The notes beneath the pieces are model-generated. The model was not told the origin of the DNA. It ran no database searches and saw only the letters and a list, made by a program, of their open reading frames with translations. Both the position numbers and the translations under genes were made by a program. From Lysobacterales bacterium (GTDB lineage: Bacteria > Pseudomonadota > Gammaproteobacteria > Xanthomonadales > SZUA-38), in assembly GCA_030065125.1 (NCBI GenBank), contig JASJDM010000030.1, forward strand, positions 1 through 64,000: DNA of 64,000 bases, given 5' to 3'. Numbering within the stretch: the first letter of the stretch is position 1; each line of letters begins with the position of its first letter. This document shows, piece by piece, positions 1 to 64,000 of the stretch.

Positions 1-1317
1 CAGCTCGAGATGATGACCGGAGATCACGAGTACCTGGACTACGCGGTTTTCCTGTATGACGACTACAATCGCCAGCAGGTGCCGGAACAAGACATCAAGG
101 TTGCCAATCTCAATGATCCTGCATACGCATTGGCCGGGCACGCCGTCCACACCTGCGAGCACCTGCGCACCCTGGCCATCGCTGCGCGTCAGGATCCCAG
201 GTACCGCCAGGCCCTGCCGCGTTACCTGGAAAAGCTGAAGACGGTGATCTCACCGAGCGGAGGCCCCATCGGTGACGAATGGATGTACGGTCGCGTGGCG
301 GACTCCGACCGCACCGGATACGAGTACTGCAGTCTGCAGGAGATGCTGCACGGCTATTTGCACCTGCTGCAGGAAACCGGTCAGTCGAGCTGGGCTGATG
401 CCGCTGAACAGCTGTTGTTCAACGCGGCCCAGGGCGCCCGGCATCCTGAAGAAAGCGCTGTCGCCATGACCAAATCGGACTCGTCCTACGTGATGCTGGC
501 GGATCGGAACGCACCGGCTGATTACGCGGGTGATCCGGAGCGGCTGACGTTTGAGGGAAACGCCCGGTACAAGTATTCGCCGACTCACCAGGACGCCGCG
601 GTCTGCTGTGCGCCAAACGCATCGCGGATCTATCCGTACTACGTGCAGTCCATGTGGGCCCATACAGACCAGGGCATTGCCGCCAGCCTTTTCGGCCCCT
701 CGGTCCTCGAGACTCGGGTCCATGGCGTGCCGGTGCGAATTGAACAGAAGACGGACTATCCCTTTGACCTGACCGTCGAACTGGCCGTCGATACGGAAGA
801 GCCGGTGACCTTTCGACTTTCGCTGCGACGCCCGGCTTGGGCCCGAGAGGTCAGGTTGGATGCCAGTGGTCGGCATTCCGAATCCAAGGGTTACACGCAC
901 ATCGATGCCCGGTGGGAAGCCGGTGACACGGTGCGAATCACATTTGTTGCTGAGCCTGAGGTCCACCAGGATCTGTTAGGCAGAGGCTACGTCAGCCTGG
1001 GCCCGCTGGTGTTTGCGCTGCCACTGGCCGGGCGCCCCATCGAGACCCGCCAGTATCCGGTTCCGGGGTTCCGCGATCTGCTGTACGACTATGCAGATGA
1101 TCCGGCGAAGCAATGCTACCGGCTTCCACCGGATCCGTGCTTTGAGGTAGTGACAGGCAGCGGGATCGGTGATCATCCATTCCAGGGTTCGGTGATGATG
1201 CGGGGCGAGCTGATTGATCCAAGTGACGCCAGGCGCAAGCCCGTCACCCTGGTACCTATGGGCGGTACGGTCCTGAGAAAGGTGACCTTCGAGCTTGCCG
1301 GTCAGTGGTTGCGGTAG
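1..1317 (+). CDS. GH127-like beta-L-arabinofuranosidase (DUF1680), 5' truncated by window edge
   Basis: The frame is open through base 1, so only the C-terminal ~438 residues are present; the Met at 10 is not a convincing start. It resembles the GH127/DUF1680 family, retaining glycosidases that release terminal L-arabinofuranose using a zinc-bound cysteine. Counting from the Met at base 10, an E-Y-C motif lies at residues 105-107 and a Cys-Cys pair at 199-200, which match the Glu-x-Cys and Cys-Cys zinc site of the family, the first Cys of the pair being the nucleophile. The downstream beta-rich portion is typical. Its last 16 bases overlap, convergently, the end of the minus-strand URO-D-like gene. 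Family assignment is firm; the sugar specificity is not determinable because many GH127-like subfamilies are uncharacterised. Confidence 0.8.
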   Translation, partial: QLEMMTGDHEYLDYAVFLYDDYNRQQVPEQDIKVANLNDPAYALAGHAVHTCEHLRTLAIAARQDPRYRQALPRYLEKLKTVISPSGGPIGDEWMYGRVADSDRTGYEYCSLQEMLHGYLHLLQETGQSSWADAAEQLLFNAAQGARHPEESAVAMTKSDSSYVMLADRNAPADYAGDPERLTFEGNARYKYSPTHQDAAVCCAPNASRIYPYYVQSMWAHTDQGIAASLFGPSVLETRVHGVPVRIEQKTDYPFDLTVELAVDTEEPVTFRLSLRRPAWAREVRLDASGRHSESKGYTHIDARWEAGDTVRITFVAEPEVHQDLLGRGYVSLGPLVFALPLAGRPIETRQYPVPGFRDLLYDYADDPAKQCYRLPPDPCFEVVTGSGIGDHPFQGSVMMRGELIDPSDARRKPVTLVPMGGTVLRKVTFELAGQWLR

Positions 1318-2390
1318 GGCGCCACGCGCTTTTCAAACTCATCCGCTTGGGCCTCACTCTCGAACCAGGGCATGATATACAGGCCTTCAGGCCCGATGGC
1401 ATCAATCAACGGCTCGACCTCGCCCAGCTGCACGTCCACGACCTGCACGGACTTGCCGGCTTCACGGATGCGCCGGTACATGGGAAACCATTCCGGGTCT
1501 CCGCCCGATGGCACGTTTGGCCCCGGAGTCCATTCGATGGCGTCCAGGGGATCGAGATCGAGCAGCAGGTCCAGGTGGCGGATGGCCTGGGGTCCGTCCA
1601 GGTGATACATGCTGTAATCCAGCCAGTGACACTGGGCCGTCAGCGCGGGGACCACGAACTGCTGGAACATGTCGGTTGAAAACATGGCGGACATGTCGCA
1701 CTGAACCTTGGCGGTCTTGCCGGGCCCCCACAGCCTGAAGGCTTCGAAACAGGCACTGCCATCATCCTGCCTGATGATGTCGTAAACACGGTCATAGCAT
1801 TCGAACCAGGCCTGGTTGATCTCCTCGACCTTTTCGCTGACCCAGCCGGGGCGAATCAGCATGTCCATCAGCAGCTCTTCGGTGCCACGCAGGGAGGCCA
1901 GGGTGTCAACGTTCTCCACCAGGTCGGGGCAGCCGACCAGGTACTTGCCGCGACCCAGTTCGGCACAGGCGCGCAGCGTACGTTCGGTGATTTTCCACCA
2001 GTAGCTGTCGGGGTCGAAGCGCAGCGGTGGGTGGCTCTCGGGATCGGCCGGGTCCATACAGGTCTTGAACCAGACGGTGTCTTGCTCGATGCCGGCTTCA
2101 CTGCCCATGTACAAAGCCAGGGAGCCGGGGCCGATGATGGTTTCCGACACGGGTATGACATCGTGCCTGAAGCTCTGCCGGGAGAGCCGGTAGTGGTTCA
2201 GCCGGGCTCGCCGTTCGGCTTCACGATAGAAGCTTTCCATGTCCCGGGCCTCACCGGGGTTTTCCACGGCCTCGTGGCTTTGGGCCGCCGGCGGAGCGCC
2301 CCAGGTGCACATGACCAGGCCCCGATGATTCCACCAGTCGATGAATCGCTGCTGGGTTTCCTGCCAGTTGGGCTTCCAGGAGAGGGACAT
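1302..2390 (-). CDS. URO-D-superfamily protein lacking methyltransferase zinc ligands
   Basis: A 362-residue member of the uroporphyrinogen decarboxylase (URO-D)-like superfamily, whose TIM-barrel fold covers both haem-pathway decarboxylases and corrinoid:acceptor methyltransferases. The C-terminal half has the characteristic 'YHLDGP' strand (residues 262-267) where MtaA-type enzymes have H-x-C, but the Cys is Asp (265). The second zinc Cys near the C-terminus is absent: the region reads 'GLYIMPWFES' (336-345). A zinc-thiolate methyl-acceptor site is therefore unlikely. It may bind or demethylate a substrate directly, or act as a corrinoid-protein partner; this is inference from the neighbouring corrinoid genes. 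The start at 2390 is the only good Met. It is divergent from the URO-D gene at 2498 and shares its upstream region. Confidence 0.75.
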   Translation of the reverse strand: MSLSWKPNWQETQQRFIDWWNHRGLVMCTWGAPPAAQSHEAVENPGEARDMESFYREAERRARLNHYRLSRQSFRHDVIPVSETIIGPGSLALYMGSEAGIEQDTVWFKTCMDPADPESHPPLRFDPDSYWWKITERTLRACAELGRGKYLVGCPDLVENVDTLASLRGTEELLMDMLIRPGWVSEKVEEINQAWFECYDRVYDIIRQDDGSACFEAFRLWGPGKTAKVQCDMSAMFSTDMFQQFVVPALTAQCHWLDYSMYHLDGPQAIRHLDLLLDLDPLDAIEWTPGPNVPSGGDPEWFPMYRRIREAGKSVQVVDVQLGEVEPLIDAIGPEGLYIMPWFESEAQADEFEKRVAPYRNH

Positions 2391-2401
2391 CGCGTTACCT
2401 T

Positions 2402-2421
2402 TGTCAGTATTTGTGAGTATT
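2402..2421. promoter_or_regulatory. Tandem 10-bp direct repeats between two divergent URO-D genes
   Basis: TGTCAGTATT (2402-2411) is followed directly by TGTGAGTATT (2412-2421): nine of ten bases match and the two are one helical turn apart. They lie in the 107 bp divergent gap between the URO-D-like genes starting at 2390 and 2498. A -35-like TTGTCA (2401-2406) overlaps the first copy for rightward transcription; the matching -10 is weak. The spacing suggests a site for a regulator binding side by side on one DNA face. No regulator gene is next to it, so the binding protein is unknown. Confidence 0.4.
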
Positions 2422-2497
2422 GAAATTTTGCACTGGCCGGTGCCTCATTGAGCCACACCTGTTTCTGTTGCGGCGCCGGCTATTCGAGGACACCAGC

Positions 2498-3517
2498 ATG
2501 TTGGACCGAGTTGAGTTTCGGCAGAACGTAGTGCAGCGCTCTGCCAGCGGCCACCCTCTTTTTCGACCCATCCTGATGCAGTTTGCGGCACACCACGTAG
2601 GCTGCACCTACCGGGATTTCTACCTGGACCACGGGAACCTGGTGAAGGCCAACGTGGCCTGCCTGCGGGACTTCGGCATGGACGCCGTCGGGCTGATTTC
2701 CGACCCGATGCGCGAGGCCGAGGCCTTCGGCGCCGAGTGTCACTACCCGGCAGAAGGCGTTCCCCATTGCAGCGACCCACCGGTAAAGACGCTGGAGGAT
2801 ATCGACGCCCTGGTCACACCGGACGTCATGGCGTCCGAACGCATGCGCGACCGGGTGGACGGTGCCAGGCGCCTGCGGGCCGCAGTTGGTGAAAACGTAC
2901 CCGTCATCGGATGGATCGAGGGGCCGCTGGCCGAGGCCTGCGATCTGGCCGGTGTGACCGACGTGCTTCTGAAGCTGGCAATGGAACCGGAATTCTGTCA
3001 TCGGCTGCTGGCGAAGCTGGTGCCCACTGCAAAGGCATTCGCGGAGGCCCAGGTGCAGGCCGGCTGTGACATCGTGGGCATGGGCGACGCCATCTGCAGT
3101 CAGATTTCGCCCCAGATGTACCAGCAGTTCGTGCAACCGCTGCACCGGGAGATCATCGATTTCATCCATGATCTGGGCGCCCTGGTCAAGGTGCATATCT
3201 GCGGCGACATCACTCACCTGCTGCCCCACCTGCGTGAGGTCGATCCTGACATCGTGGATATCGACCACATGGTGGACATGGAGCACGCCTACGAGGTCCT
3301 GGGTGACGACATCATCCGCTGCGGCAATCTCGACCCGGCCGGGGTGGTGGAGCAGAAGACGGCTGAGGAGGTGGCTTCGCAGACCGAGGCTCTGGTCCGG
3401 CAGGAGCGGGGCCGGCCTTTCATCCTGTCGGCGGGTTGTGAGATCACGCCCCTGACCATGCCGGAGAATCTGCGGGCCATGCGCGAGGCATCCGGCGGAA
3501 GCCTGCACATCAGCTGA
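2498..3517 (+). CDS. Zinc-dependent URO-D-type corrinoid methyltransferase (MtaA/MtbA-like)
   Basis: A 339-residue URO-D-family methyltransferase. The start at 2498 is preceded by a GAGGA ribosome site (2486-2490); an upstream in-frame Met at 2420 would add a non-conserved leader. The zinc motif of methylcobamide:acceptor methyltransferases is complete: H233-I-C235 and C314 in 'SAGCEI'. In MtaA and MtbA these residues hold a zinc that activates the thiol of the methyl acceptor. No HxDG-type haem-pathway signature was noted. It likely moves a methyl group between a corrinoid protein, such as the one at 5843-6508, and an acceptor. Bacteria generally lack coenzyme M, so the acceptor may be tetrahydrofolate or another thiol. 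Its final 8 bases overlap the end of the convergent CobW gene. Confidence 0.82.
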   Translation: MLDRVEFRQNVVQRSASGHPLFRPILMQFAAHHVGCTYRDFYLDHGNLVKANVACLRDFGMDAVGLISDPMREAEAFGAECHYPAEGVPHCSDPPVKTLEDIDALVTPDVMASERMRDRVDGARRLRAAVGENVPVIGWIEGPLAEACDLAGVTDVLLKLAMEPEFCHRLLAKLVPTAKAFAEAQVQAGCDIVGMGDAICSQISPQMYQQFVQPLHREIIDFIHDLGALVKVHICGDITHLLPHLREVDPDIVDIDHMVDMEHAYEVLGDDIIRCGNLDPAGVVEQKTAEEVASQTEALVRQERGRPFILSAGCEITPLTMPENLRAMREASGGSLHIS

Positions 3518-4448
3518 CAAGTTTCTGCTGTTCGGGCTGTGTGCAGGCCTTGAACTTCCTGCGCACCTCACCCGGAGTCAGGTTCCCTCCGAACACGATG
3601 AGCTGGGTCGGACCAACATAGTCCTCGATCTCCCGGATCTCCAGCTCGTCGTAGACGCTGTGGACCGAGACAAACTGGCCGTTGGTCAGCCCCAGGACGC
3701 CCTTGGCGCGGGGGCAATCCGGGCCCAGGGAATGCAGGAATCGCTGCAGGCCCTCCCGGTCGACCCGGTCGTGGGTGCGCAGTACGCAGCTGTTCATGGG
3801 CGGCCGCCCGGCGGGTACCGATCCCTCGTATCGGCGCGCAGCCCGGTGTTCCACCTGGTTGGCCGAGGCCAGGGCCTGCCAGTCGATGTCCACGTAGGTC
3901 GCAGTCTGAATGTGCGCATAGGGATTGAGTTCCCTGAGGCGGTCGGTGATATCGTCAAGATTGCCTTCGAACAGATCCATCTTGTTGATGATGATGGTGT
4001 CGGCCACCATGAGCTGGTGCTTGAATCGCTCCAACGTGCTTAAGCCCCGAAAAAAGTTGGGTGCATCCACCAGGCTGATGATCTGGCCCAGCTCAATTCT
4101 TTTCCCCAGGTTGGGTGCGGACATCAGGTCGATAATGCTGAGGGGGTCGGCCAGGCCGGAGGCTTCAAGGAAGACCATCTCCGGCCGCACCTCGTCCAGC
4201 AGCTTTTCCAGGGTCTGGAGAAAACTGCCCATCTGACAGACGCAGAACACCGACCCGTTGACGATTTCCACCAGGTGAAATCCTTCGTTGCTGCGCTTGA
4301 GGGTCTGACCGTCCACCCCCGTGGGTGCAAACTCGTTCTGGATGACTGCAATCCGGTGCTGCTGGGACAGCTCGCGCAGCAGCCGATCGAGCAGGGTGGT
4401 CTTGCCGCTGCCCAGGAAACCGTTGATCAGGTGAAACGTTGTCGTCAT
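3510..4448 (-). CDS. CobW/G3E-family GTPase, probable metallochaperone of the corrinoid locus
   Basis: A 312-residue G3E GTPase of the CobW/P47K type. Walker A 'GFLGSGKTT' is at residues 10-18 and the guanine-specificity motif NKMD at 155-158, followed by a C-terminal CobW domain. The metal motif, usually CxCC, here reads C69-V-C71-Q, keeping two of three cysteines. Family members deliver zinc or cobalt to client enzymes; beside URO-D methyltransferases the obvious client is the zinc site or the corrinoid, which is inference. Its ATG overlaps the stop of the upstream URO-D-thioredoxin gene (ATGA), indicating translational coupling, and it is the last gene of the minus-strand run. Its stop overlaps the convergent gene's end. 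Confidence 0.85.
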   Translation of the reverse strand: MTTTFHLINGFLGSGKTTLLDRLLRELSQQHRIAVIQNEFAPTGVDGQTLKRSNEGFHLVEIVNGSVFCVCQMGSFLQTLEKLLDEVRPEMVFLEASGLADPLSIIDLMSAPNLGKRIELGQIISLVDAPNFFRGLSTLERFKHQLMVADTIIINKMDLFEGNLDDITDRLRELNPYAHIQTATYVDIDWQALASANQVEHRAARRYEGSVPAGRPPMNSCVLRTHDRVDREGLQRFLHSLGPDCPRAKGVLGLTNGQFVSVHSVYDELEIREIEDYVGPTQLIVFGGNLTPGEVRRKFKACTQPEQQKLVS

Positions 4449-5815
4449 GCGGCACCTTTGGCCTTGGCGGCAAGATGCTCGCCTATTTTCCGCTCGATAT
4501 CGCTAATTGGGGGGATTCTCGACGCGAATTCAATGTCCCCATCCATGACGATGGTTGGCAGGTTACGTACCCCCAGCGCCATCATCATCTGCACCCCTTC
4601 CGTCCGCTTGATGGGGTGCTCCTGGCAAATGACCCGGTCCTCGAAGGGTTCCGCCGCCCGCTGGGCGGCATTGACCATGTACTGGCATGGGGCACAGGAC
4701 GATGAATCCAGGGTGATGACATCGATGACCACTCGGTCCTCGTCCCAGTGCCCGGACAGGTCGGGCAGCTCAATGTCCACGGTCACTGCCTCGGATGCCC
4801 GCAATTCGCCCTGCAGGTCTTCGTCATGGACCAGTTCTGCCACCGCCACCAGGTTTTCCACCGGTGTCGCCATGGCCAGGTCGCAGCCCGGAGCGAGGAC
4901 GAATCCTTTCCGACCGCCCATGTCCATGCACTCCAGGGCGTCACGCCGGCACGTGTCTTCATCACCCAGCAGCAGCGCGACGGTCAGTTTTATGTTGCCG
5001 CCAAAGCTCACGTCGTGGGCCAGGGCGGTGTCGCGTACGAAGTCCAGCGGGATGTTCTCATCGATGGATATGTTGTCGGGTTTTGTCCTGCACATGGCCT
5101 CGATGTTCTGCCGGGCGTTGCCGCAGACAAAAAAGGAACTCAAGGCGCCCGCCTGGCGGATGTCCTGGTTGATCTCCGTCACGTAGGGCGTGACGAAGGT
5201 TTCGAAGCTCATGGGATCGATCTGGCTGGTCATTGGATCGACGACGGCGATCACGTCCGCACCGGCTTCGATATAGCGTTTGGCCATTGACCCGGCCACA
5301 TCCGTCGTGAATCGCAGCAACTGGTGGATTTGTGCAGGGTCCAGCATGATCTGCATGAAGATGTCGGTGCCCATCAGGTGAAGCGCCAGGGTGAACGGGC
5401 CGGTGACCAGCCCGTACAGGGCCAGTTCGGGGTGCTTCTCGCGCAGACGCATGGTCGCCTGCATCACCAGATCGATGCGGCCGTCATCAATGTCGGGTAT
5501 TTTCAGGCAATCGAGCTGCACCCCCTCCAGCAGCGGGTGGGACACCACGGCCGGAGGATTGTCGTCTCCCCACACCAGTTGGCATCCCAGCGCCTCCGCT
5601 TCGATCTGCAGATCGAACACCACCGGGATGCCATCGGGGCTGTAGCGTTCGACGGCCCTGCCTACGCCTCCAACGATGTGGTCCGCCGACTGCAGGTACT
5701 CCCTGGCGGTGATCCCGAGCAACTGCGCGGCGTGTACGCCCACGAAGGGCACCCAGGGAATGCGATCGACCTGTTCCCGGCTGAACGCGCTCCGAATCAG
5801 TTCCCGACCCCTCAT
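4445..5815 (-). CDS. URO-D-type methyltransferase fused to a C-terminal thioredoxin-like domain
   Basis: A 456-residue two-domain protein. Residues ~1-335 form a URO-D/MtaA-like barrel; the zinc region reads F229-V-C231-G with a second Cys at 311 ('APGCDL'), so the usual His ligand is Phe. Residues ~360-456 look like a thioredoxin fold: a C374-A-P-C377 redox motif after a hydrophobic strand and a cis-Pro type 'NLPTIV' segment. The fused dithiol could act as methyl acceptor, reduce the methyltransferase, or deliver electrons to the corrinoid; none of this is established. The start at 5815 has a GGGAGG ribosome site. It lies 27 bp after the corrinoid-protein gene and is coupled (ATGA) to CobW downstream. 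I do not recall a characterised enzyme with this architecture. Confidence 0.82.
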   Translation of the reverse strand: MRGRELIRSAFSREQVDRIPWVPFVGVHAAQLLGITAREYLQSADHIVGGVGRAVERYSPDGIPVVFDLQIEAEALGCQLVWGDDNPPAVVSHPLLEGVQLDCLKIPDIDDGRIDLVMQATMRLREKHPELALYGLVTGPFTLALHLMGTDIFMQIMLDPAQIHQLLRFTTDVAGSMAKRYIEAGADVIAVVDPMTSQIDPMSFETFVTPYVTEINQDIRQAGALSSFFVCGNARQNIEAMCRTKPDNISIDENIPLDFVRDTALAHDVSFGGNIKLTVALLLGDEDTCRRDALECMDMGGRKGFVLAPGCDLAMATPVENLVAVAELVHDEDLQGELRASEAVTVDIELPDLSGHWDEDRVVIDVITLDSSSCAPCQYMVNAAQRAAEPFEDRVICQEHPIKRTEGVQMMMALGVRNLPTIVMDGDIEFASRIPPISDIERKIGEHLAAKAKGAA

Positions 5816-5842
5816 GCCAATTCCTCCCGCGGGTTACCGCCT

Positions 5843-6508
5843 TCAATGCACGCTGTTCAGGAACTCGACGGCGCCTTGCGGGTCCGGCGCGTAGCGGTCG
5901 GCTCCAATCTGTTCGGCAAAGCCCTGGTGGACCGGTGCGCCGCCGATGCAAACGATCTGGGACGGGTCGGCTTGCTTGATTGCCGACACGATCCGCTGCA
6001 TGGCCGGCATGGTTGTGGTGAGCAGACAGGACAGCCCGATCACGCTGTCCGGGTGTTCTCTTGCCGCGTCGATGAAGGTCTCAGCGGTCACGTCCACACC
6101 CAGGTCCACCACCTCGTAGCCGTTGCCCTCGACCATCATGGCAACGAGGTTCTTGCCGATATCGTGCAGGTCGCCCTGGACCGTGCCAATGATGAACGTC
6201 CCCTTGCGCTCGCTGGCGCCGGAGGCGAAGTGCGGCTTCAGGTGCTCCATGGCCGCGCTCATGGCGCGCGCGCTCATCAGTACCTGGGGTACAAATATGA
6301 TGTTGTCGCGGAAGGCCTGGCCGACTTTGTCCATGCCGGCCATGAGACCCTGCTCGAGGATCTGGTCCACGGTCATGCCGGTGTCCAGGGCCTGCCGGGT
6401 GAGTTCGTCCGCGCCGTCCTGGCCGGACATTTCAGGCGGGTAGGGCGAAGCCCTGTCGATTTTGCCGGCTTTAATACAGTCGGCGATTTGCTGCAGTAGG
6501 TCGCTCAT
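5843..6508 (-). CDS. B12-binding corrinoid protein (MtaC/MtbC-like methyl carrier)
   Basis: A 221-residue corrinoid protein with the standard two parts: a helical cap (B12-binding_2, residues ~1-90) and a Rossmann-like cobalamin domain (~100-221). The base-off/His-on signature is D113-L-H115-D-I-G118; His115 would be the lower cobalt ligand, and 'SCLLTTTM' and 'GGAPV' segments follow as in the family. It shuttles methyl groups between a substrate methyltransferase and a URO-D-type methyltransferase in the cytoplasm. I chose the ATG at 6508; a GTG at 6523 is the alternative and lies inside the GGAGG ribosome site. The 112 bp gap to the upstream RACE gene contains TATACT, so an extra promoter is possible. 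Confidence 0.9.
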   Translation of the reverse strand: MSDLLQQIADCIKAGKIDRASPYPPEMSGQDGADELTRQALDTGMTVDQILEQGLMAGMDKVGQAFRDNIIFVPQVLMSARAMSAAMEHLKPHFASGASERKGTFIIGTVQGDLHDIGKNLVAMMVEGNGYEVVDLGVDVTAETFIDAAREHPDSVIGLSCLLTTTMPAMQRIVSAIKQADPSQIVCIGGAPVHQGFAEQIGADRYAPDPQGAVEFLNSVH

Positions 6509-6620
6509 GACGCATTCCCACACCTCCGCCCGGGAGGCCCATCACGTCAGGGATTTGCTGTACGGCCAGTATAGAATCGCGGCTGGAGAAAATCCTCCGT
6601 ATCCATATCAGGAACACTAC

Positions 6621-8651
6621 CTAGCTGTTGGGCAGACCGCGCGGTTGATAGACCTGGTTTGCCCGGGTCGCCTGGCGACCGGGAAGCTGAACAGACTTCG
6701 CCAGTTCGTCGAAGCTGTCGGTCTGGTGGGGCAATGCCATTGCCGCCACAAAATACTCCTTGAACTGCTCGGCGGCCGCGGTTTCGATCTTTTCAATCCG
6801 GCGAACCTGAGCCTCGATCAGGGCCCTCGATGAGCGGTCCAGCAAGGCAATCCGGGCCCCCGTGCCAGCGGCATTGCCCGCCGACGAGACCTTGTCCAGA
6901 TCGCAGTCAGGAATCATGCCCAGGACCATGGCGTGCTTACCGTCGATGTGGGATCCAAATGCACCGGCCAGCCGGATGCGATCCACTTTCCCGACCCCAA
7001 GTCGGTCCATGAGGAGGCGCACGCCTGCATACAGCGCCGCCTTGGCCAGCTGAATCGCGCGTACGTCGCCCTGGCTGATCCGGATGCCGGGGCTGCCCTC
7101 GGACAGGACATAAGCCCATGTTGGCCCGTCCGCCACGATGCGCGGCGACCCGGAATCCGCCGACTCTCGAATCGTGCCATCCGGGTCGAGGATGCCGGCA
7201 AGGTACATCTCAGCCACGACCTCGATCATGCCGGAGCCGCAGATTCCGGTAACGCCGATATCAGACGCCCGCTCGGAAAACGCCGGATCGTCGGACCAGA
7301 GGTCGCAGCCGATGACCTTGAATCTGGGCTCCAGGGTATTCGGGTCGATTCGAACGCGCTCAATGGCGCCGGGTGCGGCCCGCTGACCCGAACTGATCTG
7401 CGCACCCTCAAACGCGGGCCCGGTGGGACTCGAGGCAGCCAGCAGCCTGCTGCGGTTGCCCAGGACAATTTCCGCGTTGGTGCCGACGTCCACGATGAGC
7501 GAGACGGCATCAAGATCGAACGGCGCCTCCGCCAGCAGCACCGCGGCAGTGTCGGCGCCCACGTGTCCAGCAATACACGGCAACGCGTAGACATGGGCAC
7601 CCCGGTTGACCTGGATGCCGATGTCCGCCGCCGGCAGGTCCATGGCAGCATCACTGGCAAGGGTAAATGGCGCCACCCCCAGCTCAACGGGGCTGATGCC
7701 CATGACCAGGTGATGCATGCTGGGGTTTCCGACCAGGGTGAGCTCCAGCACATCGACCCGTTCAACTCCTGCCTGACGGGTCACCAGGGTGACCAACTCG
7801 TTGATCGCGCGTCTCACCGTGTCAGTCAGGACCTTCTCGCCTTCCGGGTTCATCATGGCATAGGAGACCCGGCTCATCAGGTCTTCACCAAACCGGATCT
7901 GGGGGTTCATCAGTCCCGCGCTGGCCAGGACCTCACCGGTAGTCAGGTCACACAGGGATGCGGCCATGGTGGCAGATCCAACGTCCACAGCGATGCCATA
8001 GGGACGCTCTTTCAATCCAGGCCAGATGGCGATGATCTGATTGCTGTTGCGAACGGCGACGGTCACCCGCCACTCACCGGTGCGTAACACTGATTGCAGG
8101 TCCTGCAGCACACCGAATGCGCAACCATGGACGTCCAGGCCCCAGTCGGCTTTCAGGGTCTGCTGCAACCGCTGCAGATCACCGCTGGGAGCAGCCAGGA
8201 CTGGTGCTGGCACCTCCAGGTAGTAGAAACGCACAACCGGGTCAATCCGGATGTCGTGGGCCTCGTCCGGCTTTCGCACCACGTGGCGATGGACCTGGGA
8301 TTCGGCTGGAACGTCGATCACCACGTCCGCCTGCAGGGTGGCCTGGCAGCCCAGCCGATGCCCGTCCGCCACAGTACCCCTGAGTTGTAATTTCTGTTCT
8401 GCCTCGCCCTGGACGGAAAGGCTGGCTGCACGGGAGACGATGTTGTGCTTGCTGAATTCACCCTCGGACACCATCACCTGGCACCGGCTGCAAAGGGCGC
8501 GACCACCGCAAACAGAATCAAGATCGACACCCAGGCTGCGCGCCGCAGCCAGGACCGGGGTGCCGACAGGGAAGCGGCCTCGCTTGCCCGATGGGGTAAA
8601 CACCACGCGCACCTGGCCCTGGCGCTCCCCGCTCATGGGGCTTGACCGCAT
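6621..8651 (-). CDS. RACE protein: 2Fe-2S/ASKHA ATP-dependent corrinoid activator (DUF4445)
   Basis: A ~676-residue reductive activator of corrinoid enzymes. The N-terminus is a plant-type ferredoxin domain with C48-x5-C54-x2-C57 and a fourth Cys at ~102, followed by a linker and an ASKHA-type ATPase body with 'IAVDVGSAT' and 'IVDVGTNAEI' phosphate loops. Such proteins use ATP and reduced ferredoxin to return accidentally oxidised Co(II) corrinoid to active Co(I). Several starts are possible; the ATG at 8651 lies 4 bp after the upstream DUF1638 stop, has a GGTGA-like ribosome site, and begins just ahead of the ferredoxin domain, while the farther Met at 8744 would overlap DUF1638 by ~90 bp. 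It fits the corrinoid protein 112 bp downstream. Confidence 0.88.
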   Translation of the reverse strand: MRSSPMSGERQGQVRVVFTPSGKRGRFPVGTPVLAAARSLGVDLDSVCGGRALCSRCQVMVSEGEFSKHNIVSRAASLSVQGEAEQKLQLRGTVADGHRLGCQATLQADVVIDVPAESQVHRHVVRKPDEAHDIRIDPVVRFYYLEVPAPVLAAPSGDLQRLQQTLKADWGLDVHGCAFGVLQDLQSVLRTGEWRVTVAVRNSNQIIAIWPGLKERPYGIAVDVGSATMAASLCDLTTGEVLASAGLMNPQIRFGEDLMSRVSYAMMNPEGEKVLTDTVRRAINELVTLVTRQAGVERVDVLELTLVGNPSMHHLVMGISPVELGVAPFTLASDAAMDLPAADIGIQVNRGAHVYALPCIAGHVGADTAAVLLAEAPFDLDAVSLIVDVGTNAEIVLGNRSRLLAASSPTGPAFEGAQISSGQRAAPGAIERVRIDPNTLEPRFKVIGCDLWSDDPAFSERASDIGVTGICGSGMIEVVAEMYLAGILDPDGTIRESADSGSPRIVADGPTWAYVLSEGSPGIRISQGDVRAIQLAKAALYAGVRLLMDRLGVGKVDRIRLAGAFGSHIDGKHAMVLGMIPDCDLDKVSSAGNAAGTGARIALLDRSSRALIEAQVRRIEKIETAAAEQFKEYFVAAMALPHQTDSFDELAKSVQLPGRQATRANQVYQPRGLPNS

Positions 8652-8655
8652 GACG

Positions 8656-9294
8656 TCACCCGCCAACCGATTCCTCCAGTTGCCTGGCCAGGCCTCCGGG
8701 CCCGGTGTGGCGGTGTTCGAAAGCCAGGCCGAGAAAAGCGGCATGTTGCCTGGCCAGTGCCTGCAGCTCTGTGGACTCGGACTGTGACAGATACACCACT
8801 CTTCTGTAGTTGCCGAAAAAGTCAGGCATCAGCGTCGGGTCTTTATCCAGGCCCAACCCCCGGACGACCAGGCGGTCAAAGTGGCGAGTCAGAAAATCCG
8901 TGAGATAGAACGTACCGGGCTCCCCCTCGGCCAGCTGATTGAACGCCATCGATCCAGCAAACACCTCGTAGCAATGCGCACCCGCTAATCGCTCTACCCC
9001 AAAGCCCTCCAGCAACTCATCGATCCTGCCGGCGGTGCCACAGTCAGCAAAGGCGACGAATATGTGTTCAAACTCCCGCTGTTTGTCCTCGATTTCTCTT
9101 CGCAGAGCCTCGGTTATCTTCTCCGGACGGTTGTGCAGGCTGGGCGGCAGGCACTGTATTTTCAGATGATGCCAGTGGTTGCGTTTTTTCAGCGCCACGA
9201 GTTCATGCGCCAGGGCGCCGCAGGCAATGACGCAGACACCGGTGAGACCGGGTTCTGTGGTCGTTACCCTGTTACCATCGTCCATTGGACTCAC
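8656..9294 (-). CDS. DUF1638 domain protein of the corrinoid locus
   Basis: A ~212-residue cytoplasmic protein matching DUF1638: 'VIACGALAHEL' at the N-terminus, 'FVAFADCGTAGRID' mid-protein and 'LPPSLHNRPEKI' between them. From general knowledge this domain often accompanies corrinoid-dependent methyltransferase genes, but its biochemistry is unknown. Conserved Cys, His and Glu residues in 'ADCG' and 'AGAHCYEVFAGS' could bind a metal or cofactor, which is speculative. The start is either a GTG at 9294, overlapping the upstream stop as GTGA, or an ATG at 9285; both are served by the same GAGG. It is followed after 4 bp by the RACE gene, so it is almost certainly co-transcribed. Confidence 0.8.
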   Translation of the reverse strand: MSPMDDGNRVTTTEPGLTGVCVIACGALAHELVALKKRNHWHHLKIQCLPPSLHNRPEKITEALRREIEDKQREFEHIFVAFADCGTAGRIDELLEGFGVERLAGAHCYEVFAGSMAFNQLAEGEPGTFYLTDFLTRHFDRLVVRGLGLDKDPTLMPDFFGNYRRVVYLSQSESTELQALARQHAAFLGLAFEHRHTGPGGLARQLEESVGG

Positions 9295-9995
9295 GCCTCG
9301 CCCAGGGGTTTACTCCATGCGGCTCTGGCGGATTCCCTGGCGCTGGTCTCGATCAGATCACCGTGAGAAAGGACGATCCTGTCAAAATCCCACTGGAGGA
9401 TTTTTTCCAGGGACCGACGTGCAGCCGCCTTGTCTTTCCATCCCATCTGGTACTCCGGGGCCGGCTTGGGGTTGTCCCACATGTGAAAAACCGCCTTCCA
9501 CCAGAGCTTCAACAGCCAGTTGACGTTTTGGCTCTGGTCGGTGAAGTTTTCGATCAGATCCACCAGTACCAGCGTCCTGGTCGGCTTGTGAAGCATGGCC
9601 ACTTCCCAGATGTACTTATTGCCGCGGACCAGGACCTGGTCCAGGGTCTGTTCCCATGCATCCGGGGGCCTGTCGCCCAGAATCCAGTCAAAATCAATGT
9701 CCGGGCGCTTTCTTTCAACGCCGGGGCAGATGTAGGTTTCGGCCTCCGGAAAGGCGGCCTGGGCAGACGGGATGTGGAAATAGTGGTATGAGCCCGGCGC
9801 AACGATGTATCTCACGTCGCCCAGGTCCGATATGGCCGCCCTGGTGCCGCCGTCGATCTCGCATGGTGAGTGGAGCATCAGTTCCGTTTCCGAGACCCTG
9901 ATGACAGACATGCGGGCATTGAAGTCGCAGCCCGCGTAGTGGATGGGGTACTCCTGCACCCAGATCTCACCGGGCACGAATTCAGTCAGCGCCAT
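9291..9995 (-). CDS. DUF4336 domain protein (metallo-beta-lactamase-like fold)
   Basis: A 234-residue protein resembling DUF4336, a domain of metallo-beta-lactamase ancestry: 'YIVAPGSYHYFHI' resembles the region around metal-binding histidines and 'DRIVLSHGDLIE' the C-terminal Ser-His-Gly-Asp segment. Only some of the canonical HxHxDH ligands are visible, so whether it is a hydrolase is uncertain. There is no signal peptide. A strong GGAGGAAT ribosome site precedes the ATG at 9995. It lies 31 bp after the ketopantoate-reductase-like gene and overlaps DUF1638 downstream. Its place in the corrinoid run suggests release, activation or detoxification of the unknown substrate; that is inference. 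Confidence 0.72.
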   Translation of the reverse strand: MALTEFVPGEIWVQEYPIHYAGCDFNARMSVIRVSETELMLHSPCEIDGGTRAAISDLGDVRYIVAPGSYHYFHIPSAQAAFPEAETYICPGVERKRPDIDFDWILGDRPPDAWEQTLDQVLVRGNKYIWEVAMLHKPTRTLVLVDLIENFTDQSQNVNWLLKLWWKAVFHMWDNPKPAPEYQMGWKDKAAARRSLEKILQWDFDRIVLSHGDLIETSARESARAAWSKPLGEA

Positions 9996-10026
9996 GGTAT
10001 TCCTCCTGTGCCCGAGACAGCATTCA

Positions 10027-10959
10027 TCAAATCCATTCCAGCGCCTGGCGCAGGTCAGGTCCGGCCTCTGCCCCGGCGAGTTTCAGCAGGTCAGCGGCAA
10101 AGCCGCGCATCTCATCCCGGGCATTGGCGGCGTGGGCGGCCAGGGCAGTGCGTCCGAAATCGCTGCGCAGCAGGCCGGCGATCCGGCTCGCCCCCATGCC
10201 CGCGGGTATCCAGCGCATCAGGTTCAGGCCCCGAGGCAGGATGGGAAAACCCGCCTGCCTAATAGCGGTGAGGCCCTGGGCGGTGGCGCGCATCACCTGT
10301 TTCAAAAGTCTGCGATCTGAAGTTGCCACGTCCAGGTTGCTGTCGTGGTGGTACACGGCGGCGGCCAGGGGCAGAACCAGTCCGATGTGGCACCAGTGCC
10401 ACGCCATGATGGGCACGTGGCGTTCAATGTTCATTCCCAAAGGCTCCAGGTGTTCCTGCACGGCCGTGGCGGCAGCAGCGGCATCGGCGTGGGCCTCACC
10501 AACAATCAGCCGGTCGAAGGGTTTTTGTCGGGGTTTTTCACGATCGGCGAATACCAGTTCATCACCCTCCCAGAAGCCGCCAACTCCTGGAAAGCCGCCC
10601 AACACGCGGTCGCTTCCCAGTTGATCCATGGCCGCTTCGTATCCCCGGGTGGTGTTGCCCAGAAACCATATCGCTGGATTGCCAGGAAGGTCCTGGAGTT
10701 GCGGCATCAGCGATTCGCGCTGGGTGGCCTGAACACAAACCATGGCGACATCGAAGGTGTCCTCGACAGGAGCGCGAACAATATTGAGAGCTGCGGTGGC
10801 GCGCTCATTGCTGATGGCGTCGCGCATCAGCAGTCCGCGTTGCTCGAGCCGGTCGGCTTTGTCACCGCGGGCAAGCAGCGTGACATCAGCGCCTTTCCCG
10901 GACAGGCGCGCTGCCGTGAAGCAGCCCGTCACACCGGCGCCGATAATAAGGAATTTCAT
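10027..10959 (-). CDS. Ketopantoate reductase family oxidoreductase (PanE/ApbA-like)
   Basis: A ~310-residue NAD(P)H-dependent reductase with an N-terminal Rossmann motif 'IIGAGVTGCFTAARLSGKG' and the ApbA C-terminal helical domain. PanE reduces 2-dehydropantoate to pantoate, but the family also includes octopine- and other 2-oxoacid or opine-type dehydrogenases. The canonical catalytic Lys region could not be placed with certainty; 'HVPIMAWHWCHIGLVLPLAAA' sits where 'K...N...NA' is expected in PanE, so the substrate is probably different. The ATG at 10959 begins directly at the Rossmann strand; an upstream start at 10992 adds 11 unlikely residues. It is first in the minus-strand corrinoid run and may process the demethylated product. 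Confidence 0.75.
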   Translation of the reverse strand: MKFLIIGAGVTGCFTAARLSGKGADVTLLARGDKADRLEQRGLLMRDAISNERATAALNIVRAPVEDTFDVAMVCVQATQRESLMPQLQDLPGNPAIWFLGNTTRGYEAAMDQLGSDRVLGGFPGVGGFWEGDELVFADREKPRQKPFDRLIVGEAHADAAAAATAVQEHLEPLGMNIERHVPIMAWHWCHIGLVLPLAAAVYHHDSNLDVATSDRRLLKQVMRATAQGLTAIRQAGFPILPRGLNLMRWIPAGMGASRIAGLLRSDFGRTALAAHAANARDEMRGFAADLLKLAGAEAGPDLRQALEWI

Positions 10960-11136
10960 TGGTCTGGACGGCGCCTTCAGCGGAGCCACCATGACAAAAA
11001 CCCCCGGATTAGCTGAGATTGCTCCTGATCTTGGGGCAAATCGGCCGGGAGTGAATAAGGGAAAACCGGATTGTGTGCCGGCCCGAGGGCATCGTGGCGT
11101 TGTTTTGCCTGTGCGGGGCGGGAATTGCCGGAGGGG

Positions 11137-11538
11137 TCATTGGCTGGCGCCAAGCAATTTGTCTGGCAGCAGAAACTGCCGCCGTGCCCTGGCGGAGGTG
11201 AGACGCTCCCGGGTATACCAGGCACCAAGTACGTCTGTATCCAACAGGTCCGGATTGGCTCGAAGGAATGACTCGAGTCCGGCGCCTTCGGTGTGGTCTC
11301 TGCGTTCCGCGATCAAGCTCATGAAGGCAAAGGTGATAGTGGTATTGAATTTTTCCGGCACGCCGACTTGCTCCGCCATGGCGCGAATGGTTGCTGCGTA
11401 GCGCGAGCAGGCTTCTACGAAGTCGTACTTTTCCAGCATGGCATAAGCGACCTGGACATGCTCCGCGTGATGAAAATCGGGTGCGGGAATCTCGAGTCGT
11501 TCGAATCGTTCCAGCAGATTGCCGTGGGTACTATTCAT
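11137..11538 (-). CDS. Uncharacterised helical protein paired with a small putative DNA-binding protein
   Basis: A ~133-residue, mostly helical cytoplasmic protein. It contains 'FHHAEHVQVAYAMLEKYDF' followed by 'KFNTTITFAFMSLIAER', a recurrent bacterial pattern (H..EHV..A.. then K...TIT.A...LIAER) that I recognise but cannot name functionally. The regularly spaced His, Glu and Arg residues could bind a ligand or metal. Its ATG at 11538 overlaps the stop of the upstream small gene by 8 bp, so the two are translated together. The neighbour looks like a DNA-binding protein, so this may be a sensor or partner; a toxin-antitoxin relation is possible but not supported by any known toxin motif. Confidence 0.6.
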   Translation of the reverse strand: MNSTHGNLLERFERLEIPAPDFHHAEHVQVAYAMLEKYDFVEACSRYAATIRAMAEQVGVPEKFNTTITFAFMSLIAERRDHTEGAGLESFLRANPDLLDTDVLGAWYTRERLTSARARRQFLLPDKLLGASQ

Positions 11539-11788
11539 CGGTTTGTGCCTCCTCCAGTCTGTGGCTGTCCTCTGCGACCAGGTCCAGCCCGTAGACTTCC
11601 TTGAGCAGCGCAATCTTGCGCAGGGTTTCCTCCTGGAACGGGGTTTTCCCTTCGAAACAATGCAGGGCCATGCCCTCCAGCAGGTCGCCCAGCGACATGT
11701 CCAGCTGCTCGGCCAGGGCTTTCAGGACCTTCAACAGGCGTTTTTCGATGCGCACGCCGGTCTGAACGCGTTGGATTGACTTGCTCAT
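11531..11788 (-). CDS. Small putative ribbon-helix-helix-like protein
   Basis: An 85-residue protein starting 'MSKSIQRVQTGVRIEKRLLKVLKALAEQL', in which a basic, strand-prone segment ('VQTGVRIEKRLLK') precedes two helices ('LLKVLKALAEQLDMS', 'LGDLLEGMALHCFEG'). That order is typical of ribbon-helix-helix DNA-binding proteins. The C-terminal half ('EETLRKIALLKEVYGLDL') is helical and may mediate dimerisation or contact with the partner protein encoded immediately downstream. The start at 11788 is the Met at the fold boundary; a farther one at 11830 would read through the GGTACC repeats. Autoregulation through those repeats is plausible. No database search was possible, so the fold call is pattern-based. 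Confidence 0.6.
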   Translation of the reverse strand: MSKSIQRVQTGVRIEKRLLKVLKALAEQLDMSLGDLLEGMALHCFEGKTPFQEETLRKIALLKEVYGLDLVAEDSHRLEEAQTDE

Positions 11789-12126
11789 TGTTGTTATTTT
11801 GGTACCAAGGTACCCATATGTCAACAGCAAAACGGACGCGCGGAGTTGTTCCGCGTCCAGATTTAACGGCTGGGATGTTCAGTCCGGCCTGTCACCGGTT
11901 CCCGGCGCCGAGTCAATCTATTCACGACACCACGCCGGTCGCGCGGCCGCCGCAGCCTTCTCGGACTTGGACACGGACTGGGAATAATTCCAGTTAGCGG
12001 CATAGCCACCATCATCGCAGTCATCGGATAGCGCCCACCTCCCCGGTACCGATCGGAATCCGCGTATTCAGCACCTCCGAATTCGGTGGCATGTTGGATG
12101 GGTGGGAACCTTGGGAGGCCCGGAAC
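11789..12126. other. 338 bp divergent intergenic region
   Basis: No gene is visible. Besides the GGTACC pair, there is a bulged hairpin at 11834-11858 (GGACG-CG-CGGA pairing with TCCG-CGTCC, 5-nt loop) without a following T run, so it is not a clear terminator. The segment 11860-12100 has no convincing ORF with a ribosome site, repeats or RNA structure that I can support. It presumably carries the promoters of the minus-strand pair and of the plus-strand membrane gene. Confidence 0.4.
11799..11815 (-). promoter_or_regulatory. Double GGTACC candidate operator upstream of the RHH-like gene
   Basis: The sequence TTGGTACCAAGGTACCC holds two copies of the self-complementary hexamer GGTACC, at 11801-11806 and 11809-11814, 8 bp apart, the first inside the 10 bp palindrome TTGGTACCAA. 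It begins 11 bp upstream of the ATG at 11788. Short spaced palindromes of this kind are typical operators for ribbon-helix-helix repressors, so autoregulation is a reasonable guess. Another GGTACC occurs at 12045-12050 without a partner. Confidence 0.4.
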
Positions 12127-12576
12127 ATGCAGCCATCATGGGTGACCTGGGCGCTGGTCATTTTTGGCGTGGTAACCCTGGTCCCGCTGATAGCGGCGCA
12201 ATGGGCCATGCTGCTGCAACCGGACCGTCAGAAAACCCGGGAACTGCTCATTGGCAAGGGGGAAGACTGGCGGGACCAGACCCATTTCAGGCTGTCGCTG
12301 GGCGCCGCCTGGGCGGATTGGTTGTTTTTTGGCCCGCTTTTTGTGCTCGGCAGCGCCGGCGTGCTGATTGGCCATGGGTGGGGATACGTGCTGTTTGGGG
12401 CGGCCGGGGCGTGCAGCCTCTATATCAATATCATTCTCTGGTTTACCGAGAAAGAGTACGTTTACCCCAGCCGTGGGCCGCTCAGGTACTACACCTATTA
12501 CTGGGGATTCTTCGTCTTGTGGGGCGCACTGGCCCTGGCGTACTCCGCGATGCGGATCGCTGGCGCAGGGCTGTAA
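12127..12576 (+). CDS. Small integral membrane protein, unknown function
   Basis: A 149-residue protein with four predicted membrane segments: roughly residues 6-26 ('WALVIFGVVTLVPLIAAQW'), 60-80 ('WADWLFFGPLFVLGSAGVLIG'), 82-103 and 125-145. A soluble stretch with Arg, Lys and Glu ('LLIGKGEDWRDQTHFRLS') separates the first two. The ATG at 12127 follows a GGGAGG ribosome site; the in-frame ATG at 12091 lacks one. I do not recognise the family. It stands alone: the next gene starts 78 bp downstream in the same direction and encodes an unrelated glycosyltransferase fusion, so co-transcription is possible but uninformative. Confidence 0.65.
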   Translation: MQPSWVTWALVIFGVVTLVPLIAAQWAMLLQPDRQKTRELLIGKGEDWRDQTHFRLSLGAAWADWLFFGPLFVLGSAGVLIGHGWGYVLFGAAGACSLYINIILWFTEKEYVYPSRGPLRYYTYYWGFFVLWGALALAYSAMRIAGAGL

Positions 12577-12654
12577 TCTCCTTCGAATGTTGAGCTGATT
12601 CCTGCAGTGGTAACATCTCGGTCCCCGCCACCGTCGCGCGCCCATCCATACTGA

Positions 12655-14982
12655 ATGACCGAAGGCCTCGCCAGTCAGTCCACCCAGAGCCTTCAGCAGT
12701 TCCTGCAGGAAGTGGGTTGCTCACTGCTGGTCTCCACCTACCAGGCCGGCAAGATCGTGCTGGTGCGGGCCCAGGCCCAGGGCGTCAACACCCACTTTGT
12801 CAATTTTGGAAAGCCCATGGGCATGGCCTGGCGAGATGGACAGCTGGCCGTGGGCGGCGCCGCCCAGGTGGTGACCTATCGCAACCTGCCGGCGGTAGGG
12901 CCCAGGACCGACCAGGGTCAGCCCGCCGACGCCTGCTACCTGCCACGGCAGGTCCACAATACCGGCGCCATTGATATCCACGAGATGGGTTATGACGCAG
13001 AAGGCCGGCTGTGGTTCATCAATACCCGCATGTCCTGCCTGGCCACGGCCGAAGTGGATTTCAGCTTCACGCCACGGTGGCGGCCTCCGTTTATCACCGA
13101 GTATGACCTGACCGACCGCTGCCATCTCAATGGCCTGGGATTCCGCGACGGGCGCCCCCGCTACGTGTCCATGCTGGGCGCTACCGATACGCCGGGCGGC
13201 TGGCGCAAGAACAAGGTATCCGGCGGTCAGATCATGGATGTCAGCAACAACGAGGTCCTGGCCGCCAGCCTGTGCATGCCACACTCGCCAAGGTGGCATG
13301 AAGGCAGGCTTTGGTTCCTGTCATCCGGCGCCGGCCAGCTGATGTGTACTGTTCCCGGGGACTCGCCCCAGGTGGTGGCGGAGGTGCCGGGTTTTGCCCG
13401 CGGGCTGAGTTTCGTTGGCCGCTACGCGCTGATCGGACTGTCCCAGGTGCGGGAAAGCGCGGTGTTTGCAGGTTTGCCGCTGACCCGGCGGGTGACCCAG
13501 CGCAAGAGCGGCGTCTGGGTGGTAGACACCACCACCGGGCAAACCGTTGCCTTCCTGGAGTTCACCGGATCAGTGCAGGAAGTCTTCGAGGTGCTGGTGG
13601 TGCCCCATCGCTGGCCGGTCATGCTGGATGCCGACGACCCGCTGGTGGCAACGTCCTATGAATTGCCCAATGAAGTAATCCAGAACCTGGCGCCGCCGGA
13701 CCCGGTGCAGGAGTCCCTGGACGAAGCCACTCGCCTGCACGTGTCCGGTAAGGTTGGGGAAGCCATCCAGGGATACCGCCAGATCCTGCAGCAGCATACC
13801 GGCCACCCGGTGGCGGCCTACCAGCTGGGTCTGGCACTGGTGGACCACGAGCAGTGGGCCGAGGCGGTGGAGCAGCTGGAGGGTGTGGTCCAGGACCAGC
13901 CGGACAACGCCGAAGCCATGAACAGTCTGGGCCTGGCCCACGCCCGGCTGGGACGGCTGGACACCGCCATCGACTGGTTCGACCGGTCTATTGCGACCGA
14001 CGGCCAGTACGCACAGGCTCATTTCAACCGCGGCCTGATTCTGCTCAAGCAGGGTCGCTACGCCGAGGGCTGGGAGGGATACGACTGGCGCTGGCAGACG
14101 CCCCAATTCGTGCCGTTCCAGTGCAGCCAGCCCCAGTGGGGCGGGGAAGACATCAGCAACAAGCGTCTTCTCGTGCACAGCGAGCAGGGCAACGGCGACC
14201 AGGTGCAGTTCGCCCGCTTCCTGCCCATGGCCGCTGAGCGCTGCAGGGAGCTGATCTACGTGGGCCCGGAATCCCTGGCGCCGCTGATTGCCGAGATCGA
14301 GGGCGTGGCCGAAAGCCGGCTCCCCGGACAGATCCCCGCTGATCGCTTCGATGTTTACTGTCCGCTGATGAGCCTGACCCGCTGTCTAGGCATTACCATG
14401 GACAACCTGCCGGCGCCAGAGCGTTACCTGACCGTCCCGCCCCAGGTGACGGTCAGCCAGCTGCGGGGCCAGAAACAGGGAGACCTCATGGTGGGCATCA
14501 GCTGGGCGGGATCACCCACCCAGCGTGATGACCGGCATCGTTCCATGGCGCTGGACACCCTGATCCCACTGCTCGACCTGCCGGGCGTATCATTCTTCAG
14601 CCTGCAGATGCCCGTCAGCGCTGAGGAGCGGGAACGGCTCAACCGCCTCGGTGTCCAGGACCTGGAGCCGGAGCTGCCGGGCTATGCCCGGACTGCGGCA
14701 CTGATGGATCAGCTGGATGCCGTCATTTCGGTGTGCACGGCCACCGCCCACGTGGCTGCCGCCCTGGGCAAACCCACTGCCATCCTGCTCCCCCACGACC
14801 CGGACTGGCGCTGGCTGCTGGACGGGACAACGTCACCCTGGTATCCGACCGCAACCCTGATCCGGCAATCCGAGCCCGGCGACTGGAAACCGGTGTTGGA
14901 GCGGGCCCGGACCTGGCTGTCCGGACTTGCTGCGGAGTCAACCGCAGCCACCAATCGCTCCGCGACACCGCCATCATGCTGA
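12655..14982 (+). CDS. TIGR03032-TPR-glycosyltransferase (GT9-like) fusion
   Basis: A 775-residue three-part protein. Residues ~10-345 match TIGR03032, a conserved domain of unknown function ('LLVSTYQAGKIVLVR', 'GMAWRDGQLAVG', 'IDIHEMGYDAEGRLWFINT', 'CHLNGLGFRDGRPRYVSMLG', 'SPRWHEGRLWFLSSGAG'). Residues ~355-495 hold tetratricopeptide repeats ('AEAMNSLGLAHARLGRLDTA', 'AQAHFNRGLILLKQGRYAEG'). Residues ~500-765 resemble the C-terminal half of TPR-linked ADP-heptosyltransferase-like (GT9-type) enzymes ('VGISWAGSPTQRDDRHRSM', 'VISVCTATAHVAAALGKPT'). There is no signal peptide. TIGR03032 and TPR-glycosyltransferase modules usually occur as separate proteins, and their fusion suggests surface glycan or glycoprotein work. 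The substrate is unknown, and nearby surface proteins are only circumstantial. Confidence 0.8.
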   Translation: MTEGLASQSTQSLQQFLQEVGCSLLVSTYQAGKIVLVRAQAQGVNTHFVNFGKPMGMAWRDGQLAVGGAAQVVTYRNLPAVGPRTDQGQPADACYLPRQVHNTGAIDIHEMGYDAEGRLWFINTRMSCLATAEVDFSFTPRWRPPFITEYDLTDRCHLNGLGFRDGRPRYVSMLGATDTPGGWRKNKVSGGQIMDVSNNEVLAASLCMPHSPRWHEGRLWFLSSGAGQLMCTVPGDSPQVVAEVPGFARGLSFVGRYALIGLSQVRESAVFAGLPLTRRVTQRKSGVWVVDTTTGQTVAFLEFTGSVQEVFEVLVVPHRWPVMLDADDPLVATSYELPNEVIQNLAPPDPVQESLDEATRLHVSGKVGEAIQGYRQILQQHTGHPVAAYQLGLALVDHEQWAEAVEQLEGVVQDQPDNAEAMNSLGLAHARLGRLDTAIDWFDRSIATDGQYAQAHFNRGLILLKQGRYAEGWEGYDWRWQTPQFVPFQCSQPQWGGEDISNKRLLVHSEQGNGDQVQFARFLPMAAERCRELIYVGPESLAPLIAEIEGVAESRLPGQIPADRFDVYCPLMSLTRCLGITMDNLPAPERYLTVPPQVTVSQLRGQKQGDLMVGISWAGSPTQRDDRHRSMALDTLIPLLDLPGVSFFSLQMPVSAEERERLNRLGVQDLEPELPGYARTAALMDQLDAVISVCTATAHVAAALGKPTAILLPHDPDWRWLLDGTTSPWYPTATLIRQSEPGDWKPVLERARTWLSGLAAESTAATNRSATPPSC

Positions 14983-15125
14983 ATCAATCCCGGATCGGGG
15001 TCCGGCACATGGTTCAGGATGACGGAAGAAGGAAGAACAGGCCTGGGACATGGAGAACACGTGACATCCCCTACACGAATCATTCACTATGCTCGCCCTC
15101 CATTTGAACAGGCTGAGTGCCCGGC

Positions 15126-16706
15126 ATGACTGATATTGCAACCATCGGCGCCCGCAAGGGCTGGTTCCGGCGTTTCCTGGATACCGTGGAGTGGCTGGGC
15201 AACCTGCTGCCACACCCCGTGACCCTGTTTGCCATCCTGTGTGCGGCAGTGGTGTTGTTCAGCGGCCTGGCTGGGATGATTGGTTTGTCTGTGCCGGATG
15301 TGCGGCCCACCGCTGCACCGGATGCCCGCATCGAGGCCATCAGCCTGCTCAATGCCGAGGGGCTGCGCCGGATCGTGACCAACCTGGTGACCAACTTCAC
15401 CGGTTTTGTGCCCCTGGGTACGGTGCTCGTGGCACTGCTGGGCGTGGGGGTAGCCGACCGCTCGGGCCTGTTGTCGGCGGTGGTGCAGACGGTGGTCATG
15501 CGCGCGCCGAAGCACCTGGTCACCGTTGCCGTGGTGTTTGCCGGCGTGCTCTCCAACACCGCGTCTGAAATGGGCTACGTGGTGCTGGTGCCACTGGCTG
15601 GTGTGATCTTTTATTCCCTGGGGCGACATCCCCTGGCGGGCATGGCGGCGGCCTTCGCCGGAGTCTCCGGTGGGTACAGCGCCAACCTGCTGATCGGCAC
15701 TGTAGACCCGCTGCTGTCGGGTATCACCGAGGCCGCGGCCCAGCTGATCGATCCGGAGTACACGGTTCACGCGGCGGTGAACTGGTACTTCATGATCATC
15801 AGCACTTTCCTGATTACCGGGATCGGCTCGCTGGTCACCATTTTCATCGTCGAACCCAAACTGGGCGAGTACGACCCGGCTGACGCCCAGGAGGGCGCCA
15901 TTGCTGAAGCCAAGCTGGAGGCGCTGACGCCCACCGAGAAGAAAGGCCTGAAGTGGGCGGCCATTTCCGCCCTGGTCATCTCCGCCGTGCTGGCCCTGAC
16001 CGTGGTGCCGGAAAACGGCATCCTGCGCAACCCGGAGACCGGCGCTGTGCTGCGCTCGCCCTTCCTCCAGGGCATCGTGGCCCTGATCTTCGTGTTCTTC
16101 CTGGTGCCCGGCGTGGTCTACGGCAAGATTGTCGGCACCATCAACAACGACCGGGACCTGATCAAGGCAATGTCCGACACCATGGGGTCCCTGGGTCTTT
16201 ATATCGTTCTGGTGTTTTTTGCCGCCCAGTTCGTGGCCTTTTTCGGCTGGACCAATCTCGGCGCCATCATCGCCGTGACGGGAGCCCAGTTCCTCCAGGC
16301 CATCGGCCTCACTGGGCCCCTGGTGTTTGTGCCCTTCATCATGATGTGCAGCTTCATCAACCTGATGCTGGGCAGCGCTTCTGCCCAGTGGGCGGTGACG
16401 GCGCCAATCTTCGTGCCCATGCTGATGCTGGTGGGCTACAGCCCCGAGGTGATCCAGGCGGCCTACCGGATCGGCGATTCCACCACCAACATCATCACCC
16501 CCATGATGAGCTACTTCGGCCTGATCCTGGCCTTTGCCACCCGCTATAACCGCAACTTAGGGATAGGCACCCTGATCGCCACCATGCTGCCCTACAGCAT
16601 CTGCTTCTGGGTGTCCTGGGTGGCGCTGTTCTTCCTGTGGGTGTTCGGATTGGGCATGCCGGTAGGGCCGGCCACCACAACCTTTTATCCCTCTGCCGTG
16701 GGTTGA
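15126..16706 (+). CDS. AbgT-family membrane transporter
   Basis: A ~526-residue inner-membrane protein of the AbgT family (p-aminobenzoyl-glutamate importers and sulfonamide exporters). The N-terminal 'FLDTVEWLGNLLPHPVTLFAIL' opens the protein; 'GFVPLGTVLVALLGVGVADRSGL', 'SNTASEMGYVVLVPLAGVIF' and the C-terminal 'IGDSTTNIITPMMSYFGLIL' are diagnostic, the last forming part of the substrate site. About 11-13 membrane segments are visible and the length is normal. The start is the ATG at 15126; a GTG at 15117 would add three residues. No peptidase of the AbgA/AbgB type lies beside it, so the substrate cannot be told from context. Confidence 0.9.
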   Translation: MTDIATIGARKGWFRRFLDTVEWLGNLLPHPVTLFAILCAAVVLFSGLAGMIGLSVPDVRPTAAPDARIEAISLLNAEGLRRIVTNLVTNFTGFVPLGTVLVALLGVGVADRSGLLSAVVQTVVMRAPKHLVTVAVVFAGVLSNTASEMGYVVLVPLAGVIFYSLGRHPLAGMAAAFAGVSGGYSANLLIGTVDPLLSGITEAAAQLIDPEYTVHAAVNWYFMIISTFLITGIGSLVTIFIVEPKLGEYDPADAQEGAIAEAKLEALTPTEKKGLKWAAISALVISAVLALTVVPENGILRNPETGAVLRSPFLQGIVALIFVFFLVPGVVYGKIVGTINNDRDLIKAMSDTMGSLGLYIVLVFFAAQFVAFFGWTNLGAIIAVTGAQFLQAIGLTGPLVFVPFIMMCSFINLMLGSASAQWAVTAPIFVPMLMLVGYSPEVIQAAYRIGDSTTNIITPMMSYFGLILAFATRYNRNLGIGTLIATMLPYSICFWVSWVALFFLWVFGLGMPVGPATTTFYPSAVG

Positions 16707-16853
16707 TTGGAGTCGCGGCGGTCGCTGATGAAGTGCTGGCCATCGCCCAGCCGAGGTGCTCGAAGTTCCGGACGCCGGACATTACAAGATGCACACGAGA
16801 TCGTGATTCCGGCACTGTTGAAGCACCTAAAAAACTAGTTTGGCGGTCGACCC

Positions 16854-16996
16854 TCAGGGCGTTGGCCGGCTCAACTCGTAACTTTCGTCAAGCCACTGGG
16901 TCCAGCGTTTTTCAGGCATGGGCTGTTCGGAGGAAAACCGTGCTGTGATCCAGACCCCGGAGCCCACCTGGTAGTCATCGGGGTGTTGCTTTAAAA
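16854..16996 (-). pseudogene. C-terminal gene remnant, MmcQ/YjbR-like
   Basis: Reading leftward from ~16996 to a TGA at 16854-16856, one frame encodes a coherent protein tail including 'HPDDYQVGSGVWITARF' and 'RWTQWLDESYEL'. It has no start codon or upstream continuation, because the preceding sequence belongs in another frame to the short secreted gene at 16991-17269. The '...VGSGVWI...W+DESY-L' pattern resembles the C-terminus of MmcQ/YjbR-family DNA-binding proteins. This is a tentative match by eye. A deletion or rearrangement joining two genes near the G6/T5 homopolymers at 16991-17005 would explain it. Confidence 0.4.
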
Positions 16997-17269
16997 AGCG
17001 GGGGGAAACTGGCCACCCTGGGTGAGCGTCGCGGCCACGTCGATACGGTCTTCGACGATGTCCCCGATGCCGGTCAACCAGTACGGTTCGCCACTGTTAT
17101 CGAAAACGAACCAGGCCACCCAGGCCTGCTCGTTGGGGAGAATCTCGATGAAGAATCCATGACCCGACTGTTCGGGGTTGTAGTAGGAGCCTGACCAGGT
17201 CGCATCGATCTGGAGCTGGGCCAGGGCTGTTCCACAAAGCAGGCAGCCGGCCGCAAATATGCCGCCCAT
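16991..17269 (-). CDS. Short secreted protein with a 'NPEQSGHGF' domain, probably truncated
   Basis: A 92-residue protein with a signal peptide (residues ~1-18, ending 'TALA'). After it comes the motif 'WSGSYYNPEQSGHGFFIEIL', then 'WVAWFVFDNSGEPYWLTG'. This small beta-rich module recurs in secreted proteins of Xanthomonadales-like bacteria; its function is unknown. In related proteins the text after 'FPPAF' normally continues, whereas here a TAA follows at once, and the downstream bases encode a different protein's tail in another frame. I therefore suspect a 3' truncation by rearrangement or frameshift in the adjacent homopolymer runs. It may still be a functional one-domain protein. Confidence 0.55.
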   Translation of the reverse strand: MGGIFAAGCLLCGTALAQLQIDATWSGSYYNPEQSGHGFFIEILPNEQAWVAWFVFDNSGEPYWLTGIGDIVEDRIDVAATLTQGGQFPPAF

Positions 17270-17304
17270 GCTGTCGCCCCGGTTGGACCTTGTTGAAAAA
17301 AGCT

Positions 17305-18531
17305 TCAGGGCTGAAATTCCCCAGCATGTTGCGTCTCGCTTTGCGCGTTGCCTGGCAGCTTCTGATAGTCGAAAAGCTGCAGATCCACCCCGCCGCCATT
17401 CATGGAGCGTCCGATCTTCAGGGAAGCCAATGCATCGGCGTCCTGTTTCAGGTAGGCATTAAAAAACAACAGCTCCCAGGCGTTGCGATCTTCCCAGGAG
17501 CCGCCTTCGAAGACGTGGGTCTGGTCCACCAGTTCCACCACGTAGGTAGGGCCGGACAACTGTTGCATGGCCGGCAGGATGAAATCTGATCGGGTTACCG
17601 TGTCCGCCGTGCCAAAGGCGCACAGCACCGGGGTCGTGACCCGGTTCAATTCGACATTGTTCCTGCCGAACGCGAAGTGGTCCCAGATCAGTCGCTTGTG
17701 GCCGACCCAGGGCGCGGCCAGCACGGCGGCCTTGACCCGGGGGTCCACGGCGGTGGCGGAATGGCCCTGGAAACGGCCGCCCGCAGCAGCCAGCGCGGTG
17801 AATCCGCCGAAGCTGTGACCGGACACGCCGATATTGTCAGCATCGATGTGTGGACCGAAGGTTCTGCTCTCCAGCAGTGAGTCCACCAGGGCCCGGGTCA
17901 GCAGGGGCCTGAGAAAGGCAACGTGATCGTTATCCAGGCCGGCCACCCGGGTGCGGTCGTCGCCGTAGATGGGCACGGCCACGATGTAGCCATGGCGGGA
18001 CAGGTCCTGGGCGTGGCCGATATCGAAGATGCCGTGGGCATCATTGCCGTGGGCCAGAACGATCAGGGGATACTTTTTCTCCGGGTCAGCAAAAACCGGG
18101 GATTCTCCCGGGGCCAGCATGTCCTCAAACCTTCCGTATTGACCGCCATGGTAGGGGAAATCGTACGGGCTGGTTTCCTGGTCTGCCCTGGCAGGCCAGG
18201 TGACGAACGCGGCCACGGGCAGGCTGGTTCCTGCGGTGGGCCCATACACTGCGGGCTGGTTGGGAACAGGCGCTTCCACGATCCAGGCCGACTCCGGGTG
18301 CTGTAGAACTTCGGTGATGAAGCGATAGCGGCCTTCCGGGTCCCGCTTACCCAGCAGGATATCGTGCATGGCGTCGTCACCCAGGTCCCGGAATTCGGCT
18401 GCCACCGCCATGTTGGTGGACCCTACGGCATGGGGGCCGCGTCCCAGAGGCTCAAGTTCCCTGTGTCCGTTTTCCTTTCCGTAGCAGCTTAGGGAACCCG
18501 TCAACATCAACAGCGTGAAAATTCTGATCAT
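17305..18531 (-). CDS. Exported alpha/beta hydrolase, dienelactone-hydrolase/PAF-acetylhydrolase-like
   Basis: A 408-residue serine hydrolase. The first 16 residues form a short lipoprotein-type signal ('LLMLTGSLSC', lipobox Cys ~16), so it is probably an outer-membrane or periplasmic lipoprotein. The alpha/beta-hydrolase core runs from ~150 to 380: oxyanion-hole strand 'YPLIVLAHGND', nucleophile elbow 'GHSFGG' around residue 240, an acid in 'AFGTADTV' and a C-terminal His in 'DQTHVFEGG'. It resembles the chlorophyllase/PAF-acetylhydrolase-type group acting on ester substrates. The substrate is unknown. It is transcribed toward the short secreted gene, 35 bp away. Confidence 0.75.
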   Translation of the reverse strand: MIRIFTLLMLTGSLSCYGKENGHRELEPLGRGPHAVGSTNMAVAAEFRDLGDDAMHDILLGKRDPEGRYRFITEVLQHPESAWIVEAPVPNQPAVYGPTAGTSLPVAAFVTWPARADQETSPYDFPYHGGQYGRFEDMLAPGESPVFADPEKKYPLIVLAHGNDAHGIFDIGHAQDLSRHGYIVAVPIYGDDRTRVAGLDNDHVAFLRPLLTRALVDSLLESRTFGPHIDADNIGVSGHSFGGFTALAAAGGRFQGHSATAVDPRVKAAVLAAPWVGHKRLIWDHFAFGRNNVELNRVTTPVLCAFGTADTVTRSDFILPAMQQLSGPTYVVELVDQTHVFEGGSWEDRNAWELLFFNAYLKQDADALASLKIGRSMNGGGVDLQLFDYQKLPGNAQSETQHAGEFQP

Positions 18532-18744
18532 CTCAACCCGCTCAGCCAGAGTCCGTGAAAGTAAAGATCACGCTGCCGGTGCTGTCAAAGTGAAATTAGT
18601 TGGGCCGACCCATTCCGCTCTGGGTTGGCTGCACTGAATCGTTTGTTTATGGCCAGCCGTGCCCGAAAATCCGGTCGCGACGGGACCTGGCTCAGGGCAA
18701 TCTCCGCGCCTGAAAGCGCATTTGAGGCGGGAGCCTGAAACCCC

Positions 18745-18942
18745 TCAGATCATTCGGCTCTGTCCGAACCCCAGCACCTTCATGCAGTGCGGACAGAAGT
18801 ACAGCACGTTTTTTCCTTCGATGAAGCCAACCCCTTTGGTCTTGGAGTACACCTCGGTCAGTCCCTTGTCGCAGTGGCAGCAGATGGGGGTCAGGTCGTT
18901 CCGGTTGATGATATTCAGGGGTACGGCGTTGGCTTTGCTCAT
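18745..18942 (-). CDS. Small zinc-ribbon-like protein
   Basis: A 65-residue protein with two CxxC pairs, 'CCHC' and 'CPHC', about 30 residues apart, the classic spacing for a single structural zinc. It also has 'GFIEGKNVLYFC' between them. The ATG at 18942 is preceded by CAGGTG at 6 nt spacing; a Met three codons upstream is less likely. There is no signal peptide or membrane segment. Small zinc-ribbon proteins of this type may bind nucleic acid or a partner protein; I cannot tell. Codon choice and the compact ribosome site make it a real gene despite its size. Confidence 0.65.
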   Translation of the reverse strand: MSKANAVPLNIINRNDLTPICCHCDKGLTEVYSKTKGVGFIEGKNVLYFCPHCMKVLGFGQSRMI

Positions 18943-19072
18943 GGCTGGCACCTGTAGTTCAGGCCTTAATCAACAGTCGGCCTGAAATGCCTCGCCGTCA
19001 ATCGGTAGTTTCCAGTCTTGGGTGGAAGATTCGCCGAGGATGCCGTCGTGCAAGAAGGGCGGGGTGGTCAAG

Positions 19073-20329
19073 CTATCGGCTGACGATGGGCGGAAACATG
19101 GCGCTGGGTCGGTCGAAAGAAACCTGCCTGATGTCACTCCAGGACACGTAGCTTGGCGATTCATCATTGCGCCCCAGGACCAGCATGCCGGCATTGCCGG
19201 GTCCCAGGTCGTCCCGGCGCTCCAGGTTCAGGCTTTCACCGCTGTGCAGGGTCACGCCCACGTAGTCCCGCCCGGCGTCCCCGCCGCCCTGTTGTATCGA
19301 CTCGATCATGCCGAAGGGAATGGTGTAGTGAATGCCCCGGGACGGGGCGTCCAGGGTTTCGACGGAAAGGTGCTCATCCAGGTCGAACACCAGCCGGCCG
19401 TTGAGGCGCCGGCCATCGGTCAAAGTCACGCTGCCGGACAGTTCCTGGGCGACGGGAAAGTCTCCATAGCCCGGGCCGCTATGCGGGGCGGGGTTGAGAT
19501 CCAGGCGCTGAAACGCGCCCCAGGAAACCAGCACGCGGCCGAAGCGAGGGTCGTCCACGTAAATTCCTCGGTTGTTTTCGCCAGCCTCCCGGGTGCCAGA
19601 CAGTACTACGGTGCTGCCGTCGTTCCGGGTGACTTGTGAACTCTCGCCGAATCGCTTTTCGATGGACTGGATGGTGTCAAACCGGAGGCTGGTTTTGCTT
19701 TTGTTGGCGTGGCCGTCCAGGGTGTCGGTGGCCAGGCAGGCTTCGCGGTTCCACTGGATATAGCCGGTGAATGCGCCCTCCGCCGTGAACACCGTGCCGT
19801 GCAGTCGATCAGGCGCTTCAGCCAGAACCGGCGTCGGGCGGAACTCGATGCTGCGAATCTTCCACTCGTCAAACCTGTGTTGCTCGTGCCCGTCCCAAAG
19901 CTGCAGGCCGTCGGCGAAGTCATCCGCTTCGAATCGGTCCAGGTTGAATACCAGGTTATTCTTGAGCGTCACGGTCAGGTCGCGGCCGTTGGCTTCGATG
20001 GTGGCGATGTCGCCAAAGCGGACCATCAGCGGCCGCGCCAGGTTCATGGACCGTTCACCGAGTTTCAATCCGAGAATGTGTACCGGACGCTTCTCTACCA
20101 GCTGCTCCTGGGGGACCAGTTCAGCCCAGGCATTCCCGGTTTTGCGGCTGTTGAAGTAGTGGCCCCAGAATGCCTCTTCGGCCTCTCCAAAACGAAGTCG
20201 CCCCTGGTGGGTGGTCCCGTCGGTCAAGGTGACGGTGCCGTAAAGAAACCCCTGGCCGTCGTCTGCCCGCGTGGAGGTCACCAGCAGGAGGCCTGTCAGG
20301 AGGGTGAGGATGCAGGAAAGTGTTTTCAT
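19073..20329 (-). CDS. Exported protein with three related beta-repeat units, unknown function
   Basis: A ~418-residue protein with a clear signal peptide (residues 1-22, cleaved near 'TSTRA'). It contains three copies of a pattern 'L.G.V...DG....GRL.F': 'LYGTVTLTDGTTHQGRLRF', 'LHGTVFTAEGAFTGYIQW' and 'LSGSVTLTDGRRLNGRLVF'. These start about 25, 185 and 305 residues in, each followed by an 'I.SI' strand. The layout suggests tandem small beta-barrels, reminiscent of Sm-like or PRC-barrel-like folds, but I do not recognise a named family. The start is the Met at 20329; a Met three codons upstream (20338) is the alternative. It lies 67 bp after the hemY-like gene, same strand. Confidence 0.65.
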   Translation of the reverse strand: MKTLSCILTLLTGLLLVTSTRADDGQGFLYGTVTLTDGTTHQGRLRFGEAEEAFWGHYFNSRKTGNAWAELVPQEQLVEKRPVHILGLKLGERSMNLARPLMVRFGDIATIEANGRDLTVTLKNNLVFNLDRFEADDFADGLQLWDGHEQHRFDEWKIRSIEFRPTPVLAEAPDRLHGTVFTAEGAFTGYIQWNREACLATDTLDGHANKSKTSLRFDTIQSIEKRFGESSQVTRNDGSTVVLSGTREAGENNRGIYVDDPRFGRVLVSWGAFQRLDLNPAPHSGPGYGDFPVAQELSGSVTLTDGRRLNGRLVFDLDEHLSVETLDAPSRGIHYTIPFGMIESIQQGGGDAGRDYVGVTLHSGESLNLERRDDLGPGNAGMLVLGRNDESPSYVSWSDIRQVSFDRPSAMFPPIVSR

Positions 20330-20396
20330 TGGACCCATGGTTGCCTTTGATTGTAGCAACCAGGTGGCGGAGTTGAGTCAAATCCGGGGCGGCAGG

Positions 20397-21743
20397 TCAG
20401 CTCACCTCTGCGCCGGCCCGCTCCAGCATGCGATCCACACATTTCCCACTCTGCTCCACGCAGTCGTTGACGCCAATGCCACGGTAGGCATTGCAGTTCA
20501 GGAACAGCCCGGGCAGTTGATCAGCGGATTGGAAAAGATTTTCCACCAGGGCCAGGTGGCCGACTCGATAATTCGGAATGCCCCGGGGCCAGGGTTGAAC
20601 GAATGTGGTGTCCGGGGTTTCAGTGATGCCCATGGTTTGCTGCACGCCCCGCCGGGCGATCTCCACCAGTTCGTCCGGCTCCTTCAGGGCCAGCTCGGGA
20701 TTGCGCTGGCCGCCGATCATGACCCGGACGGATTTGCTGCCCTCGGGGGCCCGGTCGCCGAAGATGGCGCTGTCCCATAACACCCCGAGGATATCCAGCC
20801 CGGCCGAGGCCGTGGTAAGCAGGCCAAACCCGTTCAGAGGATGTGTCAGCTTGTGATAGCCAAAGCCCACCACGGAAATGGGCGAATAGTTGATATGCTC
20901 CAGCTGTCCCGCCAGGCCGGCATCAACGGATCGCAGCAGGTCCGCGCTGACATAGGCGGGAGTCGCCAGCACCACGTTGTCGTAGGGCGCCTCGTCCGAT
21001 ATGCCCTGCAGGCGCCAGCGACCGTCGGCCAGGTCCAGGGCGGTGACGCTGGCGGACAGCCGCAGGTCATCCCCCATAAGTCCCGCCAGGTGATCGACAA
21101 AGCTGCTGACGCCGCCGACAAAGCTCATCAGCACGCCGCCGGGGCCGGCCTCTTTTTTGCGCTTGGCCAGCATGCCGCGGAACAGCCCGCCATGCTCCCG
21201 CTCCAGCTTCACCACCAGCGGGAACGCCGCGTTGACGCTGAGCTGTTCGGGTGTCGAGCCGAAAATGCCGGCGGACATGGCGTTGAGGAACACGTCGGTG
21301 AACTGCGGCCCCAGCCGCCGATCACCAAAACTCTTGAGGGTCTCTTCTTCGTCGGACTGCCGCGGCTTGATCCAGAATTCCCGGGCCACCCTCAGCTTGC
21401 CGCCCAGGGTCAGCAGTTTCGTCTTCAGAAATGCGCCCGGGCCATCGGGCAAACGATGGATGGCATCGGTGTAGACATAGCGGATTCTGGCCGCATCATT
21501 GCTGCGCAGCAGCAGGTGCTCAGCCCCGGCCGCCCGCACCAGTTCGCCGGTGGCGGGTTTGTTGTCCAGGTAGCCGTTGCTGCCGCGCTCGAAGATAAAG
21601 CCGTCCTGGTGCACGGACCGCATGGTGCCGCCGGGCTGGGCTTCGCGCTCGTACACGTGGACCGTCCAGTCCGGCTGCTTCTGCCTGAGGAGAAAGGCGG
21701 TGGCCAGGCCGCTGATGCCGCCGCCGATAATGGCTGTTCTCAT
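20397..21743 (-). CDS. hemY: Oxygen-dependent protoporphyrinogen oxidase (HemY type)
   Basis: A 448-residue FAD-dependent oxidase that converts protoporphyrinogen IX to protoporphyrin IX, the penultimate step of haem synthesis, at the cytoplasmic membrane. The N-terminal dinucleotide motif 'AIIGGGISGLATAFLL' (residues 4-19) is followed by 'YEREAQPGGTMRS', and 'ERGSNGYLDNKP' forms the next conserved block. The FAD-binding C-terminus 'LPGLFLNCNAYRGIGVNDCVEQSGKCVD' is typical of PPOX ('G...GGVGL.DCI..G'). Normal length. It is divergent from the hydrolase gene; TTGAAT and GATAAA with 17 bp spacing lie in the shared gap as a plausible sigma-70 promoter. Its presence instead of HemG or HemJ fits an aerobic lifestyle. 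Confidence 0.85.
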   Translation of the reverse strand: MRTAIIGGGISGLATAFLLRQKQPDWTVHVYEREAQPGGTMRSVHQDGFIFERGSNGYLDNKPATGELVRAAGAEHLLLRSNDAARIRYVYTDAIHRLPDGPGAFLKTKLLTLGGKLRVAREFWIKPRQSDEEETLKSFGDRRLGPQFTDVFLNAMSAGIFGSTPEQLSVNAAFPLVVKLEREHGGLFRGMLAKRKKEAGPGGVLMSFVGGVSSFVDHLAGLMGDDLRLSASVTALDLADGRWRLQGISDEAPYDNVVLATPAYVSADLLRSVDAGLAGQLEHINYSPISVVGFGYHKLTHPLNGFGLLTTASAGLDILGVLWDSAIFGDRAPEGSKSVRVMIGGQRNPELALKEPDELVEIARRGVQQTMGITETPDTTFVQPWPRGIPNYRVGHLALVENLFQSADQLPGLFLNCNAYRGIGVNDCVEQSGKCVDRMLERAGAEVS

Positions 21744-21871
21744 GGCGCAGTTTATCGTCGAACTACGTAACTAATTCAAGTAGTGCAATATACGGCGTTA
21801 CCATGGCCCTGCTTGCTCTGAATTGTTGGGCGGGTACGGGCGCGGTGGAAGTTCAGATATTGGGAGTGGTA

Positions 21872-22795
21872 ATGATTCGATTTCTAGCCGGATTCTTGAT
21901 GCTGTTGATGCTGCTGTCCATTGCGGGGGCCTTTTACCAGTCCAGCAGTGAATCCAGTGACCTTGCGACGTTCCCGCCACCGGGCCAATTCGTGGATGTG
22001 GGTGGCCATCGGCTGCACCTGGTGTGCCAGGGGAGCGGTGGACCCACCGTGGTACTGGAATCCGGGCTGGGTAATGACGTCAATTTCTGGTCAGAGGTCA
22101 TACCCCCGGTGGCGAAGTTCACCCGGGTTTGCGCCTATGACCGGGCTGGATTGGGCTGGAGCGACGCCGGGCCAATGCCGCGCTCGGCACCTCGAATTGT
22201 CGATGAGCTTTCAATTCTGTTGAAGAATTCTGGCGAAGCACCGCCCTATATCCTGGCCGGCCATTCCAATGGTGGCCCATACGTGCGGTTGTATGCATCA
22301 AGCTATCCGGATCGCGTTGCCGGTCTGGTACTGGTGGACCCAAACCCGGAGACCAAACCGGGCTGCAGTCCGCTGCCGCAGCCGGCCAGGACAATCTACG
22401 GCGTGCTGGTGACCATGGCACCTCTCGGCGCACCCCGGCTGGCACTGCCGATGCTGTTTCCCCTGGATAACTCACCGCTGAAGCCTGCTGGCAGAAAAGC
22501 CCACGGTGCGCTGCGCGCAAGAACCAGCGCGTTGCGGGCTGTGTGGTCCGAGACGAAACAGACGTGCGACATGCTGGACGCGGTGCGTGCCGCTTCAGCA
22601 CCGGCGATTCCTACCATCGTGCTTGTGGACCAGCCGGATGGGGACTCTGCCCAGTGGCAGCGAGAGATGGCGGACCAGATTGGGGCCCAGGAGGTCATTG
22701 TTGCTGACAACACGACACACTGGATACAGCTGGACCGGCCGGAGCTGGTGGTCGACTCGATCCGCCGCCTGGTTGAACGGGCTGCGCCCCCGTGA
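21872..22795 (+). CDS. Membrane-anchored or exported alpha/beta hydrolase
   Basis: A 307-residue alpha/beta hydrolase with an N-terminal hydrophobic segment (residues ~3-22) acting as signal peptide or anchor. The core has 'VDVGGHRLHLVCQGSGGPTVVLESGLG', nucleophile elbow 'GHSNGG' (around residue 130) and a C-terminal His in 'DNTTHWIQLDRPELVV'. The catalytic acid is probably in 'VLVDQPDGD'. I chose the ATG at 21872 because GGGAG lies 6 bp upstream; the in-frame ATG at 21803 has no ribosome site. It belongs to the broad class of lipase/esterase or haloalkane-dehalogenase-like enzymes; the substrate is unknown. It ends 7 bp from the end of the giant minus-strand gene, with no terminator between. 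Confidence 0.78.
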   Translation: MIRFLAGFLMLLMLLSIAGAFYQSSSESSDLATFPPPGQFVDVGGHRLHLVCQGSGGPTVVLESGLGNDVNFWSEVIPPVAKFTRVCAYDRAGLGWSDAGPMPRSAPRIVDELSILLKNSGEAPPYILAGHSNGGPYVRLYASSYPDRVAGLVLVDPNPETKPGCSPLPQPARTIYGVLVTMAPLGAPRLALPMLFPLDNSPLKPAGRKAHGALRARTSALRAVWSETKQTCDMLDAVRAASAPAIPTIVLVDQPDGDSAQWQREMADQIGAQEVIVADNTTHWIQLDRPELVVDSIRRLVERAAPP

Positions 22796-22802
22796 TGAGC
22801 AA

Positions 22803-25800
22803 CTAGGGCTGGATCACCAGTGCCGGATCACCCAGCAGGGCGTAACCCAGGATCACGTCTTCCCGGCCGGGGTGAGCCGCGGCCATGGTCTGCTTGGCCT
22901 GGAGGATCGCTTCACCCAGGGTGACGCCGGGGGTCAGCACCAGGGGCAGGCTGAGGTTGCTCAGCAGCTGCTCCGAGGACAGGCGGGTCAGGGATACCGG
23001 GCCCAGTACTGCAGCGGCGCCGTAGTCACCACCCACCAGGAATCGATGGGACAGGGTGTCCGCCTGGGGCGACACGTAGTACGTGTTCCAGCAGCCCCAC
23101 TGGTTGACCACTGTGGGCAGCCCCGCGTTGGACAGCGTATCGATGTCGTTGGACGTCAACAGCCGGTCGGTGCGTCCCCATTCGGTGAATCCGGAATGGC
23201 CGAAGTAGTTGGTCAGGGCCGCTCCGGCCTCAATGCCCGACAGGATCTGCTGCTGAGCCTGGGCCGGCGTGATCTCGTCCAGGTAGGCGCTGGTGATTTC
23301 CCAGCCCTGGAGCAGTTCCGTGGCAATGTCGTCGCTGATGGCGCTGAAAGGCGTCAGCGGCTCGGCCTTGTCAGCGGCAAACACCGCGGTCAGGTCGTAT
23401 TCCTTGGTGGCGTATTGCAGGGTCTTGCTGATCATCCAGTCCAGTTCCTGCAGGGTTCGCACCGGGAAGCGACCGATGGCAACGTCGGGCACCATGTCGC
23501 CGGTGTAGTCAGCCAGCACCGCGTCCAGCGGGGCGTAGCGCACCACCTCGTGGACCTGGCCGTAGACCGAGGGGATGAAGCTCAGCGACCCAAGGCCCAG
23601 GTAATCCTGGTAGTCGTAGGAGTCGCCGCCCACCAGCAGCACGAAACGCGCGCCCAGGTGCCCGGCCGCCACGGTGATGTAGCGCTTGATGGCCAGAGGA
23701 TCCACCATGCCGTGACCGTAGCGCTGGTACAGGTCATTGACGTTGACCACCTTGACGCTCAGGCCGTTCCGGGTGTGGTGGTCGACCAGCGGCGACAGCC
23801 CGTTGGTGAAGGCCGGGTGGGTGATGACCAGGTAGTCTGCCGACTCGGTGTCCAGGCTCTGGTCGAACACCACGGGCGTCGGCTGGACAGGAACCAGGGC
23901 ATCCGCCTGGGAGATCACGTAGGACCTCGCATCCAGCCCCCCCGGAACCTGCAGGTCGTAGCCCGCGCCATCCGGCGAAGTGGTGGCGTCGGGCAGCCAG
24001 ACTGGTCCGGTTTCGGTGATGGCGTAGGCCACCACGTCGCTGGACGTCAGGCCGCTGACCACGAACGAGGCGTCGGGCAGGTCCTCGAAGGTCGCCCGGA
24101 ACAGGGTATCGGGAGAAGGTGTCGGCGCTTCCGCGCGCCAGTCGCCGGCGGTATTTACGTCCAGTTCCCCGGCACCATCGATGGTCAGGTCAGTGGTGTA
24201 ACTCAGGGCAACCGATTCAACGTTGACCAGGTCGAACAGGGCACCGGTATCTCCCGGCAGGCGAACCGTGACGGTGTTGTCGCCGTCCAGCAGCAGCCCC
24301 TCGGCCACGCTGGCTTCGATAGTCGCCGGGGTCAGGCCGTCCAGGAACAGCTCGGCCACCTGGGTGCCGTTGACCAGGACCTCCACGTGGTGGTCTGGGT
24401 TTTCGGCCAGGTCCGTGACGCCCCACAGTTCCACGGTCAGGGTGGCGCCGCCGCTGCTGCGATCGCTCAAGTCCAGCGCAAACTCGGCCTGGTCGGGCCC
24501 GCCGAAGGAGAACAGATCTTCCAGGAACCAGGGGTCACCATTGGGCGAGGCAAAACTGTACTGCCGGTTATGGTCCATGACCAGGCTGCGCGTCTGGCTG
24601 GCCTCGGCATCTGGCGTGGTGGCCAGGGATTCCAGCGTGTCCATGCGGGCCGCCATACCAGGATCCAGCAAGACCCGGTAGACGTTGTCGCTGCTGTACA
24701 GGCTGTCCCGCGGCTGACCGATAAACTCGATGAATTCACCGGGGCCGAAGGAGTTCCCGGAAAGGCGCAGCGGGATCGGTTTTCCGGCCAGGGTCACGGC
24801 CAGCTGATCGACGCTGGCGCCATTGACGGGCAGGCCGGCAGACTCCAGCTGCTCATAGCTGACCCGGACCACGCCGCGCTGATTCACCGACAGGTTGACC
24901 GCGTCCGCGCTGCCGGGCAATCCCAGCGGTACCTCTTCAAGCTGCGTGCGTTCCAGGCTGTCCCGGATGCTGCTCCAGTCAATGGTCGCCGGCGGTCGGT
25001 CATCGCCGTACAGCCGGCCCAGCTCGAAAGGCCCGTGCAGTGTTTCATTGCCCTTGATGTCGATGTCCGACAGCCAGAGCTGATCGTTCAGGATGCCCGG
25101 AAGTTCCAGGCTGTACTGCTGCCACTCGGTGGAATCCACCACCCGGGAGGGCACCAGGCTGTGCAGGCGTCGCATGCCGGTGCCGTCGGCTCCGTAGATG
25201 AAGAATCCGACATTGCCGGTTTCCGTGGCCGTGCCCCAGCGCAGGCTCAAGCCGCCGCCTGATACCTCGGCCCGGAAGTAGGCCAGGGTCACGGGAGTGG
25301 TGGTGACGCCGCCGTTGTAGAACCCGAAGTCCAGTTCGGTGACGGCCGTTCCGGCAACGCTGCTGCCGGCCGGCTGCACGCCCAGGGTCAGGGCCTGGGT
25401 CGTCTGGAAATAGCCCTCCAGCCTCGAGCCGGTGGCATCGGTTCCCAGGATGTAGTCGCCGGGCGGCAGATTGTCGAACAGGTAGTCACCGCCGGCGTCG
25501 GTCACCGTCATGCCGAACACCGGGTCGTCCGGATCCAGCAGGCCGTCACCATCCAGGTCACGATACAGCACAACGGCCACGCCGCCCACGTCCGGCTCTC
25601 CGGGGTTGTCCACACCGTCGTTGCTGATGTCTTCGAACACGGTGCCCGCCAGGCTGATGGCCGCCGGGGCGGTCACCCCAAAGTCGGCATACAGCGGGTT
25701 CTGGTTGGCCGGGGTGATGGACAGCGGCAGGGGACTGGGCTGGGCGTTATCGTTCAGCCCTGGCGTGCCGGCGGTGGGCACGGTGCCTTCCAGGACGGAT

Positions 25801-28800
25801 CCGGCGCCGAAATCGGCCGGGGCCAGCCGCACCAGGTAATCCTCCTGGGCCACGCCGCCAAACTCGTACTCGCCGTTGACGTCGGTGGTTTCGGTGCGGA
25901 TCAGGTTGTCGATACCCGGGGTGATGATGTTGTCGTTGTTGACGTCCAGCCACAGCTCCACCGTTACGCCCTCGATGCCGGACTCGCCGGTCTCGCGGAC
26001 ACCATTGCCGTTGACGTCATGGAACACCTGGTCTCCGATGGACCCCTGGTCGGATGCCGGTGAGAAGCCGAAGTCCGCGCCGTTGAAATCCTGTCCCGAC
26101 GCCAGGCTGATGGTGCCCGGGGCAGTAGCGGTGGGGTTGAGGCCGGACAGTACGCCGCCGGTGTCGGACAGGCGAACCTGGTAGTCGCCCGGACCCAGGC
26201 CGGTAAAGTCATACTGACCGTTGCCGTCGGTGACAGCGCTGGCGGACACCACGTCATCGGCAGTTCCGAACACGCCGTCAACACCAGGTTCCACGAGGTC
26301 TACGGTGACGCCGCCGATGCCTCCCTCGCCGGCATCCTGGGTGCCGTCGCCATCACTGTCGAGGAACACAGTGTCGCCGATGGAACCCAGCGGGCTCAGA
26401 GGCTGGAATCCCCAGTCCAGCAGCACGTAGGCAGTATCCGACAGGGCGGTAAGCTGGTAGGTCTCCAGGGCGTTGGTGGGGGCGGTGTTGAATCCGGCCG
26501 GCAGCGTGGATACATCCACCGTCACGAAGTAATCATCAGCGGGCAGTCCGGTAAAGGCATAGTTGCCGTTGCCGTCGGTCACCGCGCCGACTTCCAGGTC
26601 GTCACCGGTGCCCAGCTGGCCGTCCGCTCCGGCGCCCACCAGGTTGATGGTGACACCGGCCAGCCCGGCCTCGCCGGGGTCTTCCACGCCGTCGCCGTCG
26701 GCGTCGATCCACACACGGTCACCGATCAGCGCAGTCGCCGTATCAGGCCGGTAGCCGAAATCCACCGTGTCCACGTTATCTCCGGCGCCCAGAGCAATCA
26801 CCGCGCTGGGATCGGTCAGGCCGGTGGTCAGCGAGAGACCCGCCGGAACACTGGCGTCTGCCACGTCCACGAAGTAACGTCCCGCCGGCAGATTCTTGAA
26901 ATCGAAGTTGCCCAGCTGATCGGTCACCGTAGTGTCGAAGAGCAGGTCGTCACCGGTGCCGGCCAGGCCGTCAGGGCCGGCGTCGAACAGCTGCAGGGTA
27001 ACCCCGCCAATACCGGGTTCGCCGGCTTCCTGAACGCCGTCGCCGTCTGCGTCCAGCCAGACAAAGTCACCCAGGCTGGCGCTGCCGCGGAAAGGGGCAT
27101 AGCCAAAATCCAGGTCGGTGATATCGTTTCCGGCGCTGACCGAGACGTTGATGTTGTCCAGACCGCTGGTCAGCCGGTAGTCGCCCAGCACGTTGTCACG
27201 GTCCGTAACCTCAACGCGGAAATCCCCATCCGGCACGTCCGGGAACTGATAGTCGCCATTGGCGTCCGTGATGGCGGTCGCGATGAGCAGGTCGTCGGCG
27301 GTTCCAAGGATGCCGTCGGGTCCGGCCGCATACAGTTCGATGGTGACGCCCGGGAAACCGCCTTCACCGGCGCCGTCATCGACGCCATCCCGGTCCAGAT
27401 CCTCGAACACGTTGCCAGAGATGTCGGCCAGCGCGCTGTTCTGGAATCCGTAGTCCGCGGTGAGAACGCCGCCGTTGCCGCCGCTGAGCACCACGTCGAT
27501 CTGGGCACCGCTGGCGTTGGCCCCGCCCTGGGAGTCACCGGTGGTGAGGACCGCGCCGGCCAGTGCAGGCTGGGCCGGATCCAGCGAGGTGAAGTAGGTG
27601 CCGAATGGCAGGCCGCGGAAGCCGTAGATGCCGCCGCCGTCGGTCTGGGCATTGTTCACCGGGGTATCGACCGTGCTGTCGAAGACGAAGTCGCCGTTGT
27701 CGCGGAACAGGCTGACATCGACGCCGGGAATCAGCGACTCACCGGGGTCGCGCACGCCGTTGCCGTTGGCGTCGGAGAACACCTCGTCGCCGATCAGGCC
27801 GGGCTGGTTGAAGCCAAAGCTGTCGTTGTCCACGTCAAAGCCGGCCACGGTGACGCTGGTGACCCGGTTACGGGCGGCGGTGGTGGTGCCGCCGCGGCCG
27901 GACAGGTTGCCCAGCAGGTCGCTCAGCACGATCTGGTAGTCGCCGTCGGGCACGCCGCTGAACGTGATGTTGCCGTCCGGGTCGGTCACGGTGGTGGCCA
28001 CCACGTTGCCGGAGCTGTCCACCAGGTTCACGGTAATCCCGGCAATGCCCTCCTCGGTGGACTCGCGCAGGCCGTTGCCGTCGGGGTCGAACCAGATACT
28101 GTCGGTGATTGTGGCCAGGAAAGGGTTGTTATAACCGAAGTCCACCTCGGTGAGGGTGTCGCCAGCATTGACGGTAAACGGCAAGCTCAGGTTGCCACCG
28201 GTGGTGGAGCTGTATCCCGCCAGGGCGCCGCCGGTGTCGGTGACCGCCACGGTATAGGTGCCAGGCGGAACGCCGGTGAACAGGTAGCTGCCGTCCGGGC
28301 CTGTAGTGGTGGTCGCTATCACCGCACCGGTATCGGCATTGCGCAGTTCCAGGGTGACGCCGGCAATGCCGGGTTCGCCCGGATCCTGGATGCCGTCCCC
28401 ATCGGCATCCGAGAACACCTGGTCTCCAACCACCGCAGTACCCGCCTGGGGCACGTAGCCGAAGTCGGCGTTCAGGAACTGCTCGGTGCCGGTGACCAGG
28501 AAAGGTCCAGCCGGGTTGCTGCTGGCAGGACCAGCCTGCAGCCCAGCGGGCAAGGTGGAGACGCCCACCCGGGTCTGGTAGCTGCCCGTGGGAAGGTTGG
28601 CGAACAGGTAGCCGCCGTTGAGGTCGGTCTGCTGGCTGTCCAGCACCACGTCATCGCCGTTGCCGAAGATGCCGTCCGGGCCCGGCCCCACCAGTTCCAC
28701 GGTAACGTTGGGCAGGCCGGCCTCACCCAGGTCGAAAATGCCGTCGCCGTCGGCGTCGAGCCAGACGCTGTCTCCGATCTGGCCGCCGAAGGGCCGCACC

Positions 28801-31800
28801 GGATCCAGCACCTCGGCCACCGTGGGCACGCTCTGGTCGGAGTCGGCTGAGGCCAGGTTGCGGATGGCCAGGATGTTGGAATCCAGCGGGTCGTTGACCT
28901 GGACATCGAAGGTAACGGTCATCGTCTGGCCGGGATCCAGCACCAGGTTGTCCAGGGTGGTGACCAGGTTGGCCGGGTCACCGTCATCCAGTTCGTTGGT
29001 GCCGACGCCATCGTTGTCCAGGGTGACGGGGCCGGTCGTGGCGCCCTCTATCCGTACGTTGTCAATGCTGACGCTTTCTGTGCCGCGGAATCCGGCCGCG
29101 CGGAAGCGGACCAGGGTGGAGGAGGTCAGGAATGCCGCGGGTATGGGTACGGTAATGGTGCCGTTGTTGTTATCCGGGTCACCGCCCACCGGCAGGGTAC
29201 CGCCAGGCGTGGTATCCAGCTCCACGTAGCTGCTGCCGCCATCGTTGGAGACGTCCACCCACAGGCAGTCGTCCACGTTGCCGAAGTCCTCGCCGTTCGT
29301 GCCGGGGGTGCAGGCCTCGGTGTTACCGTCAAAGTCAAAGTCGAAGGTCACCGTGGCGCTGTCCAGCCCGGCCAGGTTCACCTCGCGAATCAGGGCGTCG
29401 AAGTCCTCAATGCCGTCATCCGAATCCGGCCGGTCGAAGTTGAGCTCGCCGCCAGCGATAAAGACGTCACCCGCGGTTGGGCCGTTGGTGGTCACAGTAA
29501 ACGGTGGCCCACCATTGCGCTCTTCCTCGGTCCAGCTGTCACCCCCGAGCCCCCCGGGGCTCCCGGCTCCCCAGGTGGAGGCGCACAACGGTTGCGAGCC
29601 GTTGTTGGTGTTGCCGTAGGACTGGGTGGTGAAGTCGTCGCAGTACTCCACCGCCACCGAGCGGAAGCCTTCCACCACCGTGGAGTTCGCTATGTAGCTG
29701 GTGCCCAGGGGCAGGGGGTCCAGGATCCGGATGCCGGTATGGCGGACGATGTCGTTGTTGGTCAGGGTCAGCGTGTAGGTAATGGTCTCGCCCGGGGTAA
29801 CCTCGGCGTTGGCGCTGGAAGTCTTGACCAGGCTGAGTGGACCCATGACCACGGGAACGGCGGCGGTATCGGAGACAATGAAGTCTTCGCCATCGCCGGT
29901 GGTGCCACTGACCTCGGCGACGTTGATGACGCTGCCGGGGAAATCACTGGCCTGGACGGTGTAGCTGGCGTTGATGGTGACCGTTTCGCCGGGCGCCAGC
30001 AGCCGATTGCCGCTGGCATCGGTTTCGCTCCCGAGTTCGAACAGGCTGAGCGCATCCTCTGCCCTCACAGTGTCACAGTAGACCGCAGCCTTGTAATACT
30101 TGCCCTGCCAGTCCTGGGTGGTATCCGTGGGCAGGACAGCCGTGCTGAGCTGATTGCCGAAGCCGAACCGGTAGTTGGTGCTCCAGTCGCTGAAGCCTCC
30201 AGTCGCACCGAGGCTGGCGGTGTCCACCGCGATGCCATCCTGGTACAGGGTGACGGCACCGGATTCTTCCACCACGGCCAGCAGGTGAGTCAGGTCGGTG
30301 GAAACCGAGGCGGCGCCGGTGGTCAGGGTTCCCGTGGTGCCGCCGGTGGTGCTGATCTCGAAGCCAAACTGGTCGTTATCCTGGTAAAGGCTGAAAAACA
30401 CATCATTATTGCCGCCATCGGACAGGGTCATGATTCGCGCCGGTCCGCTCTGGAAGGCGCCCGGTGCCTGGACCCAGGCCTCCACGGCCAGCCTGCCTTC
30501 GGCCTGGCACTCGCCGGCGATCTTGGCGGTCGATGAGCTGTCGCCTGAGATCCGGGTAGCCGCGCCGCTGATGTCAATACGCTCGGGATCCAGTTCGTAA
30601 GTCACCGGTGAGGGATCTTCGATGGTGAGATCCTGGGCGGTCAGGAAACCGGACCGGTCGCGAATAACCAACGGATCCGGGCCCTGGCTGAAATCGTACA
30701 GCGCCACCGCATCCGGGAACTGGTCGGGGAAGCTGAACATTCCGATCTTGTCGTCTACCAGCTGGTTCAGGATCACCGGCTCGGGGGAAATGTTGGTGAC
30801 GTCGTAGGTGTAGTTGATCACACCGCCCACGGGGGCCTCGGTGACGTCGGGCGTTTTGACCACCGACAGCGGCAGCACGCTGAACGTGGTTTCGGTGGTG
30901 GTGGTGTTATAGCTGCCCACCTCCCAGCTGTCGGTGTAATCGGCCCGCACCGTGTTGGTGAACGGGAAGCTGGCCAGCGGATCGATGGTCACCGATAGCT
31001 GCACGCTGCCGGACTCGCCCGCCAGCACCGTCTGGTCGATATTGAAGGTCACCACGCCGCCGGTTTCCGAGCAGGTGCCGGTGTATGGCGCGTCGATCTG
31101 GCAGGACACGTAGTTCAGGTCCGCCGGCAGGGTGTCGGTGAGGACCAGGTTGCGTGCGGCGCCCGGCTTCAGGTCATCGTCCGAGATGTTTTCGAAGGAA
31201 ATGCTGTAGGTTAGCGGATCGCCGGGAGCGGCGGCCACGACCTGGTCATCCTTGATCAGCTCGATCACCGGAATCGGTGGGATCTGGTTGAACTGCGGCA
31301 CGTCCTCCTGGCCGTCCTGGGCCAGCTGGTTGTTGGAGCTCAGGCAGGACACGATGGCCCACCACCCGGCATCGGGGTTGTCGATGATGTCGCCGTCCCG
31401 GGTGGTCTGGGTGCCGTTATTGTTCCAGGTGGTGCCTCCGGACACGGTACCGGCGATGCCGCCGATCAGGCCGTTGGGGTCCACCGGACTCAGCGGCGGG
31501 TAGTAGGTCACCCGGGTGTTGCCGTCCATGTCGAAGTTGTTGAACATGATGGATGGCTCACCCTCAGGGACAAACTCATACAGGGTGTTGCACTGAACGC
31601 CGCCGGTATCCTGCTGGAACGAGTACTGGTACAGGCCCACCAGCAGCTCATCGTCGGATCCGGGGACCAGGTCGGGATCGTCCCAGTTGGCCGGGAACGG
31701 ATTATTGGGGTCGGCGTCATTATCCAGGCCCACCCGCAGGCGCCAGGAGTTCTGGTCGTCCTGGCGGGATTCCGATCGCAACACGTACTCGCCACACTGC

Positions 31801-32297
31801 ACCGGAGCGGGCAGGGTGAAAGCACGCACCCACTGCTCCGGGGTCGACAGCACCGGAAAGTCCAGGCTGGAGATTGATCCCGCGGCACCCGGGGCAGGTG
31901 TTGCCGGGCTGACCACCGCGGTGCCTGCGTCGTAAAGCTCAAAGGTGGTCGTGCCGCGGCCCGAGCCGTTGGGTTCATCCAGCGGCAGGTTGTTGGTGTT
32001 CATCTCCGGGCTGAAGATGTCGATATGCAGGTCTTCCGAGGCTGGCCAGCTGCAGGGCACGTAGATGCCCACGTAGTGGAAGCCGCCGCCAACGCCGTTG
32101 GCCGAGGAGGTATACCAGTCGCCCAGGCCGATGGCTGCGTCCGACGAGTTGGTCTGGATAAAGAACGGGTCGCCGGGTGGAGGAATCTCCACGGCACGGG
32201 CAGACACCGCCCAACCCACCAGGGCGGACAGCGCGAGACACGACGCAATGTTATGCAGGCGTCTGATGATTGAAGACTTCCTTGAACTCAAGTCCAT
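22803..32297 (-). CDS. Giant exported SdrD-repeat/DUF11 protein with C-terminal gingipain-type (C25) peptidase
   Basis: A ~3164-residue secreted protein, the largest gene here. A signal peptide covers residues ~1-35 ('LALSALVGWAVSARA'). Next come three DUF11 domains (~345-470, 480-520, 815-870), a LamG-like segment (~530-740) and ten SdrD_B-type repeats (~1170-2330) recognised by headers such as 'GDxVWxDADGDGxxDxGE' with calcium-binding Asp/Asn. A ~480-residue linker leads to a C25 peptidase domain (~2805-3164). Its catalytic dyad is visible: His ~3034 in 'YFGHSGF' and Cys ~3069 in 'QWGCWN', 35 residues apart as in gingipains; 'LVGGDSYDY' and 'VAIGRFPV' are also typical. A TTG start at 32315 is possible; I prefer the ATG at 32297. 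It probably acts at the cell surface; no sorting tail is seen. Confidence 0.9.
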   Translation of the reverse strand: MDLSSRKSSIIRRLHNIASCLALSALVGWAVSARAVEIPPPGDPFFIQTNSSDAAIGLGDWYTSSANGVGGGFHYVGIYVPCSWPASEDLHIDIFSPEMNTNNLPLDEPNGSGRGTTTFELYDAGTAVVSPATPAPGAAGSISSLDFPVLSTPEQWVRAFTLPAPVQCGEYVLRSESRQDDQNSWRLRVGLDNDADPNNPFPANWDDPDLVPGSDDELLVGLYQYSFQQDTGGVQCNTLYEFVPEGEPSIMFNNFDMDGNTRVTYYPPLSPVDPNGLIGGIAGTVSGGTTWNNNGTQTTRDGDIIDNPDAGWWAIVSCLSSNNQLAQDGQEDVPQFNQIPPIPVIELIKDDQVVAAAPGDPLTYSISFENISDDDLKPGAARNLVLTDTLPADLNYVSCQIDAPYTGTCSETGGVVTFNIDQTVLAGESGSVQLSVTIDPLASFPFTNTVRADYTDSWEVGSYNTTTTETTFSVLPLSVVKTPDVTEAPVGGVINYTYDVTNISPEPVILNQLVDDKIGMFSFPDQFPDAVALYDFSQGPDPLVIRDRSGFLTAQDLTIEDPSPVTYELDPERIDISGAATRISGDSSSTAKIAGECQAEGRLAVEAWVQAPGAFQSGPARIMTLSDGGNNDVFFSLYQDNDQFGFEISTTGGTTGTLTTGAASVSTDLTHLLAVVEESGAVTLYQDGIAVDTASLGATGGFSDWSTNYRFGFGNQLSTAVLPTDTTQDWQGKYYKAAVYCDTVRAEDALSLFELGSETDASGNRLLAPGETVTINASYTVQASDFPGSVINVAEVSGTTGDGEDFIVSDTAAVPVVMGPLSLVKTSSANAEVTPGETITYTLTLTNNDIVRHTGIRILDPLPLGTSYIANSTVVEGFRSVAVEYCDDFTTQSYGNTNNGSQPLCASTWGAGSPGGLGGDSWTEEERNGGPPFTVTTNGPTAGDVFIAGGELNFDRPDSDDGIEDFDALIREVNLAGLDSATVTFDFDFDGNTEACTPGTNGEDFGNVDDCLWVDVSNDGGSSYVELDTTPGGTLPVGGDPDNNNGTITVPIPAAFLTSSTLVRFRAAGFRGTESVSIDNVRIEGATTGPVTLDNDGVGTNELDDGDPANLVTTLDNLVLDPGQTMTVTFDVQVNDPLDSNILAIRNLASADSDQSVPTVAEVLDPVRPFGGQIGDSVWLDADGDGIFDLGEAGLPNVTVELVGPGPDGIFGNGDDVVLDSQQTDLNGGYLFANLPTGSYQTRVGVSTLPAGLQAGPASSNPAGPFLVTGTEQFLNADFGYVPQAGTAVVGDQVFSDADGDGIQDPGEPGIAGVTLELRNADTGAVIATTTTGPDGSYLFTGVPPGTYTVAVTDTGGALAGYSSTTGGNLSLPFTVNAGDTLTEVDFGYNNPFLATITDSIWFDPDGNGLRESTEEGIAGITVNLVDSSGNVVATTVTDPDGNITFSGVPDGDYQIVLSDLLGNLSGRGGTTTAARNRVTSVTVAGFDVDNDSFGFNQPGLIGDEVFSDANGNGVRDPGESLIPGVDVSLFRDNGDFVFDSTVDTPVNNAQTDGGGIYGFRGLPFGTYFTSLDPAQPALAGAVLTTGDSQGGANASGAQIDVVLSGGNGGVLTADYGFQNSALADISGNVFEDLDRDGVDDGAGEGGFPGVTIELYAAGPDGILGTADDLLIATAITDANGDYQFPDVPDGDFRVEVTDRDNVLGDYRLTSGLDNINVSVSAGNDITDLDFGYAPFRGSASLGDFVWLDADGDGVQEAGEPGIGGVTLQLFDAGPDGLAGTGDDLLFDTTVTDQLGNFDFKNLPAGRYFVDVADASVPAGLSLTTGLTDPSAVIALGAGDNVDTVDFGYRPDTATALIGDRVWIDADGDGVEDPGEAGLAGVTINLVGAGADGQLGTGDDLEVGAVTDGNGNYAFTGLPADDYFVTVDVSTLPAGFNTAPTNALETYQLTALSDTAYVLLDWGFQPLSPLGSIGDTVFLDSDGDGTQDAGEGGIGGVTVDLVEPGVDGVFGTADDVVSASAVTDGNGQYDFTGLGPGDYQVRLSDTGGVLSGLNPTATAPGTISLASGQDFNGADFGFSPASDQGSIGDQVFHDVNGNGVRETGESGIEGVTVELWLDVNNDNIITPGIDNLIRTETTDVNGEYEFGGVAQEDYLVRLAPADFGAGSVLEGTVPTAGTPGLNDNAQPSPLPLSITPANQNPLYADFGVTAPAAISLAGTVFEDISNDGVDNPGEPDVGGVAVVLYRDLDGDGLLDPDDPVFGMTVTDAGGDYLFDNLPPGDYILGTDATGSRLEGYFQTTQALTLGVQPAGSSVAGTAVTELDFGFYNGGVTTTPVTLAYFRAEVSGGGLSLRWGTATETGNVGFFIYGADGTGMRRLHSLVPSRVVDSTEWQQYSLELPGILNDQLWLSDIDIKGNETLHGPFELGRLYGDDRPPATIDWSSIRDSLERTQLEEVPLGLPGSADAVNLSVNQRGVVRVSYEQLESAGLPVNGASVDQLAVTLAGKPIPLRLSGNSFGPGEFIEFIGQPRDSLYSSDNVYRVLLDPGMAARMDTLESLATTPDAEASQTRSLVMDHNRQYSFASPNGDPWFLEDLFSFGGPDQAEFALDLSDRSSGGATLTVELWGVTDLAENPDHHVEVLVNGTQVAELFLDGLTPATIEASVAEGLLLDGDNTVTVRLPGDTGALFDLVNVESVALSYTTDLTIDGAGELDVNTAGDWRAEAPTPSPDTLFRATFEDLPDASFVVSGLTSSDVVAYAITETGPVWLPDATTSPDGAGYDLQVPGGLDARSYVISQADALVPVQPTPVVFDQSLDTESADYLVITHPAFTNGLSPLVDHHTRNGLSVKVVNVNDLYQRYGHGMVDPLAIKRYITVAAGHLGARFVLLVGGDSYDYQDYLGLGSLSFIPSVYGQVHEVVRYAPLDAVLADYTGDMVPDVAIGRFPVRTLQELDWMISKTLQYATKEYDLTAVFAADKAEPLTPFSAISDDIATELLQGWEITSAYLDEITPAQAQQQILSGIEAGAALTNYFGHSGFTEWGRTDRLLTSNDIDTLSNAGLPTVVNQWGCWNTYYVSPQADTLSHRFLVGGDYGAAAVLGPVSLTRLSSEQLLSNLSLPLVLTPGVTLGEAILQAKQTMAAAHPGREDVILGYALLGDPALVIQP

Positions 32298-32322
32298 ATT
32301 ATTATCGGCCGGCAACGCATTA

Positions 32323-32328
32323 ATTATA
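32323..32328 (-). promoter_or_regulatory. TATAAT -10-like element upstream of the giant gene
   Basis: On the minus strand a perfect TATAAT lies 25 bp upstream of the ATG at 32297, in a short AT-rich patch that stands out from the GC-rich surroundings. No good -35 hexamer is seen at 16-18 bp. If this is the promoter, the leader would be only ~18-20 nt and carries no clear Shine-Dalgarno sequence. Confidence 0.35.
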
Positions 32329-32429
32329 GGGGGATTTGCCTCTGGGACGCATTCCGGGCGATAAACAACTGTGAATTCTTGATGGCCGGTCGATGGATGG
32401 ATTTTCCGGCCTGGGCGGATCTTTCCAGC

Positions 32430-32912
32430 TTATGGCTCAACACCATGCCGGCGGACACTCTGCTCCACGGCCTCCCAGGTCGCCAGAATGGGTTCAGTGG
32501 CAGCTTCGAACGCTTGGCTGTGTTGGCCACCCATTTTCTCGATCGCCGCCCAGATCTGGTGCAATTCCCCGCGCATGGAGTCGAATTCCCTGAAGAAGCG
32601 GACGCTGTCGGCCCAGGCATCCCGATGCTGGCGGAAAGCCTGGGTGAAATCGTCCGGACAATGGCTGAAGTCCAGCTGATCCAGCGCGTCTACATACTGG
32701 CGAATGCTGTCTGCCAGACTGACCGTCCTCGAGGCCTGGTTGCGCGTTGCGCCCAGTTTCCGGTCAAGGGAGAGGATGGCCCGGATGGCTTCGGCATGCG
32801 CGGAATCCTGGTCCGCAACCACCGGATTGTGCGCCAGCGCTATCCCCGCACCGCACCAGGCGGAAACAGAAACCGCCAGGGCAAGGGCAGGCAGGAGTCG
32901 GGAGTAGTCCAT
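32430..32912 (-). CDS. Small exported helical protein, unknown function
   Basis: A 160-residue protein with a signal peptide (cleavage near 'GIALA', residue ~27). The rest is almost entirely helical, with 'AEAIRAILSLDRKLGATRNQ' and 'DDFTQAFRQHRDAWADSVRFF' segments and a single Cys ('SHCPDDF'), suggesting a four-helix periplasmic bundle. The absence of a CxxCH motif argues against a cytochrome c'. I do not recognise the family. It lies 132 bp upstream of the giant surface protein in the same direction, so the two might be expressed together, although a -10-like element separates them. Confidence 0.6.
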   Translation of the reverse strand: MDYSRLLPALALAVSVSAWCGAGIALAHNPVVADQDSAHAEAIRAILSLDRKLGATRNQASRTVSLADSIRQYVDALDQLDFSHCPDDFTQAFRQHRDAWADSVRFFREFDSMRGELHQIWAAIEKMGGQHSQAFEAATEPILATWEAVEQSVRRHGVEP

Positions 32913-32989
32913 GAGCCCGATTATAAGCGCACGGCAATCGGCACAGCTGATGATCTACGATGCCAGGGCGTGGCTCGCTGATTCGCCCT

Positions 32990-33343
32990 TCAGGATTTCA
33001 GCCATCGCCGGGCCTCCTCGCGGTCATAGAAGATCCTGTACTCAGGGGCATCCCTGCCGGAGGATTCGCGGTAGGACCTAAACATGTTGCCCATGCCGAA
33101 GCCGACCTTGTCCGAATTGACCAGGGCCACCCGCGATCCCGGTTTGGGCTTCAGGGTGGGTGGTTTCCGCGCAACCTTTTTGACCTGATCCGACGTCACG
33201 TCCCAGGCAACCCTGAATTCATAGAGACGCAGGTGGCTGGTCAACTGCTTGAGCATCCTGAGAAATTCCTCGGCCGGAAACGGCTCAAACACTGTCACCT
33301 CGTCGATGCCATCGATGTGTTCAATGATGTATTTCGGTGACAT
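32990..33343 (-). CDS. SpoIIAA/STAS-like protein, unknown function
   Basis: A ~117-residue cytoplasmic protein starting at the ATG at 33343; the open frame extends 44 codons further upstream, but that part is Arg-rich and unlike a protein. The pattern 'MSPKYIIEHIDGIDEVTVFEPFPAEEFLRML', then 'RVAWDVTSDQV', 'RVALVNSDKVGFGM' and a final 'YRIFYDREEARRWL', resembles SpoIIAA-like/STAS-type folds that read as alternating strand and helix and end with '...F.d...A..WL'. Such proteins often act as small regulatory adaptors or lipid-interacting domains; the role here is unknown. It lies 77 bp upstream of the small exported helical protein, same strand. Confidence 0.6.
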   Translation of the reverse strand: MSPKYIIEHIDGIDEVTVFEPFPAEEFLRMLKQLTSHLRLYEFRVAWDVTSDQVKKVARKPPTLKPKPGSRVALVNSDKVGFGMGNMFRSYRESSGRDAPEYRIFYDREEARRWLKS

Positions 33344-33485
33344 GTCTCTGGTGTGGATGGATGATCGTTTTCGCCGAAGACCGATTATTATTGTTACCCC
33401 GTAGCGGGTGAAAAGCACGTGTCGGGCAAGCCTGCGAGAGGCCCGGGGGTGCGAGTCAGGGGTGAAAACCGGCACGCCGCGGCCG

Positions 33486-33522
33486 ATCGATTTTCTCTAT
33501 CGTGACGATTCAATTTATTCAT
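33486..33522 (+). promoter_or_regulatory. OxyR-like operator upstream of katG
   Basis: The segment ATCGATTTTCTCTAT (33486-33500), a 7-nt spacer, and ATTCAATTTATTCAT (33508-33522) follow the OxyR layout of two ATAG-Nt-nnn-an-CTAT boxes separated by seven bases. The first box matches well (including a perfect CTAT); the second is degenerate. It ends 104 bp before the katG ATG and touches a -35-like TTCACA (33524-33529) followed 16 bp later by TAAGGT. OxyR activation of katG is well established in gammaproteobacteria; the site itself is my reading. Confidence 0.4.
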
Positions 33523-33569
33523 TTCACAGCCCGCGTCGCCTCCGCTAAGGTTTGTGTCACTCCCGCTGA

Positions 33570-35855
<2,286 letters not shown>

Positions 35856-35881
35856 TCGCCAAAGCCCCAGGGCAGAACCCA

Positions 35882-35917
35882 AACGGCGGCGTGGATGTCA
35901 CGCCGCCGTTTCTTTTT
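35882..35917 (+). terminator. Rho-independent terminator after katG
   Basis: AACGGCGGCGT (35882-35892) pairs perfectly with ACGCCGCCGTT (35900-35910) around a 7-nt loop, followed by TCTTTTT. It starts 27 bp after the katG stop and faces the end of the convergent cytochrome gene. Confidence 0.92.
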
Positions 35918-35942
35918 GCAGCAGGCTGTTCGGTTGACGGGA

Positions 35943-36881
35943 TCAGTTAAAGTCTGGGTTCTTCCAACCGAGGGGTGCCCGTAGCTCTTCAGCCGGCTGC
36001 AGTCGGGATACGTAGTCCATCAGCGCGCTGACGTCGCGCTCGTCGAAGCCCTGAATCCGGGATACCATTTTGGCGTTGGCGTTGCCGCGTTTTCCATCCC
36101 GGATCCACTCGAACTGGCGCACCAGGTAGCGGAAATGCTGGGCCTGGATGCGGGGCATCAGTTCTTCATTGCCGCCTTCGCCCGTGGCGCCATGGCAGCT
36201 CGCGCAGTACTCGGTGTACAGCGACTCTCCGTGCTGGAGGTTGTCGCCCGGGCCCTTGCCGTTGTCGACGCTGATCTCCAGGCTCTCGATGTAGGCGGCT
36301 ACGTCAGCCATGGCCTGGGCGCCGCCAATGTTTTCCGAGGCGGCGTAGGGAATCATGACCACGGATTCGCGGTGGCCGGCCCGGATGTCAGCCAGCTGAC
36401 GGATGATGACTTTTCGGTGCTGGCCGGCGATCTGGGGCACGCTGCCGGTCTTGCGGCCCCAGCCCTCAGCATTGTGGCAGGCCGCGCATTCACGGTAGAT
36501 CTCCAGGCCGCTGGTGGCGTCCGGCGTCAGCGTCATGGCCTTTTTGTATTCCCTGTCCGCCTTGGATTTCAGCTGCCCCTGAGAAACCTGCACGATCTCC
36601 TCGGCGCTCATATCGTCGGGTATTTCCAGCGCGTCAAAGCAGAACTTCAGGGCGCGGCGGGCTCGGGTCTCCATGCCCATGTGATAGAGCTTGACGGCGT
36701 AGCCCTGCTGTTGACGGCAGGAGTCCAGGGTATTGGGCAGGGCCCGACCAGGGTTGGTGCGCAGGGCTTCTTCGACCCGTTCAAGTTCGTCCTCGAAACT
36801 GCGTTCCTCTTCGGCATTGACCACGGCGCAGACGGACAGCAGCACCAGAATGGTGATGGATGACCTGAGGATTGAACCCAT
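35943..36881 (-). CDS. Periplasmic dihaem cytochrome c (c4-like)
   Basis: A 312-residue protein with a signal peptide (residues ~1-23, 'LLSVCAVVNA'). After an N-terminal helical region (~25-125) rich in Arg, Glu and Cys, two c-type cytochrome modules follow, each with a haem-attachment motif: 'CAACH' and 'CASCH'. Typical axial-Met segments ('SVVMIPYA', 'NAKMVSRI') follow each haem. The two-module layout with 'G..IY...CAACH' resembles cytochrome c4 electron carriers feeding a terminal oxidase. The additional N-terminal ~100 residues are not part of that family and are unexplained. I chose the Met at 36881; 62 upstream codons are proline-rich and unlikely. It lies 100 bp downstream of purT, same strand. 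Confidence 0.85.
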   Translation of the reverse strand: MGSILRSSITILVLLSVCAVVNAEEERSFEDELERVEEALRTNPGRALPNTLDSCRQQQGYAVKLYHMGMETRARRALKFCFDALEIPDDMSAEEIVQVSQGQLKSKADREYKKAMTLTPDATSGLEIYRECAACHNAEGWGRKTGSVPQIAGQHRKVIIRQLADIRAGHRESVVMIPYAASENIGGAQAMADVAAYIESLEISVDNGKGPGDNLQHGESLYTEYCASCHGATGEGGNEELMPRIQAQHFRYLVRQFEWIRDGKRGNANAKMVSRIQGFDERDVSALMDYVSRLQPAEELRAPLGWKNPDFN

Positions 36882-36981
36882 CGCTGTTCCCTCTACCGCC
36901 TTGTTTTTACTGATCTTACGCCGATTGGACGGACCCGGGCGATAAGGAGATACCACCAGTGGCTGCGGTATCCCGGGATGA

Positions 36982-38187
36982 TCAGCCGTCTGGCCAGGGA
37001 TCTCCGGCGGCGGTGGAAACTCCGACTGACGCGGCGCTGGCACGGGCGTTTTCCCGGGCCTGTTCAATGGTTTCGGCCCGGGCCAGACTCACGCCCATGC
37101 GCCGCCGCCCTTTCACTTCCGGCTTGCCGAACAGGCGCAGGTCCGTGTCGGCCCGGGCCAGGGCCTGGTCGAGGCCGGAAAACACGGGGGCCTGTCCGTC
37201 ACCCTCCACCAGGATCACCGCCGACGCTGCCGGGCCGAGCTGGCGGATGGCGGGGACCGGGAGACCCAGTATGGCGCGCACGTGGAGGGCGAACTCGGAC
37301 AAGTCCTGGGATATCAGCGTGACCAGGCCGGTATCGTGGGGCCTGGGCGACACTTCGGAAAACAGGACGTCGTCGCCCCGGATGAACAGCTCCACGCCGA
37401 ACAGGCCCCGACCCCCAAGTGCTTCGGTAATGGTCCGGGCGATCTCTTCAGCCCGGGCCGCTGCGGCGTCGGTCATGGGCTGTGGCTGCCAGGATTCCCG
37501 GTAGTCGCCCAGTTCCTGGCGGTGCCCAATGGGCGCACAAAAGCTGGTGCCGTCCCGGTGGCGGATGGTCAGCAGGGTGATCTCGTAGTCAAACGCCACG
37601 AACCCCTCGACGATGCAGCGACCGGCGCCAGCGCGCCCGCCGCTCTGGGCATACTCCCAGGCGGTATGAACCTGGTCTTCGCTGCGCACGGTGGACTGTC
37701 CCTTGCCCGAGGAGCTCATCACCGGCTTGATCACAAAGGGCAAACCGAGTGCTTCAACCGCGGCCAGGTATTCTTCCTCGGTATCCACAAACCGGTACGG
37801 AGAGGTGGGCAGCTGCAGTTGTTCGGCGGCCAGCCGCCGGATGCCCTCCCGATCCATGGTCAGCCGGGTTGTCCGGGCGGTGGGAATCACGGTGTGGCCT
37901 TCCTGTTCCAGCTCCAGCAGGGTGGGGGTGTGGATGGCCTCGATTTCGGGCACGATGAGGTCCGGTTTCTCGCTCTCGATCACCTCGCGCAGTGCGCTGG
38001 GGTCCAGCATGTCGATGACGTGGTGGCGATGGGCCACCTGCATGGCGGGCGCTGCTGCGTACCGGTCCACGGCAATGACCTCAACTCCCAGGCGTTGCGC
38101 CTCGATGACCACTTCTTTGCCCAGCTCTCCCGCTCCCAGCAGCAGCAGGCGGACAGCACCCGACGATCCAGGGGTTCCAATGTTCAT
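36982..38187 (-). CDS. purT: Phosphoribosylglycinamide formyltransferase 2 (PurT)
   Basis: A 401-residue ATP-grasp enzyme that makes formylglycinamide ribonucleotide from GAR, formate and ATP in purine synthesis, a folate-independent alternative to PurN. '[21 protein letters not shown]' opens the protein, with '[19 protein letters not shown]' and the ATP-grasp motifs '[14 protein letters not shown]', '[27 protein letters not shown]' following. Start: the ATG at 38187, right before the conserved N-terminus; the open frame extends much farther upstream (to 38763), but that stretch is antisense to the divergent efflux gene. No PurR-like box was recognised in the divergent 160 bp gap. Full length and apparently intact. 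Confidence 0.95.
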
Positions 38188-38347
38188 TCGCTTTTTTCCG
38201 TGTTCGAGTTGGCGGTTGAGCCGCGTATTTTGCCGGGCGTCTGCAACAAGTTCACCTTGGATGTGATACAACTCATGGAGTTTTGCACTGAAAGGGCCAA
38301 GACGGTGGCCGTCCGTGCCCACGATTACTGCCGTACCCCGCGCTTCA

Positions 38348-39499
38348 ATGACCACTGAAACAAAACCTAACAAGGCAAGACAATGGCTGACCGTAATCCT
38401 GATCTGCGCCGCCACCGTGGGCCTGCTGGGTTTCGTCAAGTTCAGCCAGATCAGTTCCGCCATTGCCTTTGCCGAGTCCTTTCCTGAGCCTTCCGAGACC
38501 GTGACGGCCGCGGCCGCGGAGGAGACCGTATTTGTGCCTCGCGCCCGGGTGGTCGGCGAGGTCGTTCCCCTGCGGTCGGTTCTGATCAGCAATGAGCTGG
38601 CCGGTTCCATTGTCCAGGTCGGCTTTGAGCCCGGCGCATCGGTGGCGGCGGGACAGCTGCTGCTGCAGCTGGATATCTCCGAGGAACAGGCGCTGCTGGC
38701 GGCCGCCCGGGCCCGGGTGGCGCTGGCCGAGCGGACCCTTGCCAGGAACGAAAGCCTGGTCAATCGCAGCGCCGCCTCTCAGCAGGCCCAGGACACCGCG
38801 CTGGCGGACCGGGACGTGGCGCTGGCTGAGACCGCCAGGATCCAGGCCGTCATCGACAAGAAAACCCTCCGCGCCCCGTTTGACGCCCGCGCCGGACTTG
38901 AGCGATGGGAAGTGAGCGGCTATCTGCCAGCAGCAACGCCGGTGACGACACTCGTCGGCAGGGGCCCGGAAGTATGGGTGGACTTTTCACTACCCCAGCA
39001 GGACGCGGAACTGGCTGACGGCGACCCGGTTCGAATCCAGGCCGAGGGCAATCGGATGCTGCAGGCCCGCGTGATTGCACGGTCCCCGGGCGTGGACCCG
39101 GCCTCCCGCTCGGTGACCTACCGGGCGGCGGTGGAAGACCAGCGGCTGGCCTCGCTGCCCGGGGCCATCGTTTCGGTATGGGTTGCCGTGGGTCCGCCCC
39201 AACCCGCCCTGGCGGTGCCGGCAGTGGCGCTGCGCCAGGATACCTTCGGACGGCACGTATTCACCCTTGCCGAGGCTGAGCCAGCTGCCGACGCCCGCTA
39301 TCGGGCCGTGCGACGGCCGGTGCGGTTGCTGCATCGGGAGGCCGAGACGGCTTACCTGGCCCTGGACCTCAAACCGGGTGAGCAGGTTGTTGCGGATGGC
39401 GCCTTCAAGCTGCGCGACGGGATTCTGGTCAACCTGGATGACCGCCGGCGCATCGCGGCGGATGCCCCCGCCAGCGGGCCAGAGGCCGGCCGACAGTAG
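38348..39499 (+). CDS. RND efflux periplasmic adaptor (membrane fusion protein, HlyD/AcrA-like)
   Basis: A 383-residue adaptor linking an inner-membrane RND pump to an outer-membrane channel. One N-terminal membrane segment (residues ~13-33) anchors it; the barrel-sandwich (lipoyl-like) domain has '[31 protein letters not shown]' near 80-110. A coiled-coil hairpin ('[21 protein letters not shown]...') covers ~115-165, and beta-barrel and membrane-proximal domains follow. The start is the ATG at 38348. The pump gene begins 14 bp downstream, so they are co-transcribed. No outer-membrane factor gene (TolC/OprM type) lies in the window, so a TolC encoded elsewhere must serve. Confidence 0.88.
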
Positions 39500-39513
39500 G
39501 CCGTGTAACATCC

Positions 39514-42500
39514 GTGAACCAGGACCCTGCGTCGGACATCCTCGCTACTGCTGCGGCCCGGCGGCCCCGGGTCACCGACATATTCGTACAGCGGCCGGTG
39601 GTCTCCCTGGTGCTGTGCGTGGCGCTGCTGTTGTTCGGTGCGCGCGCGGCCGTGGACCTGCCGGTACAGCAATACCCAAAGATAGAAAGCGCCTCTCTGG
39701 AAATCGTTACGCCTTACGTTGGCGCGTCGGCTGAGATTGTCCAGGGGTTCATCACCGAGCCCATCGAGCGCGTGGCATCATCCATGCCCGGGATCGACTA
39801 CATCGATTCCATCACCACCTCGGGGTTGAGCACCGTGCGGGTGTGGCTGAATATGAATGAAGACAGCAGCAGCGCCCTGGCCGAACTGACGGCGCGGCTG
39901 AACCAGATTGCCTTCGAGCTGCCGGCCGGGGCGCAGGATCCGGCGGTGACCGTCGTCCGCGCGGACCGGCCTTACGCCGCGATCTACCTGGACGTGGTGA
40001 TCCGTCCGCCGTTCACCCGAGCGTCCATTACCGACTACCTGACTCGCGAGATCAATCCCCAGCTTTCCGCGATTCCAGGTGTCCAGCGCATCGGCCTGGA
40101 GGGTGGCCGCCAGCCGGCCATGCGGGTATGGCTCGATCCGGAGCGGCTGGCCCAGTTCGATCTAAGTACGCTGGATGTCCAGCAGGCCATGACTCGCAAT
40201 AATGTCATCTCCACCCTCGGGCGCAGCGAAAGCCGGGATCAGCGCATCAACCTGTTGTCCAACACGGCTCTGAAAAGCGAGGAAGATTTCCGCTCCATGG
40301 TGGTGCGGGACCGGGACGGGGTTCAGGTCCGACTGGGCCAGGTGGCGCGCATCGAGCGTGGCGAGCAGGAGGGCACCACGGTTGCCCGGGTGACCGAGTC
40401 CGATACCGTTTTCATCTCGGTCTGGCCGCTGCCCGGGGCCAACGAGATCGAAATTGGTGACGCCCTGTACCAGGTACTGGACGAGTTGGAAGGCCGGCTG
40501 CCGGAGGGTATTTCCATTGGCATGGGCTACGACGGCACCCTGTACATGCGCGATGCCTTGCGGGAAATCTTCATCACCCTGGGTGAGACTATCCTGCTGG
40601 TCGGGCTGGTGGTGGTGCTGTTCATGGGCTCGCCACGGACCGCCCTGGTGCCGCTGATCGCGATCCCTATCTCCTTGCTGGGCGCCATGGCCGCCATGTC
40701 GTTGTTCGGGTTTTCCCTGAACCTGCTGACGGTTCTGGCCATCGTACTGTCGGTGGGCCTGGTGGTGGACGACGCCATCGTGGTGGTGGAAAACGTGGCC
40801 CGCTACATGCGCGAAGGCCGACCCAGCCGGGACGCCGCCCTGGCCAGCTCCCGCCAGCTGCTGACGCCCATCATCGGTATGACGCTGACCCTGGCCGCGG
40901 TGTATGCACCCATCGGTTTCGTATCCGGTCTGACCGGCGTGCTGTTCCGGGAATTTGCGTTTGCCCTGGCCACGGCGGTGCTGGTGTCTGGAGTGGTGGC
41001 CATCACCCTGTCCCCCATCATGAGCGCATCGCTGGTTCCGCCAGGGGGCAGCGAAGGGACATTCACCCGCCGGGTAAATGCCGCGTTTCAGCGTCTCCAG
41101 GACGCTTACACCCGCGCCCTGGACGCGACCCTTGACGCTCGCGGTCCGATTATTGCGCTGGCCGTATTCTTTACCCTGCTGGTCATTCCTTTTTACCTGT
41201 TTTCCCAGAAGGAGCTGGCGCCGACTGAGGACCAGAGCTCCATCGAGGTGGTCATCGAGTCAGCGCCGGAGGCGTCGCTGCCGTATACCCTGAGCTATAC
41301 CCGTGACGCGGTGAAAACTCTGGGCGAGCTGCCGGGCGCCGAGGATATGTGGCACATCATGAACCCCGAAGGCGGCTTTGGCGGCCAGATTCTCACTGAC
41401 CCGGGAGAGCGTGATGAATCGGTGTTTGACCTGCTGCAAACCGCTTTCCATCGGCTGTCGCAAATCACCGGCATCAAGCCGTTCCCTTTCCTGGCCTCTG
41501 CCCTGCCGACCGCAGGCAACTTTGACGTAGAGCTGGTGGTCCGCTCCCCGGAGGAGCCCGCTGACATGCTCCCCGTGGCCCAGGCCATGGTGGATGCCGC
41601 CGTAGCCAGCGGCCGGTTCCTGTATGCCCAGACCGACCTGAAGATCGACCTGCCGGAGGCGCGTCTGATCTTCGACCGGGAGCGGATCAGCGACCTGGGT
41701 CTGGATCTGGCCTCGGTCAGCGACCAGCTGGGGCTGTTGATGTCGGGCGACTACGTTAACCGGTTCGATGACAACGGTCGGGCATTCCAGGTTGTGCCGA
41801 TGCTGGAGCTGAGCGATCGAGCCGAGCCCGCGGCCATGCTCAACCTGAACATCAGGACCTCCGCCGGAGATCTGGTGCCGGTACGGTCAATCGCCGCCAT
41901 CGAGGATCGCGTTGCGCCCCGGGCGCTGACCCGGTTTGAGCAGAGCAATTCATTCCGGATCTACGGCGCCGCCATGCCTGGATCAACCAAGGAGCAGGCC
42001 CTGTCCGCGCTGGAACGGGCCGCCGCGGATATTCTGCCGGCCAGCTTCAACGTCGACTATGCCGGCGAGTCCCGCCAGCTGCGCAAGGAAGGCAACACCA
42101 TGTTCGGAGTGCTGGTGATTTCGCTGGTGACGGTCTTCCTGGTGCTGGCGCTGCAGTTCAACAGCCTGCGCGACCCTATGGTGGTCCTGGTGGGCTCGGT
42201 ACCCCTGGCCCTCAGCGGCGCCATGGTGGTGTGTTTCCTCGATCTGACCACCATCAATATCTACGCCCAGGTGGGGCTGATCACCCTGGTGGGCCTGGTG
42301 TCCAAGAATGCCATCCTGGTGGTGGAGTTTGCCGGCCAGATGCGGGAGGAGGGTTATTCCCGGCTGGATGCCATCCGGGCATCAGCGGTGACGCGGCTGC
42401 GCCCTGTGCTGATGACTACCGGCGCTACCGTGCTGGGTCATTTTCCGCTGGTGCTGGTCACCGGCGCCGGTGCCGAAGCCCGCAACTCCATTGGACTGAT

Positions 42501-42639
42501 CCTGGTCATCGGCATGCTGATAGGCACACTGTTCACCCTGTTCGTGCTGCCCCAGGTTTACCTGTTGCTGGCCGCGCCGGACAGTGCAAGGGACGACACG
42601 CCTGCTGCGCGCGGCACTGAGGCGCTCGCCCCGGTCTGA
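39514..42639 (+). CDS. RND multidrug efflux pump, HAE-1 (AcrB/MexB-like)
   Basis: A 1041-residue inner-membrane proton-driven transporter of normal length, starting with GTG at 39514. N-terminal 'DIFVQRPVVSLVLCVALLLFG' is transmembrane helix 1; 12 helices and two large periplasmic loops are visible. Proton-relay residues are intact: the Asp-Asp pair in 'VGLVVDDAIVVVENV' and the Lys in 'GLVSKNAILVVEFAG'. Substrate range cannot be inferred. It follows the adaptor gene by 14 bp and is the last member of a two-gene operon, with 199 bp of non-coding DNA to the M24 peptidase gene. Confidence 0.92.
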   Translation: MNQDPASDILATAAARRPRVTDIFVQRPVVSLVLCVALLLFGARAAVDLPVQQYPKIESASLEIVTPYVGASAEIVQGFITEPIERVASSMPGIDYIDSITTSGLSTVRVWLNMNEDSSSALAELTARLNQIAFELPAGAQDPAVTVVRADRPYAAIYLDVVIRPPFTRASITDYLTREINPQLSAIPGVQRIGLEGGRQPAMRVWLDPERLAQFDLSTLDVQQAMTRNNVISTLGRSESRDQRINLLSNTALKSEEDFRSMVVRDRDGVQVRLGQVARIERGEQEGTTVARVTESDTVFISVWPLPGANEIEIGDALYQVLDELEGRLPEGISIGMGYDGTLYMRDALREIFITLGETILLVGLVVVLFMGSPRTALVPLIAIPISLLGAMAAMSLFGFSLNLLTVLAIVLSVGLVVDDAIVVVENVARYMREGRPSRDAALASSRQLLTPIIGMTLTLAAVYAPIGFVSGLTGVLFREFAFALATAVLVSGVVAITLSPIMSASLVPPGGSEGTFTRRVNAAFQRLQDAYTRALDATLDARGPIIALAVFFTLLVIPFYLFSQKELAPTEDQSSIEVVIESAPEASLPYTLSYTRDAVKTLGELPGAEDMWHIMNPEGGFGGQILTDPGERDESVFDLLQTAFHRLSQITGIKPFPFLASALPTAGNFDVELVVRSPEEPADMLPVAQAMVDAAVASGRFLYAQTDLKIDLPEARLIFDRERISDLGLDLASVSDQLGLLMSGDYVNRFDDNGRAFQVVPMLELSDRAEPAAMLNLNIRTSAGDLVPVRSIAAIEDRVAPRALTRFEQSNSFRIYGAAMPGSTKEQALSALERAAADILPASFNVDYAGESRQLRKEGNTMFGVLVISLVTVFLVLALQFNSLRDPMVVLVGSVPLALSGAMVVCFLDLTTINIYAQVGLITLVGLVSKNAILVVEFAGQMREEGYSRLDAIRASAVTRLRPVLMTTGATVLGHFPLVLVTGAGAEARNSIGLILVIGMLIGTLFTLFVLPQVYLLLAAPDSARDDTPAARGTEALAPV

Positions 42640-42838
42640 TCCGGCTTGAACCGGCCGACCCGTCACTGCCGCGATAAAGTCAGGCGCCGGTCTGTCTAGC
42701 CCCGTAAGAGCCAGAGTTTCGCCCGCACCTTGTCGGCAACAACCCCTCGGGGTCGTGATCGTGGACGAAACACGGGGAAACCATCTCAACCGGCACATGG
42801 GCATAGTGTATTCACGCCGCTTGAGGTAGGTTTTCAGC

Positions 42839-44083
42839 ATGGAAACCACAACTCCCGATATCCTGGTCAACCTGCCCCGGGCTGCAGAGCTGATGGCACG
42901 CCGCGGTGTGGACGGGCTGGTGGCCCGGCTACCCTACAACGTGTACTACCTCAGTGGTTACTGGGGCCTGCTGATGAATGCGGCTCATTTCGACGCCGCG
43001 TTCTTTGCCGTGTTGCCGGCGCGGCCGGATCAGCCCGCGGCCCTGGTGATGCCCAGCATGGAACTGCGACGCCTGGTGACCCAGGGCGGGACCTGGATGC
43101 CGGAGACGTTTATCTACTCCAGCCCCGAGGACGAGCAGGACCAGATCTCTATTGACGGCAAACCTTATGGCGGATGGCCCGTGCGGCAAGATGCCGAGCT
43201 GACCAGGCTGGAGCAGCGCTGGATCGAGGCCACCCGCGAACAGGCTGGCCGGGTGGCGGGCAATGCCCGGGGTGCGCTGGTGCGAGCGGTCCGCGGCGCC
43301 GGTCTGGAGGGTGGGCAACTGGTCAGTGATGACGCACGGATAGGCCCGTGGCTGGACTCTGCCGGGGTGCGCGCGGACTGTCACACCGATCCCGAGCTGT
43401 TCAATCACATCCGCCTGGTGAAGACTCCGGCAGAGTTGCACCTGATGCGCACGGCTGCCCGGATCAACGAAGAGTCAGCCCGGGAAGCGGCTGCAGCCTT
43501 TCGCGAGGGTGCCCACTGGGCGGAAATTGAGAGCGTCTACTTTGCGGCCATGGCCCGGCGCGGCGGCCGGGGCAGCTACCTCATGTGTGGGGCAGGTGGC
43601 CCGCCGGCCGGGGTCATCCGCCAGAGCGAGCCCATGTTTATCGATGCCCTGGGCACCTGGCAGCAATATCACGGTGACTTTGGGCGATGCGTGGTGGTAG
43701 GGGAGCCCAGCGACCTGATGCGCCAGCGCCACGCCGCCCTGGTGGCTGGATGGGAAGCGGCACAGCCACTGCTGAAACCCGGCGTCCAGTTCAGTGAAGT
43801 GGCTGAAGCCGCGGTGCATGCTGTGCGGCGCAGCGGATTGCCCGAATTCGTTTACGCCACACCCCACGCCGTGGGCCTTGAACACTCCGAAGATCCACGC
43901 CCTCCGGGCAGTCAGCAGGGCCTGCGCCAGGACCTGCAGCTGGAAGCCGGCATGGTCCTTAACATCGATATGCCATTCACCGAGATCGGCTGGGGCTCGG
44001 TGCACATCGAAGACACCGTTCACATCACCCCGGATGGATTCGAAACCCTGACCAGCGCCGATCTCGACATCATCTGCGTTTGA
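42839..44083 (+). CDS. M24-family metallopeptidase (Xaa-Pro dipeptidase/creatinase-like)
   Basis: A 414-residue protein with an N-terminal creatinase-like domain (residues ~10-150) and a C-terminal pita-bread peptidase domain (~195-414). All five metal-ligand positions of active M24 peptidases are present: Asp in 'MFIDALG' and Asp in 'YHGDFGR', His in 'PHAVGLEHSED', Glu in 'MPFTEIGWGSV' and Glu in 'HIEDTVH'. It should be a metal-dependent Xaa-Pro peptidase or related hydrolase rather than creatinase (which lacks the metals). No signal peptide. The ATG at 42839 follows an AGGTAGG ribosome site. The gene ends 18 bp from the convergent DDAH-like gene. Confidence 0.82.
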   Translation: METTTPDILVNLPRAAELMARRGVDGLVARLPYNVYYLSGYWGLLMNAAHFDAAFFAVLPARPDQPAALVMPSMELRRLVTQGGTWMPETFIYSSPEDEQDQISIDGKPYGGWPVRQDAELTRLEQRWIEATREQAGRVAGNARGALVRAVRGAGLEGGQLVSDDARIGPWLDSAGVRADCHTDPELFNHIRLVKTPAELHLMRTAARINEESAREAAAAFREGAHWAEIESVYFAAMARRGGRGSYLMCGAGGPPAGVIRQSEPMFIDALGTWQQYHGDFGRCVVVGEPSDLMRQRHAALVAGWEAAQPLLKPGVQFSEVAEAAVHAVRRSGLPEFVYATPHAVGLEHSEDPRPPGSQQGLRQDLQLEAGMVLNIDMPFTEIGWGSVHIEDTVHITPDGFETLTSADLDIICV

Positions 44084-44101
44084 GCGTGACGAGCCGGTGT
44101 C

Positions 44102-44890
44102 TCAGAACCGCAGGGACATGCATGACAGTCCGCCATCCAGCCGGGCTGCCTCGGAATTCGGGACTTGCTCGATGGGCAGGGCCAGGGCGTCCAGGGCCTC
44201 GGCCGTCTGGCCGTAGCCCTCGGCCATGATTATCGTGTCGTTGACACGCAAGGCGTTGGCGGCGGCGTCCTCGCCCTCGGCAACCTGGATCACCAGGTAC
44301 TCTTCGAACAGGCCGGACGCCACCAGCCTGGGGGTGCTCAAAACAATCCCGCAGCCCAGGGACGCACAGTCTGATTTCAGGTGCAGAACGCTGCCGGGCG
44401 AGTGGGTGATACGGGTGGGATAACCCCAATGCTCAAGGATGGTCTTCAGGCTCGATGCGCCCGCGGCGCTGGTGCGAGACGATACACCGATAAGGACCTC
44501 CCGCTCGGTTACCAGAACGTCGCCGCCATCGACCTGGCCGTCCGGCGGCAGGAATCGCACTTCTCCATCAAAGTGCTGCTGCAACACGGGCTCAATGGCT
44601 GCGGTTTCACCGCGTCGGCTGGGCGCTCCGGGCCGCAGCACGACAGCTCCCTCGGGCAGGCACAGGGCGGTGTCCTCGACGAACACGGAATCGGGAAAGT
44701 CCTCGTCGGGTGGCAGTACGGTGACGTCGACGCCGGCCCGCACCAGGACGTCCAGGTAGACCCGGTGCTGGTTGCGGAATCGGTCGGGGTCGGGTGCTCC
44801 CGATTCCTGGTTCCGCAACCCATCAACGCAGCTGTCGCCGGGGGTTCGGGCAATGGCCCGGGTGAAACGGTAGCAGCTCTGGCCGTCCAC
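44102..44890 (-). CDS. Dimethylarginine dimethylaminohydrolase-like amidinotransferase-superfamily enzyme
   Basis: A 262-residue guanidino-group-modifying enzyme of the DDAH/arginine deiminase superfamily. The signature blocks are present: 'DSVFVEDTAL' (substrate-binding Asp/Glu), 'GQVDGGDVL', catalytic His in 'VLHLKSDCA' and catalytic Cys257 in 'LDGGLSCMSLRF' near the C-terminus. DDAH converts N-omega-methylated arginines to citrulline and (di)methylamine. The start is a GTG at 44890 that overlaps by one base the TAG stop of the upstream Rossmann gene, so they are translationally linked. Other possible activities are agmatine- or arginine-deiminase-like, but length and motifs favour DDAH. 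Confidence 0.85.
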   Translation of the reverse strand: MDGQSCYRFTRAIARTPGDSCVDGLRNQESGAPDPDRFRNQHRVYLDVLVRAGVDVTVLPPDEDFPDSVFVEDTALCLPEGAVVLRPGAPSRRGETAAIEPVLQQHFDGEVRFLPPDGQVDGGDVLVTEREVLIGVSSRTSAAGASSLKTILEHWGYPTRITHSPGSVLHLKSDCASLGCGIVLSTPRLVASGLFEEYLVIQVAEGEDAAANALRVNDTIIMAEGYGQTAEALDALALPIEQVPNSEAARLDGGLSCMSLRF

Positions 44891-45711
44891 TAGCCCTCGC
44901 GACGCTCGAACGCATCGGCGTAGCGGTGGATGCCCCGGGTTCCCACCTTGTCGCCATTCTCAAATTCAGGGATGCGGGCCGTGACCTCCAGCATGGCCTG
45001 GCCAATCTGGGTGGCCTTGACCGCGGCGCCCACCGGGGCGAAGAAACCGTACAGCAGGGTCTGGCCCAGGTGGGCTTGTTCGCTGGTGGGACCGATGTAA
45101 TCGGGCCGATAGGCGATCACCTTGAGCCGGTTGCTGCTGGCGAACTCAAACAGCGCATTTTCCGCCGCCACTTTTTCCCGGGCCCACATCCAGCGGGAGT
45201 CCGCTGAGATATCGCTGGAACTGATGTAGTGGAAGCTCACGGTTTCTCTGGTGCTGATTTCCATCCACTCAACAACGAACCGGAGGGGAAAATCCAGGTG
45301 GATTCTGCGATAGGCGGGCTGGTCCATGCCGGCGGAGCTGGCGCCGATAGCCCAGTACACCGCGTCCGCCTGGGCCACCTGGGGCAGCACGGCGGCGTAA
45401 TCCAGGTAGTCCATGTGTGAGGTGACCTGAACCTTGCCGGCGGCAACACCCTGTTCCATGCGTGGTGTGACCCGGCGCGTGATCACCTGGATGGTCTGCA
45501 CGGCGGGATCCGCCATGGCCGCTTTGAGGATACCGTCGCCGGCGGTGCCGCTGGCGCCAAAGATAGCAACGGTCTGCCGTGGCGACAGGGGGCCGGCAAA
45601 GTCATCGACGTTGTCATTGCTGGTGGCCACCATGACCACGCTGACCAGGTAGAACGCCACAAACAGCCCCACTGGCACCAGCAGCAGGGTTCTCAGTCGG
45701 GGAAATTTCAT
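44890..45711 (-). CDS. Membrane-anchored NAD(P)-binding Rossmann protein
   Basis: A 273-residue protein with one N-terminal membrane helix (residues ~8-28, 'LLLVPVGLFVAFYLVSVVMV') followed by an atypical short-chain dehydrogenase-like Rossmann fold starting 'VAIFGASGTAGDGILKAAM' (~48-66). Downstream segments 'AVYWAIGASSAGM' and 'ISSSDISADSRWMWAREKVAAE' hold the candidate catalytic Ser and a Lys, but a clean YxxxK is absent. It therefore resembles NAD(P)H-binding/NmrA-like epimerase relatives. Likely located at the inner membrane facing either side; function unknown. It overlaps the downstream DDAH-like gene by one base and is divergent from the rhodanese gene. Confidence 0.7.
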   Translation of the reverse strand: MKFPRLRTLLLVPVGLFVAFYLVSVVMVATSNDNVDDFAGPLSPRQTVAIFGASGTAGDGILKAAMADPAVQTIQVITRRVTPRMEQGVAAGKVQVTSHMDYLDYAAVLPQVAQADAVYWAIGASSAGMDQPAYRRIHLDFPLRFVVEWMEISTRETVSFHYISSSDISADSRWMWAREKVAAENALFEFASSNRLKVIAYRPDYIGPTSEQAHLGQTLLYGFFAPVGAAVKATQIGQAMLEVTARIPEFENGDKVGTRGIHRYADAFERREG

Positions 45712-45773
45712 AGGCCGCTGATGTTAGCAGTTCTTTGCTGGTAGCCTTGGCCCTTTAGTCACGGGGACCGGCC

Positions 45774-46625
45774 ATGCTGATCGAGACTGCGGAACTGGAA
45801 GCCCGGTTGGGTGAAGCAGCCCTGCGCATCATCGACTGCAACATGGTGTTCCAGCCAAGACCGGACGGCGGCTATGAGTTCGAGTCCGGCCAGTCCCAGT
45901 GGCGGGATGGGCACATCCCGGGGTCGGTGTACCTGGATTTTGAGCGGCACCTGTCGGCGCCCCATCCCACCCTGCGATTTATGATGCCGTCCGCTGAGCG
46001 GTTTGCGCGAATCCTTGGTGAGCACGGCATCGGCGATGATCACCAGGTCGTGGTGTATTCCCGGGGCGGCAACTTCTGGGCCACGCGGCTGTACCTGATG
46101 TTCCGGGAGTACGGATGCGACCGGGTGTCGGTGCTGAACGGCGGCTGGGACCGCTGGCAAGCTGAAGGCCGCGTGGTGTCACAGGCGGCTCCGGATTGGC
46201 CGCCGGCAGTCTTTTCCCCCGGGCCGCCCCGCGGACTGTTCGTCAACCGCGACGCGGTAGCGGCCGCCATGGATGATCCGGACACCTGCCTGATCAACGC
46301 GCTTTCCCCGGAACTGCACAGCGGCGCGAAATTCAACCCGGCCTACGGCCGTCGCGGACACATCCCCGGCAGCTGCAACCTGTATTGCATGGAGTTGATA
46401 GACCCGGACACCAGGCGCTTCCTGGATCGGGATCAGCTGGCCGATCGCTTTGGCCCGTCCCGTGCCCTGCAGGCCGCGCGTGTCATCACCTATTGCGGCG
46501 GCGGCATCTCCGCCACCACCGACGCCTTTGCCCTGCTGCTGCTGGGTCACCCCCAGGTTCATGTGTACGACGGTTCGCTGACGGATTGGGGTAATCACCC
46601 TGACTTGCCCATGGCAACGGATTGA
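45774..46625 (+). CDS. Two-domain rhodanese (thiosulfate/3-mercaptopyruvate sulfurtransferase)
   Basis: A 283-residue tandem-rhodanese protein that moves a sulfane sulfur to thiophilic acceptors. Domain 1 (~1-130) includes 'GHIPGSVYLDFERHLSAPH' and 'NGGWDRWQAEG' but has no catalytic Cys in its loop ('YSRGGNFWATRL'); domain 2 (~150-283) carries the active-site loop 'ITYCGGGISATT' (Cys ~240). The short CGGGIS loop differs from both TST (CRKGVT) and MST (CGSGVT) but is closer to MST. Standard length for the family. No signal peptide, so cytoplasmic. It stands alone as a plus-strand unit; inverted repeats follow it. Confidence 0.85.
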   Translation: MLIETAELEARLGEAALRIIDCNMVFQPRPDGGYEFESGQSQWRDGHIPGSVYLDFERHLSAPHPTLRFMMPSAERFARILGEHGIGDDHQVVVYSRGGNFWATRLYLMFREYGCDRVSVLNGGWDRWQAEGRVVSQAAPDWPPAVFSPGPPRGLFVNRDAVAAAMDDPDTCLINALSPELHSGAKFNPAYGRRGHIPGSCNLYCMELIDPDTRRFLDRDQLADRFGPSRALQAARVITYCGGGISATTDAFALLLLGHPQVHVYDGSLTDWGNHPDLPMATD

Positions 46626-46683
46626 CCAAAAGCGCCTGATTCGAACACGCAAACCGAAATTTGACCAACCTTTTCTTAACCCG

Positions 46684-46715
46684 CTGGTAATAACCAGTAA
46701 CAACGCACTTACTGG
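46684..46715 (+). promoter_or_regulatory. Two mutually exclusive hairpins before a small membrane gene
   Basis: CTGGT (46684-46688) pairs with ACCAG (46693-46697), loop of 4; CCAGTAA (46694-46700) pairs perfectly with TTACTGG (46709-46715), loop of 8. The shared CCAG means only one hairpin can form at a time, and the second ends 11 nt before the GTG start at 46727. It could be an attenuator, a translational switch, or an operator of TTACTGG inverted repeats; the sequence alone cannot say. Confidence 0.35.
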
Positions 46716-46726
46716 GATCGAGCAAC

Positions 46727-46933
46727 GTGAAAAACATCAACACCATCATGAGCGTTATCGTCGGAATCGTCGCCAGCGTCTATGACCTGTGGATGGTTTA
46801 CACGGGCCAACTGCCTGCCATCACCTTGCTGGCCCTGGTGGGCTGGATGGCGCTGCTGCTGGCGGTGTGTGCCAAATCGAGCCGGAAGCCGGGATCCGGC
46901 CACGCGCCCCGGCCACTAACCGTAGTCGCCTGA
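46727..46933 (+). CDS. Small two-helix membrane protein
   Basis: A 68-residue protein starting with GTG. Two hydrophobic segments are visible, residues ~7-24 ('IMSVIVGIVASVYDLWMV') and ~30-49 ('LPAITLLALVGWMALLLAVCA'), followed by a basic tail, so it would insert as a helical hairpin with both ends on the same side. No family is recognised. The ribosome site (GGGAT/GAG) is weak; the start decision rests on the hydrophobicity pattern and on the structured leader immediately before it. It ends 8 bp from the convergent FG-GAP-like gene. Confidence 0.45.
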   Translation: MKNINTIMSVIVGIVASVYDLWMVYTGQLPAITLLALVGWMALLLAVCAKSSRKPGSGHAPRPLTVVA

Positions 46934-46941
46934 AGGGAGCG

Positions 46942-48258
46942 TCAGTCCTCAAAGCTGTCTGAAAAGACGGCCTCATTGACGTAGACGTAGGCGCGGCCTG
47001 CGTCGTCATCCACGCCGTCGTCCAGTTGGGCGCCAGCGACAACCAGCCCGCCGTGGATGGCTACCCTGCGCCCGTAGCTGTTGTTGCCGTCCACGTCGTC
47101 CGTGAGGCGCTGGGTTTCGGTAATGATTCCCTGCCAGCCGCCCGCCGGCCGGGTAAACACGTAAACCGATTCACGGGCGTCGGTTCCATCCTTGTCGGTG
47201 GCGGCGACAACGGTGTTGCCGTCCATGGCCACCTTGAAGCCCAGTTTTTCGCTGGAAACAGGATCGCTGGAGAGCAATTGTGCGGATTCGAACAGCGCGC
47301 CAGACCAGCCCCCTGGTGGCTCTTCAAAGATGTAAACGGCACCACCGTTTCCGGTATTCGACCCCTCCGGCTCCCAACCGCTGGCGCCGAGTGCTACGGT
47401 GGCGCCACTGATGGCGACGCCCCTCCCAAGATAGTCCAATCGACGGCCGTCGCTGGCGAACAGTTCTGCCGTTTCGGTCAGGGTTCCGCTCCAGCCAGAC
47501 TCCGGCTTGACGAAAACCATGCCTCGGCCCTGGTCGTCGTTGTCACCGACGATACCCAGGTGCAGGCCGGAGACGACAACATCCCCATCGATATCGACGC
47601 TCCAGCCCAGGTAGCCGTTATTGCCCGGATCGAAGCTCGGGATCAGCTTGGCGTCTTCTTCCAGGATGCCGTTCCAGCCGCCCAAAGGTTCTTCGAAAAC
47701 GTAAAGTGCCCCGGCTTGGCCACCGGCTTCGTCCTCGCCGTAGGCGCCGACGACAATCGTGCCGTTGTCGATGGCCACGCTGTGCCCGAACTCATCGCGG
47801 GAACCCCGATTGCTGGCGCGAAGCTGTGCCGACTCTGCAATCAGCCCGGCCCAGCCGCCTTCGGGTTCCTCGTATACATAGGCTCGGCCAAGGTAGTTGC
47901 TGGTGTAGGCTTTGCTGGCGCCAACCACAATGGTGTCGCCATCAATGGCCACGGAATAACCCAGCCAGTCATTGACGGTTCCATCAGAGACCACCAGCTT
48001 GGCGATTTCGCTCAGGGTTCCTGATTGACCTTCAACTCGGAAAACATACGCCGCCCCGGAGTTGGAGTCGTTGACGTCCCCTTTGTACGCACCCACCACC
48101 ACCAGGTTGCCCTGCACGGCCACGGAAGATCCGAATTCATCACCGGCCACGCCATCGCTGGCCGAAAGCTGGTGCAGCTCGGTCAGGTCGACGGTCTGGG
48201 CAGCGAGGGGCTGTCCTCCCAGGGACAGAATCATCAGGCCGATCAAAATGGTTCTCAT
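46942..48258 (-). CDS. Exported FG-GAP-like beta-propeller protein with '...FSDSFED' tail
   Basis: A 438-residue secreted protein; signal peptide residues ~1-20 ('LGGQPLAAQ'). Seven or so blades repeat the pattern 'A.LxASDG...D.FG.SVAIDG.TIVVGA......GAAYVFEEP.GGW' about every 55 residues, the form seen in FG-GAP/integrin-like propellers. The final residues 'AVFSDSFED' resemble a C-terminal tail common in large secreted proteins of Xanthomonadales-like bacteria (usually '...FRDGFE'); its role, perhaps export, is unknown. The ATG at 48258 overlaps the TGA of the upstream small gene (ATGA). A longer open frame upstream (to 48429) is discarded. Confidence 0.78.
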   Translation of the reverse strand: MRTILIGLMILSLGGQPLAAQTVDLTELHQLSASDGVAGDEFGSSVAVQGNLVVVGAYKGDVNDSNSGAAYVFRVEGQSGTLSEIAKLVVSDGTVNDWLGYSVAIDGDTIVVGASKAYTSNYLGRAYVYEEPEGGWAGLIAESAQLRASNRGSRDEFGHSVAIDNGTIVVGAYGEDEAGGQAGALYVFEEPLGGWNGILEEDAKLIPSFDPGNNGYLGWSVDIDGDVVVSGLHLGIVGDNDDQGRGMVFVKPESGWSGTLTETAELFASDGRRLDYLGRGVAISGATVALGASGWEPEGSNTGNGGAVYIFEEPPGGWSGALFESAQLLSSDPVSSEKLGFKVAMDGNTVVAATDKDGTDARESVYVFTRPAGGWQGIITETQRLTDDVDGNNSYGRRVAIHGGLVVAGAQLDDGVDDDAGRAYVYVNEAVFSDSFED

Positions 48259-48683
48259 TGCATTTTTCCTTTGGGTTTGACGGGTGCGCCAGGCCCGGAG
48301 GTGTCGCGCGCATTGGAGTTCCAGCACCATCGATTGTTGTGGGGATTGGGGTCTGAGGGGTCCTGGTCGCCCAGGCGAAGTACGCCTACATCCACACAGA
48401 ATGGGGTCTGTGCTGTCTCTGGGCGGCACAGCAGCAGCAGGACGGATCCGCCAGCAGCCAGGGGAGCGGACAGCCGCCGCTGAAATGTCGGAGCAGCCTC
48501 GGGTTTGCCGGCGCGGACCGAAATGGCCCAGGCGTCGCTGGTACCCTGGTTGGCCACGTCAAGCAACACCTGGCGCCGGCAGGATTCTCCCGAGAGATCA
48601 ACCCACGGACGTTCTTCCAGGCGCAGGTCCGGGCCGGTTTGCAGGACCGCCAGCAGTGGCAGTATCAGGGACAGCTGATTCAT
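48255..48683 (-). CDS. Small exported protein coupled to the propeller gene
   Basis: A 142-residue protein with a short N-terminal signal-like stretch ('LSLILPLLAVLQTG'), then a beta-rich domain 'RQVLLDVANQGTSDAWAISVRAG' that resembles CARDB/DUF11-type Ig folds, which typically read 'V.N.G...A....V....'. It contains three cysteines ('ESCRRQ', 'LLCRPE', 'PFCVDV') and ends in a low-complexity, Pro/Lys-rich tail. Function unknown. It overlaps the start of the propeller gene by 4 bp, so translation of the two is linked. The upstream regulator is 69 bp away. Confidence 0.55.
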   Translation of the reverse strand: MNQLSLILPLLAVLQTGPDLRLEERPWVDLSGESCRRQVLLDVANQGTSDAWAISVRAGKPEAAPTFQRRLSAPLAAGGSVLLLLCRPETAQTPFCVDVGVLRLGDQDPSDPNPHNNRWCWNSNARDTSGPGAPVKPKGKMQ

Positions 48684-48751
48684 GCCGCCAGTGTGGCAAC
48701 GGGCTTATCGGGATGCTTGACGAAACCTTCCCGAAAGCATGATGAAACGCT

Positions 48752-50533
48752 TCAGGAAGGGTCGAAAGCCCTCAATTCGGGGTCATTTCTGACGCAGGGG
48801 GTGCAATTGAAGCCGCGCTGCCGGGCCAGCTGCAGGGCGGTTCGGGCATGGTCCATCCGGCCCGCCCTGGCCAGCAGCTGGGCCAGTTTGAAGTCCATTT
48901 CACCGTCCATGGCGTCGGCGGCATTACGACGGGCCAGCATCAGGTCGAGCAAGGGCAGGGCCTCTTCAGACCGGTCGCTCAAGATCAACTGCAGCACCCG
49001 GCCGAACTGCTCGAAGCGGTCCCGAGGCAGCGGATCCTGCATTGCGGAAAGGGTCTTTCGGGCCCCGGCGGTGTCACCCTGGCTCATTAGCGCCCAGGCG
49101 GTGTAGTAGCGATCCACCGCCGCGCCGCCGGAGGGTGTCACCGCGAGGAACCGCTGATATTGCCCAAGGTGAAGGAACAGGGTCGGTACCAGGCCGGTTT
49201 CCCGCTCCAGAACCAGGGGGTCCAACTCGAGGGCTCGATCGATCTGAGCCGCGGCCTCGGTCAGTTCGCCGGTGAAGGTCAGGGCATAAGCCAGTGAGGT
49301 CCGGCCCACGGCGCTGTCCGGATGGTCTTCCAGGAAGGATCGAGCCAATGTGACGCCATCGTTGGCGCGCCCCATCTCCGTGGCCAGGGACACCTCCAGG
49401 AACAGGGTCAGCTCCATGCCTGGATCGATGGCCTTGGCGCGACCGGCTGCCGCCAGGGCGAGGTTGGCCTCTTCCCGGCCACCTTCGCAGGCCCAGATGG
49501 CGTTGTAGTGGCTGTAGCCCAGGGCCACCCAGGCCAGACCGAATTCGGGATCGATTTCCACCGCCCGCTCCAGCAGGCTGCGGGCGCCTTCGGCACCGCA
49601 ATCCAGGGACTGGAGCTGTTCCCGGGCCAGCAGATAAAGCCGCCACGCATCCGCATTGCCCGTGGTGTCCGCCGCACCAGACATTCCGGCAGCGTTGGCA
49701 ACCAGGTCTGCCAGCACCCCGTCGCGCACCCGAAGAAACTCGGTCAGGCCTGGGTCACTTTCCAGGGCGGGCAGGCTGAACCGGCCCAGCGGGGTGGTGC
49801 GTGGTTGGTTTTCGGCAAACTGGATCAGCTCTGCCGAAAGCTGGTACTCGTTGCTGTCGGCCGGCCGCCCCAGGGTCAGGGACAGGATGGTTTCGGCAGC
49901 ATTGTCGCGGGCGAATTGCGCCATGGAGGTGTCGCTGCCCATGTAAGAGGTGGTGGCCGGCGTGCGAACCTGCAGCCCGCCGGCCTCCCGCAGGCGGACC
50001 CACAGCATGTCGGTCAGGGTCACCAGCGCCAGGCGGCCAGCCTCGTCCGCACCCGGTGCCAGTCCCCCCAGCAGCACGATGCGGCCCAGATCGTTGCCTG
50101 GTGCATCCGCTGCCGGGCGCCAGTTCAGGCCAATGGCCACGATGAGAGCCGCCGCGGCCGCTGCCAGCCAGGGCATCAACCGGCGCGGCGATGACGCCGG
50201 ATTTGCGGCATCGGCAGGCGCCTCGGAAGTCGTTATGTCGCCAACAAACTGCAGTCCCCGCCGGGGCACAGTCCGGACGAAGCGGGGGTTGGCGGCGTCG
50301 TCGTCCAATGCCTGGCGCAGGGCATACACAAGTCGCGCCAGGGCGCTGTCGCTGACAAGCTGCGATGGCCACAAATGATCAAACAGTTCCTCCTTGCTGA
50401 TGACCCGGCTGCGCTCCTCGATCAGCAGGGCCAGCAGCTCCGCCACCCGGGGCTCGAGCGGAATGGTTTGCCCATTTCGCTCAAGTCGATAGGCGTCCTG
50501 GTCGAATATGTACTGGTCGAACCGATAAACCAT
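48752..50533 (-). CDS. CadC/ToxR-like winged-helix regulator with membrane helix and TPR-like C-terminus
   Basis: A 593-residue one-component regulator. Residues ~1-95 form an OmpR-type winged helix ('YRLERNGQTIPLEPRVAELLALLIEERSRVISKEELFDHLW', 'RQALDDDAANPRFVRTVPRRGLQFVGD'). A single membrane helix follows (~118-137, 'WLAAAAAALIVAIGL'), then a large periplasmic part with TPR-like helices ('GLAWVALGYSHYNAIWACEGG', 'RTSLAYALTFTGELTEAAAQ'). The layout is that of CadC/ToxR-type regulators that sense outside the cytoplasm and bind DNA directly. I chose the Met at 50533 because it begins the winged helix. It diverges from the 1514-residue surface protein, with 217 bp between, making that gene a likely target; this is inference. 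Confidence 0.82.
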   Translation of the reverse strand: MVYRFDQYIFDQDAYRLERNGQTIPLEPRVAELLALLIEERSRVISKEELFDHLWPSQLVSDSALARLVYALRQALDDDAANPRFVRTVPRRGLQFVGDITTSEAPADAANPASSPRRLMPWLAAAAAALIVAIGLNWRPAADAPGNDLGRIVLLGGLAPGADEAGRLALVTLTDMLWVRLREAGGLQVRTPATTSYMGSDTSMAQFARDNAAETILSLTLGRPADSNEYQLSAELIQFAENQPRTTPLGRFSLPALESDPGLTEFLRVRDGVLADLVANAAGMSGAADTTGNADAWRLYLLAREQLQSLDCGAEGARSLLERAVEIDPEFGLAWVALGYSHYNAIWACEGGREEANLALAAAGRAKAIDPGMELTLFLEVSLATEMGRANDGVTLARSFLEDHPDSAVGRTSLAYALTFTGELTEAAAQIDRALELDPLVLERETGLVPTLFLHLGQYQRFLAVTPSGGAAVDRYYTAWALMSQGDTAGARKTLSAMQDPLPRDRFEQFGRVLQLILSDRSEEALPLLDLMLARRNAADAMDGEMDFKLAQLLARAGRMDHARTALQLARQRGFNCTPCVRNDPELRAFDPS

Positions 50534-50750
50534 GAAAGGAGGGGCCACGCCGTCCGCTGGCCGCAGAAATGTTACCGCTCCACTGCAGCCAGGACCAGCT
50601 TGAAATCTACCGTCAACCCGGTGACTTTTGTTTTCAGAAAAAAGTCCGGATACGGTGTAGACTGCGGCGCCATGCTTTTGCCCTGCACCGCCACAGATCT
50701 TCGGTTCAGTGATGTGCTCCTGCCGTTCCACAAACCCCGGATGCTTCCTT

Positions 50751-53700
50751 ATGTCCCGTTTTGCTAAGCCTCTTGTTCATTCCGCAGCCGCGGTTCTGTT
50801 TGCCCTGATTTCCCTCCCCGCTACAGCCCAGTTGCCGCCGCCCCAGGAGGAAGCCTACTGCTGGGCGGTCGCAGACGGCGGCGATTCCCTGATTTTCGTC
50901 AACAAGGACGGCGATGGATTCAACAATCGCGGGCCCGTCGGCGTTCCCAACATTGAGGCAGTGGCCTTCAATCCCGGCGATGGAAGGCTCTACACGGCCG
51001 ACAACGATCAGTTTGGTTATCTGGACTACGACGACGCTTTCGATGGTGACACTAACGATTCCGAGTTTGTGCCCCTCGGCAATGGTGTGGATTCGGTAAC
51101 CTTGCCCAGCGGTGCTACGGTTGATATTAACGACATCGACGGCCTGCAATTCGACCTGACCCGAATCGACGCCTCCACCGGGACCTTTGTGCTCTGGGCG
51201 ACGGACCGGGAGGGTGGAGCCGACGACATTCTGTTCCAGATTGATCCCACCACCGGCGAGCTGGACACCACACCGACGCCGGGGTTCAGCAACGGCGCCA
51301 CCGGCGTACGTATGAGCGGGGTAGGCTCCCTGCTGGATATCGACGATATTGCCGTGGATCCGCTGACCGGCATTCTCTACGGCATCAACAATGCCGGTGG
51401 CATCGACGACCAATTTGGCACCATCGATCCGGTGACCGGCGTTTTCGGGTTTATCTCCGTCTTTCGCAACACCGCCAGCGGCGCGCTGGTGATCGACATG
51501 GAAGGCTTTTCTTTCTCCGTGACCGGGCAACTCTATGGCACCACCGGTACCGGGGGAAATGCGACCAACGAGGATCATATCTGGCGCATTGATAAGGAAA
51601 CTGGCGACACTACCGCCGTGCTGGATTTCCCGTCGCTGTCAGATTACGAGTCGGTGGGATGTCTCACCGACAACGTGATCAGCGGAGCGGTGTATTTCGA
51701 CCTGGACGCAGACAACAGCTTTGAGCCCGCAGACGGTGAGAACGGGTTTTCCAACGCCACCGTTCGAATTTACATCGACAACAACAATAACAACCTGGTA
51801 GACGCCGGGGATACACAGCTGTGTAACAACTCGGGCGATAACTACAACCTGCCCTGTCCGGTCACCGACAGCAACGGGCTCTATCGCTTTCCGGTGGGCC
51901 AGGGCAATTTTGTCGCTGATGTGGACGTGGCCACGGTGCCGTCAGGATCCACCCTGACCCACCCCACCAACTCCGAGGAAGCCGATTTTGGCGTGACCGA
52001 CTTCGGCCAGGAGGACCCCAACAACAACTTCGGCTTTACCCTGCCGACCGGCAGTGGCGACCTGACGTTGACCAAGACGTCCAACGTCCCCGCCAACGCG
52101 GTGCAGGGCCAGACCATCAGCTACACCCTGACCATTGCCAACCCCACCAGCGAGCTGCAGACCGGCATCGAGCTGACCGACGCATTGCCCGTTGGGGTCA
52201 GCTATGTGCCTGGTTCCACCACGGCCACCGGTCCCGCCGAGGTGTTCCTGCTGGACCGTTTTGACAGCAGCGCCTTCGACGGAAACAACGGCACGCGTAA
52301 TTTCGCCGGACCCTGGGTCGAATCCAATGAACAGGGCGGCGGCGGTGGCCCAGGCGCCGGACAAATCCAGGTGACGGCCAGCGGCATGCGCCTGGATGAT
52401 GAGCCGGATACCGCCGGCGATCCGGCGGTGGAACGGCTGGCGGACCTGACCGGATTCATCCGGGCATTCCTGGCCTTTGACTTCGGGACCACACCCGGCG
52501 TGGATGCCGCTGACGCCGTCCGTGTCGAAGTATCCAACGGTGGCCCGTTCACCACCCTGGAGGACATCACCGGCATCAGCGGCGCCGTGGCCGGCAGCCG
52601 GGTGTACGACGTGACGTCTTTCATTTCCGCCACCACCACGGTGCGCTTCACGGTGCTGGATTCCTACCACGAGGCTGACGAGTTCTTTACCTTCGACAAC
52701 TTCGAAATCCGGGAAGGTGCCAACTGGCTCGACCGCTGGGATACTCAGGCATTCAATAACAGCGACGGCGCCCCCGATCCCTGGGCCACGGACTGGCTGG
52801 AGACGGGTGAGGCTGATGGTGCGGCTCTGGGCGACGTGGTGCAGACCACCGACGGTGCTGACAGCGTGCTGCGTATCCAGGGACCGGACAACGGTGTGGA
52901 GCGCGAGATCGACTTGTCCGCCTATGCCTCGGCCCGGCTCAGCCTTGAATTCCGGCGCCAGGGGCTGAACAGCTTCAACGATATCGTGTCGGTGGAAGTG
53001 TCCAGAAATGGCGGCGGCAACTGGACCGAGCTGGCGCGCCTGCGCGGCGCCCCCCCGAGCGTAACGGACACCGATTATCAGCCGCTGAGCTTCGATATCA
53101 GTGACTTCATTTCTGCCAACACCCGGATCCGATTCCTCTCGAGCTCCAACCTGAACGTCGCGGAACAGGTGTTCATCGACAACGTTCAGGTGGACGTGCG
53201 CTCCCGCCAGACCCTGACCAAGGACAACGTAACGGGGGGCGCCAACGCCGACCTGGTCGACGGTTCGCCACCTTCGCTGATTGATGCCTCGGATCGCTTT
53301 GTGCTGGATAACGGGGAGTCCGTGACGTTGACCTTCGATGTCACCGTGGATGATCCCTTGAGCCCGGCCATCAACGACCTGACCAACTCTGCCCTGGTCT
53401 CCAGCGAACAGGACCCGCTGCCCACCACGGCCAGCGTCACCGATCCCGTGGTGCGCGGCTCCATCGGTGATTTTGTCTGGAACGACCTCAACGGCAATGG
53501 TCTCCAGGACGGCGGCGCCGAGGTGGGGATTGCCAATGTGACGCTGGAGCTGGACGACGGCAGCTGCACCCTGGGGGTGGACTGCCGCACGGTGATCACC
53601 GATGGCGCTGGCGCCTACCTGTTCGACAACCTGGCGCCCGGAACCTACGCCGTCAACGTGGTGGACGCCACGCTGCCGCCGGGGTCGGTCCTTTCCCCCG

Positions 53701-55295
53701 GCCTGGCTGACCCCGTTTCCGGGCTGGTGATTACCGCCGCTGAGAACATCCTGACCGCGGACTTCGGCTACGTCCCCACCGGCACGGTATCGGGCCACCT
53801 GTACCTGGACAGCAACAACAACGGTACCCAGGACGCCGGCGAACCGGACCTGGCCAATGTGGATGTGATCATCACCGACAGCAGTGGCGGCATGCAGACC
53901 GTGACCTCCGACGCCAACGGCGACTGGACGGCCACGGTGATCGCGGGCAGCACCACGGCGGACGTGGACGAGAGCGACCCGGATTACCCGACCGGTGCCA
54001 CCCAGACCGAGGGCACCGATCCCACCGTGGTGACGGCGGTTGCCGGCACCAACGTGGATGCGGGCAATGACGGATACTTCCTGCCTCCCACCGGCACCGT
54101 GTCTGGCCACCTGTACCTGGACAGAAACAACAATGGCACCCAGGACGCGGTTGAGCCGGACCTGGCCAATGTGGATGTGGTCGTCACCGACAGCGGCGGC
54201 GGCATGCAGACCGTGACCTCAGACGCCAACGGCGACTGGACGGCCACGGTGATCGCGGGCAGCACCACGGCGGACGTGGACGAGACCGATCCAGATTTCC
54301 CCACGGGCGCCACCCAGACCGAAGGGACTGACCCAACCACTGTCACGGCGGTAGCCGGCACCAACGTGGACGCGGGCAACGATGGTTACTTTGTTCCCGC
54401 CACCGTCACCGTGCACCTGTTTATCGACACCAACGGAAACGGTACCCAGGACGCCGGTGAACCGGACCTGGCCGGTGTCGATGTCACCATTACCGACAGC
54501 GGCGGCGGCATGCAGACCGTGCCCAGCGATCCCGGCGGCGATGTTTCGGTCAGCGTCCCTCCTGGCACCACCACGATCGACGTGGTTGACGGCACAGTAC
54601 CGCCCGGGCTGACCCTGACCACGGCGAATGATCCACAGACTGTCACGGCGGTCAGCGGCAGCACCGTCCCGGGAACCGATATTGGCTACCAGCCTGCGGA
54701 GAACCCGGTCATCGGACTGGCCAAACGCGTGCTTTCGCTGACCGATACCGGTACCGGTTCCTGGGATGTGGTGTACCGGTTTGAGCTGGAAAACCTGGGT
54801 GACGTGGACCTGTCCAGCGTCCAGGTGACTGATGATCTTGGAGTGACCTTTCCGTCACCGGTGACCTTTACGGTCCAGGTGGCGCCCACGACTACCGGAA
54901 CACTGGCGGCGAACTCGATGTTCAACGGCGGAACCGATCAGAACCTGCTGGCGCCGGCGTCCTCCAGCCTGACCGTGGGCGCAACGGCCAGCATTACCAT
55001 CACGGTCCGCATCGATCCGGCCGGCCTGACGGGTCCGTTCAACAACAGCGCCGTGGCCAGCGGCACCAGCCCGACCACCACGGTGGTCACCGACATCTCG
55101 GACGACGGCGTGGATCCGGACACCAACAGCAACAGTGATCCGACGGAGCCGTCGGAGAACGATCCCACACCGGTGGTCATTCCCACGGGGACGCCCGCGG
55201 CGTTACCGGTACCCACCCTGGGGGCGTGGGGTCTGCTGCTGATGAGCCTGCTGCTGATGGCCGCGGCAGGCCGCGCCCTGAGGGGCAGCCGTTAA
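50751..55295 (+). CDS. Large DUF11/SdrD-repeat surface protein with IPTL-CTERM sorting tail
   Basis: A 1514-residue exported protein. The signal peptide is residues ~1-28. Residues ~30-310 are a beta-rich N-terminal region, followed by SdrD-like units (~315-430), a DUF11 domain (~435-490), two jelly-roll-like segments (~500-800) and a further SdrD_B unit ('GSIGDFVWNDLNGNGLQDGG'). Three ~104-residue repeats (~1011-1313) follow, then a second DUF11-like domain. The C-terminus holds the IPTL-CTERM signal: 'PVPTLGAWGLLL', a membrane helix and 'RALRGSR', a tail recognised by an exosortase-like sorting system in Gram-negative bacteria. ATG at 50751; 14 codons upstream are unlikely. No sortase-like gene is in the window. 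Confidence 0.9.
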   Translation: MSRFAKPLVHSAAAVLFALISLPATAQLPPPQEEAYCWAVADGGDSLIFVNKDGDGFNNRGPVGVPNIEAVAFNPGDGRLYTADNDQFGYLDYDDAFDGDTNDSEFVPLGNGVDSVTLPSGATVDINDIDGLQFDLTRIDASTGTFVLWATDREGGADDILFQIDPTTGELDTTPTPGFSNGATGVRMSGVGSLLDIDDIAVDPLTGILYGINNAGGIDDQFGTIDPVTGVFGFISVFRNTASGALVIDMEGFSFSVTGQLYGTTGTGGNATNEDHIWRIDKETGDTTAVLDFPSLSDYESVGCLTDNVISGAVYFDLDADNSFEPADGENGFSNATVRIYIDNNNNNLVDAGDTQLCNNSGDNYNLPCPVTDSNGLYRFPVGQGNFVADVDVATVPSGSTLTHPTNSEEADFGVTDFGQEDPNNNFGFTLPTGSGDLTLTKTSNVPANAVQGQTISYTLTIANPTSELQTGIELTDALPVGVSYVPGSTTATGPAEVFLLDRFDSSAFDGNNGTRNFAGPWVESNEQGGGGGPGAGQIQVTASGMRLDDEPDTAGDPAVERLADLTGFIRAFLAFDFGTTPGVDAADAVRVEVSNGGPFTTLEDITGISGAVAGSRVYDVTSFISATTTVRFTVLDSYHEADEFFTFDNFEIREGANWLDRWDTQAFNNSDGAPDPWATDWLETGEADGAALGDVVQTTDGADSVLRIQGPDNGVEREIDLSAYASARLSLEFRRQGLNSFNDIVSVEVSRNGGGNWTELARLRGAPPSVTDTDYQPLSFDISDFISANTRIRFLSSSNLNVAEQVFIDNVQVDVRSRQTLTKDNVTGGANADLVDGSPPSLIDASDRFVLDNGESVTLTFDVTVDDPLSPAINDLTNSALVSSEQDPLPTTASVTDPVVRGSIGDFVWNDLNGNGLQDGGAEVGIANVTLELDDGSCTLGVDCRTVITDGAGAYLFDNLAPGTYAVNVVDATLPPGSVLSPGLADPVSGLVITAAENILTADFGYVPTGTVSGHLYLDSNNNGTQDAGEPDLANVDVIITDSSGGMQTVTSDANGDWTATVIAGSTTADVDESDPDYPTGATQTEGTDPTVVTAVAGTNVDAGNDGYFLPPTGTVSGHLYLDRNNNGTQDAVEPDLANVDVVVTDSGGGMQTVTSDANGDWTATVIAGSTTADVDETDPDFPTGATQTEGTDPTTVTAVAGTNVDAGNDGYFVPATVTVHLFIDTNGNGTQDAGEPDLAGVDVTITDSGGGMQTVPSDPGGDVSVSVPPGTTTIDVVDGTVPPGLTLTTANDPQTVTAVSGSTVPGTDIGYQPAENPVIGLAKRVLSLTDTGTGSWDVVYRFELENLGDVDLSSVQVTDDLGVTFPSPVTFTVQVAPTTTGTLAANSMFNGGTDQNLLAPASSSLTVGATASITITVRIDPAGLTGPFNNSAVASGTSPTTTVVTDISDDGVDPDTNSNSDPTEPSENDPTPVVIPTGTPAALPVPTLGAWGLLLMSLLLMAAAGRALRGSR
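53781..54689 (+). repeat. Tandem in-frame 312/306-bp repeats inside the IPTL-CTERM gene
   Basis: Units start at 53781, 54093 and 54399. The first two are 312 and 306 bp and nearly identical at the DNA level, including long identical runs within 'DVDE..DP..PTGATQTEGTDPT'; the third is clearly related but diverged ('VHLFIDTNGNGTQDAGEPDLAGVDV'). High DNA identity implies recent duplication or recombination, and copy number may vary between strains. Confidence 0.85.
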
Positions 55296-55301
55296 GACAA
55301 T

Positions 55302-55327
55302 GAGGGCGTGCCGGGTGGCACGCCCTC
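55302..55327. terminator. Hairpin terminator between convergent surface-protein and TonB genes
   Basis: GAGGGCGTGCC (55302-55312) pairs perfectly over 11 bp with GGCACGCCCTC (55317-55327), loop GGGT. Only a weak T run follows (GATTTC), so it may act with Rho or in both directions; it sits 7 bp after the plus-strand stop and 14 bp before the minus-strand stop. Confidence 0.7.
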
Positions 55328-55340
55328 GATTTCAAGGCTC

Positions 55341-57404
55341 TTAGAAGAAGGTCCGGAATCCCAGCACCAGGTTGCGGCCGGGGCGCAGCACCCGGTCCTT
55401 GAGGAAGGACGTGTGGTTGCGCGCTTCTTCGTCACCCAGGTTGCGGCCCCGGGCGAAAAATTCCCAGCTGGCTCCGCCGGCAGTTTCCAGCGTGTAGGCC
55501 AGGTCAGCGTTGACCAGAGTGTAGCCGTCTGTGGGCATCTCGAAGCTGGCCACCTCGTCCTGGTCGTCGTAGCGGATCACGTCCAGTGACGCTGACCAGT
55601 TGCCGGCGTCCCAGTTCAGCCCCGCGCCGATCCGGGCCGGAGCCAGGCGGGGCAGGTTGGAACCGTCATCCAGTTCGGCATCCACGGTGTCGAAAAACCC
55701 GCGCACAACCCAGTGACCCAGTTCAGTGTCACCGATGTCGTAGCTGAGTTCGCCTTCAAAGCCATAGAACTCGGCGTCCTGCTGGGTCCACTGCCGAACG
55801 GGGAAGCCGTCTTCCTCGCTGCCGACATCCATCAGGTAAATGAAGTCGGAGAAATCATTGCGGAAAAAGGTCAGGGCGCCGGTGAAGGCACCGGCATGGC
55901 GGCGCAGCGAAATCTCCAGGCTGGTGGACGCTTCTTCATCCAGGGTGGCGTCGCCGATCTCGAAGGTCTGGGTGGCGATGTGAGGACCGTTGGCAAAAAG
56001 TTCTTCTTCTGCCGGAGCGCGCTCCGCCCGGCTCAGGTTGAAGGCCAGGTGAGAGGAAGGATCAAAGTGCCAGACGGCGCCAGCGCTCACCGAGAACGGC
56101 GAATGACCTGCCGACTGACCATCTGCGGTGGTGACATCACGGTCTTCCAGTCGGGCACCGACTTCCACTCGCCAGTCGCCAAACTCCCGCTCTTCCAGCA
56201 GGAACAGGGCCAGACTGTCGGTTTCGCTGGGTGGCACAAAAGCCTCTTCACCAATGGCTGAAAACTCCCGGTCAGCCGCTTGCAGGCCAATGACGCCACG
56301 CCAGCCGCCGACGGGATTGTGAACAAACTCCGCCCGGGCCTCGGTGGTCTGAGTATCGAACTGAGTGCCGATTTCGGCGCCCTCAAGTTCCACGTGGGCA
56401 TAGTCACTGTCGGAGACCAGGAACCGGAGCCGCTCGAAACCGCCGAAGGGGTTTTCGACCTGCAGATCAAAGTCTACGCGGTCGTTCTCCAGGTCGATAC
56501 TGACCAGCTCCTCTTCTTCCTCCTCGTGCTCTTCCTCTTCGTGTTCCTCGCCTTCATGTTCGTGTCCTTCTTCATGAGCGTGTCCGGGCACGCCGTACAG
56601 GGTCTCGAACCGGGACCAGGCAAAGCCCATGGTCCAGCCGTCGCCGATGTAGGAAGCGCCCACGGCGCCGCCGCGGGTGTCCACGGCGCTGTTTTCCAAC
56701 AGGCCGGTGAACTCCTCTTCCTCGTGCTCTTCCTCCTCGTGTTCATCCTCATCGTGCAGTTCGGCCGGACCGGGGATTTCATAGTCGTCGCTGTCGCGCC
56801 GGAAGGCGTCTACGTGGAAGGCCCAGTTGCCGCTGCCGAAGTCCAGTTCGACCCCGGCAAAGCGCTCGTCAGCCACGGTGTCTCCGCTGAGGACAATTTC
56901 CCCGTCGAGGCCGTCAGCCACCCGCGGCGGGATGCGGTGAGTGCGGACGTTGACCACGCCGCCGATGGTGTCTGAGCCGTACAGGAGGGTGGCGGGGCCG
57001 CGCAGCACCTCGATCTGTTCCGCCAGGAAGGGTTCAATGGAGACCGCGTGGTCGGCGCTGACGTTGGACACGTCATTGGAGCTGACGTTGTTCTCCAGGA
57101 TGTCGATTCTGGCGCCGTCCAGCCCGCGGATGACGGGGCGGCCCACGCCGGGGCCAAAGCTGGCGTTTTGCACGCCTGGCAGCCCCTCCACCGTGTCGCC
57201 AATGGTCCCTTTCAGAGCACGATCCAGTTCTTCCGCGGTCAGTACGCTGGAAGACTGGGTCATTTCCAGGGCGCTGGCGCCCAGGGGGGATGCGGTGACG
57301 ACAACGGTCTCAAGAGACTCGTGGTCGTGATCAGAGTCTTGGGCAACTGCAGACTGGGCGCAGATTGCCAGCGCAATTGCAGCGGATAATTTGTTGCTGT
57401 TCAT
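55341..57404 (-). CDS. TonB-dependent receptor with His/Glu-rich loops (ZnuD-like), probable zinc uptake
   Basis: A 687-residue outer-membrane receptor. Signal peptide residues 1-21; plug domain ~35-150 ('TAEELDRALKGTIGDTVEGLPG', 'GPATLLYGSDTIGGVVNV'); a 22-strand barrel follows, ending with 'FRTFF' (terminal Phe). Two extracellular-loop-like stretches are extremely acidic and His-rich: ~216-232 ('HDEDEHEEEEHEEEEF') and ~271-298. The N-terminus also has 'DSDHDHES'. ZnuD-type receptors for zinc share this His/Asp/Glu-rich feature, and the neighbouring His-rich permease supports metal transport. Another metal (Ni, Cu, Co) cannot be excluded. Last gene of the minus-strand metal run, 78 bp after the DUF2946-like gene. 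Confidence 0.85.
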   Translation of the reverse strand: MNSNKLSAAIALAICAQSAVAQDSDHDHESLETVVVTASPLGASALEMTQSSSVLTAEELDRALKGTIGDTVEGLPGVQNASFGPGVGRPVIRGLDGARIDILENNVSSNDVSNVSADHAVSIEPFLAEQIEVLRGPATLLYGSDTIGGVVNVRTHRIPPRVADGLDGEIVLSGDTVADERFAGVELDFGSGNWAFHVDAFRRDSDDYEIPGPAELHDEDEHEEEEHEEEEFTGLLENSAVDTRGGAVGASYIGDGWTMGFAWSRFETLYGVPGHAHEEGHEHEGEEHEEEEHEEEEEELVSIDLENDRVDFDLQVENPFGGFERLRFLVSDSDYAHVELEGAEIGTQFDTQTTEARAEFVHNPVGGWRGVIGLQAADREFSAIGEEAFVPPSETDSLALFLLEEREFGDWRVEVGARLEDRDVTTADGQSAGHSPFSVSAGAVWHFDPSSHLAFNLSRAERAPAEEELFANGPHIATQTFEIGDATLDEEASTSLEISLRRHAGAFTGALTFFRNDFSDFIYLMDVGSEEDGFPVRQWTQQDAEFYGFEGELSYDIGDTELGHWVVRGFFDTVDAELDDGSNLPRLAPARIGAGLNWDAGNWSASLDVIRYDDQDEVASFEMPTDGYTLVNADLAYTLETAGGASWEFFARGRNLGDEEARNHTSFLKDRVLRPGRNLVLGFRTFF

Positions 57405-57482
57405 TTCGATTCCGATTCAATACGGTCGCGCAGCTGTTGGCGCGGCCGTGCCAAAAGTTATTCGGCCCCGGGGCCGGCAAGG

Positions 57483-57797
57483 TCAAGGCAGTGATGGAAT
57501 CGCAGCAGGCGGTGCGCGCTGGCCGGGCAGGGCGCAGGCCGACGCTAAATGAGTCGAGCGTCCGGGTAGATCCCGGGCTGGCTCCACCGAAAGCGGGTTA
57601 ACCAGCGGGGAATCCGCTGCGGGGCAGGCATGGTCGAGCTGTTTCCCGACCAGGCAGACCGTGCAGTGTTCACCGAACTGTTCGCCGTAATCCAGGTGGT
57701 CCAGCAGGTGGGTGGAGGCCGTGACCTGGGCGCACAGCATGATCGATGCCAGCAGCAGCTGCCATCGAAGTGCACGCTTATGGCGTCCAGAGATCAT
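57483..57797 (-). CDS. DUF2946-like small exported protein of the metal locus
   Basis: A ~104-residue protein starting 'MISGRHKRALRWQLLLASIMLCAQVTAS', a signal peptide or anchor. It then has 'HLLDHLDYGEQFGEHCTVCLVG', where closely spaced His and Cys residues (HxxxH, CxxC) could bind metal, and a Pro/Ala-rich tail. The pattern resembles DUF2946, small exported proteins often found near TonB receptors and metal transporters. The start is the Met at 57797; an upstream GTG at 57833 would place the palindromic 57817-57830 segment inside the gene. It is transcribed between the permease (60 bp upstream) and receptor genes. Confidence 0.6.
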   Translation of the reverse strand: MISGRHKRALRWQLLLASIMLCAQVTASTHLLDHLDYGEQFGEHCTVCLVGKQLDHACPAADSPLVNPLSVEPARDLPGRSTHLASACALPGQRAPPAAIPSLP

Positions 57798-57816
57798 CCC
57801 GACAGTATAACGCTGA

Positions 57817-57830
57817 TTTCGGTAACGAAA
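57817..57830 (-). promoter_or_regulatory. Palindromic TTTCG-GTAA-CGAAA element ahead of the DUF2946-like gene
   Basis: A 5-bp inverted repeat (TTTCG/CGAAA, 4-bp centre) is followed on the minus strand by TATACT 7 bp downstream, which would serve as a -10. It lies in the 60 bp gap between the permease stop and the next gene. It might be a metal-regulator site, but it does not match the Zur consensus (GTTATA-N-TATAAC) beyond the nearby half GTTATAC. Confidence 0.25.
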
Positions 57831-57857
57831 CACGTCACAAGTCCCGCCCGGCGTGGG

Positions 57858-59267
57858 CTACACCCGCAGGGTCAGGCCATCGGCCAGGGTATTGCGGTAG
57901 GCGCGCCACGCGGGCCACAGCGCCAGCAATGTGGCGGCCAGCACCACCGCGAGCACCACCATCAGCTCAAACGGACCTGGCCAGTGCCACTGCAGCACCA
58001 ATCCCAGGCGGGTTTCCATAAAGCCGCCCGCAATGCCCACCAGGGCCGCCTGCAGGGCAACTCCCAGCATTGCGCCGGCGCCGGCGATCAGCCCGGCTTC
58101 TGACAGCATCAGGAAAAAGATGTGGGATGGCCTTGCGCCGACGGATCGCAGTATGGCCATCTCCCGACGGCGCTCGTTCAGGCTGGTCAGGATCGAGGCC
58201 AGCAATCCCAGCAGGCCAGCAACGATGACAAATCCGCTGATGGTCAGCAGGGCCAGTTCCACCATGCCCACCAGCCCCCAGAGTTCCTGCAGGGTCTGGC
58301 CGGGGATGATGGCGAGCAGCGCTTCTCCCGGCAGCTGGTTGATGGCGCGTTGCACCTTCAGGGTATCCACCCGGTTTGTCAGTCCGACAAGAAAGGCGGT
58401 GATGGACTCAGGGTCGCCAAGCTGTTCCGCGGCATCATGACCATCGTGCTCATGGGTTTCACCGCCATGATCATCATGCTCATGGGTTTCATCACCATGA
58501 TCTGCGTGATCATGACCTTCATGATCATTATTCGTCTGGTCGTGGTTGTCATGGCCGCCATCCGCGCGACTATGGGCCTCACCCTGGTGGGCGTGGGAGT
58601 CTGGCGGGGTGCCGGGCTGCTGGTGGATCAGGTCGCTGGCAGCCAGGGGTACGTGGACGGTCTGGTCCACTGGCGTACCGGTGGGGTGGAGGATGCCAAC
58701 GACGGTAAACGGGTATTCGTCATGGGTATGGAAGCTGGTGGCGCCGATGCCGTGGGAAATCTCGATGGGCGTACCCACGGGATAGCCCAGGGCCGCTGCC
58801 ACCTCGGATCCGATGACCGCCTGCTGGACCTCGCCGCCAAACGCCGTACCCGAGGCCAGGGCAAGGCTGCGGCCCGACCCGTACCGGTAGTGCTCAAAAT
58901 ACGCCGGGGTGGTGCCCAGTACCCGGTAACCACGGTGGGAATCGCCCAGGGAAATGGGAACGGTCCATTTCACCAGCGGGCTTGCGGCGATCTTCTGGTA
59001 GCTCTCCCAGGACAGGTTGTTGGTGGGGCTGCCCATGCGGAATACCGAATAGAGCAGCAGCTGCAGGGGGCCGGAGCGGGCGCCGACGATGAGGTCGGTG
59101 TCAGATATGGTGCTGGCAAAGCTGTTGCGCGCTTCTTTGCGGATGTGCTCCACACCCAGCAGCAGGGAAACGCTGACCGCGATGGAAAACAGGGTCAGTG
59201 CCGCCGTGCCGCGTCGGTTCAGCAGGCTTTTGGCGGCCAGCCGCAAAATGGTGCCCTGGTCAGACAT
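57858..59267 (-). CDS. FtsX/MacB-type ABC permease with a His/Asp-rich loop (ZrgE-like)
   Basis: A ~469-residue inner-membrane permease. A first membrane helix (~20-38, 'AALTLFSIAVSVSLLLG') precedes a MacB-like periplasmic domain (~45-330); three more helices and an FtsX domain follow ('LNERRREMAILRSVGARPSHIFFLM'). Between residues ~225 and 290 the periplasmic domain holds an exceptionally His/Asp-rich segment ('HDHADHGDETHEHDDHGG') likely to bind metal. Vibrio cholerae ZrgD/ZrgE, an MacB-type pair linked to zinc uptake, is the closest functional precedent I know. The ATG at 59267 lies inside the end of the ATPase gene. Role as zinc transporter is inferred from neighbours. Confidence 0.85.
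   Translation of the reverse strand: MSDQGTILRLAAKSLLNRRGTAALTLFSIAVSVSLLLGVEHIRKEARNSFASTISDTDLIVGARSGPLQLLLYSVFRMGSPTNNLSWESYQKIAASPLVKWTVPISLGDSHRGYRVLGTTPAYFEHYRYGSGRSLALASGTAFGGEVQQAVIGSEVAAALGYPVGTPIEISHGIGATSFHTHDEYPFTVVGILHPTGTPVDQTVHVPLAASDLIHQQPGTPPDSHAHQGEAHSRADGGHDNHDQTNNDHEGHDHADHGDETHEHDDHGGETHEHDGHDAAEQLGDPESITAFLVGLTNRVDTLKVQRAINQLPGEALLAIIPGQTLQELWGLVGMVELALLTISGFVIVAGLLGLLASILTSLNERRREMAILRSVGARPSHIFFLMLSEAGLIAGAGAMLGVALQAALVGIAGGFMETRLGLVLQWHWPGPFELMVVLAVVLAATLLALWPAWRAYRNTLADGLTLRV
58448..58507 (-). repeat. 30-bp tandem DNA repeat in the permease gene
   Basis: GCTCATGGGTTTC recurs exactly 30 bp apart (58448 and 58478), each followed by similar ATG/GAT-rich sequence. Each unit encodes ten residues, GGETHEHD-type, so it is an in-frame expansion of the His-rich loop and probably slips between strains. 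Confidence 0.75.
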
Positions 59268-59973
59268 GCTCCACCGCGACTTCATTCAGGGTACGCATGT
59301 CCAGCTGTCGGTCGAAGTTGTCGGCCAGGGACCGGTCATGGCTCACGAACAGCAGCGTCGTCCCGGCGCGACGGCATTCACCCTGCAGCAGATCAAGAAA
59401 GTCTCCACGCACGTCGTGGTCCAGTGCCGAGGTGGGTTCATCGGCAACCAGCAGTTCCGGATGACCGATCAACGCCCGGGCCGCGGCGACCCGCTGCTGC
59501 TGACCGATGCTGAGGGCGTTGACCGGTCGAGTGAGCAGCTTGCCCCGGACCCCGAGGGTGTCCAGCAGGTGGCGTGCCGCGTCGGTCACCGAACCGGACG
59601 TCGCGGCCCGCTGTGCGCGTCGGCCCGAAAACCGGCAGGCCAGGCTGACGTTCTCCAGCACAGACAGGTAGGGCAGCAGGTTGAACTGCTGAAAAATGAA
59701 CCCGACGTGCTCCGCCCGGAACCGGTCCCGGGCGGCCTGGCGCATGGCCGCCAGGTCCTGCCCCAGGATCCGGATGCTGCCGCTGTCGGCCTGAAGCACA
59801 CCGCCGATCAGGGCCAGCAGCGTACTCTTGCCGCTGCCGCTGGCGCCGCCCAGGAACACCTGCTCGCCCGCCCCGATGCCGAGGTTTTCGACATGCAGCA
59901 GCGGGTGCCCGGGGTCCCAGGCAAATCTCAGTTCTTTCAGGGCGACGGCGACGTCGCCGGCCGGCTCATTCAT
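59260..59973 (-). CDS. ABC-transporter ATPase (LolD/MacB-type), partner of the His-rich permease
   Basis: A 237-residue ATP-binding protein. Walker A 'GGASGSGKSTLLALIGG' (~41-57), Q-loop 'FIFQQFNLLPYLSVLEN', signature 'LSIGQQQRVAAARALI' and Walker B 'LLVADEPTSALD' are intact and typical of LolD/MacB-like ATPases. It should energise the permease encoded next; the genes overlap by 8 bp. It is the first gene of the metal run. The 72 bp upstream gap holds no clear Zur box that I could recognise. Divergence from lipoprotein-release (LolCDE) systems is suggested by the neighbours rather than by the ATPase itself. Confidence 0.88.
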   Translation of the reverse strand: MNEPAGDVAVALKELRFAWDPGHPLLHVENLGIGAGEQVFLGGASGSGKSTLLALIGGVLQADSGSIRILGQDLAAMRQAARDRFRAEHVGFIFQQFNLLPYLSVLENVSLACRFSGRRAQRAATSGSVTDAARHLLDTLGVRGKLLTRPVNALSIGQQQRVAAARALIGHPELLVADEPTSALDHDVRGDFLDLLQGECRRAGTTLLFVSHDRSLADNFDRQLDMRTLNEVAVEHV

Positions 59974-60045
59974 TGTTCACTGCAGGATGCGGCAGGCCGG
60001 AGATTGTAACCACTAAGCTGTGGAGGCCCTATTCACAATTCGGCC

Positions 60046-60669
60046 TCACGCCGGCTTCCGTGCCACGATAAAGACCCCCTGTTTTCGCTCGGGCTGCCAG
60101 GCATGCTCGATGGTAAATCCGGCGTTGCTCAGGCTGTCGTCCAGTTCCTTCCGGGTGAATACCTTGACCATGGGTATGACGCCAAAGAAGTGGCCTACAG
60201 GTCCCACCAGCTTGAACAGTTTGAACCAGTCGCCCAGGCACGGCGTGCTGCTGACGAAATAGCCGCCGGGCCTGAGCATGTCCCAGACCTTGGTGATGGC
60301 CGCGTCCCGGTCTTCCAGCAGGTGCAGGATGCTCAGCCCCAGGACCAGGTCCACGGATTCAGCAGCCACCGCCAGCTCCTCCACCGATGACACCTCGAAC
60401 CGGACGTTGTCGATGCCAGCGGCCGCGGCTTTGCCTCGAGCGATCTCCATCATCCTGGGTGAGACATCGGTCGCCAGGATGTGTCGGACGTGGGGGGCGT
60501 GGGCCAGCGCTGTGGACCCGGTTCCGGCCCCGAATTCAACCACTTCCATATTCGGGTGCATCAATTGCCGGGTGATCTTCAGCTTTTGCTGGTAGATGGT
60601 TTCATCGGGTACCGGCTTCCTGGAATAGCGGTCGGCAATGCGGTCCCAGAATCGGGCAGATGTTGTCAT
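60046..60669 (-). CDS. Class I SAM-dependent methyltransferase
   Basis: A ~207-residue Rossmann-type methyltransferase. 'VEFGAGTGSTALAHAPHV' is the SAM-binding motif I, 'ILATDVSPRMMEIAR' motif II and 'VDLVLGLSILHLLEDRDAAI' motif IV. The C-terminal 'MVKVFTRKELDDSLSNAGFTIEHAW' is a common end for small-molecule or ubiquinone-type methyltransferases. The ATG at 60669 follows GGAGG with 8 nt spacing and overlaps the stop of the upstream small membrane gene as ATGA, so both are translated together. The substrate is unknown; the membrane partner hints at a lipid or quinone, which is speculation. Confidence 0.85.
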   Translation of the reverse strand: MTTSARFWDRIADRYSRKPVPDETIYQQKLKITRQLMHPNMEVVEFGAGTGSTALAHAPHVRHILATDVSPRMMEIARGKAAAAGIDNVRFEVSSVEELAVAAESVDLVLGLSILHLLEDRDAAITKVWDMLRPGGYFVSSTPCLGDWFKLFKLVGPVGHFFGVIPMVKVFTRKELDDSLSNAGFTIEHAWQPERKQGVFIVARKPA

Positions 60670-60893
60670 CGGGTTATTCCTCCAAGCTGGCTGATCAATG
60701 ATTCCACGTGGCAGGCACCGGACTGATCGATTCCAGTCCAGTCCCCGCCGTATCCGGCCCAGCCGGCGACAAGCGACAGCAGGTCCGGGCTGAGCCACAC
60801 CAGGGCCAGGCAGGCTACTGCCAACCTGACAGCGGTGCTGAGCGCCAGTTCCAGCGAACCGGCCCAGCGTCTGATGATTGCGTTACGTCGCAT
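60666..60893 (-). CDS. Small membrane protein coupled to the methyltransferase
   Basis: A 75-residue protein with basic N-terminus ('MRRNAIIRRW') and one or two hydrophobic segments (residues ~14-34, 'LALSTAVRLAVACLALVWLS', and a short second one 'LLSLVAGWAGYG'). Its TGA overlaps the methyltransferase ATG by four bases, a typical translational-coupling arrangement and the best evidence that it is real. It has no recognisable family. It diverges from the LysR gene with an 87 bp AT-rich gap, so it and the methyltransferase are candidate targets of that regulator. Confidence 0.55.
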   Translation of the reverse strand: MRRNAIIRRWAGSLELALSTAVRLAVACLALVWLSPDLLSLVAGWAGYGGDWTGIDQSGACHVESLISQLGGITR

Positions 60894-60980
60894 GTGAGTC
60901 TCGTGGGCTTTGTTGAAAACTCGGTGCCTAGTTTATCCATGCGAAAAACGAAGTAGAATGCCAATAGATGTATTATTAAT

Positions 60981-60994
60981 ATGCGTAAACGCAT
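60981..60994 (+). promoter_or_regulatory. Inverted repeat ATGCGT-AA-ACGCAT over the lysR start
   Basis: A 6-bp inverted repeat with a 2-bp centre covers the region between the two possible start codons (60981 and 60993). It may be an operator for autoregulation or a hairpin sequestering the start; the loop of two bases is too tight for a stable RNA hairpin, so DNA binding is the better guess. Confidence 0.3.
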
Positions 60995-61886
60995 GGATTG
61001 GCGATCGGTAAAATTTGACTGGAACCGGGCCCGGGCCTTCCTGGTGACCGCCGAGGAAGGGTCCCTGTCGGCCGCGGCCCGCGCCCTGGGCATGACTCAG
61101 CCCACCCTGGGTCGCCAGGTCAGTTCCCTGGAGTCAGAACTGGGCGTGGCCCTGTTTGAGCGGGGCGGCCGGGGGCTGGAGCTCACGCCCAGCGGGCTGG
61201 ATCTGCTGGAGCATGTCCGAGCCATGGGGGCTGCCGCCACCCGGCTTTCCCTGACAGCCTCGGGACAGTCGCAAACCCTGGAAGGCAACATCTGCATCAC
61301 CGCTACCGAGGCCGTGGCCGCCTTCATTCTTCCAGACATCATTGGACGGCTGCGACAGGCGGAACCCGGCATCCAGGTGGAACTGATTGCCTCCAACGCC
61401 ACCAGTGACCTGAAGCGGCGGGAGGCGGATATCGCCGTGCGCGCTTTCCGACCCACCCAGCCTGAGCTGATCGCAAAGAGACTGGGGAATTTCGAGCACT
61501 ATCTGTACGCCAGTCCGGCCTACCTGGAACGACTGGGCAATCCGACCCGGAAGGCGGACCTGGGTCGGGCTCAATTTGTCGGCTTCAGTGCCACCGAAGA
61601 ATATCTGGCCGGGCTCAACGGCCTGGGACTGTCGCTGACCATGGACAACTTCCCCATCAGCACCGACAGCCACCTGGTGCACTGGCGACTGGCCCAGCAG
61701 GGGGTGGCCATTGGCATCATGCCAACCTATGTGGGCGACCGGGACCCCACGGTGCGCCGGGTGCTGCCCGACATGGAGCCCCTCATGAGCGAGCTGTGGC
61801 TGGTGGCGCACCGGGAACTCCGGTCCAGCCGGCGGGTGCGCACCGTGTTCGATTTTCTGGCGGCGGAGCTGGCGGCCACGCTGTGA
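60981..61886 (+). CDS. LysR-family transcriptional regulator
   Basis: A ~301-residue LysR regulator. The N-terminal winged helix-turn-helix (residues ~12-70) contains 'FLVTAEEGSLSAAARALGMTQPTLGRQVSSLESELGVALFER', and the C-terminal co-inducer domain spans ~95-300 ('GNICITATEAVAAFILPDII'). Two starts are possible: ATG 60981 or ATG 60993 at the second Met; a 14-bp inverted repeat covers both. No strong ribosome site precedes either. LysR proteins usually regulate a divergent operon, here the small membrane protein/methyltransferase pair, or the convergent quinone oxidoreductase 22 bp away; both are inference. Confidence 0.9.
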   Translation: MRKRMDWRSVKFDWNRARAFLVTAEEGSLSAAARALGMTQPTLGRQVSSLESELGVALFERGGRGLELTPSGLDLLEHVRAMGAAATRLSLTASGQSQTLEGNICITATEAVAAFILPDIIGRLRQAEPGIQVELIASNATSDLKRREADIAVRAFRPTQPELIAKRLGNFEHYLYASPAYLERLGNPTRKADLGRAQFVGFSATEEYLAGLNGLGLSLTMDNFPISTDSHLVHWRLAQQGVAIGIMPTYVGDRDPTVRRVLPDMEPLMSELWLVAHRELRSSRRVRTVFDFLAAELAATL

Positions 61887-61908
61887 TCTCCGGGCCAGGG
61901 AAGCGGGG

Positions 61909-62898
61909 CTAGATGTCCCCCCCAGCCCGGATCAGGGTACGCCCGATCAGCTCGCGGGATTCCCACGCCCGGTGCGCCTCGGCCAGGTCTGACAAAGGGT
62001 AGACCTTTTCAACCGGTATGACCCATTCACCCGACGCCAGCTTATGATGGGTGGCCTCTTTTTCGGCGCCGCCCGAGCGCATCTGATGGACGTACTGGAC
62101 AAACCCGGTGACCGAACAGTTCTTGCCGATCAGCATGGAGACGTTCACGTCCGGGGACTCACCCGCCGTGGCGCCCATGAAGATAACATTGCCGAAGGGG
62201 GCAATGGCGTCAAAGTTCTTCATGGCCCGGGGACCGGCGTTGCCGTCGATGATGAGGTCGGCTCCCTTGCCGTCGGTGGCGTCCTTGACCTGGTCTGGCC
62301 AGTCCTCCCGGTTGTAGTCGAACACGTGGTCCGCGCCGAAGCGGCCGGCGTACTCTACCTTGGCCTCGCCGCCTGTCAGGCCAATGACCCTGGCCCCGGC
62401 GGATTTGGCCACCTGTGTGGTCAGGGCCCCCACCGCACCCGCCGCTGAGTGAATCACTACGCTCTGGCCGGGACTGACCTGGCCCGCCGAGTGGATCAGC
62501 AGCCAGGAGGTGTAGGCGCAGGTTGAGAACACCGACGCCAGCTGCCAGTCAAACGCGTCCGGCACCGGCACCAGCGACGCCGCTTTGGCCAGGGCGTATT
62601 CCGCGTTGCCGCCCCAGCCGGCGTTGGTGGCCACTCTTGTGCCCACCAGGCTTGTGTCCACGTCGTCGGCAACGGCTTCCACCCGGCCGGCATACTCAAA
62701 ACCGGGGGTGAACGGAAATCCTGGATGCATCCACTGGATGCGGGCGGCCCGGGCGTGATTGTCCAGCGGGTTCAGCGGGGCATAAGCCACCTGGATCAGC
62801 ACTTCTCCCGGACCGGGCTCCGGCACCGGCACGTCCTGGATGGTGATGGCCTCGGGCCCGCCGGCGGCTTCGATCACCGCAGCCTGCATGGTCGACAT
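61909..62898 (-). CDS. NAD(P)H:quinone oxidoreductase/zeta-crystallin-type MDR enzyme
   Basis: A ~329-residue medium-chain dehydrogenase without structural or catalytic zinc ligands. GroES-like domain ~1-120 ('LIQVAYAPLNPLDNHARAARI', 'PGFEYAGRVEAV'), Rossmann domain ~125-270 ('VVIHSAAGAVGALTTQVAKSAGARVIGLTG') and C-terminal 'KVYPLSDLAEAHRAWESRELIGRTLI' are the quinone-oxidoreductase (QOR) pattern. It would reduce quinones or alpha,beta-unsaturated carbonyls with NADPH in the cytoplasm. The ATG at 62898 has a GGGA ribosome site; it lies 10 bp after the exported protein gene's stop, same strand, and is probably in one operon with it. Confidence 0.85.
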   Translation of the reverse strand: MSTMQAAVIEAAGGPEAITIQDVPVPEPGPGEVLIQVAYAPLNPLDNHARAARIQWMHPGFPFTPGFEYAGRVEAVADDVDTSLVGTRVATNAGWGGNAEYALAKAASLVPVPDAFDWQLASVFSTCAYTSWLLIHSAGQVSPGQSVVIHSAAGAVGALTTQVAKSAGARVIGLTGGEAKVEYAGRFGADHVFDYNREDWPDQVKDATDGKGADLIIDGNAGPRAMKNFDAIAPFGNVIFMGATAGESPDVNVSMLIGKNCSVTGFVQYVHQMRSGGAEKEATHHKLASGEWVIPVEKVYPLSDLAEAHRAWESRELIGRTLIRAGGDI

Positions 62899-62908
62899 AT
62901 GATTCCCT

Positions 62909-63787
62909 CTACATGGATGGTGTGGCTTCACTGTTGGGCGTCATGAAGCAGGACGCCAACAGCCACTTGAGATTGATTCCAACCCGGTCGGCATAGGGCA
63001 CGGTGAAGGCATAGCCGTGCTCCTTGCGCTCACCGTCCACTTCCTCGCTGACGTATATGACCAGGGAATCCCGGGTGAAGACGCCGTGGTAGTTGTTGAT
63101 GGGCCAGTCCACCAGGGCCAGGCTGATCCCCAGCTTGCGCGGCGGCGATTCCCGGGTCTCAAACCAGTGGGCATCCCACTGGTCGTGCAGCTCGATGCCC
63201 TCGTAGCGCTCATACGGAATGTCGCGGCCCCCACCCACACCGGGGATATCCACGTAGCAGCTGAAGCTGCGGGACCGGTGCAGCTGGTAGGCGCCGGCAG
63301 CCCGGTTGCCGCCGGTTGAAGGCTCTACCCAGAACTGCCGGGAGCCCAGCACAAACCCCAGGGGCATGGTTTCGCCGCAAGGGGCATCTGGTACTGCACG
63401 GAACTGCTGGGCTTCCCGGATCCACGTGTAGAGGCAATCCGGCTGGTCTTGCTGGGACAGGGTCATCTTCACCTGGTCCCGGTCAGGCTCTACGGCCAGC
63501 GCCATCTGGTATCGGCCCGGTCCGCCGCCGTTCTCCCGGACTGCAACGTCAAAGCGGTTGTCGCCAGCGGTGGAGATGTCCACCCGCAAACCGCCGTGGC
63601 GCAGTTCTTCAGCCACGCCGGTTCGGCGCTCGAAATAAGCCTGGTTGCCGTTGGCATAGATGCCGGGCAGCAGCTGGGTCACCACCTGCAGGTCCCGCTC
63701 TGAGCGAAGGCTGTCTTCCCCCTGGGCGGCCACCTGGAGGCTCATCAGCAGCGCCCCCAGGCAGACAACAAGTCGATTGATGTTCAT
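62909..63787 (-). CDS. Exported protein, distantly CpcT/CpeT-like
   Basis: A 292-residue protein with a signal peptide (residues 1-21, 'LLMSLQVAAQ'). The N-terminus 'VVTQLLPGIYANGNQAYFER' and the pattern around paired cysteines ('DCLYTWIREAQQFRAVPDAPCG', 'YQLHRSRSFSCYVDI') recall CpcT/CpeT-like proteins, whose family name comes from phycobilin attachment but which occur in many non-photosynthetic bacteria with unknown roles. The match is distant and by eye. The last third is rich in strand-forming residues ('LVIYVSEEVDGE'). It lies between the truncated transporter (36 bp upstream) and the quinone oxidoreductase (10 bp), so the three may form an operon. Confidence 0.6.
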   Translation of the reverse strand: MNINRLVVCLGALLMSLQVAAQGEDSLRSERDLQVVTQLLPGIYANGNQAYFERRTGVAEELRHGGLRVDISTAGDNRFDVAVRENGGGPGRYQMALAVEPDRDQVKMTLSQQDQPDCLYTWIREAQQFRAVPDAPCGETMPLGFVLGSRQFWVEPSTGGNRAAGAYQLHRSRSFSCYVDIPGVGGGRDIPYERYEGIELHDQWDAHWFETRESPPRKLGISLALVDWPINNYHGVFTRDSLVIYVSEEVDGERKEHGYAFTVPYADRVGINLKWLLASCFMTPNSEATPSM

Positions 63788-63823
63788 TTCAGAATGCTCC
63801 CCGAGGCCCGGACGCTCACCATA

Positions 63824-64000
63824 TCACGACCCCCTGGCGTCACTGCGGGCCAGGAATGCCTCCACCTCTTCCACTTCGAGTCCGGACGGCACCGGGGTGA
63901 GAAAGGTATACAACAGTCCCGCGGCCGCCAGGGGCACACCCACCAGCACGGCGTAACCCAGGTTCCAGCCCAGACGCTCCACCGCCAGCGCTACCACGAA
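63824..64000 (-). CDS. C-terminal end of a membrane transporter, cut by window edge
   Basis: The frame is open to base 64000 on the minus strand. The visible 58 residues hold the last membrane helix ('GYAVLVGVPLAAAGLLYTFL') and a hydrophilic acidic tail ('SGLEVEEVEAFLARSDARGS'). The Gly/Ala-rich helix followed by a charged cytoplasmic tail is typical of a major facilitator superfamily transporter, but the piece is too short to be sure. It lies 36 bp upstream of the exported CpcT-like protein, same strand. Confidence 0.6.
   Translation of the reverse strand, partial: FVVALAVERLGWNLGYAVLVGVPLAAAGLLYTFLTPVPSGLEVEEVEAFLARSDARGS

Follow-up and report, generated by a model that had tools for sequence, protein, structure and literature searches.

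The start of the window (the whole stretch of 64,000 nucleotides that was analysed, from a Lysobacterales bacterium) carries a cluster in which a corrinoid protein stands together with MtaA-like methyltransferases of the UroD fold and a reactivation module of glycine-betaine type. The cluster is regarded, with moderate confidence, as a corrinoid-dependent demethylase that passes the methyl group to a thiol and not to folate; this judgement applies to the core mechanism and not to the substrate. In composition it is a hybrid of glycine-betaine and mlp/mec parts and not categorically new. The initial annotation had proposed an undescribed corrinoid methyl-transfer system, and the well supported part of that proposal is transfer driven by UroD proteins without MttB; clusters that combine UroD proteins, a corrinoid protein and RACE are already described, as type 1 mlp clusters (Kountz and Balskus, PMC10418091) and as the mec cassette (PMC9768040).

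The open reading frame list gives a minus-strand run of seven genes from 10992 to 3510, in which neighbours touch or overlap apart from a few short gaps. The run opens with a ketopantoate-reductase-like NAD(P) enzyme (10027-10992, PF02558) and a DUF4336 protein (9291-9995, by Pfam), which we take to be metallo-beta-lactamase-like; both are members of large families whose functions vary widely. The DUF1638 gene (8656-9294, by Pfam), assigned to a corrinoid-reactivation partner, overlaps the DUF4336 gene by 4 nt, and the gene for the RACE-type ASKHA activase (6621-8651) starts 4 nt past the DUF1638 stop. Then come the corrinoid protein (5843-6508), with a B12-binding cap and a Rossmann domain (PF02310 and PF02607, DLHDIG motif), a UroD/MtaA-fold methyltransferase with a C-terminal thioredoxin domain (4445-5815, hereafter UroD-Trx) and a CobW-family GTPase (3510-4448, PF02492, 134 bits), a putative metal chaperone for a zinc site or for the corrinoid, whose gene overlaps that of UroD-Trx by 4 nt. 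A second UroD/MtaA-like methyltransferase (2498-3517) is divergent, on the plus strand, and a third putative one with a YHLDG motif (1302-2390) lies on the minus strand. The neighbouring GH127-like glycosidase gene (10-1317, plus strand, by Pfam) is cut off by the contig start at base 1, so that its N-terminal half is missing; it may belong to the pathway. Lying on the opposite strand, it could also be unrelated. No Rfam family was found in bases 1-20000, so a cobalamin riboswitch is absent there, and promoter- or terminator-like signals were not more numerous than expected by chance.

The initial annotation had listed nearly all of these genes as found here and had counted three URO-D-family proteins. 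Family membership holds for 2498-3517 and 4445-5815 (PF01208, 214 and 209 bits) and is only suggestive for 1302-2390, which gave no significant match. For the barrel of UroD-Trx, the top match among PDB chains is MtaA (4ay7, TM 0.89, E 4e-19). The sequence identities of the two proteins to MtaA are marginal (25.9% in an alignment of 286 residues and 27.7% in one of 311), and their scores stay below the cut-offs of the NCBIfam equivalogs for MtaA, MtbA and CmuA (at best 172.5 bits where 244 are required, and 146.5 where 235.4 are). In 2498-3517 the HxC...C pattern falls at the HICG/GC positions of MtaA, and the His-Cys-Cys zinc motif is intact (VHICG...AGC). In UroD-Trx the zinc-site histidine is replaced by phenylalanine (FFVCG...PGC), and zinc binding may be absent. 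The thioredoxin domain (CAPC) scored 20.3 bits (E 6e-4) with PF13192, under the cut-off of 24.8; its best NCBIfam match, also below cut-off, is a HUIPC (seleno)protein model. A weakly resolved tree places both clear UroD proteins outside MtaA, CmuA and the Acetoanaerobium comparison cluster, with UroD-Trx apart from the Acetoanaerobium proteins. A grouping within a described pathway, which the initial annotation had named as a ground for refutation, is therefore not seen with MtaA, CmuA and the Acetoanaerobium proteins as references. The methyltransferases of the window are MtaA-like, as in mlp gene clusters, and do not come from glycine-betaine clusters.

The only close relative of UroD-Trx found is encoded in Subdoligranulum variabile, of class Clostridia, with 42% identity over the full length and the same phenylalanine in the FFVCG motif. 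Its gene lies between those of an adjacent corrinoid protein and a nearby CobW, and this order (corrinoid protein, UroD-Trx, radical SAM, CobW) indicates that UroD-Trx goes with the carrier. The locus differs from the window in the intervening radical SAM gene, and the part of it that was read contains neither DUF1638 nor RACE. Among 299 genomes of the same order, 398 of the same phylum and 369 of the same class (overlapping draws, about 1,000 genome searches within Pseudomonadota), only the window's own copy was recovered. The complete gene set was found in no other genome, and of the idea that the locus is conserved as a unit, what survives is the recurrence of corrinoid protein, UroD-Trx and CobW in Subdoligranulum.

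The activase and DUF1638, judged by sequence, derive from glycine-betaine (MttB-type) clusters. RACE has the complete domain set of the RACo/RamA type (2Fe-2S, RACo linker, middle and ASKHA C-terminal domains, by Pfam). It is 64% identical to the activase of a Chromatiales betaine-type cluster, with which it shares a clade (support 99/98), and only 28% identical to that of an mlp-like comparison locus (L089). DUF1638 shows 55%, and up to 59%, identity to the DUF1638 proteins of MttB/glycine-betaine-type clusters. RACE and DUF1638 have been described as a corrinoid-reactivation pair, and in Phaeobacter they are linked to the reactivation of B12 (PMC5764234). The aerobic glycine-betaine clusters (MtgB/MttB; PMC12478193; Azoarcus KH32C) share the corrinoid protein, DUF1638 and RACE (61-64%) with the window, which in contrast has UroD proteins in place of MttB/MtgB and lacks MtgA, MTHFR-like and VF genes. 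The three other genomes of the family have no RACE, and every locus returned by a DUF1638 search of genome contigs was without the UroD proteins. In a weakly resolved tree, a long branch leads to the corrinoid protein of the window.

This kinship, and the presence of MetH, would also suit a glycine-betaine or split methionine-synthase module that was reorganised, lost its MttB and now serves only MetH or other B12 enzymes, with the UroD proteins as bystanders. Such a relic is very unlikely, as all reading frames are open and densely packed with the UroD-Trx gene, and the pairing of corrinoid protein and UroD-Trx occurs again in the class Clostridia genome. Together with the sensory and dehalogenation readings, it is ranked low. 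In the sensory reading, a UroD receptor would methylate the corrinoid protein and so signal a methylated compound, by analogy with loci of the same class that join a corrinoid protein, UroD and DUF1638 with histidine kinases or diguanylate cyclases. It is the most improbable of those weighed, since neither the cluster nor its surroundings were found to encode a kinase, a response regulator or a GGDEF protein, and the DUF1638 and RACE of the window fall in the other, metabolic branch.

A search of the genome, which is 94.8% complete, detected no MttB (PF06253), in agreement with the earlier statement that no such substrate methyltransferase is present, and two haem-copper oxidases are consistent with the aerobic host assumed there. 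The only pterin-binding proteins in the genome are FolP and MetH, which leaves it without the enzyme that usually passes the methyl group to folate. As no gene for methyl transfer to folate was found, demethylation may proceed by a route not yet described. MetH could instead be the methyl acceptor. Because the genome is about 95% complete and in 138 contigs, the missing methyltransferase may simply be unsequenced.

The lack of a pterin-binding second methyltransferase of the MecF or CdmA type also speaks against dehalogenation of a haloalkane or other small molecule, as by mec, cmu or cdm. The mec dichloromethane cassette (PMC9768040, PMC10344839) likewise comprises three UroD proteins (the third uncertain here), a corrinoid protein and reactivation proteins, and CdmB, which works without zinc (PMC13222342), would fit the phenylalanine replacement. 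However, neither a mec-like two-component system nor a transporter was found within the cluster (ORFs and Pfam), the run lacks the pterin-binding MecF, and the corrinoid domain that is fused in CmuA is a separate protein here; dehalogenation is accordingly held to be improbable. OdmB, MtvB and CdmB, as described (PMC13222342), are like the window proteins in that a UroD-fold enzyme acts on the methyl donor itself and has the corrinoid protein as a separate partner. They differ in handing the methyl group to tetrahydrofolate by way of a second methyltransferase, which is lacking here.

The type 1 mlp clusters are alike in having two MtaA-like UroD proteins, a single corrinoid protein, RACE and no H4folate methylase. 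They are defined by one transcription direction with no divergent gene between, a spacing of at most 2 kb, no H4folate methylase within 20 kb and the presence of Mlp2 and Mlp3; the His-Cys-Cys zinc site is invariant in Mlps except in several Mlp1 (PMC10418091). In the window the spacing is within 2 kb and no H4folate methylase occurs within 20 kb, as far as can be seen to the left, where the contig ends at base 1; UroD 2498-3517 is encoded on the plus strand and the rest on the minus strand, and of the two zinc sites only the one in this protein has the histidine. The window further differs in the UroD-Trx fusion, in the DUF1638, DUF4336 and ketopantoate-reductase-like genes, in its betaine-type RACE and in its oxidase-bearing genome. 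An mlp-type system acting on methyl-sulfur or methyl-selenium compounds would account for the shared gene content (PMC10418091), and SelD in the genome (431 bits), the HUIPC-like thioredoxin domain and a CobW in the comparable Acetoanaerobium cluster favour it as well. This explanation is nevertheless considered rather unlikely, given the histidine-free site of UroD-Trx, the divergent UroD gene, the betaine-type activase and the oxidases, since every mlp genus is obligately anaerobic (PMC10418091).

For the thiol-directed demethylase preferred here, the following course is proposed. Co(I) on the corrinoid protein would accept the methyl group from a substrate bound by a UroD-fold methyltransferase, and the resulting methyl-Co(III) carrier would deliver it to a thiol bound at the cysteine-rich zinc site of another UroD protein; the His-Cys-Cys protein 2498-3517 is the most likely one. 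RACE and DUF1638 would re-reduce the carrier after oxidation to Co(II), a need presumably greater in an aerobe. CobW might supply zinc or cobalt, and the fused thioredoxin domain might maintain either the cysteines of the zinc site or the accepting thiol in the reduced state. The direction of transfer, the thiol as acceptor and the roles of CobW and thioredoxin are what we infer from the gene set.

The YHLDG protein is at most a very distant UroD-like protein, and membership is only suggestive. Searches of Pfam, NCBIfam and PDB returned nothing for it, the UroD profile gave no score, and hhalign against O-type UroD proteins reached only 61% probability. Its structure model is poor (pLDDT 43.5) and had no significant Foldseek match; in VIA-align, UroD structures were not among the matches listed. 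In this low-confidence model the C-terminal half resembles part of a beta/alpha barrel. No relatives were found in 398 genomes of the phylum, plasmids or viral contigs.

The substrate may be an O-methyl sugar or a methyl-sulfur or methyl-selenium compound. The methylated sugar suggested in the initial annotation gains some indirect support from carbohydrate genes beside UroD/corrinoid clusters at four other loci. Such a cluster adjoins GH2, mannonate dehydratase and homocysteine methyltransferase genes in Gemmatirosa, a sugar ABC transporter in Peptoclostridium, and glycosidases and a rhamnosidase in Subdoligranulum. No corrinoid route for O-methyl sugar demethylation was found in the literature searched. 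It is a tentative guess that an O-methylated carbohydrate is the substrate and is handled by the YHLDG protein, with the glycosidase, the ketopantoate-reductase-like enzyme and DUF4336 processing the product. It is unlikely that the full scheme applies, in which an oxygen-respiring bacterium strips O-methyl groups from carbohydrate, the YHLDG protein as a new methyltransferase class loads the carrier and the UroD proteins pass the methyl to a thiol. One of the UroD proteins in that scheme contains its own thioredoxin domain and a metal site without histidine. If the carbohydrate link is true, the cluster would provide an enzyme for O-methyl sugars.

UroD-type corrinoid methyltransferases are known mostly from anaerobes, where they feed folate or coenzyme M. 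A version with reactivation genes of betaine type, in a genome that encodes oxidases and lacks an enzyme for transfer to folate, would illustrate the use of this chemistry under air, and the cluster would make the role of DUF1638 testable beyond methionine and betaine metabolism. In it, a known B12-reactivation module is combined with methyltransferases that have rarely been studied, one of them thioredoxin-fused.

The locus is real and compact. The initial annotation had described a minus-strand run with overlapping genes, and this was confirmed by ORF calls and Pfam matches from 10992 to 3510. The run encodes, in this order, a ketopantoate-reductase-like protein, DUF4336, DUF1638 (8656-9294), a RACE activase with 2Fe-2S, linker, middle and ASKHA domains (6621-8651), a corrinoid protein with a DLHDIG motif (5843-6508), a UroD protein ending in a thioredoxin domain that contains CAPC (UroD-Trx, 4445-5815) and, last, a CobW GTPase. 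Neighbouring ORFs overlap by 4 nt or are separated by at most about 30 nt; the only wider gap, 112 nt, lies between the RACE and corrinoid genes. A second UroD gene is found on the plus strand (2498-3517), tail to tail with the CobW gene. The contig begins at base 1, which sets the left limit of the view.

Three URO-D proteins had been proposed, and this holds for UroD-Trx and the 2498-3517 protein. The barrel of UroD-Trx is well modelled, and its first PDB matches are Methanosarcina mazei MtaA (4ay8 and 4ay7). Both proteins score far below the NCBIfam cut-offs for MtaA, MtbA and MtaA/CmuA. The zinc motif of the S-methyltransferases, His-x-Cys...Cys, is retained in the 2498-3517 protein, while UroD-Trx has Phe-x-Cys...Cys in its place, as does the only close relative found, from Subdoligranulum variabile. 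In the tree UroD-Trx pairs only with this relative (support 100/99) and the 2498-3517 protein is without placement; the references included MtaA, CmuA and proteins of an Acetoanaerobium cluster but not MecC/E, OdmB, MtvB, CdmB and Mlp1-3, and MtaA was represented, as in the identities, by residues 21-340 taken from an alignment.

The claim was not confirmed for the third protein (1302-2390, minus strand), which had no match in Pfam, NCBIfam or PDB searches and scored no better than its own shuffled copies against a UroD-protein profile. It is possibly a very distant UroD relative: hhalign gave a collinear match to three O-type UroD proteins of other loci (61% probability), and pairwise scores exceeded all 300 shuffles for two of the five UroD proteins tried. 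A YHLDG stretch occupies the position of HICG in MtaA. The fold of this protein is poorly modelled (mean pLDDT 43.5), with a better C-terminal part that resembles half a beta/alpha barrel.

The Subdoligranulum UroD-Trx is 42% identical over the full length, and its gene order (corrinoid protein, cut by the edge of the record so that just its C-terminus is seen, then UroD-Trx, radical SAM protein, CobW) ties UroD-Trx to the carrier and CobW. The search covered Pseudomonadota genomes and, beyond these, plasmid records. Three overlapping Pseudomonadota draws (299, 398 and 369 genomes) gave no UroD-Trx relatives, and a RACE protein is present in one of four genomes of the host family, that of the window; the gene set therefore looks rare and was possibly acquired.

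The closest counterparts of DUF1638 and RACE lie in MttB-type clusters, which also form the majority of the 30 DUF1638 loci in genomes of the same class, the window's own included. A Chromatiales locus encodes a corrinoid protein, DUF1638, a small VF protein, a pterin methyltransferase, RACE, an MTHFR-like protein and two MttB; its RACE falls in one clade with that of the window (99/98), and a similar set in Azoarcus KH32C adjoins glycine-betaine transporters. In Phaeobacter DUF1638 and the RACE protein are required for methionine synthesis, with a proposed role in B12 reactivation (PMC5764234), and both increase on N-osmolytes in Ruegeria (PMC12478193). In seven other loci a corrinoid protein and UroD, in some with DUF1638, adjoin histidine kinases, response regulators or diguanylate cyclase, and in one of them (L083) DUF1638 is fused to a PAS-histidine kinase. 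The UroD zinc motifs are degenerate where examined, and these are possible methyl-corrinoid sensing loci.

Judged from its sequence, the cluster would work like a corrinoid methyl-transfer system joining parts of the betaine kind with parts of the mlp/mec kind. It lacks MecF of the mec system and MttB of the betaine systems; no MttB was found in the genome (95% complete assembly). Because the only pterin-binding proteins of the genome are FolP and MetH, the folate-loading second methyltransferase of the betaine, mec and cdm systems is absent from the assembly, so that the methyl group is likely taken up either by a thiol acceptor, through one of the UroD proteins, or by MetH.

Two substrate readings stand. 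Salvage of methyl-S/Se remains, with two MtaA-like proteins, a carrier, RACE and no folate methylase, as in mlp (PMC10418091), and with SelD encoded in the genome. As a possible type 1 cluster, the locus agrees with the mlp definition in component number, spacing and lack of a folate methylase, but its genes do not all share one orientation and one of the proteins deviates at the zinc site. We lean slightly towards an O-methyl carbohydrate, since carbohydrate genes adjoin several UroD/corrinoid clusters in other genomes. One stretch of a Gemmatirosa kalamazoonensis plasmid (L104, 1-13485) encodes GH2, SDR, mannonate dehydratase, UroD, a corrinoid protein (45%), RACE, an unclassified protein and homocysteine S-methyltransferase, and looks like uronate O-demethylation with the methyl group passed to homocysteine. 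In Peptoclostridium acidaminophilum (L092, 1314-9616) a sugar ABC transporter and a DUF4091 gene immediately precede a corrinoid protein, UroD and a 213-aa protein with no NCBIfam match, and in Subdoligranulum glycosidases and a rhamnosidase are close to UroD genes. The GH127 fragment, ketopantoate-reductase-like enzyme and DUF4336 of the window would fit an O-methyl carbohydrate; singly they are no evidence.

Elsewhere in the window, TPR repeats are fused to a DUF4915 domain (12655-14982) in a gene adjoining an AbgT-type transporter (15117-16706), and a 3170-residue protein (22803-32315) combines a C25 peptidase domain with ten SdrD B-like domains.
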